DNA of 64,000 nucleotides, from contig NZ_FNSZ01000001.1 in the NCBI RefSeq assembly GCF_900105245.1, positions 1,364,001-1,428,000 on the forward strand. Direction: 5' to 3'. Shown here piece after piece: positions 1-64,000 of this stretch. The notes beneath the pieces were generated by a model, which was not told the origin of the DNA, made no database searches, and worked only from the letters and a program-made list of their open reading frames with translations. The DNA is from Streptomyces sp. 1222.5. Lineage in GTDB: Bacteria > Actinomycetota > Actinomycetes > Streptomycetales > Streptomycetaceae. Made by a program: the position numbers and the translations under genes. Position 1 is the first letter of the stretch; every line of letters begins with the position of its first letter.

Positions 1-41
1 CGCGGCCCGCCCGACATCTGCGCGCGGGCGTGGCGTCCACG

Positions 42-1436
42 CTACTTCACGCCGCCGACACCTTCGCGGCTGCGGCGCCGGTACGCGATCTCGCCGAGGG
101 CGACGTCCACGGCGAGGAAGACGGCCAGCGGTATGCCGAGGAGCGGCACGAACCAGCCCAGCACGGCGACGGCGGCGAGCGCCGGGACGAGGATGTACGG
201 CGGCACCTCGGCCCAGGCGCCGCGTGGCACGGGCCGGCCGAAGGCGGAGCCCCGGCCACGCTGCCACCACATGCGGTAGCCCCACACGATGACCAGGATC
301 AGGGCGACGGCGAGCAGGGCGAGGGCGATCTGGTTGGCGATCCCGAAGAGCACGCCGGTGTGCAGGTCGATGCCCCATCGGGTGAGCTTGGCGAGGACGG
401 GGTAGTCGGCGAACCGCAGTTCGTCGGTGACCCGGCCGGTGGCGGGGTCGACGGCGACCGCGTCCTGCCGGGTCGGCCAGCTCCGCTGGATCTGCCGGAC
501 GACGTAGGCGCTGTCCGCGTCGGCGGGCGGCACGATCTCCACGGGGTCGTCGAGGCCCTTGGCGCGGGCCGCCGCGAGCACCTGGTCCAGGCCCACGACG
601 TGCCCGGCGCCGCCGGTGGTGCCCGCCCCCGTGCCGTGGCCCGAGTGCTCGCCGCCGCCGGCCGTGGCCGAGAGGGACGGCGTGGCCTGGCGCAGTGAGG
701 TGCGCAGTTCGTCGATGTTGGCGCCCGCGTAGGTGGACCAGGTCAGACCGGTCGCGGACAGGAACAGGAACCCGGCGGCGGTCCAGACGCCGACGGTGCC
801 GTGCAGGCCGAGGGTGCGCCGGCGCCCGCCGGTGCCGCGCACCTTGCGCAGGGCGCGCCGCCGGGAGAACCAGAGCACCAGTCCGCCGGCCGTGATCACC
901 CACAGCCAGCTGGCGGCCAGTTCGCTGTAGAGCCGGCCGGTCTCGCCCAGGTGCAGGTTGGCGTGCAGCTGGTCGATCCAGGTGCGCAGGGGCAGCGCGC
1001 CTGTCGAGCCGTACTGTTCGAGCGCGCCGCGTACCTCGCCGGTGTAGGGGTCGACGAACACGGCGAGGGTGTGGTCGGGGTCGACGCCCTCGACCCCGGA
1101 GAGCAGCACCCGGGTGGTGGCGCCGGGTTCGGCGGAAGGGCGCACGGCGGAGACGGTGCCCTCGGGGTGGTCCTCGCGAGCGGCGGCCACCTGGGCGGAG
1201 ACGGGCAGTTCGCGCTCCCCGACGGCGACGGTTCTCTCGTGGCCGTACAGGAGCTTCTCGGCCTGGAAGGAGCCCGCGTAGAGCAGGCCGGTGACGGCGG
1301 CGAGCAGCAGGAAGGGGGCGACCAGCACGCCGGCGTAGAAGTGCAGGCGCAGGACGAGGGGCCGCAGGGGCGCCCAGCGGCCGCGGGCGGCCGGGCGGGC
1401 CGCCTCCGCCGGGGCGCTCGGAGGAGCGGTGGTCAT
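42..1436 (-). CDS. PepSY-domain membrane protein (PepSY-associated TM family)
   Basis: The 464-residue product is a polytopic inner-membrane protein of the PepSY-TM (iron-regulated membrane protein) family. Membrane helices are seen at about residues 28-55, 172-192, 212-236, 365-392 and two at 415-450. Two extracytoplasmic PepSY-like stretches lie near 75-140 and 290-345. Conserved His residues sit at helix ends (HFYAG, HANLHLG, LHGTVG, DLHTG), as in members thought to bind heme or metal and move electrons. A Gly/His-rich loop (EHSGHGTG, about 262-280) could bind metal, which is inference. The ATG start follows a weak GGAG. A 29-codon frame lies just upstream on the same strand and def is divergent. 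The substrate is unknown; siderophore or ferric reduction is the usual guess. Confidence 0.85.
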   Translation of the reverse strand: MTTAPPSAPAEAARPAARGRWAPLRPLVLRLHFYAGVLVAPFLLLAAVTGLLYAGSFQAEKLLYGHERTVAVGERELPVSAQVAAAREDHPEGTVSAVRPSAEPGATTRVLLSGVEGVDPDHTLAVFVDPYTGEVRGALEQYGSTGALPLRTWIDQLHANLHLGETGRLYSELAASWLWVITAGGLVLWFSRRRALRKVRGTGGRRRTLGLHGTVGVWTAAGFLFLSATGLTWSTYAGANIDELRTSLRQATPSLSATAGGGEHSGHGTGAGTTGGAGHVVGLDQVLAAARAKGLDDPVEIVPPADADSAYVVRQIQRSWPTRQDAVAVDPATGRVTDELRFADYPVLAKLTRWGIDLHTGVLFGIANQIALALLAVALILVIVWGYRMWWQRGRGSAFGRPVPRGAWAEVPPYILVPALAAVAVLGWFVPLLGIPLAVFLAVDVALGEIAYRRRSREGVGGVK

Positions 1437-1460
1437 CGGGGGTTCTCCGGGGGCTCGGGC

Positions 1461-1550
1461 TCAAGCGGTGGCGCTCCAGTAGTCGGAGCGCGAAGGGGCG
1501 GAGTTCCCCGGGGTGTTGGTGACGTATGACACAGACGGCGGTGCGGGCAT
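1461..1550 (-). CDS. Candidate 29-codon small ORF upstream of the PepSY gene
   Basis: ATG at 1550 is preceded by AGGA, and the frame runs 29 codons to TGA. About 24 of 29 third positions are G or C, which suits coding DNA. The peptide begins MPAPPSVSYVTNTP and ends SDYWSATA. It ends 24 bp before the PepSY start, so it could be a leader peptide or a tiny partner protein. It overlaps the likely def promoter region: its start and the def start lie only 14 bp apart, divergently. I do not recognise it, and it may be chance. Confidence 0.25.
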   Translation of the reverse strand: MPAPPSVSYVTNTPGNSAPSRSDYWSATA

Positions 1551-1564
1551 GGCATCCTGACGCG

Positions 1565-2209
1565 ATGGCACCTCCCCCCGAACACGCACCGCTCGCCGAG
1601 CGCGTCGAGGAACTCCTCGCCGCCGGCGGCCCCCTGCCCGTCGTCGCGGCCGGACAGCCGGTGCTGCGGCGCGGCACCGAGCCGTACGAGGGCCAGCTCG
1701 GCCCGGCCCTGCTGGCCCGCTTCGTCGAGGCGCTGCGCGAGACCATGCACGCCGCTCCCGGTGTGGGCCTCGCCGCGCCCCAGGTCGGTGTGGAGCTGCG
1801 GATCGCGGTCCTCGAGGACCCGGCACCGGTGCCCGAGGAGATCGCGGTGGCCCGCGGCCGCGTCCCGCAGCCCTTCCGGGTGCTGGTCAACCCGGTGTAC
1901 GAGCCCGTCGGCAGCGCCCGCGCCGCGTTCTTCGAGGGCTGCCTGAGCGTGCCGGGCTGGCAGGCGGTGGTCGCCCGGCACGCCGAGGTGCGGCTGCGCG
2001 CCGAGGACGAGCGGGGCCACGCGCTGGACGAGGTGTTCAGCGGCTGGCCGGCACGCATCGTCCAGCACGAGACGGACCACCTGGACGGCACCCTCTACCT
2101 GGACCGGGCCGAGCCGCGCTCCCTGTCCACGAACGCGGCGGTGACGGCCCTGTGGTCACAGCCGACCCCGCGGGCGGCGGCCGGGGCCCTGGGCTTCGAG
2201 CTGCCCTGA
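1565..2209 (+). CDS. def: Peptide deformylase
   Basis: This metallo-enzyme removes the N-formyl group from nascent proteins in the cytoplasm. All three family motifs are present: GVGLAAPQVG (residues 66-75), EGCLS (124-128, metal-ligand Cys126) and HETDH (168-172, two metal His and the catalytic Glu). The ATG at 1565 gives 214 residues, normal for actinobacterial enzymes; an in-frame GTG/ATG-type start 39 bp upstream would only add non-conserved residues. Streptomyces carry several def paralogues, and this is likely an accessory copy because no fmt or pri gene is adjacent. It converges on the flavoprotein gene with 7 bp between stop codons. Confidence 0.95.
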   Translation: MAPPPEHAPLAERVEELLAAGGPLPVVAAGQPVLRRGTEPYEGQLGPALLARFVEALRETMHAAPGVGLAAPQVGVELRIAVLEDPAPVPEEIAVARGRVPQPFRVLVNPVYEPVGSARAAFFEGCLSVPGWQAVVARHAEVRLRAEDERGHALDEVFSGWPARIVQHETDHLDGTLYLDRAEPRSLSTNAAVTALWSQPTPRAAAGALGFELP

Positions 2210-2216
2210 CGAGGGG

Positions 2217-3647
2217 TCAGCTGTCGCGGTACGCCTCCAGCAGCCGCAGCCAGACCTCGCTGAGCGTCGGGTACGAGGCGACCGCGTGCCACAGGCGGCC
2301 GACCGGGACCTGGCCCACGACGGCGACGGTGGCCGAGTGGATGAGTTCACCGACGCCGGGGCCGACGAAGGTGACACCGCGCAGGATCTCGTCGTCCAGG
2401 TCGACGACCATGCGGGCGCGGCCCTTGTAGCCGTCGCCGTACAGGCCCGCACCGGCCACGGAGGAGAACTCCACGTCCACGGCGCGGATGCGGTGGCCGG
2501 CCTGTTCCGCCTCGGCGAGGGAGAGACCGACCGCCGCGGCCTCGGGGTCGGTGAAGACGACCTGGGGTACGGCGCCGTGGTCGGCGGTGGCCGCGTGCGC
2601 GCCCCACGGCTCGTCCAGCAGGGGACCGCCGGCGGCGCGGGCGGCGATCGCGGCTCCCGCGATGCGGGCCTGGTACTTGCCCTGATGGGTCAGCAGGGCG
2701 CGGTGGTTGACGTCGCCGACCGCGTACAGCCAGTCGGTGCCGGTGACGAGCAGGCTGTCGTCGGTCTCCAGCCAGGAGCCCGGCTCCAGGCCGACGCTCT
2801 CCAGGCCGAGGTCGTCGGTGTGCGGGGCGCGGCCGGTGGCGAAGAGGATCTCGTCGGCCTCGATGCGGTCGCCGGTGCCGGTCACGGCCACGACCGTGCC
2901 GTTGGCGCGGCTGACGGACTCCACAGAGGTCCCGGTGCGGACGTCGACGCCCGCCTCGGTGAGGGCCTCGGCGACCAGTTCCCCGGCGAACGGCTCCATC
3001 CGGTTCAGCAGGCCCTTGCCGCGCACCAGCAGCGTCACCCGCGAGCCGAGGGCCTGCCAGGCGGTGGCCATCTCGGTGGCGACGACACCGCCGCCGACGA
3101 CGATCAGCCGCCCGGGTGCGGCCTGGGCGCTGGTCGCCTCACGGCTGGTCCAGGGCTTCACGTCGGCGAGTCCGGGCAGGTCGGGCAGTTGGGCGCGGGT
3201 GCCGGTGGAGACGGCGACGGCGTGCCGGGCGGTGAGGGTGGTGACCGTGCCGTCGGGAGCGGTCACGGTGACCGTGCGGGGACCGGCGAGCCGGCCCTGG
3301 CCGCGGTAGAGGTCGGTGCCGGTGCCGTCGAGCCAGGCGACCTGGCCGTCGTCCTTCCAGTGGGAGGTGAAGGCGTCGCGGCGGGCGAGCACGGCCGGCG
3401 TGCCCAGGGGCCCCCGGACCGCCTCGGCCAGGCCGGGCAGCCTGCGGGCGTCGGACTGGGCGATGACCGGCCTGAGCAGGGCCTTGCTGGGCATGCAGGC
3501 CCAGTACGAGCACTCACCGCCGACCAGTTCGCTCTCCACGAGCGCGGTGGTGAGACCGGCCGCCCGGGTGCGGTCGGCGACGTTCTCCCCCACGGGTCCG
3601 CCCCCGATCACCACGACGTCGTACGCGATGGATTCCGTTTCCGTCAT
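2217..3647 (-). CDS. FAD-dependent pyridine nucleotide-disulfide oxidoreductase
   Basis: The 476-residue product belongs to the lipoamide dehydrogenase/mercuric reductase superfamily. It shows an N-terminal FAD-binding GGGPVG (residues 15-20), a GGEC-x4-C redox-type pair (Cys46 and Cys51, PSK following), an NAD(P)-binding GGGVVATEMA in the middle, a second FAD contact YAVGDV, and a C-terminal dimerisation domain ending in YPTLSE. Classical disulfide reductases have His-Pro-Thr-x-x-Glu there; here Tyr replaces the catalytic His, as I recall for soluble transhydrogenase. It may therefore not be a standard disulfide reductase. The ATG at 3647 starts exactly before the FAD domain. It is divergent from thioredoxin (140 bp), which suggests linked thiol metabolism without proving it. 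Confidence 0.9.
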   Translation of the reverse strand: MTETESIAYDVVVIGGGPVGENVADRTRAAGLTTALVESELVGGECSYWACMPSKALLRPVIAQSDARRLPGLAEAVRGPLGTPAVLARRDAFTSHWKDDGQVAWLDGTGTDLYRGQGRLAGPRTVTVTAPDGTVTTLTARHAVAVSTGTRAQLPDLPGLADVKPWTSREATSAQAAPGRLIVVGGGVVATEMATAWQALGSRVTLLVRGKGLLNRMEPFAGELVAEALTEAGVDVRTGTSVESVSRANGTVVAVTGTGDRIEADEILFATGRAPHTDDLGLESVGLEPGSWLETDDSLLVTGTDWLYAVGDVNHRALLTHQGKYQARIAGAAIAARAAGGPLLDEPWGAHAATADHGAVPQVVFTDPEAAAVGLSLAEAEQAGHRIRAVDVEFSSVAGAGLYGDGYKGRARMVVDLDDEILRGVTFVGPGVGELIHSATVAVVGQVPVGRLWHAVASYPTLSEVWLRLLEAYRDS

Positions 3648-3787
3648 GGGGCCAGTCTGGTGGGTGGTGTGCGGCGAGGCCACATGGGTACGCGCGCGGA
3701 ACACAGGCATGCACGTGTGGAATAGGCGGCCCGGCGGCCGTGTTTCCGCCGTCGGCACACCCCACACCAGGAAGAGGGACACACGCC

Positions 3788-4165
3788 ATGAGCAGCACTG
3801 TGGAGCTGACCAAGGAGAACTTCGACCAGACGGTCACCGAGAACGACTTCGTTCTCATCGACTTCTGGGCGTCCTGGTGCGGCCCGTGCCGCCAGTTCGC
3901 GCCCGTGTACGACAAGGCCGCCGAGGAGAACAAGGACCTGGTGTTCGGCAAGGTGGACACCGAGGCCCAGCCGGAGCTGGCCCAGGCGTTCGGCATCCAG
4001 TCGATCCCGACGCTGATGATCGTCCGGGACAAGGTCGCGATCTTCGCCCAGCCAGGTGCCCTGCCGGAAGCCGCTCTCGCGGACGTCATCGAGCAGGCCC
4101 GCAAGCTCGACATGGACGAGGTCCGCAAGAGCATCGCCGAGCAGGAGGGCGGCGCCGCCGAGTAG
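3788..4165 (+). CDS. trxA: Thioredoxin
   Basis: Cytoplasmic thiol-disulfide oxidoreductase of 125 residues with the canonical WCGPC active site (residues 30-34) and the cis-Pro segment SIPTLMI. The N-terminal beta strand FVLIDFWA is typical. It is about 15 residues longer than E. coli thioredoxin because of a C-terminal charged helix with an EVRKSIAEQ stretch. A good GGAAGAGG ribosome site precedes the ATG at 3788. No reductase gene is adjacent, so it probably uses the general TrxB; whether the divergent flavoprotein can reduce it is open. In S. coelicolor I recall SCO0885 as the counterpart. Confidence 0.95.
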   Translation: MSSTVELTKENFDQTVTENDFVLIDFWASWCGPCRQFAPVYDKAAEENKDLVFGKVDTEAQPELAQAFGIQSIPTLMIVRDKVAIFAQPGALPEAALADVIEQARKLDMDEVRKSIAEQEGGAAE

Positions 4166-4226
4166 GCACGCGGCGTTCGTCACCGCTTTTCGGCCGGCCG
4201 GCGCGCCGCCGCCGGCAGGTCCCGGG

Positions 4227-5240
4227 TCAGCTGGACTCGCGCCGGACGACCGAGGCACCCAGCACCCGGTGCACCTCCGGTTCGCCGCCGGGGTCGCGCA
4301 CCGCGCGGTCGACCAGTTCGGCGAGGTCGCGGCCGGAGGGCAGTTCGATGTGGACGGTGCTGAGCCGCGGGCGCAGCAGCCGGCCGAGCATCAGGTCGTC
4401 GGCGCCGATCACGGCGAGTTCCCGCGGAATGCGCACGCCCTCGTCCTGGAGCGCGCGCATCAGCAGCATCGCGTACTCGTCGTTGTAGGCGAACAGCGCG
4501 TCGAGCCCCGACTCCCGCCGTGGCGCGGCCAGTCGGGCGGCCAGCCGGGCGGCAGCCTCCTCGGTGTAGGCGAGCGGCAGCTCGGTCACCGTCGCGTCCG
4601 TGCCCTTCAGGGCCTGGCGCACGCCCGCGAGCCGGGGCCGTGAGTAGGCCTCCAGGCCGGGCTCCTCGGGTACGACGACACCGATCCGGCGCCGGCCCCG
4701 TTCGTAGAGGTGGGCGCCCGCACAGTGGCCCACGGCCTCGTGGTCCATGAGCAGCGCGTGCGCGCCGTCGACCCGGTCGGGGCCGAGCGTGACGACGGCC
4801 CGGGCGCCGGACCGCTTGAGGACGTGGACGCCCTGCGGGCCCAGCCCCGCACCCGGAACGAGAACGGCGACCGGCCTCAACTCGGCCCAGGCGCGGGCCG
4901 CTTCGTCCCCCTGGAGCCCGACGCTGCCGTACTGCACGACGGTGTAGTCGAGGCGGCCCAGCGCCCACTGCAGTTCATTGAGGAACCCGCTGTAGAGCGG
5001 GCCCACCGGGATCGCCGGGGCGGGCATGAGGACCATGCGGCTGTGTCCGGCGCGCAGGCTGCGGGCGGCCGCGTGCGGGACGTACCCCAGTTCCCTGGCG
5101 GCCTCGCGGACGCGCCGGCGCGTCGGCTCGCTGATGCGCACGGCGCTGGTGTTGTTGAGGACGTAGGACACGGTCGCGCGCGAGACGCCGGCCAGGCGGG
5201 CCACGTCGGCGCTCGTGGGCGTGTTCGGTATCTGCACCAT
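4227..5240 (-). CDS. LacI-family transcriptional regulator
   Basis: The N-terminal helix-turn-helix reads TSADVARLAGVSRATVSYVL and the hinge region follows; a periplasmic-binding-protein-like sensor domain fills residues 70-337. The usual signatures are visible: DALFAYNDEYAML, RELAVIGADDL and LSTVHIE. The product is 337 residues from the ATG at 5240; another in-frame ATG lies 12 bp upstream, so the exact start is uncertain. The ligand is probably a sugar or related small molecule, but no transporter or sugar enzyme is adjacent. It is divergent from a TetR gene and the intergenic region holds operator-like repeats that fit TetR better than LacI. Confidence 0.9.
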   Translation of the reverse strand: MVQIPNTPTSADVARLAGVSRATVSYVLNNTSAVRISEPTRRRVREAARELGYVPHAAARSLRAGHSRMVLMPAPAIPVGPLYSGFLNELQWALGRLDYTVVQYGSVGLQGDEAARAWAELRPVAVLVPGAGLGPQGVHVLKRSGARAVVTLGPDRVDGAHALLMDHEAVGHCAGAHLYERGRRRIGVVVPEEPGLEAYSRPRLAGVRQALKGTDATVTELPLAYTEEAAARLAARLAAPRRESGLDALFAYNDEYAMLLMRALQDEGVRIPRELAVIGADDLMLGRLLRPRLSTVHIELPSGRDLAELVDRAVRDPGGEPEVHRVLGASVVRRESS

Positions 5241-5349
5241 GACAGAGCGCATCTTGGCAGAGGCGCGGCGGCGGGGCGCAGCCGGGGGAACGTGGTTCAC
5301 CGTTGGACGAAATCGGGTCGAACGTACATTCATGCGAACACATTCGTCA

Positions 5350-5378
5350 CGAACTGGTTCGCAACGAACATGTTCGTT
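5350..5378. promoter_or_regulatory. Tandem inverted-repeat operator before the TetR/Tet(X)-like unit
   Basis: A perfect 16-bp palindrome AACGAACATGTTCGTT lies at 5363-5378, ending 11 bp before the TetR start. It is preceded by a related imperfect repeat CGAAC-TG-GTTCG at 5350-5361, and further half sites (GCGAAC) lie at 5334-5339. The arrangement is what an autoregulating TetR protein would bind. It overlaps the likely promoter of 5390-7307 and could also affect the divergent LacI gene. Confidence 0.7.
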
Positions 5379-5389
5379 AGCCTGGTGAC

Positions 5390-6052
5390 ATGACCGCTGC
5401 CCCCCGTTCCCGCCGCGAACGTCCCGCCAAGCCCGCCCTCAGCAGGGAGGGCATCGTCGCCGCCGCCGTCGCGATCCTGCGCGCGGAAGGTCTGCGCAAG
5501 GTCACCATGCGGCGGCTGGCGCAGGAACTCGACACCGGACCGGCCTCGCTGTACGTCTACGTCCGCAACACCGACGAGCTCCACGCGGCCGTGCTGGACG
5601 AACTCCTCGGCACGATCGGCCCCGCACCGGCCGAGGGCGACTGGCGGGAGCGGCTGGAGAAGGTGCTCACCGGCTGCACCGCGATGCTCCTGGAACACCC
5701 GAGCCTCGCCCGCTCGGCCTTGACCGCCCGCCCCAGCGGGCCGCACTACCTGCGTCTCATCGAGACCCTGCTGGAACTGCTCCGATCGGGCGGCGTGCCC
5801 CCCGAGCAGGCGGCCTGGGGGGTCGATCTGCTGCTGCAGCACGCGATGGCGACGGCCGCGGAGCACGCCGGCGAGGAGTCCCCGGACGAATGGCAGCCGG
5901 TGATCCGGGCCCTGCGCGAGGCACCCGCGGACACCCATCCGCACATCGCCGCCTCCGCCGGCGCGCTGCTGTCCGGCACCCCCGAGGCCCGCCTCTCCTG
6001 GGCCTTCCAGACCCTGATCCACGGCATCGAACGGACCGCCGTACCCGACTGA
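5390..6052 (+). CDS. TetR-family regulator with TetR_C-type ligand domain
   Basis: The 220-residue protein has an N-terminal helix-turn-helix (LRKVTMRRLAQELDTGPASL then YVYVRNTDEL, residues 38-65). The C-terminal domain resembles that of TetR-class repressors of antibiotic-responsive genes. It sits 85 bp upstream of a Tet(X)-like monooxygenase on the same strand and has a strong palindrome just upstream, so local repression lifted by a small ligand is likely. The ATG at 5390 lies inside GTGACATG, almost leaderless. The 3' end is involved in a 28-bp tandem duplication that crosses the stop codon. Confidence 0.9.
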   Translation: MTAAPRSRRERPAKPALSREGIVAAAVAILRAEGLRKVTMRRLAQELDTGPASLYVYVRNTDELHAAVLDELLGTIGPAPAEGDWRERLEKVLTGCTAMLLEHPSLARSALTARPSGPHYLRLIETLLELLRSGGVPPEQAAWGVDLLLQHAMATAAEHAGEESPDEWQPVIRALREAPADTHPHIAASAGALLSGTPEARLSWAFQTLIHGIERTAVPD

Positions 6053-6080
6053 CCACGGCATCGAACGGACCGCCGTACCC
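6019..6080 (+). repeat. 28-bp direct repeat spanning the TetR stop codon
   Basis: The 28 bases at 6019-6046 (starting CCACGGCATCGAACGG) are repeated exactly at 6053-6080, a period of 34 bp. The first copy encodes the last TetR residues (HGIERTAV) and the second lies beyond the stop codon. A weaker third echo (GGCGGACCGCCG) follows at about 6092-6108. This looks like recent replication slippage that may have moved the stop codon. Confidence 0.85.
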
Positions 6081-6137
6081 CGGCGAGCACCGCCTCCGGC
6101 GGACCGCCGCGCCCGACCGACCGGCCAGGAGGCCACC

Positions 6138-7307
6138 ATGACCACCACTCCCTCCCTCCCGCACCACCCCGTGGCCGTCGTCGGCGCCGGACTCGGCGGG
6201 CTCACCCTCGCCCGGGTGCTGCACGTACACGGCATCGAGGCCGCCGTCTTCGACCTGGACGCCTCGGCGGCGGCCCGCACCCAGGGCGGCATGCTGGACA
6301 TCCACGACGACTCCGGGCAGCCGGCGCTGCGCGCCGCCGGGCTGTACGACGAGTTCCTGGCCCGTGTCCATCCCGGCGGCCAGGCCGTGCGGGTTCTCGA
6401 CCGGCACGGCACCGTCCGGCTGGCGGAGACCGACGACGGCACCGGCGGACGCCCCGAGATCGACCGCGGCGCGCTGCGGGACCTGCTGCTCGACTCCCTC
6501 CCGGAGGGCACGGTCCGCTGGGGCGCGAAGGTGACCGGGGCGCGTCCGCTGGGCGGCGGCCGGCACGAGGTGACGCTCGCCGACGGCTCCGCGTTCACCA
6601 CGGACGTGCTGGTCGGCGCGGACGGCGCCTGGTCGCGCGTCCGGCCGCTGCTGTCCTCGGCCCGGCCCGCGTACACGGGCGTGTCGTTCGTCGAGGCGGA
6701 CCTGCGGGACGCCGGTCTGCGCCACCCGGTCAGCGCGGAGGTGGTCGGCGGCGGGATGCTCTTCGCGCTCGGCACGGGCCGCGGCTTCCTCGCCCATCGC
6801 GAGACGGACGGCAGCCTGCACGTGTACGCGGCCGTCGTGGCGCCCGAGGACTGGCTGGACGGCATCGACTTCACGGCCGCCGAGGCGGCGAGGTCGGCGG
6901 TGCTGAAGGAGTTCGACGGCTGGTCGGAGCACCTGCGGGCGCTGGTCGGGGACGCGGACGGCACGCTGGTGCCGCGCCGGATATTCGCCCTGCCGGTCGG
7001 GCACCGCTGGGACCGGGTCCCGGGGGTCACGCTGCTCGGCGACGCCGCCCATCTGATGTCGCCGTTCGCCGGCGAGGGCGCCAACCTGGCGCTGGCCGAC
7101 GGTGCGGATCTCGGCCTGGCGCTGGCCGCGCACCCGGGGGACCCCGAGGCCGCGCTGGCCGCCTACGAGGCCGGGATGTTCCCGCGGGCCGAGGCCTCCG
7201 CGGCGGACTCGGCGCGCAGCGGAGAGCTGCTGTTCCGGGCCGACGCGCCGCAGGGGCTGCTCGACATGTTCGCCGGGCGGCCGGACCAGTCGGGCCAGCC
7301 GTACTGA
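6138..7307 (+). CDS. FAD-dependent monooxygenase, Tet(X)-like
   Basis: A 389-residue class A flavoprotein monooxygenase. It has the N-terminal FAD Rossmann motif GAGLGGL (residues 16-22), the Tet(X)-type segment GGMLDIHDDSGQPAL near residue 54, a DG motif (VGADGAWSRVR, about 165), and the FAD ribityl-binding LLGDAAHLMSPFAGEG near 297. These place it with tetracycline- and polyketide-oxidising enzymes that use NAD(P)H and O2. The ATG has a good AGGAGG site. It is probably co-transcribed with the TetR gene upstream. A role in detoxifying a phenolic or tetracycline-like compound is inferred from family and context; the true substrate is unknown. Confidence 0.88.
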   Translation: MTTTPSLPHHPVAVVGAGLGGLTLARVLHVHGIEAAVFDLDASAAARTQGGMLDIHDDSGQPALRAAGLYDEFLARVHPGGQAVRVLDRHGTVRLAETDDGTGGRPEIDRGALRDLLLDSLPEGTVRWGAKVTGARPLGGGRHEVTLADGSAFTTDVLVGADGAWSRVRPLLSSARPAYTGVSFVEADLRDAGLRHPVSAEVVGGGMLFALGTGRGFLAHRETDGSLHVYAAVVAPEDWLDGIDFTAAEAARSAVLKEFDGWSEHLRALVGDADGTLVPRRIFALPVGHRWDRVPGVTLLGDAAHLMSPFAGEGANLALADGADLGLALAAHPGDPEAALAAYEAGMFPRAEASAADSARSGELLFRADAPQGLLDMFAGRPDQSGQPY

Positions 7308-7356
7308 CGGACTGGACGGATCTCGTCCGGGTCTGGGCCGACCCGGACGAAGGACC

Positions 7357-8022
7357 CTAGCGGGGCGGTTCGGTGCGGGTCACCCGGGCGACCAGGTCGA
7401 CCCAGCCGGTCTCCAGCCGCTCCATGGGCATCCCGCACTGCCGGTGCAGATGGTGGATGAGCGCGGGGTCGAGCCAGGCCATCAGGGTGTGGGCCAGCAG
7501 TTCGCTGTCGTCGTCCGGCACGATCTGCCGAAGCAGCATCATGACGTGGCCGCGCAGCGCCCCGGAGGCGGGGTGGGAGTAACGGCGGCACGGCTCGGGC
7601 TGGGCGGCCAGCTGGAGGTCGAGCTGCTCCGCCGAGCGGTACAGCACCGCCACGCCGAACGCCCGCAGCCGCTCCAGGGGCGAGGCTCCGGGGCCCAGCG
7701 GCGGCGGCCCGCTCATGAAGTCGGCCTGCAGTCGTGCGGCCGAGTGGTCGAGCAGGGCCGTCAGCAGGCCGGTGCGGTCGCCGAAGCGGCGGAAGACCGT
7801 GCCCTTGCCGACCTGGGCCGCGGTGGCCACCGCCTCCATGGTGACCCCGGCGACCCCCTGCTCCGCGATGAGCCGGGCGGCGGCCTCCAGCAGCCGGGCG
7901 CGGTTGCGGGCCGCGTCCGCGCGCAGGTTCGTCTCCTCGGGTGCCGCCGGGCCGACGTCCAGCAGCCGGGGCGCGTCGAGGGGCTCCTGGGGCTGGGGGC
8001 AGGGCGGCAGAGGGCTGGACAT
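7357..8022 (-). CDS. TetR-family regulator of the divergent FMN reductase
   Basis: 221 residues from the ATG at 8022 (another in-frame start lies at 8040). The helix-turn-helix is near residues 48-80: GVTMEAVATAAQVGKGTVFR then RFGDRTGL. The C-terminal domain resembles the form common in regulators of flavin-reductase genes. It is divergent from 8140-8703, and two near-identical inverted repeats lie between them, so it probably represses both genes and responds to an electrophile or quinone, by analogy. The gene converges on the Tet(X)-like gene. Confidence 0.9.
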   Translation of the reverse strand: MSSPLPPCPQPQEPLDAPRLLDVGPAAPEETNLRADAARNRARLLEAAARLIAEQGVAGVTMEAVATAAQVGKGTVFRRFGDRTGLLTALLDHSAARLQADFMSGPPPLGPGASPLERLRAFGVAVLYRSAEQLDLQLAAQPEPCRRYSHPASGALRGHVMMLLRQIVPDDDSELLAHTLMAWLDPALIHHLHRQCGMPMERLETGWVDLVARVTRTEPPR

Positions 8023-8053
8023 GACGACAGCGTAAAGCATGGGGAAGAAAACT

Positions 8054-8103
8054 GGACCGTGGTCCGTTTAGGGTGGTAGAAAATTAACCGGACCACGGTC
8101 CGG
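8054..8103. promoter_or_regulatory. Pair of TetR operators between divergent genes
   Basis: GGACC-GT-GGTCC lies at 8054-8065 and CCGGACC-AC-GGTCCGG at 8088-8103. The second is the reverse complement of the first in its core, and the centres are 36 bp apart. Between them the DNA is A/T-rich for this genome (GTAGAAAATTAACC), consistent with overlapping -10 regions. Binding at both sites would silence both promoters. Confidence 0.75.
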
Positions 8104-8139
8104 ATTGTGACGGCACTGTTTCACCCCCTTGGAGTCCCC

Positions 8140-8703
8140 ATGTCTGTTCGCATCCTCGCGCTCGTCGGCAGCCTTCGCGCCGGTTCGCACAACCGCCAGC
8201 TCGCCGAGGCCGCTGTGAAGCTCGCGCCCCAGGGCGCCGAGGTCGAGCTCTTCGAGGGCCTGGCGGACATCCCCTTCTACAACGAGGACATCGACGTCGA
8301 GGGCAGCGTCCCGGCCGCCGCCGCGAAGCTGCGCCAGGCCGCGCAGGCCTCCGACGCCTTCCTGCTGTTCTCCCCCGAGTACAACGGCACCATCCCGGCC
8401 GTCCTGAAGAACGCCATCGACTGGCTGTCCCGCCCCTACGGCGCCGGCGCCTTCGGCGGCAAGCCCGTCGCCGTGGTCGGCACCGCGTTCGGCCAGTACG
8501 GCGGCGTGTGGGCGCAGGACGACACCCGCAAGGCCGTGGGCATCGCCGGCGGCAAGGTCGTCGAGGACATCAAGCTGTCCATCCCCGGCTCGGTCACCCG
8601 CTTCGCCGAGACCCACCCGGTCGACGACGCCGAGGTCGCCGCGCAGCTGACCGAGGTCGTGGCGCGTCTGCACGGCAACGTGGGCGAGGTCGCGGCCGCC
8701 TGA
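8140..8703 (+). CDS. NADPH-dependent FMN reductase / azoreductase-like flavoprotein
   Basis: The 187-residue flavodoxin-fold protein carries the FMN-phosphate loop GSLRAGSHNR (residues 9-18) and the family motif SPEYNGTIPAVLKNAIDW (about 77-94), and matches the usual length of the SSUE/ArsH/ChrR-like family. It transfers electrons from NAD(P)H through FMN to quinones, azo dyes or metals. ATG at 8140 follows GGAG. The TetR regulator is divergent and the operator pair lies 37-86 bp upstream. Quinone detoxification is the likely role but is inferred. Confidence 0.92.
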   Translation: MSVRILALVGSLRAGSHNRQLAEAAVKLAPQGAEVELFEGLADIPFYNEDIDVEGSVPAAAAKLRQAAQASDAFLLFSPEYNGTIPAVLKNAIDWLSRPYGAGAFGGKPVAVVGTAFGQYGGVWAQDDTRKAVGIAGGKVVEDIKLSIPGSVTRFAETHPVDDAEVAAQLTEVVARLHGNVGEVAAA

Positions 8704-8888
8704 GCCGTACGTTCCCCCCGGGCGGGGCGCCACCGCGTGGGCCGGACCCGGGGGGGAGGGCCGGATGTCGTGTCCGGGGCGCGGCGTGGCGGCTCGGACT
8801 GGGTACGCGTCTGTTGGCCGCGTACAACCGTCGCGGTGCGTCGCCCGGCCGGCCGCCGTCGGCCGGACGAGTCCTCCGAGGAGAAGCC

Positions 8889-9863
8889 ATGCCCCTGGTC
8901 CCGCCGCCGTTCGACCCTGAGCTCGCCGCCGCGCTGGAGCCGATCAAGGGTGTGAGCGGGCCGGGGTTCACCCTGGACGAGCTGGACGACGCCCGGCGGG
9001 CGGCCGGCCCGGAGCTGCTCGGACTGCTGGACCTCACCATGGACGGCGCCTTCGAGGTGGAGGACCGTACGGTGCCCGGGCCCGAGGGCGCCCCGGACAT
9101 CTCCCTGCTGCTGTGCCGGCCCGCCTCCCCCGCGGCCACGGCCCCGCTGCCGGTGATCTACCACGTGCACGGCGGCGGCATGATGATGGGCACCAACCGG
9201 GCCGGCGTGGCCGAACCGCAGGACTGGGCGCGTGAGCTGGGCGCGGTCGTGGTGTCGGTGGAGTACCGCCTCACCCCCGAACACCCGTACCCCGCGCCGG
9301 TGGAGGACGTGTACGCCGGTCTGCTGTGGACGGCGGAGCACGCGAAGGAGATCGGCGGCGACCCGGACCGGATCGTCGTCGCGGGCGCCAGCTCCGGCGG
9401 CGGCCTCACCGCGGCGCTCGCCCTGCTCACCCGGGACCGGCACGGTCCTCGGCCGCTCGGCCAGCTGCTGATGTGCCCGATGCTCGACGACCGCAACGAC
9501 ACCGTCTCCAGCCACCAGATGGCCGGTCTCGGCGTCTGGGACCGCACCGCCAACGACACCGCCTGGACGGCACTGCTCGGCGACCGCCGCGGCGGCCCGG
9601 ACGTCTCCCCCTACGCCGCGCCCGCCCGCGCCCGGGACCTGTCCGGGCTGCCTCCGGCCTACCTCGACGTCGGCTCCGCGGAGACCTTCCGCGACGAGGT
9701 GGTGGCCTACGCGTCCGCCCTCTGGCAGGCCGGCGGCGCGGCCGAACTCCACGTCTGGCCGGGCGGCTTCCACGGCTTCGACTCCCTCGCCCCGGAAGCG
9801 GCCCTGTCCCGCGCGGCCCGCACGGCACGCGTGGACTGGCTGCGCAGACTGCTGGCACGCTGA
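8889..9863 (+). CDS. Alpha/beta hydrolase, hormone-sensitive-lipase type esterase
   Basis: The 324-residue product is a family IV esterase. It has the oxyanion-hole motif HGGG (residues 94-97), the nucleophile elbow GASSG (166-170, Ser168), a catalytic-Asp region near FRDEVVAYA and a terminal HGF His. The elbow is GASSG rather than the commoner GDSAG. An AGGAG precedes the ATG at 8889. It probably hydrolyses short-chain esters or carbamates in the cytoplasm, as no signal peptide is seen. The 184 bp upstream contain no recognisable gene. It is followed on the same strand by an amidase with its own operator-like site. Confidence 0.9.
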   Translation: MPLVPPPFDPELAAALEPIKGVSGPGFTLDELDDARRAAGPELLGLLDLTMDGAFEVEDRTVPGPEGAPDISLLLCRPASPAATAPLPVIYHVHGGGMMMGTNRAGVAEPQDWARELGAVVVSVEYRLTPEHPYPAPVEDVYAGLLWTAEHAKEIGGDPDRIVVAGASSGGGLTAALALLTRDRHGPRPLGQLLMCPMLDDRNDTVSSHQMAGLGVWDRTANDTAWTALLGDRRGGPDVSPYAAPARARDLSGLPPAYLDVGSAETFRDEVVAYASALWQAGGAAELHVWPGGFHGFDSLAPEAALSRAARTARVDWLRRLLAR

Positions 9864-10003
9864 ACCACGGCCGCGACCGGCCATCCGGGCAGCCCACCGG
9901 GACCGCGTTCGGGAGCCCGGCGCGGCCGGTGGCTCGACGTTCGTCGTGCGGCGTCGCCGAAGACACCCGTGCGAAAAGCGTGTGCCTGCCGGCCGACTGA
10001 CGT

Positions 10004-10015
10004 TACCGTTCGGTA
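10004..10015. promoter_or_regulatory. Operator-like inverted repeat before the amidase
   Basis: TACCG-TT-CGGTA lies 37 bp upstream of the amidase start. This short symmetrical form is common for TetR-family operators in actinobacteria. No regulator gene is adjacent; the nearest TetR genes have differently spelled operators (TTCGT and GGACC types), so the binding protein is unknown. Confidence 0.45.
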
Positions 10016-10052
10016 GACATCGTGCCCGGAGCCTCCCGGAGGTGCACCCCCC

Positions 10053-11477
10053 ATGACGCCCGACCGTGCCGCAGGCCTCGCGGAGACCCGAGACGCCCTC
10101 GCCGACGGGGAGATGACCTCCCGGGAACTGGTCGAGCGGACACTCGCCCGGATCGAGGCCACCCAGCCCACCCTGAACGCCTTCCGGATCGTGCGTGCGG
10201 AGGCCGCGCTCGCCGAAGCCGACGCCGCCGACCGGAAGTTGGCGGCCGGAGACCGGCGCCCGCTGCTCGGGGTGCCGGTGGCGGTCAAGGACGACATGGA
10301 CGTGGCGGGCGAGCCGACCGCGTTCGGCTGCGCGGGGGACTTTCCGCGCGTGGCCGCGGACGGCGAGGCGGTACGGCGGCTGCGCGCGGCCGGTGCCGTG
10401 ATCGTCGGCAAGACGAACACCTGCGAGCTGGGCCAGTGGCCGTTCACCGAGGGCCCGGCGTTCGGCGACACCCGCAACCCCTGGCACACCGGGCACACCC
10501 CGGGCGGGTCGTCGGGCGGTTCGGCCGCCGCCGTGGCCGCCGGGCTCGTACCGGCCGCGCTCGGCTCCGACGGCGCCGGCTCGGTACGCATCCCCGCCTC
10601 CTGGACCCATCTCATCGGCATCAAGCCGCAGCGCGGCCGCATCTCGACCTGGCCGCGCGGCGAGTCCTTCCACGGCATCACCGTCAACGGCACCCTCGCC
10701 CGTACGGTCGCCGACGCGGCCCTGCTGCTGGACGCGGCGAGCGGCAACCACGACCGGGACCCGCACCGGCCGCCCGCGCTCACCGTGTCCGACGCGGTCG
10801 GCCGCGACCCGGGCCGGCTGCGCATCGCCCTGTCCCTGAAACCGCCGTTCACCGCCGTACCGGCCCGCCTCCAGCCGGAGGTGCGCGCCCGGGTCATGGA
10901 ACTCGCCGCGCGGCTGGACGAGTTGGGGCACACCGTCGAGGAGGCGGACCCGCCCTACGGCCAGATCGGGCTGACCTTCCTGCCGCGTGCCACCGCCGGC
11001 ATCGCCGACTGGGTCCGCGAGACGCCCGACCCGGCGCTGCTGGACCCGCGCACCCGAGGCGCGGCCCGGTTCGGCCGGTTGCTCGGCGGGGCCCCGCTGC
11101 GGGCGGCCCGGCGTGCCGAGGCGGTCCTGCACCGGCGGATCGGTGCCTTCTTCGGGTCGTACGACGTGGTCCTCGCCCCGACGACGGCCGCTCCCCCGCC
11201 CGCGATCGGCGCCCTGCACAAGCTGCGCGGGTTCGCCACCGACCGCGCCATGATCGCCGCCTGCCCCTACGCCTGGCCGTGGAACGTGCTGGGCTGGCCC
11301 GGCGTCAACGTCCCCGCCGGTTTCGTCGGCGACGGCCTGCCGGTGGGCGCCCAGTTGCTCGGCCCCGCCAACAGCGAACCCCTGCTGGTCTCCGTCGCCG
11401 CGCAGTTGGAGGCCGAACTGCGCTGGCACGAGATGTGGCCGCCGCAGCGGACGGAGGCCGGCACTCCGGCCGCGTGA
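10053..11477 (+). CDS. Amidase (amidase-signature family)
   Basis: 474 residues with the Ser-cisSer-Lys triad of the family: Lys79 in VAVKDD, the cis-Ser in GGSSGGS (151-157), and the nucleophile Ser177 in GSDGAGSVRIPA. It cleaves amide bonds; members range from GatA to small-amide hydrolases. It is not GatA because no gatB or gatC is near, and the C-terminal half resembles secondary-metabolism or nitrile-amide enzymes. No export signal is visible. GGAGGTGC lies 8 bp before the ATG. Co-transcription with the downstream NfeD-like gene (26 bp) is possible. Confidence 0.9.
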   Translation: MTPDRAAGLAETRDALADGEMTSRELVERTLARIEATQPTLNAFRIVRAEAALAEADAADRKLAAGDRRPLLGVPVAVKDDMDVAGEPTAFGCAGDFPRVAADGEAVRRLRAAGAVIVGKTNTCELGQWPFTEGPAFGDTRNPWHTGHTPGGSSGGSAAAVAAGLVPAALGSDGAGSVRIPASWTHLIGIKPQRGRISTWPRGESFHGITVNGTLARTVADAALLLDAASGNHDRDPHRPPALTVSDAVGRDPGRLRIALSLKPPFTAVPARLQPEVRARVMELAARLDELGHTVEEADPPYGQIGLTFLPRATAGIADWVRETPDPALLDPRTRGAARFGRLLGGAPLRAARRAEAVLHRRIGAFFGSYDVVLAPTTAAPPPAIGALHKLRGFATDRAMIAACPYAWPWNVLGWPGVNVPAGFVGDGLPVGAQLLGPANSEPLLVSVAAQLEAELRWHEMWPPQRTEAGTPAA

Positions 11478-11503
11478 GCGCGTTCCGCCCTTACTCTGGG
11501 CCC

Positions 11504-11722
11504 ATGGACGACGCGTCGTTGATCGGGCTGATGGGACGGGTGACGGGGACGGTCGGACCCGGGCTGGTCGGCGAGGTGATCGTGCGGGTGCGTGGCGGCG
11601 CCGAGCACTTCCTCGCCCACCCGGCCGACGGCACGGCCCGCATCGAGCCGGGCACGGTGGTGATGGTGGTGGAGCACCTGCCGCCCAGGACGGTCTACGT
11701 GACGTCCGCGTACGACAGGTGA
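11504..11722 (+). CDS. Small NfeD-like OB-fold protein
   Basis: 72 residues with alternating beta-strand pattern (GLMGRVTGTVGPGLVGEVIV, GTVVMVVEHLPPRTVYV), which fits the C-terminal OB domain of NfeD. No membrane segment is present, so only the soluble domain remains. Its position directly upstream of a flotillin-like gene is the classic NfeD-SPFH pairing, which supports the call. Leaderless or weak ribosome site at ATG 11504. Confidence 0.75.
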   Translation: MDDASLIGLMGRVTGTVGPGLVGEVIVRVRGGAEHFLAHPADGTARIEPGTVVMVVEHLPPRTVYVTSAYDR

Positions 11723-11869
11723 GGCGCACCAGGTGAGCACGCTCCGCCCCAGGTGAGAGCGGTACGCGTCAAGATTGCAACAAGAAACCGTCAGCGTCTT
11801 CTCGGGGGGTTCCGGGAGGCGCACACTCCCTTCGTTCGGTGCCGAGAGGGCACCTTCCAAAGGGGGCGT

Positions 11870-13360
11870 ATGCCGATGGTTGTCGGCGTCGTTGCGGGGG
11901 CGGTCGTCGTTGCCGTCCTCGTGTTGATCGGTCTGTTCAAGATGATGTGGCGGGTCGCCGAGCCGAACGAGGCGCTCATCATCTCCGGGTCCAAGCACCG
12001 TACCGAGGGCATCGAGGAGGGCCTGGGATTCCGCATCGTCACCGGGCGCGGCACGCTGGTGCTGCCCGGTGTGCAGGCGGTGCGCAAGCTCTCGCTCGAC
12101 CTGAACGAGACCGAGTTGCAGGTGGACTGCGTGACCCACCAGGGCATTCCGCTCAAGGTGCGGGGTGTGGTCATCTTCAAGGTGGGCGACGACTTCGTGT
12201 CGATCGCGAACGCGGCCCGCCGTTTCCTGGACCAGCAGAAGCTGATGTCCGAGCGGGTGCACAACGTGTTCGCCGGTCATCTGCGGTCCATCGTCGGCGG
12301 GTTGACGGTCGAGGACATGATCCGCGACCGGGAGAAGCTGACCGGGCAGACCCGGGCGGCCTGCGGTACGGAGATGGAGAAGCTCGGCCTGATCGTCGAC
12401 TCGCTGCAGATCCACGAGATCGAGGACCCGACGGGTTACATCCAGAACCTGGCCATGCCGCACGCGGCGGCCGTACAGCGGGACGCGCGGATCGCGCAGG
12501 CGGAGGCGAACCGCTTGGCCACCGAGGCCGAGCAGCAGTCGTTCGCGCGGATGGCCGAGGCCACCCGGGACAGCGAGATCCTGCAGGCCGGCTACCAGGC
12601 CGAGCGGGACAAGGCGGCGGCGAAGTCCCAGCAGGCCGGCCCGCTCGCCGCGGCCGCCGCCCGCCAGGAGGTCGTCGTACAGGAGACGCGGGTCGCCGAA
12701 CTCGAGGCGCACCGGCGGGAGCAGCAGCTCCAGGCGGACGTCCGCAAGCCGGCGGACGCTCAGGCCTACGAGAAGCGGACGCTGGCCGAGGCCGAGCGTG
12801 ACGCGCGGATCTCGGCGGCACAGGCCAAGGCGAAGGAGACGGAGCTGGCGGCCGTCGCCGAGGCGACCCGGGTGAAGGCGGCCGCGACCGCCGAGGCCGA
12901 GGCGACCAGGACCCGTGGTGCGGCGTCCGCCGACGCCACCCGGGCCACCGGTGAGGCCGAGGCCGCCGCCGCGCAGGCCAGGGGTCTGGCGGAGGCCGAG
13001 GCGACCAAGGCGCAGGGTCTGGCGGAGGCGGAGGCCATCAAGGCCCGTGCCGCCGCGCTCGCCGAGAACCAGGAGGCGGTCGTCGCCCAGCAACTCGCCG
13101 AGAAGTGGCCGGAGATCGTCCAGGCGGGCGCGTCCGCGTTCGGCAACGTGGACAACATGGTGCTGCTCAACGGCGCCGACGGCATGGGCGAGTTGTTCGC
13201 CAAGGCGCTCACCATGGGCGGCACGGGTCTGGGGTTGGCGCGCAAGCTGCTGGCGTCGATGGGCGACGGCAACGGGCAGGCGGTGAACGGCGCCTCGCCC
13301 TCCCTCAACGGCGTGGTGACGCCTCCGCAGCAGAGGGTGCCCGTGGAGCAGGAGGGCTGA
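11870..13360 (+). CDS. SPFH-domain flotillin-like protein
   Basis: The 496-residue product starts with one membrane helix (residues 3-24), followed by the SPFH/band-7 domain (about 30-190) with EPNEALIISGSKHR and VRGVVIFKVGDDF. A long Ala/Glu-rich coiled coil with EAEATR/GLAEAEA repeats spans about 200-400. The tail carries the flotillin-like region LAEKWPEIVQAGASAFGNVDN. Flotillins organise membrane microdomains and associate with signalling and secretion proteins. The ATG at 11870 follows AAGGGGG. The NfeD-like gene lies upstream. The gap 11723-11869 holds two near copies of CCAGGTGAGC/A and likely a promoter. Confidence 0.93.
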   Translation: MPMVVGVVAGAVVVAVLVLIGLFKMMWRVAEPNEALIISGSKHRTEGIEEGLGFRIVTGRGTLVLPGVQAVRKLSLDLNETELQVDCVTHQGIPLKVRGVVIFKVGDDFVSIANAARRFLDQQKLMSERVHNVFAGHLRSIVGGLTVEDMIRDREKLTGQTRAACGTEMEKLGLIVDSLQIHEIEDPTGYIQNLAMPHAAAVQRDARIAQAEANRLATEAEQQSFARMAEATRDSEILQAGYQAERDKAAAKSQQAGPLAAAAARQEVVVQETRVAELEAHRREQQLQADVRKPADAQAYEKRTLAEAERDARISAAQAKAKETELAAVAEATRVKAAATAEAEATRTRGAASADATRATGEAEAAAAQARGLAEAEATKAQGLAEAEAIKARAAALAENQEAVVAQQLAEKWPEIVQAGASAFGNVDNMVLLNGADGMGELFAKALTMGGTGLGLARKLLASMGDGNGQAVNGASPSLNGVVTPPQQRVPVEQEG

Positions 13361-13427
13361 GAAGGAGGTGTCGCGTCGCGGCCGGGGTCCCTCACCGGGG
13401 CTCCGGCCGCGCTGCGCGCGGACCCGG

Positions 13428-13607
13428 TCAGGCCGTGAGCAGGCCGGCACCCAGGGCGAGCAGGGCGACGACCTTGAGGATCTCCAGTCCGACGTACCAG
13501 AAGTGGCCCCGGGAGCAGGGCAGTTCCTCGCCCGCGAGGACCCGGTCGGACCGGCGGTTGAGAGGGGGGCGGACGACGGCGAGCTGGGCGAGGAGCAGGG
13601 CGGCCAC
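13428..13607 (-). CDS. Short membrane-protein frame, probably truncated
   Basis: A GTG-started frame of 59 codons not preceded by a ribosome site encodes a hydrophobic stretch, VRPPLNRRSDRVLAGEE, then CSRGHFWYVGLEILKVVALL and a second helix ending GLLTA. The helix-loop-helix pattern and codon bias look like real protein. The N-terminal helix begins abruptly, so the gene may have lost its 5' part in the deletion-prone region that follows. It converges on the flotillin gene. Confidence 0.4.
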   Translation of the reverse strand: MAALLLAQLAVVRPPLNRRSDRVLAGEELPCSRGHFWYVGLEILKVVALLALGAGLLTA

Positions 13608-13656
13608 GCCGGTTCGGTCAGGGCCCGGCGGGCCGGGACGGCCGGGCCCGGGTGGT

Positions 13657-13840
13657 TCAGGGGAGCGTGGTCGCGGTCAAGTGGGCCACGCAGGTGTCCG
13701 GTTCGGCGAACGGCTCCAGCCCGTGGCCGTCAGGGGAGCCTCCAGCCGGGCCAAGGCGCCCTGCATCAGGCCGTGATGGAGCGGGCACACCAACCGGCCC
13801 ACGCCCGCGTGACGGCCGGTGGCCGGGCGCCCGTTGCGTC
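13657..13840 (-). pseudogene. Possible frameshifted remnant of a small Cys/His protein
   Basis: Read on the minus strand, one frame gives GRLVCPLHHGLMQGALARLE (about 13755-13820). After an apparent 1-nt shift near 13750 another frame continues as GLEPFAEPDTCVAHLTAT and stops at 13657. The joined product would contain CPLHH and CVAH pairs that look metal-binding. No intact start or single frame exists. I cannot name the family, and chance reading of GC-rich DNA is not excluded. Confidence 0.25.
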
Positions 13841-13867
13841 CGCGGCGCCGGGCACTAGGGTGCCCCC

Positions 13868-14314
13868 GTGAGCACGTCTACCGAAGAGAACGTCCCCGGC
13901 CGCCACGGCCGTCATGCCACCACGGAGGCCGACCCGCGCGAGGTCGGCCGGGTGCGCACCGAGTACTCCCCGGCCCACGACGGCGACCCGGACCCCGGAG
14001 AGATCGTGTGGACCTGGGTCCCCTTCGAGGAGAACGACGGCCGGGGCAAGGACCGCCCGGTCCTGGTCGTGGCCCGGGAGGCGGCGGGCACCTTCCTCGC
14101 CGTCCAGCTCTCCAGCAAGCGGCACGACGGCGACCGGGAGTGGGTGCCGATCGGCAGCGGCCCCTGGGACCGGTCGGGCCGGGACTCGTGGGTGGACGTG
14201 GACCGCGTGCTGCGGCTGCACGAGGAGGGCATGCGCCGCGAGGCCTGCGCGCTGGACCGGATGCGCTTCGATCTGGTCCGCCGGCGGCTGCACGAACGTT
14301 ACGGCTGGACCTGA
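13868..14314 (+). CDS. PemK/MazF-family toxin-like protein
   Basis: 148 residues. From residue 40 it follows the MazF fold: GEIVWTWVPFEENDGRGKDRPVLVVA, then FLAVQLSSK and WVDVDRVLRL. Family members are sequence-specific mRNA endonucleases acting in the cytoplasm. The start is GTG at 13868 without a clear ribosome site, suggesting low or leaderless expression. No antitoxin-like small gene precedes it; the upstream DNA is decayed. Streptomyces carry solitary MazF-like proteins of this type whose toxicity is unproven, so it may be a tamed or housekeeping member. Confidence 0.75.
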   Translation: MSTSTEENVPGRHGRHATTEADPREVGRVRTEYSPAHDGDPDPGEIVWTWVPFEENDGRGKDRPVLVVAREAAGTFLAVQLSSKRHDGDREWVPIGSGPWDRSGRDSWVDVDRVLRLHEEGMRREACALDRMRFDLVRRRLHERYGWT

Positions 14315-14387
14315 CCGCGGCTCGGACCGGCGCTCCGCGCGGCCACCACGGCGTCCGCGACCACCCCGGAGTGCGGGGCCGCGCCCG

Positions 14388-15281
14388 TCACGACGGCACG
14401 CGCGCACAGCCCGCCGCTTCCGCGGGGACTTCCCGACGGCGCCCCCCGCCCTGGGCGAACGCCTGTTCGAACGCCGCCCGCACCTCCGCCCCGGGGGTCC
14501 GGTCCAGCACCCCGAACACCACGTGGTCGAAGGAGCGCGCGAACCGGGCACCGGGGCCGAGCAGCGCCCGGAAGGCGGCCGCGACCTGCGCCGGGTCGTT
14601 CTGGAAGACCCCGCAGCCCCAGGCGCCGAGCACCAGTCGCCGGTAGCCGTGCGCCGCGGCCGTCTCCAGCACCCGCTCGGCGCGCCGCCCCAGGACGCCC
14701 GCCAGCTCGGCGGCGCGTTCCGGTGCCGTACGGCGTACGACGCCGGCGTTGGGCGCGGCGGCGGTCAGGAAGCCCGCGAGGTAGGGCTCCGGGAGCAGCC
14801 GTCCCCGGTCGTCGCGGAAGACCGGGACCGCCGGTGAGTGGATCACCCGGTCCGTGTAGAACGGGTCGCGGTCGGCACGGTGGTGATCGTAGAAGGCGCG
14901 GGCCGCCAGCAGGCAGGTGTGCAGCGCCGAGGCGCGGCACAGGGCTTCCTCCTGGGCCTGGGCGCCGTTGAGATAGCCACCGCCCGGGTTCCGCGCGGAA
15001 GCGAAGTTCAGGACGGCGACCGGGGCGCCGGCCAGTCGGCGGGCCGCCTCCAGGCTGCTCTCGCCGGTGACCTCGACGAGGGGGCCCGACCCGCGAACCG
15101 GGTCGCCCTGAGCCGGCGGCGGATCCACGGCCACCGGCTCGGGGCCGAACATCCTGGTGCCCGCCCGCGCGGCCTCGATCGCCGCCGTGAGCGGCACCTC
15201 CCGGCCGTCCGGGGCCGGGTACCGGCCCGCCGCGACGATCTTCTCCGTCTGCGTGGCGATCCCGCGCAGGCGCGCGCTCAC
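14388..15281 (-). CDS. TIGR02452-type microbial poly(ADP-ribose) glycohydrolase-like protein
   Basis: 297 residues from GTG 15281. The N-terminal region (RLRGIATQTEKIVAAGRY) and the macro-domain core match the microbial PARG family. The catalytic signature GGG-x7-QEE is complete (GGG at 100-102, QEE at 110-112). Later motifs include DRVIHSPAVPVFRDD and LVLGAWGCGVFQNDP. Such enzymes cut ADP-ribose polymers or ADP-ribosylated targets. It converges on the MazF-like gene, and the divergent ergothioneine operon starts 278 bp away. No ADP-ribosyltransferase is visible in the window, so the substrate source is unknown. Confidence 0.88.
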   Translation of the reverse strand: MSARLRGIATQTEKIVAAGRYPAPDGREVPLTAAIEAARAGTRMFGPEPVAVDPPPAQGDPVRGSGPLVEVTGESSLEAARRLAGAPVAVLNFASARNPGGGYLNGAQAQEEALCRASALHTCLLAARAFYDHHRADRDPFYTDRVIHSPAVPVFRDDRGRLLPEPYLAGFLTAAAPNAGVVRRTAPERAAELAGVLGRRAERVLETAAAHGYRRLVLGAWGCGVFQNDPAQVAAAFRALLGPGARFARSFDHVVFGVLDRTPGAEVRAAFEQAFAQGGGRRREVPAEAAGCARVPS

Positions 15282-15500
15282 GGCGCCACCCCCGTGGACG
15301 CCGTGCCCGCTGCCTGCGCGGACTCCCCCGTCGTGCTCATGCAGGCATCCTGGGTGATCCTGGTGATGCGGTGCAACGGAGTTTCCCACCCCCGGAACGG
15401 TCCCCGAACGCCTGCGGAAGGGGACATGACCGATCCGGAAACGCACGGCGGGGCACTCTTGTGCGATTTGGCGCGAGGGTCTTGGGTGGGACGAGTGTCT

Positions 15501-15532
15501 GCCATCGGCCCACGCCCCCGTGGGCCGATGGC
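15501..15532. promoter_or_regulatory. 14-bp perfect hairpin in front of egtA
   Basis: GCCATCGGCCCACG at 15501-15514 pairs perfectly with 15519-15532 around a 4-base C loop. It ends 27 bp before the egtA ATG and 14 bp before the AGGAGGA ribosome site (15547-15553). No U-run follows. It lies in the egtA leader or promoter, so it may act as an attenuator, a leader stabiliser, or an operator dyad. Confidence 0.6.
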
Positions 15533-15559
15533 ATGGTGGAATCTCAGGAGGATCCCGGC

Positions 15560-16906
15560 ATGTCCGATTCACAGAGCGACGGTGGTGACTGTACGGACCA
15601 CCGCACCGCCGTCACCGAACCCGAGGTGGAGGCCCTGGTCCGGGGCATCTGCTTCAAGACGGGCCCGCCCCGCGTCCTCGGCGTGGAGCTGGAGTGGCTC
15701 GTGCACGAACTGCGGGAGCCGCGGCTCCCCGTGGCACCCGAACGACTCGAGGCGGTCTACGCCACCCTGCGGGCCGTGGACCTGGGATCGGCGCTCACCG
15801 TCGAACCCGGGGGCCAGCTGGAGCTGAGCTCCCTGCCCGCCGCCTCCCTGACGGAGTGCATCGGCACCGTCTCCGCCGACCTGGACGCCGTCCGCGCCGT
15901 CCTGGCCGAGGACGGCCTCGGCCTCGTCGGCATCGGCCACGACCCCTGGCACCCACCCCGCAGGTTCCTGCACGAGCCGCGCTACGACGCCATGGAGGCC
16001 TGCCTGGACCGGGGCGGTCCGGCCGGCCGCCACATGATGTGCGCCTCGGCTTCCGTCCAGGTCTGCGTGGACGCCGGCCACGAGGAGCCGGGCCCGCTGG
16101 GCCACGCGCGGCGCTGGTGGCTGGCGCACCAGCTGGGCGCGGTGCTGCTGGCCGCGTTCGCCAACTCCCCGCTGATCGGGCAGCGGCCCACGGGCTGGAT
16201 GTCCACCCGGCAGCTGATGTGGATGGAGATCGGCACGGGCCGGGCGGGCGGCCCCCCGCTGGACGGGGAGCCGCGGGCCATGTGGGCCCGGCACGTACTG
16301 GACTCGCCGGTGATGTGCGTCCGCGGCGACGGCGGGCCGTGGGAGGTGCCCGACGGGCTCACCTTCCGGGAGTGGACCCGTTCCCGGTCGCCCCGGCCGC
16401 CCACCCGGGCGGACCTCGACTACCACCTCACCACGCTGTTCCCGCCGGTCCGGCCGCGCGGCCATCTGGAACTGCGCATGATCGACGCGCAGCCCGGGGA
16501 CGACGGCTGGATCGTGCCCCTCGCGGTGACGGCGGCCCTGTTCGACGACCCGGAGGCGGCCGAGACCGCCTACCGGACGGTGAAGCCGCTGGCGGAGCGG
16601 GCGCTGAACCGGCCCGCGCCGCACAACCCGCTGTACACGGACGCAGCCCGGTACGGCCTCGCGGACCCGGAGCTGCAGGACACCGCGGCTGCCTGTTTCG
16701 CGGCGGCGCTGGAGGCCCTGCCCAGGATGGGGGCCACCACCGAGGTCATGGACGCCGTGGCGGCGTTCGTGGACCGCTACGTCGCCCGGGGCCGCTGCCC
16801 GGCCGACGATCTGCTGGACCGGCTGCACGACGGGGAGCCGGCCCGGCACCGGCACGGCCCCACCGGGGGCACGCCCATCTCCCACGGGAAGGACATCCGC
16901 ACATGA
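15560..16906 (+). CDS. egtA: Glutamate-cysteine ligase of ergothioneine biosynthesis
   Basis: 448 residues of the GCS2/EgtA family, with RVLGVELEWLV and EPGGQLELSS in the N-terminal half and HLELRMIDAQPGDDGWIVP in the C-terminal half. It makes gamma-glutamylcysteine from Glu, Cys and ATP, the sulfur donor for EgtB in actinobacteria. A strong AGGAGGA site precedes ATG 15560. Its stop overlaps the egtB start by four bases (ATGA), so the two are translationally coupled. The 277 bp upstream hold the promoter and a 14-bp hairpin. Confidence 0.95.
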   Translation: MSDSQSDGGDCTDHRTAVTEPEVEALVRGICFKTGPPRVLGVELEWLVHELREPRLPVAPERLEAVYATLRAVDLGSALTVEPGGQLELSSLPAASLTECIGTVSADLDAVRAVLAEDGLGLVGIGHDPWHPPRRFLHEPRYDAMEACLDRGGPAGRHMMCASASVQVCVDAGHEEPGPLGHARRWWLAHQLGAVLLAAFANSPLIGQRPTGWMSTRQLMWMEIGTGRAGGPPLDGEPRAMWARHVLDSPVMCVRGDGGPWEVPDGLTFREWTRSRSPRPPTRADLDYHLTTLFPPVRPRGHLELRMIDAQPGDDGWIVPLAVTAALFDDPEAAETAYRTVKPLAERALNRPAPHNPLYTDAARYGLADPELQDTAAACFAAALEALPRMGATTEVMDAVAAFVDRYVARGRCPADDLLDRLHDGEPARHRHGPTGGTPISHGKDIRT

Positions 16907-18240
16907 CCGCCCCCGAGACCGACCCCACGACCGGCGAGACCGACTCCGAGGCCCTGCGCAAGCGGGCGCTGGCCTCGCTGATTTCCGCACGCGAGCGCAC
17001 CACGCTGCTGACCAGCTGCGTCGACGACCCGGACCTGACCGCCCAGCACTCCCCGCTGATGTCGCCGCTGGTGTGGGACCTCGCGCACATCGGCAACCAG
17101 GAGGAGCAGTGGCTCCTGCGGGCGGTCGGCGGCCGGGACGCGATGCGCCCGGAGATCGACACCCTGTACGACGCCTTCGAGCACCCCCGGGCCGAGCGGC
17201 CCTCGCTGCCGCTGCTGCCGCCCGCCGAGGCCCGCGGCTACGCGGCCGAGGTGCGCGGCCGGGCGCTCGACCTGCTGGAAGGGGCGGACTTCCACGGCAC
17301 CCGGCTGACCGAGGCCGGTTTCGCCTTCGGGATGATCGCCCAGCACGAACAGCAGCACGACGAGACCATGCTGATCACCCATCAGCTGCGGAAGGGGCCG
17401 CAGGCCCTGACCGCCCCCGACCCCGAGCCGGTGCCGCTGTTCACCGGTCCGGTCGAAGTCCTGGTGCCGGGCGGCCCGTTCACGATGGGGACGTCGGCGG
17501 AGCCGTGGGCGCTGGACAACGAACGCCCGGCGCACCCGCGGGAGGTGGCGCCGTTCTGGATCGACACGACACCGGTGACGAACGCGGCGTACCAGGCCTT
17601 CATCGCGGACGGCGGCTACGAGACCGAACGCTGGTGGACGCCCGAGGGCTGGGCGCACGTCCGGAAGCACTCCCTCACGGCTCCCCTGTTCTGGCGGCGC
17701 GACGGCGACCAGTGGCTCAGGCGCCGGTTCGGCATCACGGAACAGGTACCGCCCGACGAGCCGGTGCTGCACGTCTGCTGGTACGAGGCGGACGCCTACG
17801 CCCGCTGGGCCGGGCGCCGGCTGCCCACCGAGACCGAGTGGGAGAAGGCCGCACGCCACGACCCGGTCACCGGGCGCTCCCGGCGCTACCCGTGGGGCGA
17901 CGCCGACCCGGCGCCCGAGCACGCCAACCTGGGCCAGCGGCACCTCAGGCCGGCTCCGGCCGGCAGCTACCCGGCCGGTGAGTCCCCGCTGGGCGTACGG
18001 CAGTTGATCGGTGACGTGTGGGAGTGGACGGCGAGCGACTTCCTGCCGTACCCGGGGTTCAGGGCGTTCCCGTACAAGGAGTACTCGGAGGTGTTCTTCG
18101 GGTCCGACTACAAGGTGCTGCGCGGCGGTTCGTTCGCCGTGGACGCGGTGGCCTGCCGGGGCACCTTCCGCAACTGGGACCACCCGATACGCCGGCAGAT
18201 CTTCTCCGGGTTCCGCACCGCCCGCTCGGAGGCCGTCTGA
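16903..18240 (+). CDS. egtB: Hercynine oxygenase (sulfoxide synthase)
   Basis: This 445-residue iron enzyme joins gamma-Glu-Cys to hercynine with O2, forming the sulfoxide. The N-terminal DinB-like domain supplies the iron-binding His triad: His62 (LAHIGNQEEQW), His148 and His152 (AQHEQQHDE). The C-terminal formylglycine-generating-like domain holds PFTMGTS, PVTNAAYQAF, PTETEWEKAA and DVWEWTASDF, ending in FSGFRTA. Length matches mycobacterial EgtB. It starts inside the egtA stop (ATGA) and its TGA overlaps the egtC ATG by one base. Confidence 0.97.
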   Translation: MTAPETDPTTGETDSEALRKRALASLISARERTTLLTSCVDDPDLTAQHSPLMSPLVWDLAHIGNQEEQWLLRAVGGRDAMRPEIDTLYDAFEHPRAERPSLPLLPPAEARGYAAEVRGRALDLLEGADFHGTRLTEAGFAFGMIAQHEQQHDETMLITHQLRKGPQALTAPDPEPVPLFTGPVEVLVPGGPFTMGTSAEPWALDNERPAHPREVAPFWIDTTPVTNAAYQAFIADGGYETERWWTPEGWAHVRKHSLTAPLFWRRDGDQWLRRRFGITEQVPPDEPVLHVCWYEADAYARWAGRRLPTETEWEKAARHDPVTGRSRRYPWGDADPAPEHANLGQRHLRPAPAGSYPAGESPLGVRQLIGDVWEWTASDFLPYPGFRAFPYKEYSEVFFGSDYKVLRGGSFAVDAVACRGTFRNWDHPIRRQIFSGFRTARSEAV

Positions 18241-19019
18241 TGTGTCGTCACCTGGCCTATCTGGGGCCCGAGGAACCGCTCGGCCGGATCCTGACCGAGC
18301 CCCCGCACAGTCTGTTCCGCCAGTCGTGGGCACCGCGGCGGCAGCGGTACGGAACGGTCAACGCCGACGGGTTCGGGGTGGGCTGGTACGCCCGCGAGGA
18401 CCCGGTCCCGGCCCGCTACCGGCGGGCCGGGCCGATCTGGGCGGACCTGTCCTTCGCCGACCTGGCCCGGGTGGTGCGTTCCGGCGCCGTGCTCGCGGCC
18501 GTACGCGACGCGACCCTCGCGGGCGCGGACGCGGAGGCCGCCGCCGCGCCCTTCGCGGCGGGCCGGTGGCTGTTCAGCCACAACGGGGCGATCGCGGGCT
18601 GGCCGGACTCCGGGGCGTCCCTGGTCTCCGCGCTGCCCCCGGTCGACCTGCTGTCGTTCGAGGCCCGCAACGACTCGGCGTTCGTCTGGGCGCTGGTGCT
18701 GCACCGGCTGCGCAGCGGCGACGACCCCGCCACGGCCCTCGGCGAGACGGCCCGCGCGTTCGCCGAGGCGGCCCCCGCCTCCCGGCTCAACCTGCTGCTG
18801 ACGGACGGCGGGACGATCGCCGCGACCGCCTGGGGCGACACCCTCTGGTACCGGACGGAACCCGGCCGGGGCACGGTCGTCGCCTCCGAGCCGTACGACG
18901 ACGACCCGCTGTGGCAGGAGGTCCCCGACCGCACCGTGCTCACCGCGAACAGCACCGGCGTGCTGCTCGCCCCGCTGGAGGACCCGGCGGCCGTCCCACC
19001 TAAGGAGCCCTGTTCGTGA
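18240..19019 (+). CDS. egtC: Gamma-glutamyl-hercynylcysteine sulfoxide hydrolase
   Basis: 259 residues of class II glutamine amidotransferase fold. Cys2, right after the initiator Met, is the nucleophile (MCRHLAYLG). Further family features are NADGFGVGWYA near residue 40, FSHNGAIAGW near 105 and ARNDSAF near 140. It removes the glutamyl group from the EgtB product. Translation is coupled at both ends: TGATG with egtB and GTGA with egtD. Confidence 0.95.
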   Translation: MCRHLAYLGPEEPLGRILTEPPHSLFRQSWAPRRQRYGTVNADGFGVGWYAREDPVPARYRRAGPIWADLSFADLARVVRSGAVLAAVRDATLAGADAEAAAAPFAAGRWLFSHNGAIAGWPDSGASLVSALPPVDLLSFEARNDSAFVWALVLHRLRSGDDPATALGETARAFAEAAPASRLNLLLTDGGTIAATAWGDTLWYRTEPGRGTVVASEPYDDDPLWQEVPDRTVLTANSTGVLLAPLEDPAAVPPKEPCS

Positions 19020-19975
19020 GTCCCCTGCACGTCACCCGCACCCTCCCCGAGGACGCGACCGACGCCGCGCTGCGCGCGGACGTCCAGCACGGCCTCACCG
19101 CGAACCCCAAGTGGCTGCCGCCGAAGTGGTTCTACGACGCGCGCGGCAGCGAGCTGTTCGAGCAGATCACCGAACTGCCCGAGTACTACCCCACTCGTGC
19201 CGAGCGGGAGATCCTGGCCGCCCGGTCCGGGGAGATCGCCGCCGCGAGCGGTGCCCGCACGCTGATCGAGCTGGGCTCGGGCTCCTCGGAGAAGACCCGC
19301 TTCCTGATCGACGCGCTCGCACCCGGGACGTACGTCCCGGTCGACGTCAGCGAGAGCGCCCTCACGCAGGCCGGAGAGGTGCTCATCGGTGAGCGTCCGG
19401 ACCTCGAGGTCCACGCGCTGATCGCCGACTTCACCGCTCCGCTGGCCCTGCCGGCCACGCCGGGCCCCCGGCTGGTGGCCTTCCTCGGCGGCACGATCGG
19501 CAATCTGCTGCCCGCCGAACGCACCGCGTTCCTGGCCTCGGTACGCGCCCTGCTCTCCCCCGGCGACACACTGCTGCTCGGCACCGACCTGGTGAAGGAC
19601 GAGCGGGTACTGGTCCGGGCGTACGACGACGCGGCCGGGGTGACGGCCGCGTTCAACAAGAACGTGCTGGCCGTCGTGGACCGCGAGCTGGGCGCCGACT
19701 TCGATCCGGACGCCTTCGACCACGTGGCCCTGTGGGACGCCGAGCACGAGTGGATCGAGATGCGGCTGCGCTCCCGTATCGCGCAGACCGTGAAGGTGCC
19801 CGCGCTGAACCTCGCCGTGGACTTCGCGGCGGGCGAGGAGCTGCGCACCGAGGTGTCGGCCAAGTTCCGCAAGGAGGGAGTGGCGGCCGAACTCGCCGCC
19901 CAGGGGCTGGAGCTGACGCACTGGTGGACGGACGAGCAGCGGCGCTTCGCGCTGTCGCTGAGCGTGCTGCGGTGA
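19016..19975 (+). CDS. egtD: L-histidine N-alpha-methyltransferase
   Basis: 319 residues from GTG 19016, overlapping the egtC stop. EgtD trimethylates His with SAM to hercynine, the first committed step. Motifs: PKWFYDARGSELFEQITELP and YYPTRAE at the N-terminus (histidine-binding region), the SAM loop IELGSGSSEKT near 83-93, FLGGTIGN in the middle and KVPALNLAVDFAAGEELRTE near the end. The next gene converges on it. No egtE (PLP C-S lyase) follows, so the last step must be encoded elsewhere. Confidence 0.96.
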   Translation: MSPLHVTRTLPEDATDAALRADVQHGLTANPKWLPPKWFYDARGSELFEQITELPEYYPTRAEREILAARSGEIAAASGARTLIELGSGSSEKTRFLIDALAPGTYVPVDVSESALTQAGEVLIGERPDLEVHALIADFTAPLALPATPGPRLVAFLGGTIGNLLPAERTAFLASVRALLSPGDTLLLGTDLVKDERVLVRAYDDAAGVTAAFNKNVLAVVDRELGADFDPDAFDHVALWDAEHEWIEMRLRSRIAQTVKVPALNLAVDFAAGEELRTEVSAKFRKEGVAAELAAQGLELTHWWTDEQRRFALSLSVLR

Positions 19976-19976
19976 G

Positions 19977-21230
19977 TCAGAGGTCCGGGGTGAGCGACTC
20001 GGTGATCTTCCGGGACGCACGCCGGGCCTCGGTCGCCGGGTCCGTGCCCTGCAGCACCCGGGTCATGTACTCCTTGATGGGGTTGTCCGCCTCGACGTCG
20101 GCCCACTGAGGGGTGTTGGGGGTCGCTCTGCCGTGCGCCGCGCCCGCGGCCATGGCGGCGACCCCCTCCTCGTCCGCGACCGCGCCGGCCAACGTGGTCT
20201 TGTTGGGCACGTAGTTCATGGTGCGGGCGAGTTCGGTGTCCCATTTGGCGCCGGTGAGGGCGCCGACGACGGCGGTCGCGGCGAACTGGTCCCCGGTGTT
20301 CTCCGGCACGACCAGGTCGGAGCCGCCGGTGAACACGGTGCCGGGTCGGCCCGCGGTCCTGCCCGGCACCGGGAAGAAGCCGAGCCTGCCGCGCAGGTCC
20401 GGGTTCTGCCGCACGATCGCCTGGGCGAGGCCCGGCACGGCGACGATCTGCGCGACCTTGCCCGACGCGAACACCCCTGCCTGGGGCGGGTGTTCCTCGT
20501 CGGCGTCCACGGGCCCCTTTCCGAGCGCCTGGAGCCGTCGGTAGAAGTCCATCCCGCGCAGCGCGGCCGGGGTGTCGAGGGCTCCCCGCCACTCGTGGTC
20601 CTTCTCCCGGGCGAGGTCGCCGCCCTCGTCCCAGATGAAGCCGGAGAGGGTGTACCAGTCCTGTCCGGCGAGGTAGATGCCCTGGTCGCCGCCGGAGTCG
20701 AGCTTCTGCGTGTCGGCGAGCCATTCGTCGCGGGTGCGCGGCGGGCGGGCGATCCCGGCCTGCTCGAACAGGTCCTTGCGGTAGATGACGACGCGGTTGG
20801 CCGCGTACCAGGGGACGCCGTACTGCTTGTTGCCGTCCTTGCCGGGCTGGGCGAGGCCGGGCAGCCACTTCTCCTTGCCCCAGTCGCGCATCGACTCCAG
20901 CGTGAGGTCGGCGAGCCGTCCGCCGTCCGCGTACAGCGGCACCTGGGTGTTGCCGACCTCGATGACGTCCGGGCCGTCGCCGGAGCCGGGCTCGAGGGCC
21001 TTGCGGACCTTCTCGACGATGCCGGTCCATTCCTGGATGCGGATGTCGAGGCGCAGGTCGTCGTGGGTCTTCTCGAAGTCCTCGGTGAAGCGCTGGAGGA
21101 ACTCCTTGGAGGCGCTGTCCTTCATCAGCCACACGGTGACGGTCTTCCGCTCGTGCTCGCCGGGGAGCATCCCGCAGGCGCTGACGAGGGATCCGGTGAC
21201 GCAGAGGAGGGCGAGCAGGCGACGTCTCAC
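19977..21230 (-). CDS. ABC sugar-binding lipoprotein, orphan
   Basis: 417 residues of the family 1 solute-binding type. The start at GTG 21230 gives a lipoprotein signal with lipobox LVSAC (Cys19). The body shows VTVWLMKDSASKEF, PDVIEVGNTQVPLYADGG, YGVPWYAANRVVIYRKDLF and FTGGSDLVVPENT, as in oligosaccharide or chitobiose binders. It is anchored outside the membrane. No permease or ATPase genes are adjacent, so it must work with components elsewhere. A DasR-like palindrome lies about 95 bp upstream, which hints at amino-sugar control. Its end abuts egtD convergently. Confidence 0.92.
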   Translation of the reverse strand: MRRRLLALLCVTGSLVSACGMLPGEHERKTVTVWLMKDSASKEFLQRFTEDFEKTHDDLRLDIRIQEWTGIVEKVRKALEPGSGDGPDVIEVGNTQVPLYADGGRLADLTLESMRDWGKEKWLPGLAQPGKDGNKQYGVPWYAANRVVIYRKDLFEQAGIARPPRTRDEWLADTQKLDSGGDQGIYLAGQDWYTLSGFIWDEGGDLAREKDHEWRGALDTPAALRGMDFYRRLQALGKGPVDADEEHPPQAGVFASGKVAQIVAVPGLAQAIVRQNPDLRGRLGFFPVPGRTAGRPGTVFTGGSDLVVPENTGDQFAATAVVGALTGAKWDTELARTMNYVPNKTTLAGAVADEEGVAAMAAGAAHGRATPNTPQWADVEADNPIKEYMTRVLQGTDPATEARRASRKITESLTPDL

Positions 21231-21325
21231 GAGGGGTCCTGTTCTGTCGTGCACGGGGCTGCGGACAGGGCTGGGGGCCCGACGTGGGGGGACGAGCGCG
21301 GGCGCTCGTACGGGTGTGCTGGATT

Positions 21326-21339
21326 TTGGTATGGACCAA
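21326..21339. promoter_or_regulatory. dre-like (DasR) palindrome
   Basis: TTGGT-ATGG-ACCAA resembles the DasR-responsive element core TGGTCTAGACCA, with the same arm spacing. It sits about 95 bp before the binding-protein start (minus strand) and 104 bp before dodecin (plus strand). The match is by eye. If bound, it would link the orphan binding protein to N-acetylglucosamine or chitin signalling. Confidence 0.55.
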
Positions 21340-21442
21340 TGCGAGGGGTCAAGGGCTACGCACGGTAGGCGTGCGATCGCCGTGCGATCCGGGCGTGGAT
21401 GGGGCACCGTGGAGTACGCCGCGACACGAGAGGAGCACCCCC

Positions 21443-21655
21443 ATGTCGAACCACACCTACCGGGTCACCGAGATCGTCGGCACCTCGCACGAGGGCGTCG
21501 ACCAGGCCATCCGCAACGGCATCGCCCGAGCCGACCAGACCCTGCGCAACCTGGACTGGTTCGAGGTGACGCAGGTGCGCGGGCAGATCGAGAACGGCCG
21601 GATCGAGCACTACCAGGTGGGCATGAAGGTCGGCTTCCGCCTCGAGGACGAGTGA
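21443..21655 (+). CDS. Dodecin family flavin-binding protein
   Basis: 70 residues: YRVTEIVGTSHEGVDQAIRN, then an ARADQTLRNLDWFEV segment and a C-terminal strand YQVGMKVGFRLED. This is the small beta-alpha-beta-beta fold that assembles into hollow dodecamers storing FMN or riboflavin. The conserved Trp (DWFEV) stacks on the flavin. GAGAGGAG precedes ATG 21443. Several flavin-dependent enzymes occur in the window, but no operon link is seen. Confidence 0.95.
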   Translation: MSNHTYRVTEIVGTSHEGVDQAIRNGIARADQTLRNLDWFEVTQVRGQIENGRIEHYQVGMKVGFRLEDE

Positions 21656-21667
21656 CCCGTCCGGAAC

Positions 21668-22159
21668 TCAGGTGCGGCCCTCCCGCTCCTGCGCGTCCTC
21701 GAGGGCGGCCGACTTCGCGGCCCAGCGGGCCCGCACCACCTCGAACCCGGCGCGTTCGGCGTCGTCGCACACCAGCTCGTCGTCGTCCACGAGGAACCGG
21801 ACCTCGCGGTCCCGGGCCAGCCGGCGCAGGGTCGCCACCTTGGTGAACCGCGCCGGCCTGCGGTCGGCGTCGCCCCGCATGTGGAGGCGGCCCTGGGGCA
21901 GTCCCTGGGCCGCGAGCCACTCCAGGGTGTCCCGGCGGCACCGCTCGGGACGGCCCGTGAGATAGACGACCTCGCAGTCCCGGGCGCTCTCCAGGACCAG
22001 CGCCACCCCCTCGGCGAGGGGCGGATCGGCGGGCGCGGCGGCGAAGAAGCCGTCCCAGTCCTTGGGCCGGCTCTCCAGGAAGTGCTGGCGGTGGGCGGTG
22101 TCGGCCAGGGTGTTGTCGAGGTCGAACACGGCGATCGGGCGCCCGGTGTCGTCGGTCAT
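21668..22159 (-). CDS. HAD-superfamily phosphatase
   Basis: 163 residues. Motif I is FDLDNTLAD (nucleophile Asp13 and Asp15), motif II YLTGRPE, and motif IV VDDDELVCDDA. Length and layout resemble acid-phosphatase/polynucleotide-3'-phosphatase-like HAD proteins with little cap domain. Its substrate is not predictable. It converges on dodecin (12 bp) and is divergent from the LLM flavoenzyme. Confidence 0.85.
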   Translation of the reverse strand: MTDDTGRPIAVFDLDNTLADTAHRQHFLESRPKDWDGFFAAAPADPPLAEGVALVLESARDCEVVYLTGRPERCRRDTLEWLAAQGLPQGRLHMRGDADRRPARFTKVATLRRLARDREVRFLVDDDELVCDDAERAGFEVVRARWAAKSAALEDAQEREGRT

Positions 22160-22269
22160 CCGGCCACCCTAGCCAGCCGCCCGGCAGGCGGGCGACGGGT
22201 CCGCCGGCGTCCGCGCGCCGACCGTTCGTGTCACGGGAATCCCGGGCGCGTCAGGGCGTTGACACCTGC

Positions 22270-23277
22270 GTGAGCAGCACAGTGATCACCCGGACCCGGT
22301 TCTCCGTCCTCGACCGCTCCCGCACCCGCGAGGGGCACCCGCCCGCCGAGGCGCTGCGGGACACCGTCGCACTGGCGCGGGAGGCGGAGGCGCTCGGGTA
22401 CCACCGCTTCTGGGTGGCCGAGCACCACGGCGTGCCCGGCGTCGCCGGTTCCGCGCCTACCGTGCTCGCCGCCGCGGTCGCCGCCGCGACGCGGACGATC
22501 CGGGTCGGCACCGGCGGGGTCATGCTGCCCAACCACCGGCCCCTGGTCGTCGCCGAGCAGTTCGGGGTGCTGGAGTCGCTGTTCCCAAGGCGGATCGACA
22601 TGGGCCTCGGCCGCTCCGTGGGCTTCACGGACGGGGTGCGCAGAGCCCTCGGCCGGGACAAGGAGGACGCCGGGGACTTCGCCGCGCAGCTGGGCGAGCT
22701 GCTGGAGTGGTTCACGGGCACGTCACCGACCGGGGTGCACGCCCGCCCGGCGGAGGGCCTGCGGGTGCCGCCGTTCGTGCTGGCGATGGGCGAGGGCGCG
22801 CGGATCGCGGCCCGGGCGGGCCTGCCCATGGTCATCGGCGACCTGCGCGGCCGCGAGAAGATGCTGCGCGGCATCGACGAGTACCGCTCGCTGTTCCGCC
22901 CCTCCCCCTGGACGGCCGAGCCGTACGTGGTGATCTCGGGCACGGTCGCCGTCGCGGACACCGAGGAGGAGGCCCGGCGGCTGCTGGTCCCGGAGGCCTG
23001 GTCGATGGCGTACTCCCGGACACACGGCACCTTCCCGCCGCTCGCCCCCGCCGAGGAGATCGAGGCCCGCACGATGACCGCGAAGGAGCGGGAGTTCTTC
23101 ACGGCCGGTCTCTCCGGTCACGTCGCCGGCACCCGGGAGCAGGTCGCCGAGGAGCTGGAGACGGTCCTGAAGGAGACCGGGGCCGCGGAGGTCCTGGTCA
23201 CCACCAGCAGTCACGACCGTACGGCGCTGCTCGGCTCCTTCCGCGGGCTCGCCGCCCTCTTCGCGCCGGAGGGCTGA
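22270..23277 (+). CDS. LLM-class flavin-dependent oxidoreductase (MsnO8-like)
   Basis: 335 residues of bacterial-luciferase TIM-barrel type. Conserved features: FSVLDRSRTREGHPPAEALR, GYHRFWVAEHHGVPGVAGSAP near residue 50, and VGTGGVMLPNHRPLVVAEQF near 80. It oxidises an unknown substrate using reduced FMN or F420. The start is taken as GTG 22270, just before the first beta strand, though the ribosome site is weak. It is divergent from the HAD gene. A small hydrophilic protein gene follows 78 bp downstream. Confidence 0.9.
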   Translation: MSSTVITRTRFSVLDRSRTREGHPPAEALRDTVALAREAEALGYHRFWVAEHHGVPGVAGSAPTVLAAAVAAATRTIRVGTGGVMLPNHRPLVVAEQFGVLESLFPRRIDMGLGRSVGFTDGVRRALGRDKEDAGDFAAQLGELLEWFTGTSPTGVHARPAEGLRVPPFVLAMGEGARIAARAGLPMVIGDLRGREKMLRGIDEYRSLFRPSPWTAEPYVVISGTVAVADTEEEARRLLVPEAWSMAYSRTHGTFPPLAPAEEIEARTMTAKEREFFTAGLSGHVAGTREQVAEELETVLKETGAAEVLVTTSSHDRTALLGSFRGLAALFAPEG

Positions 23278-23355
23278 GGCCCGCGCGCCGAGATGCGGAC
23301 CCGGCCCGCGGCGGTGACCCTGGAAGAGCAGCCGCAACCGATGAGGAGGCTTGCC

Positions 23356-23544
23356 ATGTCCTTCATGGACAAGATCAAGGGCATGCTCAAGGGTCACGAG
23401 GGCATGGCCGACAAGGGCATCGACAAAGGCGGCGACTACGCCGACCAGCGCACCGGCAACAAGTACCAGTCGCAGGTCGACACCGCGCAGGACAAGATGA
23501 GGGACGAGTTCGGCACCCGCCAGGACCGGCCCCCGCAGTCCTGA
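23356..23544 (+). CDS. Small hydrophilic protein of the Rv0909-like 'antitoxin' family
   Basis: 62 residues, MSFMDKIKGMLKGHEGMADK then a GGDYADQRTGNKYQSQVDTA stretch, Lys/Asp/Gln-rich and predicted helical or disordered. This pattern is annotated as Rv0909-family antitoxin in actinobacteria and looks like CsbD stress proteins. No toxin partner (polyketide-cyclase/START-like Rv0910) is adjacent, so antitoxin function is doubtful. GAGGAGG precedes ATG 23356. Confidence 0.75.
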   Translation: MSFMDKIKGMLKGHEGMADKGIDKGGDYADQRTGNKYQSQVDTAQDKMRDEFGTRQDRPPQS

Positions 23545-23616
23545 ACCAACCGGGGGGCGGGCTAGAATCGCGGGGTTTGTCCCCGCCCCGGCAGGCCCGT
23601 ACGGAGTGTCCCCCCG

Positions 23617-25947
23617 ATGCACAGCCCCCATGACCCGTACGTCCGCGTCCGTGGTGCGCGCGAGCACAACCTCAAGGGCGTCGACGTGGACGTCCCGCGC
23701 GACGTACTGGCCGTGTTCACCGGCGTGTCCGGCTCGGGCAAGTCGTCGCTGGCCTTCGGCACGATCTACGCCGAGGCCCAGCGGCGGTACTTCGAGTCGG
23801 TCGCGCCGTACGCGCGCAGGCTGATCCACCAGGTCGGGGCGCCGAAGGTCGGCGAGGTCACCGGCCTGCCGCCCGCGGTGTCGCTGCAGCAGCGCCGCTC
23901 GGCCCCCACCTCGCGTTCGTCGGTGGGCACGGTGACCAACCTCTCCAACTCCCTGCGCATGCTGTTCTCGCGCGCCGGGGACTACCCGCCGGGCGCGGAC
24001 CGGCTCGATTCCGACGCGTTCTCGCCCAACACGGCGGCCGGCGCCTGCCCCGAATGCCACGGCCTCGGCCAAGTGCACGGCACCACCGAGGAGTCGCTGG
24101 TCCCGGACCCCGCCCTGTCGATCCGCGAGGGCGCGATCGCCGCGTGGCCGGGCGCCTGGCAGGGCAAGAACCTGCGGGACATCCTCGACACACTCGGGTA
24201 CGACGTCGACCGGCCGTGGCGCGAGCTGCCCGCCGGGCAGCGCGAGTGGATCCTGTTCACGGACGAGCAGCCCGTGGTCACCGTCCATCCGGTCCGCGAC
24301 GCCGACCGGATCCAACGGCCGTACCAGGGCACGTACATGAGTGCCCGGAGGTATGTGCTCAAGACGTTCGCGGACACCAAGTCCCCGACGCTGCGGGCGA
24401 AGGCGGAGCGTTTTCTGACCAGTGCGCCCTGTCCGGCCTGCGGGGGCAGCCGGCTGCGGCCCGAGGCCCTTGCGGTGACCTTCGACGGCCGCACCATCGC
24501 CGAGCTGGCCGCGCTGCCGCTGAGCTGCCTCGCCGGACTGCCGGAGGGCGGCACCGAGGCGGCCCGGGTGCTCATGACGGACCTCAGGTCCCGGATCGCG
24601 CCGGTCGTCGAACTCGGCCTCGGCTACCTCAGCCTCGACCGCTCCACCCCGACCCTGTCGGCGGGCGAGCTGCAACGCCTGCGGCTCGCCACGCAGTTGC
24701 GCTCCGGGCTCTTCGGCGTGGTGTACGTGCTGGACGAGCCGTCGGCCGGGCTGCACCCGGCGGACACGGAGGCCCTGCTGACCGTGCTGGACCGGCTGAA
24801 GGCCGCGGGCAACTCGGTGTTCGTGGTGGAGCACCACCTGGACGTGGTGCGCGGCGCCGACTGGCTGGTGGACGTGGGGCCCGGCGCGGGCGAGCACGGT
24901 GGACGGGTGCTGTACAGCGGACCGCCGGCGGAGCTGGCGTCCGTCGAGGAGTCGGCGACGGCGGCGTTCCTCTTCGACGAGTCCCCCGGTCCCGCGCGCG
25001 AGACCCGCACGCCGGGCGGCTGGTTGCGGGTGGGCCCGGTGACCCGGCACAACCTGCGGGCGGTCACGGCCGAGTTCCCGCTCGGCGCGTTCACCGCCGT
25101 CACCGGTGTCTCCGGCTCCGGGAAGTCCACGCTGATCGGGGAGCTGACGGAGGACCTGGCAGGAGTGGACCGCCTGGTCCGGGTGGACCAGAAGCCGATC
25201 GGGCGCACCCCGCGGTCCAATCTGGCCACCTACACGAGCCTGTTCGACGTCGTGCGCAAGGTGTTCGCCGCCACCGAGGAGGCACGGGCCCACGGGTACG
25301 GCGTCGGCCGCTTCTCCTTCAACGTGGCAGGCGGACGCTGCGAGACCTGCCAGGGCGAGGGGTTCGTCAGTGTCGAGCTGCTGTTCCTGCCGAGCACGTA
25401 CGCGCCGTGCCCGGACTGCGGCGGCGCCCGCTACAACCCCGAGACGCTGCGGGTGACGTACCGGGGGCGGAACATCGCGGAGGTGCTCGGTCTGACGGTG
25501 GAGTCGGCGGCGGAGTTCTTCGCGGACATCCCGGCCGCCGCCCGCAGCCTGGGCGCGCTGCTCGACGTGGGCCTCGGCTATCTGCGGCTCGGCCAGCCGG
25601 CCACCGAGCTGTCCGGCGGTGAGGCCCAGCGCATCAAGCTGGCGAGCGAGCTGCAGCGCGGCCGCCGGGGCCACACCCTGTACCTGCTGGACGAGCCGAC
25701 GACCGGGCTGCACCCGGCCGACGTGGAGGTGCTGCTGGAGCGGCTGCACGGGCTGGTCGACACGGGGCACACGGTCGTGGTCGTCGAGCACGACATGACG
25801 GTCGTCGCGGGCGCCGACTGGGTCATCGACCTGGGGCCGGGCGGCGGGGACCGGGGCGGCCGGATCGTGGCGGCCGGGCCGCCGGAGCGGGTGGCCCGGG
25901 CGGAGGGCGGCGCGACGGCCCCCTACCTGGCCCGGGTCCTGCCCTGA
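23617..25947 (+). CDS. UvrA-like ABC ATPase, short paralogue lacking the UvrB-binding domain
   Basis: 776 residues against about 950-1000 for UvrA. Two ABC modules are intact: Walker [13 protein letters not shown] (36-47) and [12 protein letters not shown] near 500, signatures [12 protein letters not shown] and [12 protein letters not shown], and Walker [13 protein letters not shown] and [12 protein letters not shown]. The C-terminal zinc module C-x2-C-x19-C-x2-C (CETC...CPDC) is present. After [17 protein letters not shown] the sequence passes straight to the CPECHGLG region, so the UvrB-binding insert is missing. This is the class II UvrA/DrrC-like type linked to drug tolerance or non-repair roles. 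ATG 23617 has a weak ribosome site. It converges on the next gene. Confidence 0.93.
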
Positions 25948-25956
25948 CGGGGCCGC

Positions 25957-26481
25957 TCAGGTGCTGAGCAGCCGGTTGAAGAAGGAGCGGTAGCGGCGCA
26001 GCGCACCGCGCAGTTCCTCGGTGTCCACCTTCTCCCCCTGGCCCCACTGGCTCTCCAGGTCCTGCTTGTGCTGGGCGAAGGTGGAGGCGAGGGTCTGCAT
26101 GACGTCCGCGACCAGGGTGTCGGCCTCGTGCACGGCCTCGCGGGGGTCGTCCACGAACCTGCCCTGGATCTCCTGCCAGCGGTCGCGGAAGCCGCGTTCC
26201 TCGTCGTCCGTCAGCAGCTGCGGCATCTCGTCGTCCGGGGCGTCGGCGGCCCGTGAGGTCCCGGCCGAGGCCAGGGACTCGGTGCCGGTGCCGGTGCCGT
26301 CGGCGGCGGAGTCGCCGTCCGGGCGTTCGGTGCCGGCCGGCGCGGTGCTCTCGCCCGGGTAGACGGGGGCCCCGGTGGGCGGTGGCTCCCGGTCCGCGCC
26401 GGAGCCGCCGGCGGCGGGCTGGGCGAGGTCGTCGGTGGACAGGCCACCGGTCGTGCGGTCGGTTTCGTCGTTGCTGGGCAT
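25957..26481 (-). CDS. Unknown protein, paralogue of the upstream membrane protein
   Basis: 174 residues. The first 85 are Ser/Thr/Gly/Asp/Pro-rich and probably disordered (DRTTGGLSTDDLAQPAAGGS). The C-terminal 90 form a helical domain: LTDDEERGFRDRWQEIQGRF, DDPREAVHEADTLVADVM and ELRGALRRYRSFFNRLL. That domain repeats the pattern of the neighbouring product (RPEDAVHDADRLV, EQLRGAMVHYRALFDELL). Good GGAGGGA site. It lies 31 bp downstream of its paralogue, in one operon. I know no function; a DNA- or partner-binding helical domain is a guess. Confidence 0.75.
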   Translation of the reverse strand: MPSNDETDRTTGGLSTDDLAQPAAGGSGADREPPPTGAPVYPGESTAPAGTERPDGDSAADGTGTGTESLASAGTSRAADAPDDEMPQLLTDDEERGFRDRWQEIQGRFVDDPREAVHEADTLVADVMQTLASTFAQHKQDLESQWGQGEKVDTEELRGALRRYRSFFNRLLST

Positions 26482-26512
26482 GGGTTCCCTCCGTGCGGGG
26501 ACGGGGTCTGCG

Positions 26513-27073
26513 TCAGGTGCGGGAGTGCTGGGCGCGGCCCCCGCCGTCGGCCAGCAGTTCGTCGAACAGCGCCCGGTAGTGCACCATGGCGCCCCGCAGT
26601 TGCTCGGTCGTCGCGCGGCTGCGGGTGGAGAGGCCCTCCACCTCGTGCGCGGCGCGGTAGTGCTCCAGGGTGCGGCCGTGCTCCACCGACAGGTCCCTCA
26701 TCTGCTGCTCGAACCCCTCGGTGGGATAACCCCGTTCGTGCATGAGCGAGGTCACCAGCCGGTCGGCGTCGTGCACCGCGTCCTCCGGACGGTCGACGAA
26801 CTCCTGCTGGACGCCGGTCCACTCCTGTGTATAGCGGTCCCGGGCCGCGTCGGGCAGTGGCTTGATCTCCAGCGCGTCGTGACGCCTCTCGCGCGACCTG
26901 AGCTCACGCTCGGCGGCGAGCCTGCTGTCGGATCCTTCGACGGTCCGTTCGTACTCCGGGCCGAAGCGATCACGTAGATGACGGCGCCGCCTGAGCATGG
27001 AGACCGCCACGGCGACCAGGACGAGCACCACGACGATCGGGATGACGATCGCCAGAAGCGTTCCTATTGACAT
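26513..27073 (-). CDS. Membrane-anchored unknown protein, paralogue of the downstream gene
   Basis: 186 residues. One N-terminal membrane helix (TLLAIVIPIVVVLVLVAVAV, residues 4-24) is followed by a basic stretch and a charged helical cytoplasmic domain: RDRYTQEWTGVQQEFVDRPE, DAVHDADRLVTSLM and QLRGAMVHYRALFDELL. The domain is shared with the next gene. ATG 27073 has AGGAGG at ideal spacing, preferred over the GTG two codons upstream. The pair looks like a membrane-tethered and a soluble form of one module. Confidence 0.78.
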   Translation of the reverse strand: MSIGTLLAIVIPIVVVLVLVAVAVSMLRRRRHLRDRFGPEYERTVEGSDSRLAAERELRSRERRHDALEIKPLPDAARDRYTQEWTGVQQEFVDRPEDAVHDADRLVTSLMHERGYPTEGFEQQMRDLSVEHGRTLEHYRAAHEVEGLSTRSRATTEQLRGAMVHYRALFDELLADGGGRAQHSRT

Positions 27074-27166
27074 GGGCACACCCTCCTCGGGGAGTAGTGA
27101 TGTGCCCTCTACAAGTGCCCCTTTGGTGAGAATCTATCCACTTATGTTCTGGTCCGCGGTCGGGGG

Positions 27167-27976
27167 TCAGGCGACCAGTGCCGTATGGGTCCAGGTGGGT
27201 TCCGCGGAGGTGCCGGGCTCCGCCGCGCGGGCCAGCGAGCGGCGGTCCGGGTGGCCGGCCGCCGGGATCAGGGGGCGCACCTCCACCTCGGCCACCAGCC
27301 CGCGGGCCGTCGCGACCCGCCACAGTGAGGCGAACAGGGTGTCGTCGCCGACGAACGCCGCCGCCGTGGCCGCGCGGCCCTGCGCGGTGCGGTAGCTCAG
27401 GCGGACCGGCTGGACCGGGACCCCGGCGTCGAGCGCGGCCTGGAAGACGGCGCGGCGGAAGTGCCCCTGGGCCCGGCCGCACCAGGTGCTGCCCTCGGGG
27501 AACGCCGCGACGGCGGCGCCGTCCCGCAGCGCCCCGGCGACCCGGGCGACCGTCGCGGGCAGGGCGCGCAGCCGGTCCCGCTCGATGAACAGGGCCCCGC
27601 CCCGCCCGGCCAGCCGGCCGGCCACGGGCCAGCGCCGGATCTCGTCCTTGGCCAGCATCCGGGCCGGCCGGACCGCGGCGATCAGCGGGATGTCCAGCCA
27701 GGAGATGTGGTTGGCGACCAGCAGGACGCCTCCGTCCGGCGGGGCCGCCCCGGTGATGCGGACCTGGACGCCGATGGCCCGCACGACCGTCCGGGACCAT
27801 CTCCGCACCCAGTCCGCGGGGATCCGCGCGCCGAACGGGGACAGCAGGACGCCGGCCAGCACCAGCACCACGACGGCGGTCAGCCGCAGCACCGCGCGGG
27901 GTACGGCCGCGGCGGCACGGGCCTGCTCCACACAGGCGCCCGGGGTGCAGGGCGCGCTGGGCAGCCAGACGCTCAT
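27167..27976 (-). CDS. olsA: 1-acyl-glycerol-phosphate / lyso-ornithine-lipid acyltransferase
   Basis: 269 residues with a membrane helix near residues 28-48 and the acyltransferase motifs NHISWLD (block I, catalytic His and Asp) and FPEGSTWCG (block III). Alone it would be called PlsC, but it starts one base inside the OlsB-like stop codon (TGATG), and this coupling matches ornithine-lipid operons in which OlsA acylates lyso-ornithine lipid. I recall SCO0920-SCO0921 being such a pair. It acts at the inner face of the membrane. The end, at 27167, is 93 bp from the next gene in the same direction. Confidence 0.85.
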   Translation of the reverse strand: MSVWLPSAPCTPGACVEQARAAAAVPRAVLRLTAVVVLVLAGVLLSPFGARIPADWVRRWSRTVVRAIGVQVRITGAAPPDGGVLLVANHISWLDIPLIAAVRPARMLAKDEIRRWPVAGRLAGRGGALFIERDRLRALPATVARVAGALRDGAAVAAFPEGSTWCGRAQGHFRRAVFQAALDAGVPVQPVRLSYRTAQGRAATAAAFVGDDTLFASLWRVATARGLVAEVEVRPLIPAAGHPDRRSLARAAEPGTSAEPTWTHTALVA

Positions 27977-28749
27977 CAGGCCGGGACGAGGGAGAGGAAG
28001 TGCCGCAGATAGCGCGGGTCGACCCGGCGCATCGACAGCAGCACGTACAGGTCGGCGACCCCGAAGTCCGGGTCGTGCGCGGGCTCACCGCACACCCAGG
28101 CGCCGAGGCGGAGGTAGCCGCGCAGCAGGGCCGGCAGTTCGGTGCGCCCGGCCGGAGCCTGGGCGTTCGGGGTCCAGGGCAGCAGCGGCCGTACCCGGAA
28201 CCCCTCGGGCGCCAGGTGCTTGTCGCGCACCCGGTCCCAGGTCGCCGTGGCGAGCGCGCCGCCGTCGGCGAGCGGCACCGAGCAGCAGCCGGCCAGCCAC
28301 TCGTGGCCACGATCGACCATGTACCGGGCTATGCCGGCCCAGATCAGGCCGATCACGGCGCCGTCGCGGTGGTCGGGGTGCACGCAGGAGCGGCCGACCT
28401 CGACCAGCCCGGAGCGGACGGGGGACAGTGCGGAGAGGTCGAACTCGCTCTCCGAATAGAGCCGGCCGGCGACGGCGGCCCGCTCCGGCGGCAGCAGCCG
28501 GTAGGTGCCGACGACCTCGCCGGTGGCGCCGTCCCGGATGAGCAGGTGATCGCAGTACGCGTCGAAGGCGTCCATGTCGAGGCCCGGTTCCGGACCGTCG
28601 AGCCGGGCGCCCATCTCCCCGGCGAACACCTGGTGGCGCAGGCGCTGCGCGGCCCGGACGTCGTCCTGGTCCCGGGCGAGCGACACGAGGTATCCGGAGC
28701 CGTCGGGCGGGCCGGCGAGGGCGGGGGGCGAGGCGGGCATGGCGGTCAT
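27976..28749 (-). CDS. olsB: Ornithine N-alpha-acyltransferase (GNAT-like)
   Basis: 257 residues of the OlsB-type GNAT fold related to autoinducer synthases. Typical features: AAQRLRHQVFAGEMGARLDG near residues 33-52, DAYCDHLLIRD near 62, GTYRLLPPERA near 80, and EVGRSCVHPDHRDGAVIGLI near 115. It attaches a 3-hydroxyacyl chain to ornithine, giving lyso-ornithine lipid, a phosphorus-free membrane lipid. Start at ATG 28749 with GGAG upstream; a second ATG lies 9 bp inside. No Pho box was recognised upstream. Confidence 0.85.
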   Translation of the reverse strand: MTAMPASPPALAGPPDGSGYLVSLARDQDDVRAAQRLRHQVFAGEMGARLDGPEPGLDMDAFDAYCDHLLIRDGATGEVVGTYRLLPPERAAVAGRLYSESEFDLSALSPVRSGLVEVGRSCVHPDHRDGAVIGLIWAGIARYMVDRGHEWLAGCCSVPLADGGALATATWDRVRDKHLAPEGFRVRPLLPWTPNAQAPAGRTELPALLRGYLRLGAWVCGEPAHDPDFGVADLYVLLSMRRVDPRYLRHFLSLVPA

Positions 28750-28923
28750 GGGGGTCTCCTGCGCCGAGCGGATGCATGACGAGATCTGCACCTGCTTTCT
28801 TCCGCGACAGGCTGGCCTCGGCGTGTCCGGCGCGGGACCCGTGGATGTGCGGCTGCTGAATGACGGACGACGCAGCACGCGGCGGCGGGGCGCGGCCTGC
28901 TCGCCGGAGCGGTGAGGATGCCT

Positions 28924-28959
28924 GGTGGGACCGGGTCGAGCACCTGACCCGGTCCCACC
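28924..28959. terminator. Hairpin terminator after the sdh operon
   Basis: GGTGGGACCGGGTC at 28924-28937 pairs perfectly with 28946-28959 around an 8-nt loop. It lies 86 bp past the sdhB stop on the minus strand and about 175 bp before olsB. The rest of the 295-bp gap holds no gene that I can see. Confidence 0.75.
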
Positions 28960-29044
28960 CGCCCGCCCTCGCGGCGAACGTCTCCCCTTCGGCCGGCCGC
29001 CGGGGCTCGCTCGCGGGCACCCGGGGACAGCCGTTTCGGCAGGG

Positions 29045-29787
29045 CTACCGCCTCACCTTGCGGTTGGCCCGCAGCCACTCCTTGTTCATGCTGGTGATCG
29101 ACATCAGGGGGATCCCCTTGGGACAGGCCGTCGCGCACTCCCCCGCCAGCGTGCAGCCGCCGAATCCCTCGGCGTCCATCTGCGCGACCATGTCCAGCAC
29201 CCGGGTCTCCCGCTCCGGCGCGCCCTGGGGCAGCACATTGAGGTGGTTGACCTTGGCGGAGGTGAACAGCATCGCCGCCCCGTTGGGACAGGCGGCCACG
29301 CACGCGCCGCACCCGATGCACTCGGCGTGCTCGAACGCGAGGTCGGCGTCGGCCTTGGGCACCGGCGTGGCGTGCGCCTCCGGTGCGGAACCGGTGGGCG
29401 CGGTGACGTACCCGCCGGCCTGGATGATCCGGTCGAAGGCGGACCGGTCCACCACCAGGTCCTTGATCACCGGGAACGCGGACGCCCGCCACGGCTCGAC
29501 GTCGATGGTGTCGCCGTCCCGGAAGGACCGCATGTGCAGCTGACAGGTGGTGGTCCGCTCGGGGCCGTGCGCGTCGCCGTTGATGACGAGCGAGCAGGCG
29601 CCGCAGATGCCCTCGCGGCAGTCGTGGTCGAAGGCGACGGGTTCCTCACCGGACAGGATGAGGCGCTCGTTGAGGACGTCCAGCATCTCCAGGAAGGACA
29701 TGTCGGGCGAGATGCCGTCCACCTCGTAGGTGGACATGGCTCCTTCGGCGTCGGCGTTCTTCTGCCGCCAGACGCGCAGGGTGAGCT

Positions 29788-29791
<4 letters not shown>
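29045..29791 (-). CDS. sdhB: Succinate dehydrogenase / fumarate reductase iron-sulfur subunit
   Basis: 248 residues. The plant-ferredoxin-type 2Fe-2S site is [16 protein letters not shown], the 4Fe-4S site [12 protein letters not shown], and the 3Fe-4S site lies in [16 protein letters not shown]. The subunit carries electrons from the flavoprotein to the quinone site of the membrane subunit. Its start overlaps the flavoprotein stop (ATGA). Third gene of the cytochrome b, flavoprotein, Fe-S operon. A hairpin terminator follows. Confidence 0.95.
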
Positions 29792-31737
<1,946 letters not shown>

Positions 31738-31738
31738 G

Positions 31739-32446
31739 TCAGCTCACCACTCCGGTCATGACGCCCACGGGTACGGCGATGAAGCCGGCCGTGAGCAGCA
31801 GCGCGAGGATGTCGGCGACGGCCTTGAGGGCGCGGTCGCGGGCGCGGCTGCCGACGCCCAGGGTCTGGGCGGCGCTCCAGAAGCCGTGCCGGATGTGCAG
31901 GCCGAGCGCGAGCATCGCGACGATGTAGACGGCGTTGCCGTACCAGGTGGAGAAGGTGTCCACGACGTTCTGGTACGGGTGGCCCTCCTGGAAGCCGCCC
32001 GGGTGGACGGTGCCCGTGGTCAGGTCCAGCAGGTGCCAGACGATGAACAGGCCCAGGATGATCCCGCCCCAGCGCATGGTGCGGGTGGCGTAGCTCGCCC
32101 TCGGCTTCTTGTGCACGTACTTGGCCGGCCGTGCCTTGATGTCGCGGCGGCTGAGCTGGTAGGCGGACGTGGCGTGGGCGACCACGGCGGCGACCAGGAC
32201 GATCCGGATGAGCCAGAGCGTCCACTCGTAGTGCATGAAGGGTTCGCCGACGGTGCGCAGCCAGTGCGCGTAGTGGTTGAACTCGCCCGCGCCGAAGTAG
32301 ATCTTCAGATTGCCGATCATGTGCGCGACCAGGTACAGCAGCATGATCACGCCGCTGACGGCCATCACCGTCTTCTTGCCGACGGTGGAGTCCCACACCG
32401 TGCGCGCCATGGACGGCCGTCGGTCCGTCCGCGTTGCCAGAGCCAT
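31739..32446 (-). CDS. sdhC: Succinate dehydrogenase cytochrome b subunit (type B)
   Basis: 235 residues with about five membrane helices (near 26-46, 72-95, 128-148, 170-192 and 206-230). His residues fit di-heme ligation: [39 protein letters not shown] single fused anchor subunit with two b-hemes marks the menaquinone-reacting type. First gene of the operon; the divergent LysR gene starts 84 bp away. Confidence 0.93.
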
Positions 32447-32505
32447 GGCATTGACGCTAGGTCCCCGGAACCCGATCGGTCCAAGACATGGTCCGGCTCG
32501 TTTCC

Positions 32506-32520
32506 ATAGGCGGAAGCTAT
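32506..32520. promoter_or_regulatory. LysR-type T-N11-A box between sdhC and lysR
   Basis: ATAG-N7-CTAT gives a T-N11-A dyad, the usual LysR-family recognition layout. It lies 10 bp before the LysR ATG and 60 bp before sdhC, where an activator of the divergent operon and autorepressor would bind. Single site, judged by eye. Confidence 0.45.
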
Positions 32521-32529
32521 CCTGGCTGG

Positions 32530-33414
32530 ATGCAGTTCCAGCAGCTCCAGTACTTCGTGGCCGTCGCCGAGACCCGGCACTTCACGCGGGCCGCCGAGCT
32601 GGTCCATGTCGCCCAGCCATCACTCTCGCAGCAGATCAAGGCGCTGGAGCGGGAACTGGGCGCGGATCTGTTCCAGCGCGCCCGGGGCAACATCACGCTC
32701 ACCGACGCGGGCGAGGCGCTGCTGCCGCTGGCCCGGCGGATCCTGGCCGACGCGGACACTGCCCGGTACGAGGTGCAGGAGCTGGCGCAGCTGCGGCGCG
32801 GCCGGGTACGGCTGGGGGCGACGCCGAGCCTGTGCACGGGCCTGCTGCCGGATGTGCTGCGCGCCTTCCACGACCGGTACCCCGGCATCCAGCTGCTGAT
32901 CGAGGAGAGCGGTTCGCACGACCTGGTGCGGGAGCTCGCCCGGGGCGCCCTCGACCTTGCCCTGGTGGTACTGCCGCTGCCTACGCCGTCGCCCGCGCTG
33001 ACCACGGTGGAGCTGCTGCGCGAGGACCTGGTGGTGGTGTCCTCGCCCGAGGCACCGGCACCCGGTGGGGGCGGGCGCTCCGTCCGCATCGCCGACCTGG
33101 AGGGTGAGCGGCTGGTGATGTTCCGGCACGGGTACGACCTGCGGGAGCTGACGGTGGCCGCGTGCCGCGCGGAGGGCTTCGAGCCGGACTTCGCGGTGGA
33201 GGGCGGCGAGATGGACGCGGTGCTGGGGTTCGTGCGCGCCGGCCTCGGCCTGGCCGTCGTACCCCGCATGGTCGCGACGCGATCGGGACGCGGACTGCGC
33301 GTGACGCCGCTGGCCCGCCCCGGCCTCCACCGCACGATCGCCCTGGCCCACCGCAGCGACGTGGCCCCGCCTCGGGCGGCCCGGGAACTCCAGCGGATGC
33401 TGGTGGAGCGGTGA
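32530..33414 (+). CDS. LysR-family regulator, likely of the sdh operon
   Basis: 294 residues. The winged helix is at residues 1-60: QLQYFVAVAETRHFTRAAEL, then VAQPSLSQQIKALERELG. The effector-binding domain follows (VRLGATPSLCTGLLPDVLRA; GLGLAVVPRM). ATG 32530 gives the standard family start. Its divergent position to sdhCAB suggests control of that operon, possibly by succinate, fumarate or oxygen state; this is inferred. A possible hairpin (8-bp stem, 33436-33455) separates it from the converging CHAT gene. Confidence 0.92.
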   Translation: MQFQQLQYFVAVAETRHFTRAAELVHVAQPSLSQQIKALERELGADLFQRARGNITLTDAGEALLPLARRILADADTARYEVQELAQLRRGRVRLGATPSLCTGLLPDVLRAFHDRYPGIQLLIEESGSHDLVRELARGALDLALVVLPLPTPSPALTTVELLREDLVVVSSPEAPAPGGGGRSVRIADLEGERLVMFRHGYDLRELTVAACRAEGFEPDFAVEGGEMDAVLGFVRAGLGLAVVPRMVATRSGRGLRVTPLARPGLHRTIALAHRSDVAPPRAARELQRMLVER

Positions 33415-33435
33415 GGGCGGGGGTGCGCGGGTGCT

Positions 33436-33455
33436 GCCGCCGGATCGCCGGCGGC
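33436..33455. terminator. Possible bidirectional terminator
   Basis: GCCGCCGG at 33436-33443 pairs with 33448-33455 over an ATCG loop, between converging genes. A second GC-rich dyad follows at about 33508-33530. Weak because GC-rich DNA easily forms short stems. Confidence 0.4.
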
Positions 33456-33537
33456 GAGGTGTCGGTAGCCGGCCGCCGTTGCCGAGGTGCTGGGCACAGG
33501 CGTCGGTGCTGAGGCGCCGGCCGGCCGGTGCCGGGAC

Positions 33538-36500
33538 TCAGGCGCCCGTGTGCAGGTAGGCCGCCCAGCGGGTCGGGGTCGCCGGGTAGGCGTCGCGGAC
33601 GGCGCGCTGCGCGTGGTTCAGGGCCTGGGCCGAGGCCGTGGTGTCCGGGAGGACCGTGCCGCCCGCGGTGAGGACGGCGTAGAGCTCGCGGGCCATGCCG
33701 GGGGTGTCCGGGGCGTGCCACAGGGTTCCGACGACCCCCCGGAATCCGGCGAGTTGGAAGGCGGCGGCCAGGTGCATCGGCTCGTCCGGCAGCCCGGGGT
33801 GCGCCTCGGCCGTGCTGCACGCGGACAGGATCGCCAGCGCGCCGTGGTCCAGGGGGGTGTCCTGGATCTGTCCCGCGGTCAGTGTCTCCCCCCGCCCGAG
33901 GTGCAGGCCGCCTCCGCGCAGCAGGCCGAGGTCGATGTCGTTGTCCCCGTGGCAGGCGAAGTGGACCAGGGTGTGGTCGCGCAGCGCGGCCGTCACCGTG
34001 GCGAGGTCGGCATCCTCGCCGAGCAGCAGCCGCGCGCCGGGCAGCGCGGCGAGCACGGTGCGGGCCTCCCGTTCGGCCAGGGGCAGCGGCGGGCCGTGCC
34101 GACTGTGCGGCACGGCGACGACGAGCGAGCTCGGCCCCGGTCCGCCGGCCGGGGTGCCGGACACGTCCCGCAGGGAGTGGGCCAGCGCCCCGAGGGTGGG
34201 GGTGTAGGACGGAGTCACCCGGTCGATGACGGTGGGCGGGGGTTCGGCCGCCGGGTCCTGGGCACGGGCCGCGGCCTCGGCGGCCGTGCGCGGGTGGTGG
34301 CCGGCCGCGTGGAGGGGGAGCCGCACCACCGGCCCCACAGGGCACCACCACAACCGCGGCTTCGGGCGGCCCGGTGGGGCCGTGCCGAGCCTGGCCAGGA
34401 CGGGCGAGGTCACCTCGTCCCACAACCAGCCCAGGATGTCGTGCAGTTCGGACTGCGCGGCCTCGCGGCGGTCCGGCCCGGCGGTCGAGTCCACCGCGTC
34501 CCGCAGGGCCGTCCTCAGCTCGGCGATGTGCGCGCGTGCCGCCGTGCCGGTCAGGCCCGGCAGCGGAATGTGCTCGACGGGGTCCGCGGGGTCGGCCGGG
34601 ACGAGCAGGGCGTAGCCCTGGGACCCGTGGGTCAGGACGTACGCGACGGCCGCTCCGGCGGTCGCGGCGCGCAGGGCGGCGAGCGGCCGGGAGACCGTCA
34701 GTTCGGCGAACCGCGGATCCGCGGCCAGACCCTCGACGATGCGGTCCCGTTCGGCGGCGAGCCTGCGGGTCTGCGCCGCGTAGTCGGAGCGCGGGTCCCA
34801 GCTGCGGGTCGAGTCCGTCGTGGTGCGGCCGAAGCGGTGCTGTGTGACCGCACTGACCTCGATGCGTCCGACGTTCGCGAAGATGTCCGCGGTGGCCAGG
34901 TGCCGGTCGATCGTCTCCAGGCGCTCGGCGGCCGCGGGGTCGATCCTGCGCAGTTCCGCCCGGTGCCGCCACGACATGATCGCCTGCCCGTAGAGGATGG
35001 CGCGGCCCTTCTCCAGCAGTTCCACCGCATGTTCGGGGCGGCCGGCCTCGATGGCCGCGATCGCGGCCTGCACGGCCAGTTCGGGTGCTCTGCGGGCGAT
35101 GCCCTTGCGGACCGGACCCGCGAAGGAGCGCCGGGCCAGTGCCGGCACCTCCGCGAGAGCGGCCTCCAGTGCCCGCAGGGCGTGCTCGGGGTCGCCCGCG
35201 GCCCGCGCGAGGGCCGCGCGCTTCTCCTGCGCCTCGAACCGCAGCGACGTGGTGAACCGTTCGTCCTGGGCGACCTCGTCCCAGGCGGTCAGGGCTTCGG
35301 CGCGCAGCGCCGTGTCCGGGCGCGGATCGGACGCCGTCAGGTCGTACAGCGCCGTCGCGGCGCGCGCGAACAGCAGCAGGCGCGTGGTCCGGAACCAGTC
35401 GCCGTCCGCGGTCCGGGCCGCCGCGTCCCGGGCCAGGCCGACCGCGTCCTCGAGGGTCGGCCGGTCGCCGGTCTCCCGGTACCGCCGGTACAGCACCTGG
35501 CTGATGGAGCTGGTGAAGCGGGGCAGGTCGGGGTGGTCCGCCGGCAGCCGGGCCAGCCCGTCCCGGTAGAGCCGCTCGGCCTCGGTCAGCCGGCCCACGG
35601 CGTCCTCCCCCTCGCCCAGGGTGTAGTGGTCGGCGAGGTTGAGCAGCAGTTCGTGCTTCCGCGGGTGGTCCTCGGGCAGCGCGTCGGCGGCCTCGTGGGC
35701 GAGGGCGAGTGCCTCCTCCGCCAGTTCCCGGTCCTCCGCGTAGTGGGCCAGTTCACGGAGGGCGCCCGCCAGGTTGGACGTGCGGAACGGACGGAAGGGC
35801 TCGTTGTCCGGCGTCAGCGCCAGGGCCTGCCTGCGGATGTCCACCGACTCCTCCAGGAGCGTGCCGTCCGACAGCACGTTGGCCACGCGGACCGTCAGCA
35901 CGGCCAGCCGCTCCAGCAGAAGGGGCGTGTCGGGGGCGTCGGCCAGGAGCGCGGATCTGGCCCGTCTGGCGTCGGCCAGCGCCTCCTCCACGAGGCGCTC
36001 GTCGGGCCGGGGGGACGCCTCGGCCGCGAGGTAGAGGGTGGCTTCGGCCAGCACGGTGAGCGCCCGTCCGGCCAGCCGGTGCCCGGGCGGCATGGCGTCG
36101 GCCGCCTGCACGGCCCACACCCGCGCCTGGCCGGGCGTGGCGCCGTCCCCGCCCTCCAGCCAGACGTGCATCTCGGTCCGGGCGGCCAGCAGCAGGGCGC
36201 CGGGACGGTCCTCGTCGTGACCCGGCACCGAGGAGACCAGGGCCAGCGCGGCCTTCCGCCGCTCGGTCCACGGGGCGTCCGCGTCATCGGCGGTCGCCCA
36301 CCAGGCACGGTGGCGCCCCTCGGTCCCGGGGGCGTACGGCACCGCGGGCTCGCCCAGCACGGCGGCGACCGTCTCCGCACCGAGCCGGGGCACGGCCCGC
36401 GCCTCCAACTGCGCCAGCCATTCGCGGTGTTCGGGGCCCCGGCGGTCGTCGGGGTGCGTGGCCCGCACCAGGTCGCGGGCCGCGGTCAACGCCTCGGTGA

Positions 36501-37335
36501 GGGTCTGCGGCGCGCCGGTGGCCTCGTGCCGTGCGGTCAGAGTGGTCACCAGGTCGCGTGCGTGGTGCAGCGCGAGCGGGGCGCACCGGCCGGCCGCCTC
36601 GACGGCCCGGCGCAGATCCTGGACGGCGCGCTCCAGGCCGGTGGGGTCGGCCTCGGGGTCGTACAGGGCGGTCGCACAACGGGCCTTGATCAGCAGCCGG
36701 TTGGCGAGATGCGGATCGTGTCGCACCTCCTGCCGGGCCGTGGTCTCGACGGCGAGGCGGGCGGCCCGCTCGGCCTCCGCCCGCCAGGAGCGATGGGCGC
36801 CGAGGTCGCCGAGCAGCAGGAGCAGATGAGCGTGGTCGGTGAGGAGAGCGGCCCGCTCACGCGCCGACAGGCCCTTCTCCTTGAGCCACCGCCGCTGCAG
36901 GTCCAATGCCGTGTCCAGGGCGGAGAAGTCCCGCTGCTCCTCGAACCGGCCCATGAGGAACTGGAGTTGATCGACGCGGGCCGGGCCGAGGGCGATCGGC
37001 TCCCGCTCGCCGTCCGCGGTCTCCCGGCCCCCGCGCCGCGGCCACCGCCGGCCACGGCGCGCCGCGTCCGCCTTGCGCAGGTTCTCGCGCAGTGCGTCGG
37101 GCAGCGGCGGCAGGCCCTCCGGTACGCCGTCCAGCACGCCGGCGAGCTGGACGGCGGCGCGGAATTCCAGCAGGCCGTTCACGCCCGGCAGATGGAGGTA
37201 GCGGTACCAGCGGAGCAGCGCGAGCCGGGCGGTGTCCGCCGCGTCCGCGCCGGGCGGCGGCGGCAGCGTGGCCGGAGCCAGAGACGGCAGGTCCCGGCCG
37301 TCACCGGTGTGCAGATACCGTTCCAGATCCTCCAT
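33538..37335 (-). CDS. CHAT-domain (caspase-like protease) protein with TPR-like repeats
   Basis: 1265 residues from ATG 37335 (GGGGGTGAGG upstream). Residues about 1-780 form a long alpha-helical solenoid of tetratricopeptide-like repeats, rich in ARAATALYD, LAEATLYLAAEASP and DPEHALRALEAALAEVP patterns. The C-terminal 300 residues are a CHAT domain: substrate-pocket strands, then catalytic His1129 in VHFACHGDND and Cys1173 in ILSACSTAEA, followed by AFQLAGFRGVVGTLW. CHAT proteases (separase/caspase clade) act in bacterial conflict, cell-death and signalling systems, with TPRs sensing partners. No signal peptide. A two-gene unit is divergent, 144 bp away. The target is unknown. Confidence 0.9.
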   Translation of the reverse strand: MEDLERYLHTGDGRDLPSLAPATLPPPPGADAADTARLALLRWYRYLHLPGVNGLLEFRAAVQLAGVLDGVPEGLPPLPDALRENLRKADAARRGRRWPRRGGRETADGEREPIALGPARVDQLQFLMGRFEEQRDFSALDTALDLQRRWLKEKGLSARERAALLTDHAHLLLLLGDLGAHRSWRAEAERAARLAVETTARQEVRHDPHLANRLLIKARCATALYDPEADPTGLERAVQDLRRAVEAAGRCAPLALHHARDLVTTLTARHEATGAPQTLTEALTAARDLVRATHPDDRRGPEHREWLAQLEARAVPRLGAETVAAVLGEPAVPYAPGTEGRHRAWWATADDADAPWTERRKAALALVSSVPGHDEDRPGALLLAARTEMHVWLEGGDGATPGQARVWAVQAADAMPPGHRLAGRALTVLAEATLYLAAEASPRPDERLVEEALADARRARSALLADAPDTPLLLERLAVLTVRVANVLSDGTLLEESVDIRRQALALTPDNEPFRPFRTSNLAGALRELAHYAEDRELAEEALALAHEAADALPEDHPRKHELLLNLADHYTLGEGEDAVGRLTEAERLYRDGLARLPADHPDLPRFTSSISQVLYRRYRETGDRPTLEDAVGLARDAAARTADGDWFRTTRLLLFARAATALYDLTASDPRPDTALRAEALTAWDEVAQDERFTTSLRFEAQEKRAALARAAGDPEHALRALEAALAEVPALARRSFAGPVRKGIARRAPELAVQAAIAAIEAGRPEHAVELLEKGRAILYGQAIMSWRHRAELRRIDPAAAERLETIDRHLATADIFANVGRIEVSAVTQHRFGRTTTDSTRSWDPRSDYAAQTRRLAAERDRIVEGLAADPRFAELTVSRPLAALRAATAGAAVAYVLTHGSQGYALLVPADPADPVEHIPLPGLTGTAARAHIAELRTALRDAVDSTAGPDRREAAQSELHDILGWLWDEVTSPVLARLGTAPPGRPKPRLWWCPVGPVVRLPLHAAGHHPRTAAEAAARAQDPAAEPPPTVIDRVTPSYTPTLGALAHSLRDVSGTPAGGPGPSSLVVAVPHSRHGPPLPLAEREARTVLAALPGARLLLGEDADLATVTAALRDHTLVHFACHGDNDIDLGLLRGGGLHLGRGETLTAGQIQDTPLDHGALAILSACSTAEAHPGLPDEPMHLAAAFQLAGFRGVVGTLWHAPDTPGMARELYAVLTAGGTVLPDTTASAQALNHAQRAVRDAYPATPTRWAAYLHTGA

Positions 37336-37479
37336 CGCCTCACCCCCGTACACCCGCTGAACGATCCGCCGCCCTCCATGGTTCCCCGCCGTCCCGTGTC
37401 CACCACCGTCCGTGACGGGTAGGTTGATCCCGCCGGCCACGGGAACGGTTGTGGCGCGAGGGAGTTCGAGGAGCCGTCG

Positions 37480-37875
37480 ATGGACGAGATCGCGGAGCGG
37501 CTGGCGCGGCTGTGCGCGCAGGCGGGGGACGACGGGCTGCGGGAGCGGGCCGAACGCTACGGCGTGGGCGAGGCGCTGACCCGGCTGGGCCAGGCCGCCC
37601 GGGCGGGCAGTCGCACCGCCGCGGTCACCGCGGACCTGGACGCCCTGGACGACGCCTTCGCCCGGCACGGCATCGACGGGCTCACGGTGGGGCCGCGCGG
37701 CTTCGAGCCGCTGCGGGGCGGGCGCGCCCATCCCGTGGTCACGGTGTGGGGCTGCCCGGCCGAGGCGTCCTGCTCGCGTCTCGAACCGCAGGAGCGGCAG
37801 CGCGGGTCGCGGACCCCGCCGCCCGCGTGCGCACTGACCGGCACCCCGCTGGTCCCCCGGAAGATCCGGCTGTGA
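37480..37875 (+). CDS. Small unknown protein with C-terminal Cys pattern, CHAT-associated
   Basis: 131 residues. The N-terminal 60 are helical (DEIAERLARLCAQAGDDGL). The rest holds VTVWGCPAEASC, then RTPPPACALTGTPLVPRKI, a Cys-x5-Cys plus Cys pattern that could bind zinc. ATG 37480 lies after GGAG. Its stop overlaps the next gene's GTG start (GTGA), so the two are coupled. It is divergent from the CHAT gene. I do not recognise the family; its place suggests an adaptor or regulator. Confidence 0.75.
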   Translation: MDEIAERLARLCAQAGDDGLRERAERYGVGEALTRLGQAARAGSRTAAVTADLDALDDAFARHGIDGLTVGPRGFEPLRGGRAHPVVTVWGCPAEASCSRLEPQERQRGSRTPPPACALTGTPLVPRKIRL

Positions 37876-38789
37876 TCACGGTCCTCGCCGAACTGGGCAA
37901 GCAGATGGCGGGCCGCTGGGCGGCGCTGCTCGTCCTGCCGGGTGCCTTCTACGTGTCCACCGCTGCCGTCGCGGTGCTGCTCGGCCACGGGCACGCGCTC
38001 GACGCCGGGGTGCTGACCGCCTGGCTGGACTCCGTCGCCGCCGCTCCGGCCAGCGGCCGCTTCGGGACCGTGCTGATCGGCGCCGCCGGGTTCACGGCCG
38101 TCTCGGCCGCCGCCGGTCTGGCCGCCGCGGCGGCGGCCCAGCTCGTGGAGCGGGTGTGGTGGGCCTCCGGCGAGGAGCCGCTGCTGCGCACGCTGGCCGC
38201 CTCCCGCGGACGGCGCTGGCAACGGGCCGAGGAGCGGGTGGCCGCCGCGCTGCGGGAGTTCACGGCGTCCGGCGGTACCCCGCCTACGGCGCAGGCGCTG
38301 CGGGCGGCGATCGCGCGACGCGACGCGATATGCCCGGAGCCCGCCTCCCGGCCGACCTGGATGGGGGACCGTCTGTACGCCGTGGACGAGCGGGTGCACG
38401 ACACCTACCACCTGGATCTGACGGCCGCCTGGCCGCGGTTGTGGCTGCTGGTGCCGGACGCGGCACGCGCGGAGCTCTCCGAGGCGCGGGCCGGTGTCGG
38501 GGCCGGCGCCCGGCTCATGGGCTGGGGCCTGCTGTATCTGCCGCTGGCCGCGGTGTGGTGGCCGGCCGCCGTTCTCGCCGCCGGGGTCCTGATCGCCGCC
38601 CGTCACCGCGCCCGGCTCGCCGTCGGCGTGCAGGCCGACCTCGTGGAGGCCGCCGTCGACCTCTACGGCCGCGATCTGGTGGTGCAGTTGGGCATCGACT
38701 GCCCGGGCCGGCTGGGTCCGGCTGAAGGCGACACGGCGACCAGCCTGCTCCGCAAGGACCGCACGGACCTGTCCCGATTCGGCGACTGA
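37872..38789 (+). CDS. Membrane protein coupled to the CHAT-associated small protein
   Basis: 305 residues from GTG 37872. Membrane helices lie near 16-36 (WAALLVLPGAFYVSTAAVAV), 56-82 (FGTVLIGAAGFTAVSAAAGL), and 218-255 (GWGLLYLPLAAVWWPAAVLA). Between them is a cytoplasmic block with ERVWWASGEEPLLRTLAASR and PTWMGDRLYAVDERVHDTYH. The C-terminal tail DLVVQLGIDCPGRLGPAEGD reads like a membrane-proximal helix seen in proteins next to vWA or CHAT conflict genes; that link is from memory and weak. It might be the membrane effector or sensor of the locus. Confidence 0.75.
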   Translation: MITVLAELGKQMAGRWAALLVLPGAFYVSTAAVAVLLGHGHALDAGVLTAWLDSVAAAPASGRFGTVLIGAAGFTAVSAAAGLAAAAAAQLVERVWWASGEEPLLRTLAASRGRRWQRAEERVAAALREFTASGGTPPTAQALRAAIARRDAICPEPASRPTWMGDRLYAVDERVHDTYHLDLTAAWPRLWLLVPDAARAELSEARAGVGAGARLMGWGLLYLPLAAVWWPAAVLAAGVLIAARHRARLAVGVQADLVEAAVDLYGRDLVVQLGIDCPGRLGPAEGDTATSLLRKDRTDLSRFGD

Positions 38790-38844
38790 GGCACGGCGGC
38801 GCCGGCCTGTTTCCTCCACCCCTGACGCCCCGGCCCGGCCTCCC

Positions 38845-39993
38845 TCACGCCTCGGACGAGGTCGGCGCCGGACGGGTGTCCAGTCCGGCGGTCGTGGAGA
38901 CGGTGACCCTTGGCGCGGCGGTCAGGCGGATCGAGAAGCCCTCCCGGAAGCCCAGGAGGCCGCGGCGGACGGCCGGTTCCTGGTCCGGGTGATGCGGGAC
39001 GGAGCGGATCAGACGGTCGTGCCGGGTGCGGTCGCGCGCGGACATCAGCCTGCGGTCGACCGTCAGCGACGGCGGCGCGCTGAGCCGCGGCCAGTGCGCG
39101 TGGTGCACGAACACCCGTACCCGCAGCCGTCCCTCCCCCAGCTCCAGGTCCGCCTCCGCCAGGTGCTCCCCCAGCGCGCCCAGCGCGTCCGCCACCTCGT
39201 CCGCCGTGGCCCGCAGATCCTCGGCGGGGTCGTACGGCTCGGGCAGGTCCCGCGGGTCGACCACGGCACAGAGGATGCCGAGGTCGTCGTCGCGCAGCTC
39301 GCGTCCGGCGCCCATGTCCGTGCGGGCGCCGGCGTGCACACCGAGCGTCAGTTCGGCGCCGTAGCGGCTCGCCGTCATCGCCACGGGGAACAGGGCCGTG
39401 TAGCGCAGCAGCCGGGCGCAGCCGATGAGCACCCGGCCGACCGGCCACACCGCGGACGTGCCCAGGACCCGGACGACCTCCTCGTGCCGGCCGAGCCGGC
39501 GCAGCACGTCGGCGTAGTCCCGCCGTACGGCCTGTGTCGTGCCGTCCTCGGGACCGAAGGTGTGCTCGCAGGCGTCGACGAACGCGGGGTACTCGTCGGC
39601 CGCGGCGGTCAGGTCGCCCTTGCGCACGAGCACGCTCAGGAAGTTGTTGGCCGCGTTCAGCGTCAGCGGGTGCGCGGGCCCCAGCATGGCGGCGCGCTCG
39701 CCGTGCACCTGGCCGAAGAGATTCAGCGCCTCGTCCCAGCGGCGCAGGTCCCGCAGCACCAGGGCGAGGTTGTTCAGGCAGGTGAGGGTGAACAGGTGCG
39801 AGGAGCCGAAGCGGCGCGCGAACCCGTCCCAGGCGAGCGAGTACTGCTCCACCGCCTCGATCAGCTGCCCCGACTCGTGCAGGGCGCCGGCCAGATCGTG
39901 GCGGGCCGCCGTGGTCTCGAGCTCCCGGAAACCGTGGCGTGCCTCCAACCGGGCCACCTCGGCGCGTAATGCGTCGACCGAGCGATCCGTCAT
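38845..39993 (-). CDS. Tetratricopeptide-repeat protein of unknown role
   Basis: 382 residues. Residues 1-170 hold kinesin-light-chain-like TPRs: AARHDLAGALHESGQLIEAV, LNNLALVLRDLRRWDEALNL and LNAANNFLSVLVRKGDLTAA. A middle segment (190-235) includes a hydrophobic stretch VLIGCARLLRYTALFPVAMT. The C-terminal part is a beta-rich domain, with DDLGILCAVVDPRDL, LRVRVFVHHAHWPRLS and GFREGFSIRLTAAPR. It converges on the membrane protein above. Such TPR proteins often pair with NTPase or CHAT conflict genes; whether it belongs to that locus is unproven. Confidence 0.8.
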   Translation of the reverse strand: MTDRSVDALRAEVARLEARHGFRELETTAARHDLAGALHESGQLIEAVEQYSLAWDGFARRFGSSHLFTLTCLNNLALVLRDLRRWDEALNLFGQVHGERAAMLGPAHPLTLNAANNFLSVLVRKGDLTAAADEYPAFVDACEHTFGPEDGTTQAVRRDYADVLRRLGRHEEVVRVLGTSAVWPVGRVLIGCARLLRYTALFPVAMTASRYGAELTLGVHAGARTDMGAGRELRDDDLGILCAVVDPRDLPEPYDPAEDLRATADEVADALGALGEHLAEADLELGEGRLRVRVFVHHAHWPRLSAPPSLTVDRRLMSARDRTRHDRLIRSVPHHPDQEPAVRRGLLGFREGFSIRLTAAPRVTVSTTAGLDTRPAPTSSEA

Positions 39994-40082
39994 CCGGCCC
40001 TCCGTCCTCGGTTACGGTCAACGACGCGTGGCGGGCGCGGTCGCGGCCCGCCCGCCGTAGTCGTACCCCGTTGGAGCGGCCG

Positions 40083-42230
40083 TCAGCCCGTCGCGTCCAC
40101 CAGCGCCAGCTCGTGCAGCCGTTCCGGCGGTCCCGGCCGGGCGTAGTACCAGCCTTGGGCCGTGTCGCAGCCCAGTATCCGCAACTGCTCGGCCTGGGCA
40201 CCGGTTTCGACGCCCTCCACCGTCACCGCGAGGTCGAGGCTGTGGGCGAGGGAGACGATGCCCTCGACGATCTTCAGGTCGACCGGATCGGCGGGGAACT
40301 GCTGCATGCCCTGGGTGAAGGAGCGGTCCAGCTTCAGGACGCTGACCGGCAGCCGGCGGAGGTTCGCCAGGTTCGAGTAGCCGGTGCCGAAGTCGTCCAG
40401 GGCGATGTCGACACCCATCTCCGCGAGCCGGCGCAGGGGTTTGAGCAGTTCGTCGTCGGCGCCGATCAGCGCGGACTCGGTGACCTCCAGGCACAGGGCT
40501 TCCGGGGTGACACCCGCGCGTTCGAGGATGTCGACGGTGTCCTGGACCAGGCCCGGATGGCTGAGCTGGCACGGGGACAGGTTGACGTTGATGCGCAGGG
40601 GCCCGGCGCCCGTGTCCGCACCGTGGCGCTCGCGCCAGGCGCGGGCCTGCCGGATGGACTCCTCCAGGACCCAGCGGCCCAGCGGCACGATCAGGCCGGT
40701 GTGTTCGGCGAGCGGGATGAAGCGGTCGGGGCCGAGCACGCCGTGCTGCGGGTGCAGCCAGCGGACCAGGGCCTCGGCACCGCGGACGCTGCCGTCGCCG
40801 AGGTGCACGAGCGGCTGGTACTCGATGAAGAACTCACCGCGTTCCAGGGCGGTGGGCAGGGCGGTGGTGAGCCCGTGGCGGGTGATCACGCGGGCGTCGG
40901 CCTCGGGATCGGCCAGTTCGGAGCGGTTGCCGCCCGCGGACTTGGCCCGGTACATGGTGATGTCGGCGCTGCGCAGCACCTCGGCCGCGGTGCGCTCGCC
41001 CGCCGGGCCCTCGACGATGCCGAGGCTGCCGCGGACCAGCAGGTCCCGGCCGTCGATGCTGATCGGGGTGACCAGCGCGTTCATGATCCGCTCGGCGAGC
41101 TCGTCGACCTCGCGCTCGGTGCCGGGGCCGGTGGTCAGGGCCACGAACTCGTCGCCGCCGAGCCGGGCGACCATCTCGCCGGGCGCGGTCGCGCAGGACT
41201 GGAGCCGGTCGGCGACCTCCACCAGCAGCCGGTCGCCGGCCGCGTGACCGAGGCTGTCGTTGACGGTCTTGAAGCCGTCGAGGTCGAGGTAGCACAGCCC
41301 GAAGCGCTGGCCCTCAGCGGCGCCCCCGAGGGCCTTCTCCAGCCGCTCGAAGAACAGGGTGCGGTTGGGCAGTCCGGTGAGTGCGTCGTGCGTGGCCTCG
41401 TAGCGCAGCCTGAGGTTGAGCAGGCGTCGCTCCGTGGTGTCCTCCATGAGGGCCAGCTGGTACTGGGGCTCGCCGTCGGCGTCACGGAGCAGGGACACCG
41501 TCAGATTGGTCCACAGCACCGTGCCGTCGGGCCGGTTGAAGGCCTTCTCCACGTGGTAGTGCTCGCGCTCGCCCCGCACGAGCTCCTCGTAGAGCCTCCA
41601 CGTCTGCGGGGCGTCCTCGGGGTGGGTCCACTCCAGCACCCGCCGGCCGCGCAGCGAGTTCTCGGGCAGCCCGAACATGCGCAGCAGCGCCTCGTTGACC
41701 TGGAGGACGTTGCCGTCCAGGTCGGCGATGCCGATCCCTATGGCCGCGCCCTCGAAGACGGCGCGGAAGCGTGCCTCGCTCGCGTGCAGCGCCTGGGCCA
41801 CGGCTCCCTGCGCGGCCAACGCGGCCTGGGCGATGGCCTCCTGTTCGGCGAGGGTCCGCTCGCGCAGTGCCCGGGCGTAGCCGGCGGCCATCGCGTGCTG
41901 CAACCGCGAGGAGCGCACGCGCAGTTCGTCCTGGGGGCCGTCCTCGCCGCAGTACAGGACCAGGTAGGCGTCGACGCAGTCGAGGGTGCGGCTGAGCGCC
42001 TCGGGGTCGGTGCAGTGGGCCGCCACCAGAGCGGCGCCGACCGCCTTCGCGGCGTCCGCGTCGAGGGCGCGGGCCCGCAGCAGCTCGCTCAACCGGCGTG
42101 CCAGGGGCAGCAGGCGCTCCTCGAACTCGACGCGGGTGAGCGACGTCGAGGTCACCGGGAAGACCGCCCGGCTCCAGATCGTCGTCAGCCGGCGCAGTCT
42201 GTCCTCCGGCCCGTCCGGTTCCGCGCTCAC
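40083..42230 (-). CDS. rmdA: PAS-GGDEF-EAL c-di-GMP enzyme RmdA
   Basis: 715 residues from GTG 42230. Residues 1-145 are an N-terminal helical region found in Streptomyces RmdA. A PAS domain spans about 151-268 (ARFRAVFEGAAIGIGIADLD), GGDEF about 270-440 (LGGDEF at 357-362, active-site form intact), and EAL about 455-705 (EALVR near 486; VTES and DDFGTGYSN also intact). It can therefore both make and cleave c-di-GMP. In S. coelicolor RmdA (SCO0928) affects aerial growth. Its GTG overlaps the stop of the upstream methyltransferase (GTGA), so the two are translated together. Confidence 0.95.
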   Translation of the reverse strand: MSAEPDGPEDRLRRLTTIWSRAVFPVTSTSLTRVEFEERLLPLARRLSELLRARALDADAAKAVGAALVAAHCTDPEALSRTLDCVDAYLVLYCGEDGPQDELRVRSSRLQHAMAAGYARALRERTLAEQEAIAQAALAAQGAVAQALHASEARFRAVFEGAAIGIGIADLDGNVLQVNEALLRMFGLPENSLRGRRVLEWTHPEDAPQTWRLYEELVRGEREHYHVEKAFNRPDGTVLWTNLTVSLLRDADGEPQYQLALMEDTTERRLLNLRLRYEATHDALTGLPNRTLFFERLEKALGGAAEGQRFGLCYLDLDGFKTVNDSLGHAAGDRLLVEVADRLQSCATAPGEMVARLGGDEFVALTTGPGTEREVDELAERIMNALVTPISIDGRDLLVRGSLGIVEGPAGERTAAEVLRSADITMYRAKSAGGNRSELADPEADARVITRHGLTTALPTALERGEFFIEYQPLVHLGDGSVRGAEALVRWLHPQHGVLGPDRFIPLAEHTGLIVPLGRWVLEESIRQARAWRERHGADTGAGPLRINVNLSPCQLSHPGLVQDTVDILERAGVTPEALCLEVTESALIGADDELLKPLRRLAEMGVDIALDDFGTGYSNLANLRRLPVSVLKLDRSFTQGMQQFPADPVDLKIVEGIVSLAHSLDLAVTVEGVETGAQAEQLRILGCDTAQGWYYARPGPPERLHELALVDATG

Positions 42231-43039
42231 GCCGAACGCCCCACGCCGGCGAATCCGGAGAAGGCGAACGGATCCTCGTCCTCCGGTGCCGACTCCGGGC
42301 GCCAGTGCGGCATCTGCACCAGTCCGGGTTCCACCATGTCGTACCCCTCGAAGAACCGCGCGATCTCGTCGCGCGATCGCATGATCAGCGGGTTGCGAAT
42401 GTCCTTGTACACGTCCACCGCGCCCTCGGCCCGCTCGGCGGGCAACGGGATTCCCTCGTACGAGGCATGGGTGAGGATCAGCAGGCTGCCGGGCGCGAGT
42501 GCCTCGCGCAGCTCGGCCACCGCACTGTACGGGTCGTCCGCGTCTTCCACGAAGTGAAGTATGGCAACGAGAAGGAGTGCCACTGGCCGATTCAGGTCGA
42601 TCAGCCGCTCCACGCGCGGATTCGTGAGGATCTCCTGCGGCTTGCGCAGGTCCGCCGCGACCACGTCCGCGGCGTCGTTGCCCGCCAGGACCGCCTCGCT
42701 GTGCGCGACGGCGACCGGGTCGTGGTCGACGTAGACGACCCGGGCGTCCGGTACGGCCGTCCGCGCCACCTCGTGGACGTTGCCGAAGGTGGGGATGCCG
42801 GAGCCGATGTCGAGGAACTGGCTGATGCCCTCGCTTGCCGCGAACCGCACGGCCCGGCGCATGAACGCCCGGTTGGCCTGCATGATCTTCGGCAGGCCCG
42901 GCAGGTACTCCATGGCCTTGCGGGCCGCTTCCCGGTCGACCTCGAAGTTGTGCGAACCGCCCAGGTAGTAGTCGTAGATCCGCGAAACGCTCGGCACGGA
43001 GATGTCGATGCTCCGTGGTGCCCAGGCGGGACGCTCCAT
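42227..43039 (-). CDS. SAM-dependent methyltransferase, SAV2177/DUF574 family
   Basis: 270 residues. Family hallmarks: PSVSRIYDYYLGGSHNFEVD near residues 17-36, ANRAFMRRAVRF near 55, QFLDIGSGIPTFGNVHEVA (SAM loop) near 75, and VVYVDHDPVAV near 105. Streptomyces have dozens of these of mostly unknown substrate. It is immediately upstream of and coupled to rmdA. The 338 bp upstream (43040-43377) contain no gene, only a terminator for the preceding gene and the promoter. Confidence 0.93.
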   Translation of the reverse strand: MERPAWAPRSIDISVPSVSRIYDYYLGGSHNFEVDREAARKAMEYLPGLPKIMQANRAFMRRAVRFAASEGISQFLDIGSGIPTFGNVHEVARTAVPDARVVYVDHDPVAVAHSEAVLAGNDAADVVAADLRKPQEILTNPRVERLIDLNRPVALLLVAILHFVEDADDPYSAVAELREALAPGSLLILTHASYEGIPLPAERAEGAVDVYKDIRNPLIMRSRDEIARFFEGYDMVEPGLVQMPHWRPESAPEDEDPFAFSGFAGVGRSA

Positions 43040-43292
43040 GTAACTCTCCAAGGCGTGGACGGCGGACGTAGGCGATCCGGTGTTCGAGCTGAGGCTACTG
43101 ATCGCCCGCCAAAGGAGCGACCTGAAACGGAAATTGACCGTCCGTTCCCGGTCACTGCCTGCGGCAAGTGCCCGGCCGACCCCGCTGCGTGACCGTCCGC
43201 CGACATCCGACGCCATATCGCCCGTACGGGCCGGAGCCCGGTACGAACACCCCACATCCGTCCACACCCCGGCCGTCCGCACCCCGGACAAC

Positions 43293-43329
43293 GGTCCGCC
43301 CCCTCCGTGCGGTGCGGAGGGGGCGGACC
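43293..43329. terminator. 15-bp hairpin terminator after the repeat lipoprotein gene
   Basis: GGTCCGCCCCCTCCG at 43293-43307 pairs perfectly with 43315-43329 over a 7-nt loop. It is 48 bp beyond the stop of the minus-strand gene 43378-44343. No other structure or gene was seen in the 338-bp gap. Confidence 0.85.
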
Positions 43330-43377
43330 TTCGGTCGCGCGCCGGTCGGGCGGGGCGATCGACCCTGGGGAGGTGAT

Positions 43378-44343
43378 CTAGTTGCCCGGCGCGCCGACCG
43401 GCTTGCCGTCGGGCGAGACGGCGTACCACGTACCGCCCACGCCCTGACCGTTGGTGTCGCCGGGGGCCTTGTCCCCGGAGAAGGTGTAGATCGGCCAGCA
43501 GTTGACCGACATCTGCTTCTTGCCGTCGGAGCGGGTGAAGGGCATGAGGCCCTTCTTCTTGACGCCCTTGGTGTCGTCGGCGCTGACGGGGGCGACCGCC
43601 GGCCACTTCTCCAGGCAGGCGCCGAGGCAGTTGGAGACCGACTTCGGCCAGGCCTGGTCCTTCATGAAGCGGTAGACCGTCATGCCGTTCTTGTCGACGA
43701 CGACGTCCCCGAGCTTGGCGTCCTTGCGCACGGAGAGGCCCGGCAGCGAGGACAGGGAGGCCTTCTTGCCGTTCGGGGCGAGCGCGTACCACTTGCCGCC
43801 CACGCCCTGGCCGTTGACGTCTCCGGGGTTGACGTCCTTGGCGTAGCGGTAGGCGGGCCAGCCGCCGATGGTGAGCTGCTTGCTGCCGTCGGGGCGGGTG
43901 ACCTCGCCGAGCAGCGCCTTGTCGATGCCGGCGCCCGCGGTGGCGTCGTCGGCGGGCACCGGCGGCCAGGTGGTGGCGCAGTCGCCGTCGCAGTTCGTCT
44001 TGGGCGGGTTCGCGGTGTCCTTGTCGAACCGGTACAGGGTGAGGCCGGAACCGTCGGTCAGCACCTTGCCCAGATCGGCGTTGTCGGACACGGTCAGCTT
44101 GCCCGCGGGGACGGCCTTGGCCCCGGAGTCGGAGGCCTGGTTGCCGTCGGCACCGTAGCCGTTGCCCGCGCCGGTCGTGGTCCCGCTGCCCGGGTTGCCG
44201 TAGCCGTCCGCCGCGGCCGTGGCCCCGACGTTCTGGGCCGAAGCCGCGGGAGTGGTCGCCTTGTCCTGACCGCACGCCGTCGTCAGCGCCAGCACCGAAG
44301 CGGCCGTGGCCACCAGTGAGGCGGCCCGCCAGGAGGTCTTCAT
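43378..44343 (-). CDS. SCO0930-family lipoprotein with duplicated secreted repeats
   Basis: 321 residues. The signal ends in a lipobox ALTTAC (Cys24), followed by a Gly/Asn/Thr linker. Two homologous halves follow (about 80-195 and 200-321). Each has a TLYRF/TVYRF strand, a Cys-x3-Cys pair before WPP or WPA (NCDGDCATTWPPV, NCLGACLEKWPAV), and a second motif with GDVNGQGVGGKWYA or GDTNGQGVGGTWYA. This is the PF03640-type secreted repeat. The Cys pairs suggest redox or metal use, but no function is known. Start at ATG 44343, preferred over an upstream TTG. Confidence 0.93.
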   Translation of the reverse strand: MKTSWRAASLVATAASVLALTTACGQDKATTPAASAQNVGATAAADGYGNPGSGTTTGAGNGYGADGNQASDSGAKAVPAGKLTVSDNADLGKVLTDGSGLTLYRFDKDTANPPKTNCDGDCATTWPPVPADDATAGAGIDKALLGEVTRPDGSKQLTIGGWPAYRYAKDVNPGDVNGQGVGGKWYALAPNGKKASLSSLPGLSVRKDAKLGDVVVDKNGMTVYRFMKDQAWPKSVSNCLGACLEKWPAVAPVSADDTKGVKKKGLMPFTRSDGKKQMSVNCWPIYTFSGDKAPGDTNGQGVGGTWYAVSPDGKPVGAPGN

Positions 44344-44627
44344 CGTCAACTCCCCATCATCGCCTGGATTTCGCAGCGCCCTGCAGACCTTTACTGCGCC
44401 GCCGCACAGCCATGGGTACGCGGCAAAGGGGCGCGGGCGTTCAACACGGCGGGAAGTTCTTCGGGTTTTTCTTCCGGGCGCCGTGCCGCACGCCCTCGGT
44501 CCGGCCCCGTACAGGCATACGTATCGGGACAGTCGGAAACTTCGTCATGTCAAACCATTGATCGCATGACGCCCCTCTTTCGGAGCAATCCGGCCGACTT
44601 ACGGCGTACGGCCGCGTGTCACAACCC

Positions 44628-45248
44628 ATGATCTCCGTCGTGCATGGACCCGAAGTGACCCGACGCGCGCCCGTCGCAAGGGCGTTGGCGCTGCTGACGC
44701 TGACCTGGACCCTGGTGGGCTGTCCGGTCGGCAGCGCGTCGGCCGACGCCTGCGCGTACGCCTCGACGGGCCCCGACGGCACCGTGGCGGTCGCCTACGC
44801 CGGCGGCCACCACTGGCCGACGCCACCGCCCTGCCCGGAGCCGACACCGCCGCCGTGCCCGCCAACGCCCACCCCGACGCCGACGCCGCCTCCACCCCCG
44901 CCTCCACCCCCGCCGCCACCGCCGAAGCCGACGCCGAAACCGCGGCCGACACCCGAACCGACGCCGAAGCCCAGGCCGACTCCCAGGCCCGCGCCGCCCG
45001 TCAAGCCCGCACCGGCCCCGCCGGCCGCCCGGCCGACGCCCCCTCCCCCGCCACCGCCGGCCCCCGCGCCGAAGCCGAAACCCAGGCCGAAGCCCGCACC
45101 GCGGCCGTCGGCGACCCCGGTGAGCTACCCGGCGTACCACCCCCACCCGGTCGGCCGCCCCGCCCCCGGTCACACCACACCGGTCACCTACGTCCTGCTC
45201 ATCACCGTTCCCGCGATCGTCGCCGTCGCGGCGCTGCGCCCGCGCTGA
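44628..45248 (+). CDS. Secreted proline-rich, membrane-anchored surface protein
   Basis: 206 residues: a signal peptide (about 1-38, ALALLTLTWTLVGCPVGSAS), a short N-terminal part with DACAYASTGPDG, then about 100 residues of Pro/Lys/Thr-rich sequence (PTPTPTPTPPPP, PKPRPTPEPTPKPRP). A C-terminal helix TYVLLITVPAIVAVAALRPR closes it. The poly-Pro rod would span the cell wall. The ATG at 44628 is chosen; a GTG lies 12 bp upstream. Simple-sequence DNA keeps other frames open too, but codon bias and signal support this frame. Confidence 0.85.
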   Translation: MISVVHGPEVTRRAPVARALALLTLTWTLVGCPVGSASADACAYASTGPDGTVAVAYAGGHHWPTPPPCPEPTPPPCPPTPTPTPTPPPPPPPPPPPPPKPTPKPRPTPEPTPKPRPTPRPAPPVKPAPAPPAARPTPPPPPPPAPAPKPKPRPKPAPRPSATPVSYPAYHPHPVGRPAPGHTTPVTYVLLITVPAIVAVAALRPR

Positions 45249-45280
45249 CGCGCCGGCCCGCTCACTTCCGGAGGTACCTG

Positions 45281-46045
45281 TTGTCGGATTGGCTTGTTCT
45301 CGTCCTCGCGATGCTGGGGGCCTGCGCCGTGGTGGTCGTCGTGACCCTCGTACGGCACAAGAGGGCCCCCGACGACGAGGACCCCAGCGAGACCCCGGAC
45401 GTCATCGAGTACATGACCATGTGGATCGGCGTCGTGTACGCCATCGTCCTGGGGCTGGCCATCGCCGGGGTGTGGGAGGCCCGCAGCGCCGCCCAGGACT
45501 ACGTGCAGAACGAGGCCCAGGCGCTGCACGAGATCTCGGAGCGCGTCCGGGTCTACCCGCCGGACGTCCGTGACCGCATCCGGGACGACCTCGACGCCTA
45601 CGTCTCGTACGTCGTGCACACCGAGTGGAAGGCGATGGCGGACGACGAGCAGGTCACGGACCGCGGTACCGAACTGCTCCAGAAGGTCCGCCAGGACGTG
45701 ACCGACTACCAGCCCCGCAACGACTTCGAGGCGCAGGCGTACCAGCCGCTGCTGGACCAGCTGGCAACCGCCGACCAGGCCCGCAACGCACGCGCCGGCT
45801 CCACCGGACCCACCATGCCGCCGGTGGTGTGGTGGGGGCTCCTCGCGGGAGCCGTCATCACCATCGGCATGGTGTTCGCCCTGCAGATCCGGCGCACCAC
45901 CCGCGAACTGGTGCTGGCCGGGCTGTTCTCCGCCACGATCGCGTTCATGCTGTTCCTCATCTGGGACCTGGACGCCCCCTACAGCCGGGGCATCGCGGTG
46001 ACCGCGGATCCGTTCCTCAACCTGTTCCCGGCCATCACCTCATAG
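45281..46045 (+). CDS. DUF4239-like (bestrophin-like) membrane protein
   Basis: 254 residues starting at TTG 45281, chosen because GGAGG lies 7 bp before it and it begins the first helix. Helices: 3-24 (WLVLVLAMLGACAVVVVVTL), 46-66 (MTMWIGVVYAIVLGLAIAGV), and two near 185-230 (VWWGLLAGAVITIGMVFALQ; LVLAGLFSATIAFMLFLIWD). The middle is a helical extracytoplasmic or cytoplasmic loop (AQALHEISERVRVYPPDVRD). DUF4239 proteins are channel-like, with unproven function. Close to the proline-rich gene (32 bp), so probably co-transcribed. Confidence 0.82.
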   Translation: MSDWLVLVLAMLGACAVVVVVTLVRHKRAPDDEDPSETPDVIEYMTMWIGVVYAIVLGLAIAGVWEARSAAQDYVQNEAQALHEISERVRVYPPDVRDRIRDDLDAYVSYVVHTEWKAMADDEQVTDRGTELLQKVRQDVTDYQPRNDFEAQAYQPLLDQLATADQARNARAGSTGPTMPPVVWWGLLAGAVITIGMVFALQIRRTTRELVLAGLFSATIAFMLFLIWDLDAPYSRGIAVTADPFLNLFPAITS

Positions 46046-46077
46046 GCCCCCGGGTCCACGGCGGCCCGGCCGCCGCG

Positions 46078-46126
46078 GCAGGCCTTCGCCCCCGGTTCCC
46101 ACGAGGGTCCGGGGGCGAAGGCCTGC
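46078..46126. terminator. 18-bp bidirectional hairpin terminator
   Basis: The 18 bases 46078-46095 (GCAGGCCTTCGCCCCCGG) pair perfectly with 46109-46126 around a 13-nt loop, between converging genes. This is the strongest terminator seen in the window. Confidence 0.9.
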
Positions 46127-46169
46127 CCGTCAGGCGCCGCGCCGTGCCGCTCGACCGGCACCGGGGCGC

Positions 46170-47120
46170 TCAGACGCGCTTCTCCTGGCGGCGACGCAGC
46201 ACGAACGCGCCGCCGCCGACCAGGGCCATGCCGACCAGGGCTCCGCCGATGGCCATGTCCTGGGGTGCCGCGCCGGTGATCCGGCTCCCGCCGAAACCGC
46301 CCTGCACGCCGCCGAGGACGGTGAACGCGTTCGGACGGGTCAGGGTGCGGCCGTCGCAGCGGACGGTGATGTCGTACCGGCCGGGCCGGGCGTCCCGGAA
46401 GACGTTGGCGACGCCCCGTGCGGTGTCGTCGCGGAGCGGCGTCAGCGGGGCGCTGCCGAAGGCCCGGGACGTCATCGTGCCGTTCCGGCAGCCGTTCACG
46501 GTGACGGTGAGCCGCCCTCCGGCGGCGATCACGCTGGGGGTGGCGACGATGTTGCGCGGGTTGCCGTCGCCCCGGCCGCCGAAGTCGCCTCCCGGACCGT
46601 TGCCGAAGTCGTCGCCGCGGCCGTTGCCGAAGTTGTCACCCCGGCCGTTGCCGAAGTTGTCACCCCGGCCGTTGCCGAAGTCGTCGCCGCGGCCGTTGCC
46701 GAAGTTGTCACCCCGCCCGTTGCCGAAGTTGTCACCCCGGCCGTTGCTGTTGAAGTTGCCGTTGCCGCTGATGTTGCCGTTGAAGTGGCCGTCGAAGTGA
46801 CCGGTGCCGTTGAAGCCGCCGAGGCCGTTGCCGTTGCCGTTGAAGCCACCGACGCCGTTGCCGTAGAAGCCGCCGAGCCCGTTGAGGGTGCCGATCCCGA
46901 CATTGCCGACGCCGAGACCACCGACACCGCCGACACCGCCGACGCCGACACCGCCGACGCCCACACCGCCGACGCCGGTCCCCGTGCCGCCGACGACGGC
47001 TCCGGTGTCGTTGGACGGGCCGCCCCCGGCGCCCAAGCCGTCCGCGACGGCCACAGGGGCGGCGAGCCCGAGCACGGCGACCGCTGCGCAGGCGGTCGCC
47101 AGAGCACGTTGGTTGCGCAT
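46170..47120 (-). CDS. Secreted glycine/asparagine-rich repeat surface protein
   Basis: 316 residues. Signal peptide 1-26 (ALATACAAVAVLGLAAPVAV). Residues 30-100 are Gly/Val-rich low complexity (GVGVGGVGVGGVGGVGG), then Asn/Gly/Phe-rich, then six 8-residue repeats GRGDNFGN/GRGDDFGN (about 127-174). A folded Ig-like domain with two Cys (VNGCRNG, VRCDGRT) follows, then a C-terminal helix (MAIGGALVGMALVGGGAFVL) and RRRQEKRV. This is a wall or membrane-anchored surface protein. A GGAGGATC site precedes ATG 47120. The class F sortase gene is divergent. No LPxTG-like motif is obvious. Confidence 0.9.
   Translation of the reverse strand: MRNQRALATACAAVAVLGLAAPVAVADGLGAGGGPSNDTGAVVGGTGTGVGGVGVGGVGVGGVGGVGGLGVGNVGIGTLNGLGGFYGNGVGGFNGNGNGLGGFNGTGHFDGHFNGNISGNGNFNSNGRGDNFGNGRGDNFGNGRGDDFGNGRGDNFGNGRGDNFGNGRGDDFGNGPGGDFGGRGDGNPRNIVATPSVIAAGGRLTVTVNGCRNGTMTSRAFGSAPLTPLRDDTARGVANVFRDARPGRYDITVRCDGRTLTRPNAFTVLGGVQGGFGGSRITGAAPQDMAIGGALVGMALVGGGAFVLRRRQEKRV
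46597..46740 (-). repeat. Six 24-bp tandem repeats (two 72-bp units) coding GRGD[N/D]FGN
   Basis: Six contiguous 24-bp units occupy 46597-46740. Their order (Asp, Asn, Asn types on the plus strand) repeats as two 72-bp blocks, 46597-46668 and 46669-46740, differing by one base. A degenerate seventh unit begins at 46741. The high identity implies recent expansion, so copy number may vary between strains. Confidence 0.9.
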
Positions 47121-47404
47121 GTGATCCTCCGCGGGAGGCGCCCCGGGTCCCGTCCCGAGTCGATCGGCGAGAAAACACCTCCCGCACAGACCCTCAGACG
47201 CGCGGAACACGCCCGCACGTCGAGAATGGTCCATCCCGGTGAGGCGACACGCCGGACGAAAACCACACAATCGGAAATTATCGCAGGTCACGGGCCATCA
47301 GAAAATATCTGGAAGCTGCAACTCGGATGGCGCACCGGAAAGGCCCCCCGCCACCCGTTCGCCCGTCGCCCCGTCGCCCGTCGCGGACGCGGGACTTAGC
47401 GTTT

Positions 47405-47420
47405 TCCCATGCGCATGGGA
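47405..47420. promoter_or_regulatory. 16-bp perfect palindrome between surface protein and sortase
   Basis: TCCCATGCGCATGGGA is a perfect palindrome 33 bp before the chosen sortase start and 285 bp before the divergent surface-protein start. The rest of the 333-bp gap is free of genes and AT-richer near 47230-47310 (TCGGAAATTATC, GAAAATATC), a likely promoter zone. The regulator is unknown. Confidence 0.45.
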
Positions 47421-47453
47421 CGTGTCGACGGCCGCGTCGAAAGGGGATGGCGA

Positions 47454-48131
47454 ATGTCTGCGTCCGGGCTGTCCGAGCTTGTCGCAGAGGAGGAACGGCG
47501 GAGGAAGCGCGCCCCGTGGGGCGTCATAGCGCTTGCTCTGCTGACCGGGCTGGCGCTCATCCGGAACGGCTCCGGGGAGTTCGACGTGGGCCCGCCGCAA
47601 CCCGCCTCGGCGGTTGCGCCGGACACCCGCGAGAACGAGACTCCGGAGACCTTCGCCGCCGGGCCCGTCACGCTGGGCTTCGCGGCCGTCGACCGGGTGC
47701 GGATCCCGGCGATCCAGGTCGACGCGCCGGTGATGCCGGTCGGGCTGGACGCGAACGGCTGGGTCGCCGCTCCCCCGCCGGAGGAACCCAAGCTGGCGGG
47801 CTGGTTCACCGGCGCGGTCTCTCCCGGCGAGAAGGGCACCGCCGTCCTCGTCGGCCATGTCGACAACAAGCAGGGCCCCGCCGTGTTCTACGGTCTCGGG
47901 GCCCTGAAGAAGGGCAACCGCGTCGACGTCCTGCGCAAGGACGGCAGGACCGCGGTGTTCGAGGTCTACGGGGTCGAGGTGTTCGAGAAGAGCAACTTCC
48001 CGGGCGACCGGGTCTACGGCTCGAAGGGCACCCCCGAACTCCGGGTCATCACCTGCGGCGGCGGCTTCTCGAAGCAGAACGGCTACGACGGCAACGTCGT
48101 CGTCTTCGCCCGCCTGGTCGCGGTCACCTGA
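47454..48131 (+). CDS. Class F sortase
   Basis: 225 residues from ATG 47454, preferred because AAAGGGG lies ahead; upstream ATGs at 47409 and 47415 have no ribosome site. N-terminal membrane anchor at residues 20-37. Catalytic His135 (LVGHVDN), Cys201 (RVITCGG) and Arg220 (VVFARL) form the sortase triad. Class F sortases of actinobacteria anchor wall proteins or have unknown substrates. The neighbours are surface proteins, which supports a local role, though neither shows a plain LPxTG. Confidence 0.93.
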   Translation: MSASGLSELVAEEERRRKRAPWGVIALALLTGLALIRNGSGEFDVGPPQPASAVAPDTRENETPETFAAGPVTLGFAAVDRVRIPAIQVDAPVMPVGLDANGWVAAPPPEEPKLAGWFTGAVSPGEKGTAVLVGHVDNKQGPAVFYGLGALKKGNRVDVLRKDGRTAVFEVYGVEVFEKSNFPGDRVYGSKGTPELRVITCGGGFSKQNGYDGNVVVFARLVAVT

Positions 48132-48169
48132 GGGACCGCACCCGGGCGGGCCGGGTCCGCGCCGCCGGC

Positions 48170-49006
48170 TCAGGTGGGCCGGCGGCTCGGCACGGTGAGG
48201 TGGTATCCGGAGTCGATCAGGTAGGGCAGCCATTCCCGGATCGCGCGGACGGTCTGCGAACGGTCCCCGCCCGCGTCGTGCGAGAGCACCACGACGCCGG
48301 GTGCGGCGCCGCCCTCCACCCGGTCGATGATGGTGTCGGTGCCGGGCACCTCCCAGTCGGTGGTGTCCACGGTCCACGCCATCGGTTCCATGCCCATCTC
48401 GGCGCCGAGCTGGAAGGCGGCCCGGTTCCAGGCCCCGTAGGGCGCGCGGAACCACTGGGGACGGTCGCCGTAGGTGTCCTCGATGACGTCGCTGGTGCGC
48501 TCCATCTCGGAGCGGATCTCCTTGCGGTTCATGGTCGTCAGCAGCGGGTGCGTCCAGGTGTGGTTGCCCACCACGTGGCCCTCGTCGGCCATCCGGACGA
48601 GCAGTTCCCGGTTGTCGACGACGCACTCCCCGCACACGAAGAACATGGCCCGCACGTCGTACTTGGCGAGGGTGTCGAGGATGTGCGGGGTGTACGCCGG
48701 GTTCGGGCCGTCGTCGAAGGTCAGCACCATGCGCCGGCCGCGTCCGGAGATCTGCAGGATGGGTTCCTTGCGCACCTTGAGCTTGCGGGGCGCGGCATGC
48801 GGCGGTCCGTACCCGGTGAGCGGCTGGAGCCGGAAGGCGGACGGCTTGAGGGCCTGACGGGCCTGCGGGCCCCCGGCGGGCGCCGCGGTTCCGGCGGTCT
48901 CCTCGCCGCCTCCCGCCAGGACGACTCCGGCCGTGCCCGCGGCCCCCGCGGCGGCGCCGCCGGCGAGGAGCATCCGGCGTCGCGTGAACAAGTGATCCTT
49001 CTGCAT
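48170..49006 (-). CDS. Tat-exported polysaccharide deacetylase
   Basis: 278 residues with a twin-arginine signal (FTRRRMLLAGGAAAGAAG) and an NodB-type domain at about 80-270. Metal and catalytic motifs: LTFDDGPNP (motif 1, two Asp), GNHTWTHP (motif 2, two His), FRAPYGAWN (motif 3), VDTTDWEVPG, and VVLSHD near the end. It removes acetyl groups from peptidoglycan or chitin-like glycans outside the cell. It converges on the sortase gene with 38 bp between. Confidence 0.93.
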   Translation of the reverse strand: MQKDHLFTRRRMLLAGGAAAGAAGTAGVVLAGGGEETAGTAAPAGGPQARQALKPSAFRLQPLTGYGPPHAAPRKLKVRKEPILQISGRGRRMVLTFDDGPNPAYTPHILDTLAKYDVRAMFFVCGECVVDNRELLVRMADEGHVVGNHTWTHPLLTTMNRKEIRSEMERTSDVIEDTYGDRPQWFRAPYGAWNRAAFQLGAEMGMEPMAWTVDTTDWEVPGTDTIIDRVEGGAAPGVVVLSHDAGGDRSQTVRAIREWLPYLIDSGYHLTVPSRRPT

Positions 49007-49096
49007 GACCCATCAGTCGCCCTGCCGGGCGCCGCCGCACCGCAACGCCGTCGGTGCGGCGGCCGGAATGCACCCGTACGGCGCAGTGGGCGGTGG

Positions 49097-52000
49097 TCAC
49101 CGGTGGCGGACGAGCGGGAAGGGGAGCGTCTCGCGGATGGTGAGGCCGGTGAGGAACATGACGAGCCGGTCGACGCCGATGCCGAGCCCGCCGGTCGGGG
49201 GCATCGCGTACTCCAGGGCCTGGAGGAAGTCCTCGTCCAGTTCCATGGCCTCGGGGTCGCCGCCGGCGGCGAGCAGCGACTGCTCGGTGAGGCGGCGGCG
49301 CTGTTCGACCGGATCGGTCAGCTCGGAGTAGGCCGTGCCGAGTTCGGTGCCGAAGGCGACGAGGTCCCAGCGTTCGGCGAGCCGGGGGTCGGCGCGGTGC
49401 TGGCGGGTCAGGGGGGAGACGTCGGTCGGGAAGTCCTTGTAGAAGGTGGGCAGCCCGGTCCGTTCCTCGACGAGCCGTTCGTACATCTCCAGCACCACGT
49501 CACCGGGCCCGTCGTCGGCGGTGTAGGGCACTCCGGTGCGGTCGCACAACCGGTGCAGCCGCAGCAGTTCGGTGCCGGGGCCGATCTCCTCGCCGAGGGC
49601 CTCGGAGAGGGCGCCGAACACGGTCTTCACGGGCCACGGCCCGGAGATGTCGTACTCCTCGCCGCCCTTGCGGGCCACCGGGGAGCCGAAGGCGGCGGTC
49701 GCCGCGCCCTGCACGAGTTCGCGGACCAGGTCGAGCATGACGTCGTAGTCGGCGTGCGCCTGGTAGGCCTCCAGCATCGTGAACTCGGGATTGTGCTTGT
49801 AGGAGACGCCCTCGTTGCGGAACGTGCGGCCGAGTTCGAAGACCTTCTCCAGGCCGCCGACGCACAGCCGCTTCAGGTACAGCTCGGGGGCGATGCGCAG
49901 GTACAGGTCGAGGTCGTAGGCGTTGATGTGAGTGGTGAAGGGACGGGCGTTGGCGCCGCCGTGGATCTGCTGGAGCATCGGGGTCTCGACCTCGATGTAG
50001 CCGCGCTCCAGCAGGCCCTGGCGCAGCGCCTGCACGGCGGCGGAGCGGGCCCGGAGGACGGCGCGGGCCTCGGGGCTGGTGGCGAGGTCGAGGTAGCGGC
50101 GTCGGACCTTGGCCTCGGGGTCGGTGAGGCCGCGCCGCTTGTCGGGCAGTGGGCGCAGGCATTTGCCGGTGAGCTGCCAGGAGGTGACGAAGACGGTGGG
50201 CTCGCCCCGGTCGCTCACCCCCGCGCGGCCGGTGGCGGTGATGTGGTCGCCGATGTCGGTGTCGGCGGTGAAGCGGTCGAGTGCGGCGCCGGAGTCGTCG
50301 CGGGTGAGGGCGATCTGGTGGTCGCCGGACCAGTCGCGCAGTACGGCGAAGACGATGCCGCCGAAGTCGCGGACCAGCATGACCCGTCCGGCGACGGTGA
50401 CGTCCTCGCCTGGCGGGACGTCGGCGAGGGCGTGCGTCGGGGCGGGGACGCCGACCGGGTAGGGATCGGTGCCCGTGGCGCGCAGCCGGTCGAGCCGGTG
50501 GTGCCGGACGCGGACCTGGTCGGGCAGGCCCGCGTCCGGGGCGGCGGGCCCGGCCTGGTCCCCTCCGTCGAGGCCGAGCGCCGTCAGGGACGGCAGCCCT
50601 TCCGTGGTGGCGGGCCGCTGCCCGGCCTTCGGGTGCCCCTTTCCCCAGAGTTTGCGCAACGACGGTACGGAAACGAAACCTTCGGCGATCCCGGAGGCCA
50701 GCCCGATGCGGGCGAGGGCCCCGGTCTCGCCGTAGCAGATGAACCGCGGGTACCACTCGGGCCGGTACTTGGCGTTGGAGCGGTAGAGCGCCTCCAGTTG
50801 CCACCAGCGGGAGAAGAACAGCAGCAGACGGCGCCAGAGCCGCAGGACGGGTCCCGCGCCGATGCGGGCGCCCTCCTCGAAGACGGACCGGAAGGCGGCG
50901 AAGTTCAGCGAGATCCGGCGGATGCCCAGTTTGGGGGCGACGGCGCACAGTTCGGCGACCATGAACTCCATCACCCCGTTGGGCGCGGCCCGGTCACGGC
51001 GCATCAGGTCCAGGGAGACGCCGTCGCGGCCCCAGGGCACGAAGGAGAGCAGGGCGAGCAGCCGGCCGTCCTCGCCGAGGGCCTCCACGAGCAGGCAGTC
51101 GCCGTCGGCTGGGTCGCCGAGCCGGTCCAGGGCCATGGAGAAGCCGCGCTCGGTCTCGGTGTCCCGCCAGGCGTCGGCCTTGCGGACGACCTCCTCCGTC
51201 TCGTGTTCGGTGAGGGTGGCGTGGCGGCGGATGCGGGTGGTGGCGCCGGTGCGGCGGACGCGGTGCACGGCCTGCCGGGTGACGCGCATGTCCCGGCCGT
51301 TCAGGTCGAAGGCCGCCACCTGGACGATCGCCTCGTCACCGAGCTGGAGGGCGCCGAGCCCGGCACGGGCGTAGGCGCGGGCGCCGTCCTCGGACGCGCC
51401 CATCACCGCGGGCGCCCAGGCGTGCCGGCGGGCCACGTCCAGCCAGGCCCCGATGGCGTGCGGCCAGGCCTCCGGGTCGCCGACGGGGTCGCCGCTGGCC
51501 AGGCACACCCCGGCCTCGACGCGGTAGGTGACGGCGGCCTTGCCACTGGGTGAGAAGACGACGGCCTTGTCGCGGCGGGTGGCGAAGTAGCCGAGGGAGT
51601 CGCGTTCGCCGTAGGCGGCGAGGAGGGCGCGGATGCGGGCCTCCTCGTCGTCGTGCAGGGCGGCCTCCAGGCGCTGGGAACGGAACAGCGCGGCGGCGGC
51701 GTTGAGCAGGGCGAGGGCGCCGAACAGGCCGAGGAGGAAGGTGACGCCGCGCGGCGGACGGCCGTCGAAGGAGCTGTTCGACACCAGTCCGCCGCACACC
51801 CGGTCGGCCGCCCAGGCCAGGTGCTGGCCCGCCGGGAGCGTGCCCGGGAACAGCGAGACCAGCCCCCAGCCCACCAGGATCGCCACGACGAGGCCGGCGA
51901 TCAGCACGCCGAGGGCCCGCCACACGGCGCCGCGGCGGGAGGCCGCGTAGAACTCCCCGCGGGCCGCCACCAGCAGGAGCAGCAGCAGCGCGCACAGGAT

Positions 52001-52375
52001 CAGCGACGGCAGTGACTGGGAGTAGAGGCCGAGGGCCACGCCGAGGGCGTCGGTGAGGACGAGCAGGCCGAGGTAGACGACGACCAGCCACCAGGCGACC
52101 TTCTTGCGGGCGGCGGTGGCGCCGGCCAGCAGGAACAGGAAGACGGCGTAGGCGAGGTTGGCGCTGATCGGGACCAGCAGCAGGTCGAGGGCGCGGACGA
52201 CCGGGCGGAGCAGGACGCGCAGCGGGGCGACGAACGCGAGCAGGGCGCAGAGCAGGCCGAGCGCTGCGAAGAGGGCCGCGAAGGCCTCCGGCACCCAGCC
52301 GAGGCGCCCGCCCGTGGGCGGTCGTACCGGCCTCGTCGCGTCCTCGGCGGCGGCCGGCCCGGCGGTGGCGGTCAT
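49097..52375 (-). CDS. lysX: Bifunctional lysyl-phosphatidylglycerol synthase / lysyl-tRNA synthetase
   Basis: 1092 residues. Residues about 25-235 contain several membrane helices ([19 protein letters not shown]). A DUF2156-type acyl-transferase domain (about 245-575) follows, as in MprF ([20 protein letters not shown]). Then comes an OB-fold ([20 protein letters not shown]) and a class II LysRS core to the end ([44 protein letters not shown]). It charges tRNA with Lys and moves Lys to phosphatidylglycerol, which lowers envelope negative charge. Same architecture as mycobacterial LysX. It is divergent from a universal stress gene. Confidence 0.96.
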
Positions 52376-52435
52376 GGTTCCGACTCTAGGAAGGGCGCGG
52401 GCGGCTCGCCCGTCGAGCGGCCCCGGCCCTCGGCG

Positions 52436-52450
52436 GGAACCACAGGTTCC
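52436..52450. promoter_or_regulatory. Inverted repeat between lysX and the universal stress gene
   Basis: GGAACC-ACA-GGTTCC lies 15 bp before the stress-protein GTG and 61 bp before lysX. It could be an operator; dormancy or stress regulators in Streptomyces bind GGAxC-like dyads, but I cannot assign it. Confidence 0.35.
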
Positions 52451-52464
52451 GATAGCCTCGGTTT

Positions 52465-52935
52465 GTGACGGAGCAGCACGAACAGCACGCGCACCAGTTC
52501 GAGCGGGGCACGGACGGCCCCAAGGTCATCGTGGTCGGGGTCGACGGCTCGGACTCCTCGCTGCGCGCCGCCGCCTACGCGGGCGGTCTGGCCCGGCGGC
52601 AGCGTGCGCTGCTGGCCGTGGTGTACGTGCAGCCGGTGCTCGCGGCCGGCGCGGCGCTGGGGGCGCCGGTGGCGGAGACGACCGACGAGATCGCCGAGGA
52701 CCTGGTCTCCTACATCCGGGAGGCGACCGAGCGGGTGCGGGGGATATTCGAGCTCCGGTGGGAGTTCCACACCTTCCGCGGGGACCCGTACAACGGCCTG
52801 GTGAAGGCGGCCGACGAACTCAAGGCCGACGCGGTGGTGGTGGGTGCCTCGGAGCAGGCGGGCCACCGGATCATCGGCTCGGTGGCGGTGCGGCTGGTGA
52901 AGGCGGGGCGCTGGCCGGTGACGGTCGTCCCGTAG
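52465..52935 (+). CDS. Universal stress protein (UspA family)
   Basis: 156 residues with the family core: [20 protein letters not shown] near residue 22, [27 protein letters not shown] near 108 and [20 protein letters not shown] near 125. The ATP-binding G-2x-G-9x-G-S/T pattern appears only in part ([13 protein letters not shown]), so ATP binding is uncertain. GTG start with no ribosome site, likely leaderless. The amino-acid permease follows 203 bp downstream. Confidence 0.9.
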
Positions 52936-53138
52936 CGCTGATCGGGCGGGACCGGCCCGGATCAAGCAGTATGGGAGGAATTCGGCCGCTCATCGATCGT
53001 CCGGTCAGCCTCCGGGTTGTACGGCCACGCCGGCGCCCGGTGCGCTGCCGGGCCGTGCGTGGCGTCTTCCGTCCGGAGCGCCCCTGGGACATCATGATCC
53101 GCCGTCAGCCGTTTGCCGTCGGCGAAGAGGTGAGGCGC

Positions 53139-54563
53139 ATGGCCAGGCTCCGTCCGGGTGAGGGGATTCTCCGCCGCAAACCCATCGAGCACATCGAGGA
53201 GACAGAGATCGGCGAGGGCCCGCGCCTCGACCGGTCGCTCGGTCTCGGGCAGCTCACGGCCATCGGCGTGGGCGGCATCATCGGCGCCGGCATCTTCACG
53301 CTGGCCGGCACGGTGGCCAACGGCACGGCCGGCCCTGCGGTGCTGGTGTCGTTCCTGATCGCCGGTGTCGCCAGCGCCTGCGCGGCCCTGTCGTACGCCG
53401 AGTTCGCGGGCCTGATCCCGAAGGCCGGATCGGCGTACACGTACGGCTATGCCGTGCTCGGCGAGTTCGCGGGCTGGTTCATCGGCTGGGACCTGCTGCT
53501 GGAGTACACGGCGATCGTGGCCGTGGTGGCCATCGGCATCTCCGGCTACTTCAGCTTCCTGGTGGAGGAACTGGGCGCGGACCTGCCCGCCTGGATGCTG
53601 GGCGCGCCCGGCACCGGCAGCGGGCACCGGGTCGACCTGTTCGCCGCGGTGCTGTGCCTGCTGATCGCCTGGCTGCTGAACCTGGGCATCCGCAGCGCCG
53701 CCCGGTTCGAGACGTTCGTGGTCGCGCTGAAGGTGCTGGTGGTGCTGCTGGTGATCGGTGTGGGCGTGTTCCACATCAACACGGCGAACTACCACCCGTT
53801 CTTCCCGTTCGGCATCAGCGGGGCGTTCACCGGTGCGGCGACCGTGTTCTTCGCGGTGTTCGGCTACGACGCCATGTCGACCGCGGCCGAGGAGTCGAAG
53901 GACGCCCAGCGGCACATGCCGAAGGCGATCATCTACTCGCTGGCGATCTCGATGGTGCTGTACGTGGCGGCCTGTCTGGTGCTGACCGGCATGCAGAACT
54001 ACAAGGACATCGACCCGGAGAGCGGCTTCTCCTCGGCGTTCAAGTCGGTGGGCCTGGCCGGTCTCGCGGACGTGATCGCGGTGGGCGCGATCATCGGCAT
54101 CCTCACGGTGATGTTCACGTTCATGCTGGGCGTGACCCGGGTCTGGTTCTCGATGTCCCGGGACGGACTGCTGCCCAGCTGGTTCGCCAAGACGCACCCG
54201 ACGCGGCACGTGCCGACCCGGGTGACCTGGATCGTCGGCGCGGCCTCGGCGCTCATCGCCGGGTTCCTGCCGATCGCCGAGGCGGCCGAGCTGACCAACA
54301 TCGGCATCCTGCTGGCGTTCGTGGTGGTGTGCGTGGCGGTGATCGTGCTGCGCTACCGACAGCCCGATCTGCCGCGTTCCTTCCGCACCCCGTGGATGCC
54401 GTTCGTGCCCGCGCTGGGTGTCGTCTTCTCGATCTGGCTGATCACGTTCCTCCAGTGGCAGACCTGGGTGCGGTTCGCCCTGTGGTTCGTGGTCGGGTGC
54501 GTGGTCTACTTCAGCTACTCCTACCGGCGTTCGGCGCTGGCCCGGCAGCGGCCGACCGAGTGA
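53139..54563 (+). CDS. APC-family amino-acid permease (cationic type)
   Basis: 474 residues with about 12 membrane helices. The family's first helix is GVGGIIGAGIFTLAGTVAN (the unwound GAGIF substrate loop); further: LSYAEFAGLIPKAGSAYTYG, FAVFGYDAMSTAAEESKDAQ and FTFMLGVTRVWFSMSRDGLL. These match the CAT (cationic amino-acid transporter) group. Cytoplasmic N-terminus of about 45 residues. GAGGTGAGG precedes ATG 53139. The 203 bp upstream hold no gene that I can see. Its stop abuts the converging CapA gene. Confidence 0.95.
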   Translation: MARLRPGEGILRRKPIEHIEETEIGEGPRLDRSLGLGQLTAIGVGGIIGAGIFTLAGTVANGTAGPAVLVSFLIAGVASACAALSYAEFAGLIPKAGSAYTYGYAVLGEFAGWFIGWDLLLEYTAIVAVVAIGISGYFSFLVEELGADLPAWMLGAPGTGSGHRVDLFAAVLCLLIAWLLNLGIRSAARFETFVVALKVLVVLLVIGVGVFHINTANYHPFFPFGISGAFTGAATVFFAVFGYDAMSTAAEESKDAQRHMPKAIIYSLAISMVLYVAACLVLTGMQNYKDIDPESGFSSAFKSVGLAGLADVIAVGAIIGILTVMFTFMLGVTRVWFSMSRDGLLPSWFAKTHPTRHVPTRVTWIVGAASALIAGFLPIAEAAELTNIGILLAFVVVCVAVIVLRYRQPDLPRSFRTPWMPFVPALGVVFSIWLITFLQWQTWVRFALWFVVGCVVYFSYSYRRSALARQRPTE

Positions 54564-55727
54564 TCACCGCCCCATGACGAGGCCGTCCCCGGCCGCTCCG
54601 CGGCTGAGGACGACGTCCTTGATCCGGTCGCGCACCCCGTCCAGCTCGGCACCCTGGGCGATCGCCCGGTTCACGTCGAGGACGCGGCCGGCGTCGACGT
54701 CGTACACCTGCGGGACGAACTCGGCCCGGGTCACCCGCCAGCGGCCGCCCGCGGCCGCCGGGGGGGCGAAGGTGAAGCGGCCCATGGTGGACTCGTTGCC
54801 GCGCCGGTCCTGGACGCCCTTGCGGTCGAACATCTCGCCGGCGATCTGGTCGCCCATGCCGTAGACCACCCAGGTCCCGTTGACCTTCTCGTACGCCTGC
54901 GGGACGTGGGCATGGGTGCCGAGAATCAAGTCGATGTCCGGGCGGCCGCCCGTCGCCGCGGCGGTGAGCTTCCGGGCCAGGTCGAGCTGCAGCCGGTCGG
55001 GGGCGTCCTGCCATTCGGTGCCCCACTGCACGGAGACCACGACCACGTCGGCGCCGGCCCTGCGGGCACCGCGGGCGTCGGCGATCATCCGGTTCGCGTC
55101 GATCACCTTGAGGGCCCAGGGCTGCCCGGCGGGCAGCGGAGTCCCGTTCGTGCCGAAGGTGTACGCCAGGTGGGCGACCCTGGCCCCGCCGGCCCGGTGG
55201 ACCGCGACGGAGCGGGACTCGGCCTCGGTGCGGGCGGTGCCGGCATGCCGCAGGCCGGCGGCGTCCAGGGCGTCGAGGGTCCGCCGGATGCCGGCGGCGC
55301 CGTCGTCCAGGGAGTGGTTCGAGGCGGTGGCGCAGCCGTCGTAGCCCGTCACCGCGAGGGCCTGGGCGATCTGCGGCGGTGACTTGAACGTCGGGGAGCC
55401 GGAGTAGGCGCCGTCGGCGCCGTAGACGGTCGTCATGTGACACAGCGCCAGATCGGCGCGGGAGACGTCCGGTTCGATCCCGGAGAGCATCGGGCGGAAG
55501 TCGTAGCCGTTGCCGCCGGCGTCGAACGAGGCACGTTCGACGACCGAGGTGTGCGGCAGGATGTCGCCGGAGGCGACCAGGGTGAAGCCGCGGGCCGCCG
55601 GGGCGGCCGGTGCCGGGGCGGCGGGTGCCGGACGGGCGGTCTGCTGCCGCTCCTGGTTCTGGCAGGCGGCCGCCGCCGCGAGAAGGGCGGTCAGGGCCAG
55701 GGCCACCTGTTGTCTGCGTCCGATCAT
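54564..55727 (-). CDS. CapA-family lipoprotein (poly-gamma-glutamate-synthesis-like)
   Basis: 387 residues with a lipoprotein signal (ALTALLAAAAAC, Cys22) and a CapA/metallophosphatase-like domain: FTLVASGDILPHTSV, LCHMTTVYGADGAYSGSPTF, CATASNHSLDDGAAGIRRTL, VVVVSVQWGTEW and LILGTHAHVPQAYEKVNGTW. The classical CapA role is poly-gamma-glutamate export, but no capBC genes are near. Most Streptomyces members have unknown function. Stop codons of the converging permease and this gene touch. Confidence 0.92.
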   Translation of the reverse strand: MIGRRQQVALALTALLAAAAACQNQERQQTARPAPAAPAPAAPAARGFTLVASGDILPHTSVVERASFDAGGNGYDFRPMLSGIEPDVSRADLALCHMTTVYGADGAYSGSPTFKSPPQIAQALAVTGYDGCATASNHSLDDGAAGIRRTLDALDAAGLRHAGTARTEAESRSVAVHRAGGARVAHLAYTFGTNGTPLPAGQPWALKVIDANRMIADARGARRAGADVVVVSVQWGTEWQDAPDRLQLDLARKLTAAATGGRPDIDLILGTHAHVPQAYEKVNGTWVVYGMGDQIAGEMFDRKGVQDRRGNESTMGRFTFAPPAAAGGRWRVTRAEFVPQVYDVDAGRVLDVNRAIAQGAELDGVRDRIKDVVLSRGAAGDGLVMGR

Positions 55728-55942
55728 CAGCTCACCCCTGGATCCTCTTATTTACAGACCAAGCCATGACGGGCATATGGGTACGAAGCTGGCCCTCCGC
55801 GTAAACGGTTCGGGCACTCTCATTAGCCCGTCCGGTGCCCTGCCGGACCGTTCGCCGACCGTTCGCCGACCCGATCGACCGTCCGTCGCAGAGCGGTGCG
55901 CGCCCCCTTTCCCGGGGCGGCGCCCTGCGCTGGCATACGGCC

Positions 55943-56512
55943 ATGACGGCCGGAACCTCAGTGATCCGCGGGACGACGACACCGACCCACGGGACGACGA
56001 CCGCCGAGCACGAGCTGGCCACGCTCCAGCGCGAGCACGGCGGGCCCCTCTTCGCCCTGCTGCTCAGACTGTGCGACGGGGACCGGCAGCGCGCCGAGGA
56101 CCTCGCCCAGGAGACGCTGGTGCGCGCCTGGCAGCATCCCGAGGCGCTGCACGCCGACGCCTTCGACTCCGTACGGCCCTGGCTGCTGACCGTGGCGCGG
56201 CGGCTCGCGATCGACGCGCGGCGGGCCCGGCAGGCCCGGCCGCCCGAGGTCGGCGACGCGGTCCCGGAGGACGCCCGGGTGACCGCCGACCACGCCGAGC
56301 GGGCCGCCGCCGTGCTGGACGTCCGGGAGGCTGTGAAGACACTCACTCCGGAGCACCGTGACGTCCTCGTACTCGTGTACTTCCGCGGGGCCAGTGTGGC
56401 GGAAGCGGCGCAGATCCTGGGTATTCCACCCGGTACCGTGAAATCTCGCGCGTTCTACGCGCTCCGCGCCCTGCGCCGGGTCCTTCCGGGTTATGCGGCC
56501 GACCTGCACTGA
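55943..56512 (+). CDS. ECF RNA polymerase sigma factor
   Basis: 189 residues. Region 2: LFALLLRLCDGDRQRAEDLA, QETLVRAWQHPEAL and WLLTVARRLAIDARR. Region 4: LTPEHRDVLVLVYFRGASVA, then ILGIPPGTVKSRAFYALRAL. The short linker and the zf-HC2 anti-sigma gene downstream place it among SigL/SigK-like ECFs of actinobacteria. ATG 55943 is chosen because it starts the conserved part. Upstream DNA (55728-55942) carries a direct repeat CGACCGTTCGC twice (about 55846-55867), a promoter or operator candidate. It is probably autoregulated. Confidence 0.92.
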   Translation: MTAGTSVIRGTTTPTHGTTTAEHELATLQREHGGPLFALLLRLCDGDRQRAEDLAQETLVRAWQHPEALHADAFDSVRPWLLTVARRLAIDARRARQARPPEVGDAVPEDARVTADHAERAAAVLDVREAVKTLTPEHRDVLVLVYFRGASVAEAAQILGIPPGTVKSRAFYALRALRRVLPGYAADLH

Positions 56513-56664
56513 AACCGGGAGCCGGGTCAAACCTCGGTAAAGCGCCTTGCTGTGGGCCCCGTTCGGGCAATGGGCTGTCCTCATCCGCGTTCCGGGCGGC
56601 GGCGGGGACCGCGATCCCGAGAGGCTCGGGCGACGCGCACGTACCGGAGGAAGGGCAGGAAGGG

Positions 56665-57180
56665 ATGCTGCACAGAGGTCACGAGAGCACGGACGGCACA
56701 GGCGGCGGGGAACTGACCGTCCCCATGGCCTGGTTGTACGCCGAGTACATCGCCGACGAGTTGCTGCGCACCGGCGATCTGATGCCGCCGACGTCCTTCG
56801 AGTTCCGGGCCGGGCGGGACGCGCTGGCACTGACCGTCTTCCTGTCCGACACCGACGGGGAGCTGTCCGGCATCCGGGTGATCTCTCAGCTGGAGAACTG
56901 GCTGTCGCTGACCGCCTACGACCAGCCGTGGCGGGACTGGGTGCGCACGCGCATGGCCGAGCTGACCGCCGGGGACGCCGGTGCCGGCACACCCTCGCCG
57001 GATCTCGCCCTCGCGGCGGAGGCCTGGCGATGGCTGGAGGAGACCGAGCTGCTCGCGCCGGACCTGGACGCGGTTCCGGGCGGTCCGGCGGTGTTCGGCG
57101 AGGACGACGGGCCGAAGGTGTGGACACCGGCCTGGCGGCTCGGGCTGCCCCTCGGGCACCTCGCGATCCACCTCTTCTGA
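56665..57180 (+). CDS. Unknown protein between sigma and anti-sigma genes
   Basis: 171 residues: MAWLYAEYIADELLRTGDLM, FEFRAGRDALALTVFLSDTD and VISQLENWLSLTAYDQPW. A Pro-rich linker precedes EAWRWLEETELL and a hydrophobic C-terminus. No membrane segment or known fold. AGGAAGGG precedes ATG 56665. It lies 152 bp after the sigma gene and 151 bp before the anti-sigma gene on the same strand. Its regulation by that sigma is likely from position only. Confidence 0.78.
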   Translation: MLHRGHESTDGTGGGELTVPMAWLYAEYIADELLRTGDLMPPTSFEFRAGRDALALTVFLSDTDGELSGIRVISQLENWLSLTAYDQPWRDWVRTRMAELTAGDAGAGTPSPDLALAAEAWRWLEETELLAPDLDAVPGGPAVFGEDDGPKVWTPAWRLGLPLGHLAIHLF

Positions 57181-57331
57181 ACCGTCCGGAATTCACACCA
57201 ATCCGCGGGCCGGGCCGCTCCGAATCTCTTGTCCGGGATTCTGTGCGCGGCTTGAGTGATTCGGCTGTCGGCTGCGTACGGGTGGGAGCAAGGAGTAACC
57301 CCACCCATACCCTTCGGCACGAGGATTCGGC

Positions 57332-57985
57332 ATGAGGTCCCTGGAACGGCATCGCGACGTCGGCGCGTACGCGCTCGGCGTGCTGGACGAGGCGGAGGCC
57401 TTCCGCTTCGAGGACCACCTCATGGAGTGCCCCCGGTGCGCGGCACAGGTGACCGAGTTCGGGCCCACGGCCCGGCAGCTGTTGCTCTACCGCCGGGCGA
57501 CGCCGCGCTTCGTGCACCCCATGGCGCAGGCCGGGCCGCGGCTGCTGGACCGGCTGCTCGGTGACATCTCGCTGCGCCGCCGCTCACGCCGGCGCCGGGC
57601 GCTGTACGGGCTGGCCGCCTCGGTGGTGCTGGCCGTGGCCGGATCCGGGATCGTGGCCTTCTCCGGCCACGCGCGGCCGACCGCGCACACCACGGCGGCG
57701 ACCGACCCGCGGACCGGGGTGTGGGCCCGGGTGACCACCGCGGACGAGGACTGGGGCAGCGATCTGCGGCTGGAGGTGAAGGACGGGTCGGGCTCGCACG
57801 TCTGCCGGCTCGTCGCGATCGGCGACGACGGCACCGAACAGGTCGTCGCCGGCTGGGCCAATCCGGCGAACGGGACCCACCCCACGACCACCCTCGGCGC
57901 CGCCCAGATGCACCCGGACGAGATCGCCCGCTACGAGGTCCGCACGGCGGACGGCGAGCGGCTGGTCACCCTGGAGTCCCGATAA
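57332..57985 (+). CDS. Zinc-binding anti-sigma factor
   Basis: 217 residues. The ZAS motif H-x3-C-x2-C is present (His29, Cys33, Cys36 in DHLMECPRC), preceded by AYALGVLDEAEAFRFE. A membrane helix (ALYGLAASVVLAVAGSGIVA) near 95-115 tethers it, and the extracytoplasmic part is an Ig-like domain (VWARVTTADEDWGSDLRLEV). It should hold the 55943 sigma factor at the membrane and release it on an envelope signal. GGAACGG precedes the gene weakly; start ATG 57332. Confidence 0.93.
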   Translation: MRSLERHRDVGAYALGVLDEAEAFRFEDHLMECPRCAAQVTEFGPTARQLLLYRRATPRFVHPMAQAGPRLLDRLLGDISLRRRSRRRRALYGLAASVVLAVAGSGIVAFSGHARPTAHTTAATDPRTGVWARVTTADEDWGSDLRLEVKDGSGSHVCRLVAIGDDGTEQVVAGWANPANGTHPTTTLGAAQMHPDEIARYEVRTADGERLVTLESR

Positions 57986-58014
57986 CGTCACGAGGACTTG
58001 ACCGGAGATCGACG

Positions 58015-58033
58015 TTAGGTGAGCCTTACCTCA
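58015..58033. promoter_or_regulatory. Iron box (DmdR/IdeR-type) upstream of a membrane protein
   Basis: TTAGGTGAGCCTTACCTCA matches 15 of 19 positions of the actinobacterial iron box TTAGGTTAGGCTAACCTAA, with both half-site cores intact. It ends 29 bp before the GTG of 58063-58647, where a repressor would block transcription when iron is plentiful. Confidence 0.7.
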
Positions 58034-58062
58034 GTTTATTGTGAGCCCGCCAGGAGATCTCT

Positions 58063-58647
58063 GTGCCCGCGTCGCCACGTCCCGAGCCGTCCGCGTCCCC
58101 CCAGGCGACGTCCGCCCCGCGGGTGAACCTGTACGACACCTGGTGGACGGTCGCGGCGGCCGCGGTCGCCGTCAGCCTCGGACTCTGGGCCTGCGCGTGG
58201 GTCTCGCTCCATGTGCGCGTCGACGCCACCCTGCACACCGCGGCCCTCTTCGTTCATCTGGCCTCACTGGTGCTCGGCTTCGGAGCCGTCCTGTCGGCGG
58301 ACTACCAGGCCCTGCTGTGGCTGACCGGCCGGTGCACCCTGCGTGACGCCCTGAACGCGGCGAACCGCCTGCACGTCCCCATCTGGGCGGGTCTCGCGGG
58401 CCTCGTGGCCAGCGGCGTCCTCCTCAACCCCGACCTCGGGTCCCTCCTCACCCGCGTCAAGCTCGGCCTGGTCCTGGCCCTCACCCTCAACGGGCTCCAG
58501 GCCGGTCTGCTCGGCCGCCGCATGGCCGGGCAGCAGACCGCGACCGTCGGCCGTCGGCTGCTCGGCCGGGCGACCGGCACGGCGCTCGTGTCACAGATCT
58601 GCTGGTGGGGTGCCGTGTTGATCGGCTTCCGGAACAGCCAGCGCTGA
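58063..58647 (+). CDS. Four-helix membrane protein under apparent iron control
   Basis: 194 residues from GTG 58063 with CAGGAGA upstream. After a Pro/Ser-rich start there are about four helices: WTVAAAAVAVSLGLWACAWV, FVHLASLVLGFGAVLSADYQ, WAGLAGLVASGVLLNPDLGS and TALVSQICWWGAVLIGF. His residues (SLHVRVD, LHTAALFVH, NRLHVPIW) sit in or near the helices and could bind heme. The iron box directly upstream suggests a role in iron or heme handling. I do not recognise the family. Confidence 0.8.
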   Translation: MPASPRPEPSASPQATSAPRVNLYDTWWTVAAAAVAVSLGLWACAWVSLHVRVDATLHTAALFVHLASLVLGFGAVLSADYQALLWLTGRCTLRDALNAANRLHVPIWAGLAGLVASGVLLNPDLGSLLTRVKLGLVLALTLNGLQAGLLGRRMAGQQTATVGRRLLGRATGTALVSQICWWGAVLIGFRNSQR

Positions 58648-58655
58648 CCCGCCCC

Positions 58656-59519
58656 TCATTTCAGCAGCCGGGAGAGCCGGCGGTCCGCCAGGGGCTTGCC
58701 GCCCGTCTGGCAGGTGGGGCAGTACTGCAGCGAGGAGTCGCTGAAGGAGACCTCGCGGATGGTGTCCCCGCAGACCGGGCAGGGCTCGCCGGTGCGGCCG
58801 TGCACCCGCAGGCCGCTCTTCTTCTCGGCCTTCAGGCGTCCGGCGGCCACTCCGCGGGAGCGTTCGACCGCCTCGGTGAGCGTGGTGCGCAGCGCCTCGT
58901 AGAGGTGGTGGGTCTCGTCCGGGGTGAGCGAGGCCGCCAGCTTGAACGGCGACATCTTCGCGGCGTGCAGGATCTCGTCGCTGTAGGCGTTGCCGACGCC
59001 GGCGATCAGGGACTGGTCCCGCAGCGCCCCCTTGAGCTGCCGTCTCTCGTCCTTCAGGAGCGCGGCGAAGCGGGCCTCGTCGAAGTCGTCGGCGAGCGGG
59101 TCCGGGCCGAGCCGGGCGACACCGGGGACCTCCCCGGGGTCACCGACGACGTACACCGCGAGGCGCTTCTGGGTGCCGGCCTCGGTGAGATCGAAACCCT
59201 CGCCGGTCTCCAGCGCCACGCGGAGCGCGAGGGGGCCCTTCCCCGGCTTGGGCGGACCGTCGGGCAGCCGGTCCTTCCACTGCAGCCAGCCCGCGCGGGC
59301 GAGGTGCGTCACCAGATGCAGCCCGCTGTCCGCCTCCAGGTCGAGGAACTTGCCGTACCGGCGCACGGCCGTCACCTCGGCGCCCTCCAGGGCGGTGACC
59401 GGCGGGTCGTAGGTCTTCAGGACACTGATGGCGACGGGCAGCACCCGCACCACCCGGCGGCCGACCAGGTGCTCGGTGAGGAAGTCCGTCAGCGCTTCTA
59501 CCTCGGGCAGTTCCGGCAT
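58656..59519 (-). CDS. Fpg/Nei-family DNA glycosylase/AP lyase
   Basis: 287 residues. The N-terminal catalytic PELPEVE (Pro2, Glu3), a Lys region YGKFLDLEAD near 57, the H2TH domain DQSLIAGVGNAYSDEILHAA near 168-187, and a C-terminal zinc finger CPVCGDTIRE...YCPTCQ (about 248-270). It removes oxidised bases in DNA. The GKFLDL and DEILHAA features fit the actinobacterial Fpg/Nei2-like groups; specific substrate not assigned. It is convergent with the membrane protein (8 bp). Confidence 0.94.
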   Translation of the reverse strand: MPELPEVEALTDFLTEHLVGRRVVRVLPVAISVLKTYDPPVTALEGAEVTAVRRYGKFLDLEADSGLHLVTHLARAGWLQWKDRLPDGPPKPGKGPLALRVALETGEGFDLTEAGTQKRLAVYVVGDPGEVPGVARLGPDPLADDFDEARFAALLKDERRQLKGALRDQSLIAGVGNAYSDEILHAAKMSPFKLAASLTPDETHHLYEALRTTLTEAVERSRGVAAGRLKAEKKSGLRVHGRTGEPCPVCGDTIREVSFSDSSLQYCPTCQTGGKPLADRRLSRLLK

Positions 59520-59571
59520 ACGTCCAGGGTGCCATCCGGCACCGACGACGCCAGGCGCGGCGCCGTCCCGC

Positions 59572-59674
59572 TAGGGCCTGTCGTTCGGATCAGGCCGGCC
59601 TGGCTCATGGTGCCTTGTCGGCCGCCCCGCGACGCGGGCATGATCCGAACGACAGTCCCTGACGACAGGCCCTA
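59572..59674. repeat. ~100-bp inverted-repeat element (MITE-like)
   Basis: TAGGGCCTGTCGTTCGGATCA at 59572-59592 (20 of its bases quoted in two parts: TAGGGCCTGTCG and TTCGGATCA) is matched inverted by TGATCCGAACGACA at 59641-59654 plus GGCCCTA at 59668-59674. A 13-bp insertion (GTCCCTGACGACA) in the right arm repeats its own end, a slippage duplication. The 48-bp centre is GC-rich. It encodes nothing, lies downstream of the phosphatase gene on the minus strand and overlaps its stop codon. Similar ends occur at Streptomyces insertion-sequence remnants (recall). Confidence 0.6.
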
Positions 59675-61738
59675 AGGCACCCGGAACTCGCACCACACCG
59701 CCTTGCCGCCGCCGCGTGCCTCCACGCCCCAGACATCGGCGAGCCGGTCGACGAGGAGCAGGCCGCGGCCGGAGACGTCGTCCTCCCCCGCCTCGCGGCG
59801 GCGCGGCAGGGCGCTGGAGGCGTCCTCGACCTCGATGCGGAGCCTGCGGCCGGCGCCCTCCAGGGCCCGCAGCGTGACGATCGCCGCGCCCTCGGTGTGC
59901 ATCAGCGCGTTGGTGATCAGCTCGTCGGCGACCAGCTCGACCTCGTCGGCGCGGTCATGGGCGCCCCAGGAGCGGACGGCGGCGCGGATCATGTGGCGGG
60001 CCTGGGTGAGGGCCTCGGGGTCGCCGGGCGCCACGTGCTGCTGGAGCCGGCCGCCCGCCCGGGAAGCCTCCGGGACACGACGACGCAGCAGGAGCAGGGC
60101 AACGTCGTCCTCGCCGCCCTGCCGCTCGGCCATCCGGATCAGCAGGTCGGCGAGGGCGCGCACGTCGTCCGGGCCGTCCGCGATGAGGTCCGCGAGGCCG
60201 CGCATGCCGTCGTCGAGGTCGGCGCCGGGCTGTTCGACGAGCCCGTCGGTGCACAGCAGCAGGGTGTCGCCGGGATCGAGCTCGAGGGTGCAGACCGGGT
60301 ACTCCAGACGGCCGAAGTCGGCGGACAGGCCGAGCGGGAGCCCGCCCGGGACGGGGACGCGCCGGCAGGTGCCGTCGGCGTCCCGGAGCAGCGGGTCGAT
60401 GTGCCCGGCGCGGACCGCCTGGACGACTCCGGTGGACAGGTCGGCCTCCGCGTACAGGCAGGTGGCGAAGCGGTCGGTGTCGAGTTCGTGGAGGAAGACC
60501 GAGGCGCGGGCCATCACGGTGGCCGGGGGGTGCCCCTCGGCGGCGTAGGCGCGCAGCACGATCCGCAGCTGCCCCATCACCGCCGCCGCGTGCGTGTCGT
60601 GCCCCTGGACGTCGCCGATGACCGCGCCGACGCGGCCGCCGGGCAGCGGGATCAGGTCGTACCAGTCGCCGCCGATGTCCCGGCCCACCGTCGCCGACCG
60701 GTAGCGGACGGCGACGTCGGCGCCGCGCACGCTGGGGATGGTGCGGGGCAGCATGGCCTGCTGGAGCCCCTGGGCCACGTCCTTGTCCTGCTCGTAGAGC
60801 ATGGCGCGCATGAGGCTCTGCCCGATGCTGCTGCCGAGCGCGACGAGCACGGCCCGCTCCTCGTCCGAGAAGCCGCGCCGGTCGTCGTAGAGCAGGCCCA
60901 TGGCCCCGATCGGGCGGGCCTGGGCGATCAGGGGCAGATAGGCGGCCGAGGTGATGTGCAGGTCGGTGAGGTGGGGCCAGAGGATCGGGTAGTGGTCGGC
61001 GAACTCCTCCGGCGACTCGATGAACCGCGGGACGAGCGTGCGGACGACCTCGCTCATCGGGTACGGCTCGTCCGTCCGGGTGACGCGGGTGCCGGGGACG
61101 AAGCTGTCGGCCGGGCCCTCCGCGACGAGCCGGATGCGGCCCGCCTCCACCAGGCCCATGACCAGGCTGGCGGCGCCGAGGTTCTCGATGCCGTGGGTGT
61201 CCTTGAGGATCTCGATGACGTCCTGGACGCTCCGGGCGTGGGCGAGGGCGGCGGAGACGACCTGCACGATGTTGGTCTGCTGGCGGAAGGCCTCGTCCTG
61301 GGCGGCGCGCAGGCTGCGGGCGGCGCTGTCGGCGAGTTCCTCGGTGGCGTCGCGGACGATGCCGACGACCCGGCGCGGGCGGCCGGAGCCGTCGCGCCGG
61401 ATGTAGCCCTGGGTGTGGGTCCAGCGCGAGGTGCCGTCGCGGCAGCGGATGCGGAAGTAGGCGCCGTAGTTCTCGCTGCCGTCCTTGATGGCTCGGGCGA
61501 CCACCGAGTCGAGCCGGGCGGCCTCCGGCGGCGGCACTCGCCGGCTCAGCGATTCGGGGCGGCCGTCGTACTCCTCAGGCAGCAGGTCGAACACCTCGAA
61601 GGCCTGGGCGTCCATGTGGAAGAGACCGGCGTCCAGGTCCCAGTCGAAGCTGCCCATGTGGTTGAGCGCGAGAATCGGGTCCGGATGGGCTGGCCAGTCC
61701 TCCGGGAGTGACAGAGCACCCGCTCCCCGATCAGCCAT
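59672..61738 (-). CDS. PAS-GAF-SpoIIE phosphatase-HATPase regulatory protein
   Basis: 688 residues. PAS at about 15-140 (LNHMGSFDWDLDAGLFHMDA; CRDGTSRWTHTQGYIRRDGS), GAF at about 155-320, PP2C-type SpoIIE at about 340-560 (VGRDIGGDWYDLIPLPGGRV, metal Asp; VGAVIGDVQGHD; LLCTDGLVEQ), and a C-terminal HATPase anti-sigma-like domain (ELVADELITNALMHTEGAAI). Such proteins reverse phosphorylation of anti-sigma antagonists and feed SigB/SigF-type pathways, with PAS-GAF sensing a signal. ATG 61738. An inverted repeat covers its stop. Confidence 0.94.
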   Translation of the reverse strand: MADRGAGALSLPEDWPAHPDPILALNHMGSFDWDLDAGLFHMDAQAFEVFDLLPEEYDGRPESLSRRVPPPEAARLDSVVARAIKDGSENYGAYFRIRCRDGTSRWTHTQGYIRRDGSGRPRRVVGIVRDATEELADSAARSLRAAQDEAFRQQTNIVQVVSAALAHARSVQDVIEILKDTHGIENLGAASLVMGLVEAGRIRLVAEGPADSFVPGTRVTRTDEPYPMSEVVRTLVPRFIESPEEFADHYPILWPHLTDLHITSAAYLPLIAQARPIGAMGLLYDDRRGFSDEERAVLVALGSSIGQSLMRAMLYEQDKDVAQGLQQAMLPRTIPSVRGADVAVRYRSATVGRDIGGDWYDLIPLPGGRVGAVIGDVQGHDTHAAAVMGQLRIVLRAYAAEGHPPATVMARASVFLHELDTDRFATCLYAEADLSTGVVQAVRAGHIDPLLRDADGTCRRVPVPGGLPLGLSADFGRLEYPVCTLELDPGDTLLLCTDGLVEQPGADLDDGMRGLADLIADGPDDVRALADLLIRMAERQGGEDDVALLLLRRRVPEASRAGGRLQQHVAPGDPEALTQARHMIRAAVRSWGAHDRADEVELVADELITNALMHTEGAAIVTLRALEGAGRRLRIEVEDASSALPRRREAGEDDVSGRGLLLVDRLADVWGVEARGGGKAVWCEFRVP

Positions 61739-61828
61739 GCGCCCACCTTGCCAGGATTTGCCCGATTATTCGACTTGATCGGCTTCGCCGACGGGGCCGG
61801 CCGCCGCTCTCGGGTCGCGGCGGCGGGC

Positions 61829-63034
61829 TCAGCCGTCCTGGACGTCCGCCAGGCCGTCGGGTACGGCTCCCCTCGGGTCCGGCGCGTCCGGCGGCCCGTC
61901 GGCCTCCGGTACGCCGTCGCCTGGCGGGTCCGGGTCGGCCGGGATCAGCCCGCCGCCGTCGGGCGGGTCCGGGAGCTCCGGGACGGTCGGCGGACCGATC
62001 TCGTCGAGCGGGTCCGGCTGGGGGACATGGGCGGCCGGCGCCTTCGGGAGGGCCGGGAGGCCCGGTCCCGGCGGCTGAGTGGTGCCGTCCGCGGGCGCGG
62101 CGCGCCCGTCCGCCCGGGCCGCGGCGGAGGGCGGTGGCGTGGCCGGCCCGCTCCCGCCGGCGCTGGGCTGGCCGCTGTCCGGCGTCTGCGCGCCGTTGGC
62201 GTCCTGGTGCGCCGGGTCGGCGGGCGCGGTGGCGGCGGCCCCGGCGGGCGCGGGGACGACGCGGTCGTGGCGGACGTCCTGACCGGTCCGGCGTTCGATC
62301 CAGGTGCGTCCGTCGGCGTCGAGGAGCGTGAGACTGGCGACGGCGCGGGGTGCCGGGGTCACCACGACCACCTGGTTCGGTTCGTAGGCGGGCCAGGCGG
62401 ATCCGCTGACGCCGACGCCGCGGGCCGACCCCGGTGGCCCGAGCGGGTTGCCGCAGGCGCAGCGGACGCGGGGCACGCCCCGGTCGTCCACGAGGACGGC
62501 GGTACCGGCCTGCAGCACGGACTGGTACTGGACCGCCTGTCCGTCGCGGTAGCCGTTGTTCGTGACGCGGGTGTCGGCGCGGAGCACGACCGGGGTCAGA
62601 CTCCGCAGGTGCCGGGGCACCTGCGACCGGGTGACGTTCAGCGCGGCGGCGAAGGCCTCGCCCCGGGCCGGGTCCGCCGCCAGGTAGCCGATCTGCCGCT
62701 CGACGTCGCAGCCGGCGACGTGCACGGCGCCCCGGTAGAGGCCGGGCGTCGCCCCGGAGACGGTCCGCGTCGGGCGCAGCGGCGCGAGGGCCCGTTCGGA
62801 GAGCGTCACCGACTGCGACGCCGCCGCGGTGGTGGGCGACGGAGGGGTCGGTGGCGCTGCGGCGACGGCGGCCGTCGAGTCGGTGAAGGGCTCGGCACCC
62901 CGGGCCCCGGCGGGCTCGAGGAAGAGCTCTTCACCCGTCTGGGCCTCCTTGACGCCCATGCCGGCGCAGCCGGTCACGAGCAGCGCCATCAAGAGGACGC
63001 AGGCCATGCCGATGGATCGGGTGGGTATCCGCAC
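61829..63034 (-). CDS. DUF6777-type secreted lipoprotein with Pro/Asp-rich tail
   Basis: 401 residues. Lipobox LLVTGC (Cys23) follows a membrane-spanning signal. A globular domain at about 80-230 shows GLYRGAVHVAGCDVERQIGY and VRCACGNPLGPPG, the DUF6777 pattern with two close Cys. The last 130 residues are Pro/Asp/Gly-rich and disordered (PDPLDEIGPPTVPELPDPPD). Likely a surface protein with a wall-spanning tail. Function unknown. Divergent from the lipase maturation gene; the 106-bp gap contains an A/T-rich promoter zone. Confidence 0.8.
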   Translation of the reverse strand: MRIPTRSIGMACVLLMALLVTGCAGMGVKEAQTGEELFLEPAGARGAEPFTDSTAAVAAAPPTPPSPTTAAASQSVTLSERALAPLRPTRTVSGATPGLYRGAVHVAGCDVERQIGYLAADPARGEAFAAALNVTRSQVPRHLRSLTPVVLRADTRVTNNGYRDGQAVQYQSVLQAGTAVLVDDRGVPRVRCACGNPLGPPGSARGVGVSGSAWPAYEPNQVVVVTPAPRAVASLTLLDADGRTWIERRTGQDVRHDRVVPAPAGAAATAPADPAHQDANGAQTPDSGQPSAGGSGPATPPPSAAARADGRAAPADGTTQPPGPGLPALPKAPAAHVPQPDPLDEIGPPTVPELPDPPDGGGLIPADPDPPGDGVPEADGPPDAPDPRGAVPDGLADVQDG

Positions 63035-63140
63035 CGCATACTCCGCATCACTGTGGGTAATTCGGGACTATTGTCTGCATTGCACTCGTTTGACTGGCAA
63101 CTCGGGGAACGCCTGGCCGCGAAGAAGGGCGCGCACCGCC

Positions 63141-64000
63141 GTGGACTGGTTCACCGCACCCGACTACTGGTGGAGCCGGCTGGTCCTCCAGCGGGGTCTG
63201 GCCGCGCTGTATCTCGTAGCGTTCCTGACGGCGGCGCTCCAGTTCCGGGCGCTCCTCGGGGAGCGCGGCATGCTGCCGATCCCCCGCTTCGTGGCGCGGG
63301 TGCCCTTCCGGCGGGCCCCGAGCCTGTTCCAGTGGCGCTACTCGGACGGCTTCTTCGCGGCCTGTGCCTGGGCGGGCTGCGCGGTGTCGGCGGCCCTGCT
63401 CGCCGGGGCGGACGCCGAACTGCCGCTGTGGGCGGGGATCCTGCTGTGGCTGGTGCCCTGGGCGCTGTACCTGTCGATCGTCAACGTGGGCCAGACCTGG
63501 TACGCGTTCGGCTGGGAGTCACTCCTGCTGGAGACGGGCTTCCTCGCCGCGTTCCTCGGCAACGACGACGTCGCGCCGCCCGTGGTCGTGCTGTTCCTTC
63601 TCCGCTGGATCCTGTTCCGGGTGGAGTTCGGCGCCGGGCTGATCAAGCTGAGGGGCGACGCCTGCTGGCGGAAGCTGACCTGTCTGGACTACCACCACGA
63701 GACGCAGCCGATGCCGGGCCCGCTGAGCTGGTTCTTCCACCATCTGCCGAAGCCGGTGCACCGGGCCGAGGTGGCCGCCAACCATCTGACCCAACTGGTC
63801 GTGCCGGTACTGCTGTTCACCCCGCAGCCGGTCGCCTCGGCCGCGGCGGCCCTGATGATCGTCACCCAGCTGTGGCTGGTGCTGTCCGGCAACTTCTCCT
63901 GGCTGAACTGGGTCACGATCGTGCTGGCCCTGTCCGCGCTGCGGCTGCCGGGATCCGCCCCGTCCGTGCCGCCGGCGCCGCTCTGGTACGAGGTCCTGCT
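63141..64000 (+). CDS. Lipase maturation factor family protein, 3' part outside the window
   Basis: At least 286 residues from GTG 63141, open to the window edge. Features: YWWSRLVLQRGLAALYLVAF, FRALLGERGMLPIPRF, FFAACAWAGCAVSAALLAGA, LYLSIVNVGQTWYAFGWESL, LLETGFLAAFLGND and IKLRGDACWRKLTCLDYHHE (His pair). The last block and GNFSWLNWVTI are hallmarks of LMF1-like proteins. Six or more membrane helices. The human homologue helps lipases fold; the bacterial role is unknown, possibly redox. No clear ribosome site (weak GAAGAAGG 13 bp before). Confidence 0.9.
   Translation, partial: MDWFTAPDYWWSRLVLQRGLAALYLVAFLTAALQFRALLGERGMLPIPRFVARVPFRRAPSLFQWRYSDGFFAACAWAGCAVSAALLAGADAELPLWAGILLWLVPWALYLSIVNVGQTWYAFGWESLLLETGFLAAFLGNDDVAPPVVVLFLLRWILFRVEFGAGLIKLRGDACWRKLTCLDYHHETQPMPGPLSWFFHHLPKPVHRAEVAANHLTQLVVPVLLFTPQPVASAAAALMIVTQLWLVLSGNFSWLNWVTIVLALSALRLPGSAPSVPPAPLWYEVL

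Follow-up and report, generated by a model that had tools for sequence, protein, structure and literature searches.

Gene content and predicted proteins of the locus

The window analysed here, a stretch of 64,000 nucleotides from the genome of Streptomyces sp. 1222.5, contained a block of four genes (Table 1). A gene for a large CHAT protein was located divergently from two consecutive genes, the products of which we refer to as SMALL (a 131-aa Cys protein) and MEM (a predicted membrane protein of 305 aa), both names being coined in this analysis. The fourth gene, here called the second TPR gene, converged on MEM. This layout had been claimed in a first-pass annotation of the sequence and was borne out from the coordinates, including the GTGA overlap, the 131- and 305-residue pair and the convergent TPR gene. 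The open frame of the CHAT gene extended over positions 33538..37731 on the minus strand, and the ATG at 37335, with GGGGGTGAGGCG upstream of it, yields a protein of 1265 aa; alternative in-frame ATGs would yield proteins of 1271 aa or 1397 aa.

Table 1. Features of the four-gene block, with positions in the window. The aligned CHAT domains are those >600 nt at E<1e-20, with L042/L117 counted twice.
Feature	Position	Strand	Description
Four-gene block	33418..40066	no strand	~6.65 kb, flanked by LysR gene and GGDEF gene
CHAT gene	33538..37335	minus	1265 aa; TPR-like N-terminal part and C-terminal CHAT (caspase-fold) peptidase domain
Cys1173 codon, catalytic dyad	33817..33819	minus	TGC; Cys in 101/101 linked CHAT domains aligned
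His1129 codon, catalytic dyad	33949..33951	minus	CAC; His in 101/101 linked CHAT domains aligned
Divergent intergenic region, CHAT gene vs SMALL-MEM	37336..37479	no strand	144 bp
SMALL	37480..37875	plus	131 aa; GAGGAG upstream of gene
SMALL cysteine motif C92-P-x4-C98 ... C117	37753..37830	plus	zinc-ribbon-like, predicted
MEM	37872..38789	plus	305 aa; GTG start 37872 within GTGA overlap with SMALL
MEM motif RPTWMGDR, residues 160-167	38349..38372	plus	P161, T162, G165 nearly invariant in A2
MEM motif WPRLW, residues 187-191	38430..38444	plus	W187 invariant in 29 sequences
Second TPR gene (accessory)	38845..39993	minus	382 aa; convergent on MEM; Pfam TPR_12 E 4.7e-15

DNA similarity to relatives ended at positions 33414-33431 and restarted at 40066-40087, at the edges of the four-gene block, which was missing at the same site in all 10 relatives with both flanks available for comparison. 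None of the flanking genes in the window (sdh, LysR, GGDEF) is a defence gene.

The CHAT protein matched the Pfam CHAT family (PF12770) at residues 967-1264 with an E value of 2.3e-32 and a score of 113 bits, against a curated cut-off of 24, which places it within the family. The codons for His1129 and Cys1173, which had been noted as intact, read CAC and TGC. By its domain and catalytic residues, the protein is a CHAT-family peptidase of predicted activity. The TPR signal was weak, with a Pfam TPR_10 match (E 0.0092) under the cut-off, and the earlier label "TPR-like" is acceptable in that wording and no stronger. In the CHAT proteins linked to the pair, the CHAT domain ended at most 20 aa from the stop in 94 of 95 cases; their lengths ranged from 252 to 1733 aa with a median of 1149 (n=95), the short ones perhaps being miscalled.

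The structural model of SMALL (pLDDT 86.8) consisted of a helical N-terminal part, a low-confidence linker and a C-terminal part with the cysteine motif. The two parts are joined by residues 74-77, where the model is least confident (pLDDT <50). Across 97 linked loci, C92 and C117 were present in all, C98 in 95 and C12 in 92. Hydropathy marked no hydrophobic segment in SMALL, and no motif was common to most SMALL linkers. MEM is a predicted membrane protein with an all-helical model (pLDDT 93.7) of four long helices, between which a helical domain of residues 103-193 was placed. Three hydrophobic segments were marked by hydropathy, near residues 19-37, 67-92 and 225-243. At E<=1e-3, MEM had 381 relatives. 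The Nostoc-like branch of MEM showed PTxxGN at the position of the RPTWMGDR motif. Neither SMALL nor MEM matched a Pfam, NCBIfam or PADLOC family.

Distribution of the SMALL-MEM pair and its association with CHAT proteases

A single-sequence search of 121 genomes of the genus identified MEM in 36 and SMALL in 6, with up to three MEM matches per genome, some being pieces; the recurrence of SMALL was established with a family HMM. Among 80 named MEM loci from 19 actinobacterial genera, which were the best 80 of 177 and favour close relatives, SMALL directly preceded MEM in 78, and 71 had a CHAT domain within the stretch read. Of the 71 named loci with both, 56 had the CHAT gene upstream in divergent orientation. 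SMALL and CHAT were each identified in 31 of 40 stretches around MEM in other genomes of the genus, which cover 43 of the 53 listed MEM places, 10 weak places being left out. The gap between SMALL and MEM was at most 20 nt in 94 of 97 loci, and a 4-nt overlap is possible in 55, as counted from the in-frame MEM start nearest the SMALL stop. A second TPR gene was the commonest further neighbour, present close to the module in 21 of 119 loci (L093, the same locus as L041, and L117, the same as L042, being omitted), and it was in the same convergent position in 9 of the 119, the window included.

The distances among MEM proteins correlated with those among the CHAT proteins (r 0.69) in 96 of the 97 loci having all three genes, the highest value in 2000 within-genus shuffles being 0.39. 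Within the 55 Streptomyces loci, the correlation was 0.73 (shuffle maximum 0.45). We consider SMALL-MEM and CHAT to be more than chance neighbours because of their co-occurrence across loci and the insertion of the genes as a block.

The association was also examined from the side of the protease. There were 64 CHAT matches in 31 genomes of the genus, 7 of them in loci where MEM had already been found; 24 of the 57 others were read and 3 carried a distant MEM, so that MEM was present in 10 and absent from 21 of the 31 CHAT loci examined. Where MEM occurs, CHAT is mostly found as well, but a CHAT gene need not come with MEM. The check suggested in the first-pass annotation, whether the adjacent genes occur together with the CHAT gene, gave a positive answer from the side of the pair and a weaker one from the side of CHAT, and the opposite pattern it had named, a CHAT protein alone in most strains, was found in part. 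Locus L111 contained SMALL-MEM with a WD40 protein and no CHAT, no CHAT was found within about 9 kb on both sides in L093, L114 and L148, and L072 and L080 contained copies of the module with broken frames.

In a CHAT tree that left 22 of its 49 inner branches unresolved, the MEM-linked CHATs did not form one clade; there were 13 label changes, at least 8 of which were forced by well-supported branches. Trees with shuffled labels gave a mean of 15.2 changes, and 55 of 500 were as low as the observed 13. SMALL-MEM is a conserved cassette and, since the MEM-linked CHATs are not one clade, seems to be exchanged among proteases. By the scatter of labels, the deep pairing is loose and the distance correlation reflects shallow linkage.

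The pair was also found together with CHAT on one Rhodococcus plasmid and one Streptomyces plasmid. On a Nostoc plasmid, the one locus on which the cyanobacterial link rests, SMALL-MEM was located before a gene encoding a caspase(C14)-NA-iREase1-NACHT-WD40 protein. A search started from the Nostoc MEM yielded 1437 relatives. In hhalign, the actinobacterial and Nostoc-like branches of MEM joined at 99.9% (290 columns), those of SMALL at only 86%. The module had no match among 50,697 phage records, and two pattern scans of viral contigs gave no confirmed case.

Comparison with known systems

None of the four window proteins matched a known anti-phage system in PADLOC 2.0.0 at E<=1, and no description of the SMALL-MEM pair was found in literature titles or abstract openings, subscription papers being mostly outside reach. 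The CATRA ternary conflict system, reportedly defined by Burroughs and Aravind in 2020, is said to combine a TPR-CHAT or caspase protein with a small CATASP protein and a CATRA-N protein with a variable effector. It is touched on in PMC8195603. The window set resembles it in having a large CHAT protein, a gene for a small partner and a third gene, and the window CHAT corresponds to the TPR-CHAT or caspase component, with the weak TPR signal given above. It differs in that SMALL has the cysteine motif and is unmatched to CATASP, and in that the third protein is MEM and not CATRA-N. Neither SMALL nor 18 relatives matched CATASP (PF20271) at E<=1, hhalign gave 0.1% against one CATASP, and the family was absent from the window's own genome and present in 1 of 61 genomes. 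CATRA-N (PF20269) was absent among the E<=1 matches of the four window proteins and of 29 MEM proteins. An example of the system was identified in a genome of the genus (L083), with a CHAT protein of 1233 aa, a CATASP of 108 aa and a CATRA-N fused to GT4-conflict, and a CATASP-linked CHAT of this stretch was the sister of a MEM-linked CHAT, that of L043, in the tree (100/88). Judged by these protein families, the two sets follow the same logic with different partners.

According to Kaur et al. 2020 (PMC7159879), the EACC1-caspase system consists of two genes, EACC1 having one conserved TM helix and alpha+beta extensions. As described there, a small membrane-linked gene next to a caspase-fold gene, variable partners and multicellular hosts are shared features. 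Compared by this description, MEM differs in being all-helical, with four long helices and three hydrophobic stretches, and in having the separate SMALL. MEM had no Pfam match at E<=1 and more than one hydrophobic stretch, SMALL had no hydrophobic stretch, and neither was taken to be EACC1.

A TPR-CHAT protease with a specific protein partner is also found in the type III-E CRISPR system Craspase, where Csx29 cleaves Csx30, which inhibits a sigma factor (PMC10028731). The window CHAT scored 9.8 bits against the Csx29 model (NF041237; cut-off 300), and no Cas7-11-like or Csx30-like gene was noted among the four window genes. The product of the 382-aa gene scored 77.4 bits against the TPR protein of the FxSxx-COOH system (NF040586), for which the equivalog cut-off is 300. 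Bacterial gasdermins offer a further likeness, being membrane executors paired with a caspase-like protease (PMC9079055 and PMC12547243). Gasdermins form beta-barrel pores, however, according to the latter, whereas MEM is modelled as all-helical and has hydrophobic stretches, and the window proteins had no gasdermin among their matches in Pfam or PADLOC.

Possible modes of action

Multicellular bacteria often carry CHAT and caspase-like proteases, few of which have known targets. We give a close to even chance to the reading that the four-gene block is a conflict module, in which the CHAT protein acts as sensor and protease through the SMALL-MEM pair. A threat would be detected by the solenoid of the CHAT protein, after which its protease would halt or kill the infected cell by way of SMALL-MEM. 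The variable part, a TPR or NACHT-WD40 region fused to a caspase-fold peptidase, would provide the sensor and the protease, and the constant part, SMALL-MEM, would be the substrate or the holder of the protease; because the cassette is constant while protease and sensor vary, it points to the likely substrate or anchor. SMALL may link the protease to MEM. Proteins may be cleaved or released at the membrane as the output, with the second TPR protein as an additional input or a regulator. Cutting of SMALL or MEM by the protease and the death of the cell are inferred, and the probable role of the set is that of a switch for immunity or self-destruction.

The roles could also be reversed, with MEM and SMALL tethering the CHAT protein until envelope damage frees the protease, as the effector, to cut many proteins. 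MEM is the better conserved of the two in the one-sequence search, its helical domain is placed between the long helices, and SMALL, having no hydrophobic segment, could bridge MEM and the CHAT protein. We nevertheless consider this arrangement unlikely, since it is the region fused to the protease that varies most (TPR-like in the actinobacterial loci, NACHT-WD40 in Nostoc), MEM being the constant part; charges by segment favoured no one topology of MEM. Many of the genera carrying the module grow as mycelia, which, along with its absence from the phage records searched, would fit a role in normal growth or development, such as membrane protein turnover or sporulation, instead of immunity. 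Such a role appears improbable given the patchy presence of MEM in the genus, the location of the block at a variable site, the multiple MEM matches per genome, the carriage on plasmids and the copies with broken frames, all unlike a core process.

Slightly more doubtful still is an arrangement resembling Csx29-Csx30, in which SMALL would be a regulator destroyed by the protease, the output would be transcriptional and MEM would merely anchor SMALL. The cutting of a sigma-factor inhibitor by a TPR-CHAT protease is a precedent (PMC10028731), and the two parts of SMALL are joined by its weakest stretch. Clusters judged by eye to be sigma-factor-like were located near 7 of the 119 loci, but this is no higher than for other generic clusters in the same neighbour list, and the linkers lack a motif common to most.

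A broader reading, for which we see rather less chance than for the conflict module itself, is that SMALL-MEM is a portable membrane executor that takes different caspase-fold sensor-proteases of multicellular bacteria, TPR-CHAT in mycelial actinobacteria and caspase-NACHT-WD40 in cyanobacteria. Such a pair would follow the gasdermin principle with an all-helical protein, and would have been passed between proteases and phyla on plasmids. If true, a common component would tie actinobacterial to cyanobacterial death or immunity modules. SMALL and MEM represent two small unannotated protein families that are candidates for partners of bacterial caspases, and MEM may be a membrane executor built of helices and different from gasdermin. 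In the Nostoc set, the large protein alone was matched by PADLOC (caspase model, E 3.6e-13).

A four-gene block between LysR and GGDEF genes

The first-pass annotation described four genes, encoding a 1,265-aa protein with a CHAT domain (a caspase-fold peptidase, PF12770), a 131-aa cysteine protein (SMALL), a 305-aa predicted membrane protein (MEM), and a TPR protein, and this description matches the sequence of the window, which belongs to a genome of 8.85 Mb. Pfam matches above the cut-off were limited to CHAT in the first protein and TPRs in the fourth, and searches with all four gave no match in PADLOC and none above the cut-off in NCBIfam. In 10 relatives compared across both flanks, DNA similarity to the window was lost at 33414 to 33431, where a LysR gene ends, and returned at 40066 to 40087, where a GGDEF gene ends, and the block was found at this site in none of them; L192, in which only the left edge was visible, and L196, in which the sequence stops at the LysR gene, were not counted among the 10. 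Because the similarity edges flank precisely these four genes and the block is missing in the 10 relatives, the stretch of about 6.65 kb is one unit that has been gained or lost.

The gap between the LysR and GGDEF genes (window 33415 to 40082; L192 to L203) is a variable site that is almost empty, contains three other genes, or contains the module. The flanking genes were almost adjacent in L198, L200, L201, and L202, and enclosed other cargo in L193 and L195.

Coordinates of the window genes and of other genes located beside CHAT genes
Feature	Position	Strand	Remark
CHAT protein gene	33538-37335	minus	
SMALL gene	37480-37875	plus	
MEM gene	37872-38789	plus	GTGA overlap with SMALL
TPR protein gene	38845-39993	minus	
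Second pair	L211:5151-6139		
Second pair	L215:11368-12248		
Second pair	L216:7241-8184		
Second pair	L217:7282-8234		
DUF6338 protein	L208:9844-10545		PF19865, E 9.5e-61
DUF6338-like protein	L209:12039-12686		Similar to L208 by eye

The structural model of MEM (pLDDT 93.7) was all helix, with RPTWMGDR and WPRLW located in a helical domain (residues 103 to 193), and contained four long helices (2 to 37, 64 to 97, 196 to 226, and 231 to 272), as opposed to three hydrophobic stretches in the hydropathy profile (near 19 to 37, 67 to 92, and 225 to 243). The SMALL model (pLDDT 86.8) had helices up to residue 61 and a linker with pLDDT below 50 at residues 74 to 77, beyond which short strands carried the cysteines; a zinc ribbon is predicted from the cysteine motif. 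A PDB fold search with the models gave no match strong enough for a claim.

Conservation of the SMALL-MEM pair and its linkage to CHAT

MEM relatives were identified in 36 of 121 Streptomyces genomes, including that of the window, and in a large protein set, where 381 proteins matched at E<=1e-3; 120 of these were listed, with no precomputed Pfam domain in any and only actinobacteria among the names shown. When one genome per species was scanned, 177 relatives were confirmed, and the best 80 of them span 19 genera. With profiles built in this analysis, SMALL was located immediately 5' of MEM in 78 of these 80 loci, and a CHAT match of more than 300 nt was found within up to 9 kb on either side of MEM in 71. 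The remaining nine comprised three whose contig stops no more than 4.2 kb away on one side (L110, L137, L138), two from Nocardia with short CHAT matches only (L153, L167), and four with no CHAT in about 9 kb on both sides of MEM (L093, L111, L114, L148). In the Acrocarpospora locus (L111:8639-11858), SMALL-MEM was followed by a WD40 protein, and the CHAT gene was absent from the stretch examined. SMALL and CHAT were each found in 31 of 40 Streptomyces stretches around MEM matches, a set that takes in partial and broken MEM copies and two loci (L051, L055) where the CHAT gene extends past the contig end.

The gene order of the window, with CHAT upstream and divergent, was the most frequent one (56 of the 71 loci across genera and 16 of the 31 in Streptomyces). 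In 94 of 97 loci, at most 20 nt separated SMALL from MEM, and a 4-nt overlap was possible in 55 of the 97, taking the in-frame start closest to the SMALL stop. The catalytic His and Cys were retained in all 101 linked CHAT domains aligned, the C-terminal cysteines of SMALL in 97, 95, and 97 of 97 proteins, and its N-terminal cysteine in 92 of 97, one locus being entered twice in these residue counts. The distances of MEM and CHAT were correlated (r 0.69, 96 loci; within Streptomyces r 0.73, 55 loci), exceeding all of 2000 shuffles made within genera in each case. SMALL-MEM is a real, conserved protein family pair.

Clustering of 924 other neighbour proteins gave a TPR family as the largest cluster, present in 21 of 119 loci; the next-largest, ABC-transporter-like by eye, was present in 13. 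Because repeats let TPR proteins cluster readily, 21 is the most that a single TPR family could account for. In nine loci, the TPR gene directly follows MEM in convergent orientation: the window itself, L088, and seven of Micromonospora or Plantactinospora. The second TPR gene is an accessory rather than a core part.

Association of the pair with different proteases and plasmids

In a tree of 52 Streptomyces CHAT domains, the 34 MEM-linked ones did not form one group: the linkage label changed 13 times, at least 8 of which were forced, and CHATs of CATRA systems and others were interspersed. There were 64 CHAT matches across 31 genomes, seven of them in MEM loci already found, and of 24 further CHAT loci read, three contained a distant MEM (L205, L207, L210). 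Given this scattered linkage and the lack of MEM in most of the CHAT loci examined, the cassette seems to pass from one CHAT protease to another and not to be inherited along with a single one. The second CHAT locus of one genome (L084:4414-5040) falls within a group of MEM-linked CHATs, has no MEM and a CHAT called as short pieces only, and is perhaps a decayed module.

The plasmid pC052_A, classified as conjugative and found in Nostoc sp. C052, carries genes for a SMALL of 126 aa (CP...CPTHG) and a MEM of 306 aa. They are followed by the gene for a large protein (1557 aa) that has a caspase domain (PF00656, E 4.7e-13), NA-iREase1, NACHT, and WD40 repeats. The PADLOC caspase model matches this large protein, and SMALL and MEM match nothing in PADLOC. 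The Nostoc MEM has 1437 relatives, with cyanobacterial names shown among the 120 listed, and its branch also has actinobacterial members (Rhodococcus, 39.9% identity over 97%). In hhalign, the window-like and Nostoc-like branches of MEM were joined at 99.9% over 290 columns, and those of SMALL at 86% over 103 columns. A 349-aa Nostoc protein, P0135, has by eye a SMALL-like start followed by MEM from its second long helix, perhaps a deletion fusing the two genes.

Three other plasmid neighbourhoods were read. The pair is located beside CHAT in Rhodococcus opacus, CHAT comes one gene further on in Streptomyces goshikiensis, and Streptomyces sp. NBC_00271 has a distant MEM with a caspase-family gene some 2 kb upstream of it, where the gene that precedes MEM has no cysteine motif. 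The phage records searched contained no match.

Relation to known systems and other CHAT partners

Across loci, SMALL-MEM is constant, whereas the N-terminal solenoid varies, and so does even the kind of caspase-fold peptidase. Sensing in conflict systems usually falls to the variable part, so the large protein is read as a putative sensor and protease and the constant pair as its candidate membrane partner or substrate, where MEM might open the membrane or serve for anchoring alone. The nearest tested precedent considered is Csx29, which is a TPR-CHAT protease and cleaves a partner protein, Csx30 (PMC10028731).

CATRA ternary systems are the closest kind, exemplified in Streptomyces by L083, with CHAT, CATASP (PF20271), and CATRA-N (PF20269) with a GT4 domain. 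Their logic is like that of the module, but the partner families differ: neither CATASP nor CATRA-N was found in the module. By analogy, the module would work like a CATRA-type ternary system without being one by its defining parts. EACC1, a membrane-linked caspase pair, has a different membrane part (PMC7159879). The module is real, conserved, and uncharacterised, and is a putative variant of CHAT/caspase-centred conflict systems.

The L083 stretch (2210-18805) contained two CHAT genes with CATASP genes, one accompanied by the CATRA-N-GT4 protein and the second by a protein of 238 aa whose start is hydrophobic by eye and which has no Pfam match. Four other CHAT genes adjoined a pair made up of a 108-116-aa protein that contains CPRC and more cysteines, and a second protein of 175-207 aa; all three of the latter tested had hydrophobic segments. 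This pair was divergent from CHAT in L211 and L215, overlapped by 4 nt in L215 and L216, and had no Pfam match in L211 and L216. MEM gave no alignment with the L216 protein. This is a second partner pair, laid out in the same way as SMALL-MEM but seemingly unrelated to it. The DUF6338 proteins adjoining CHAT in L208 and L209 have a hydrophobic start.
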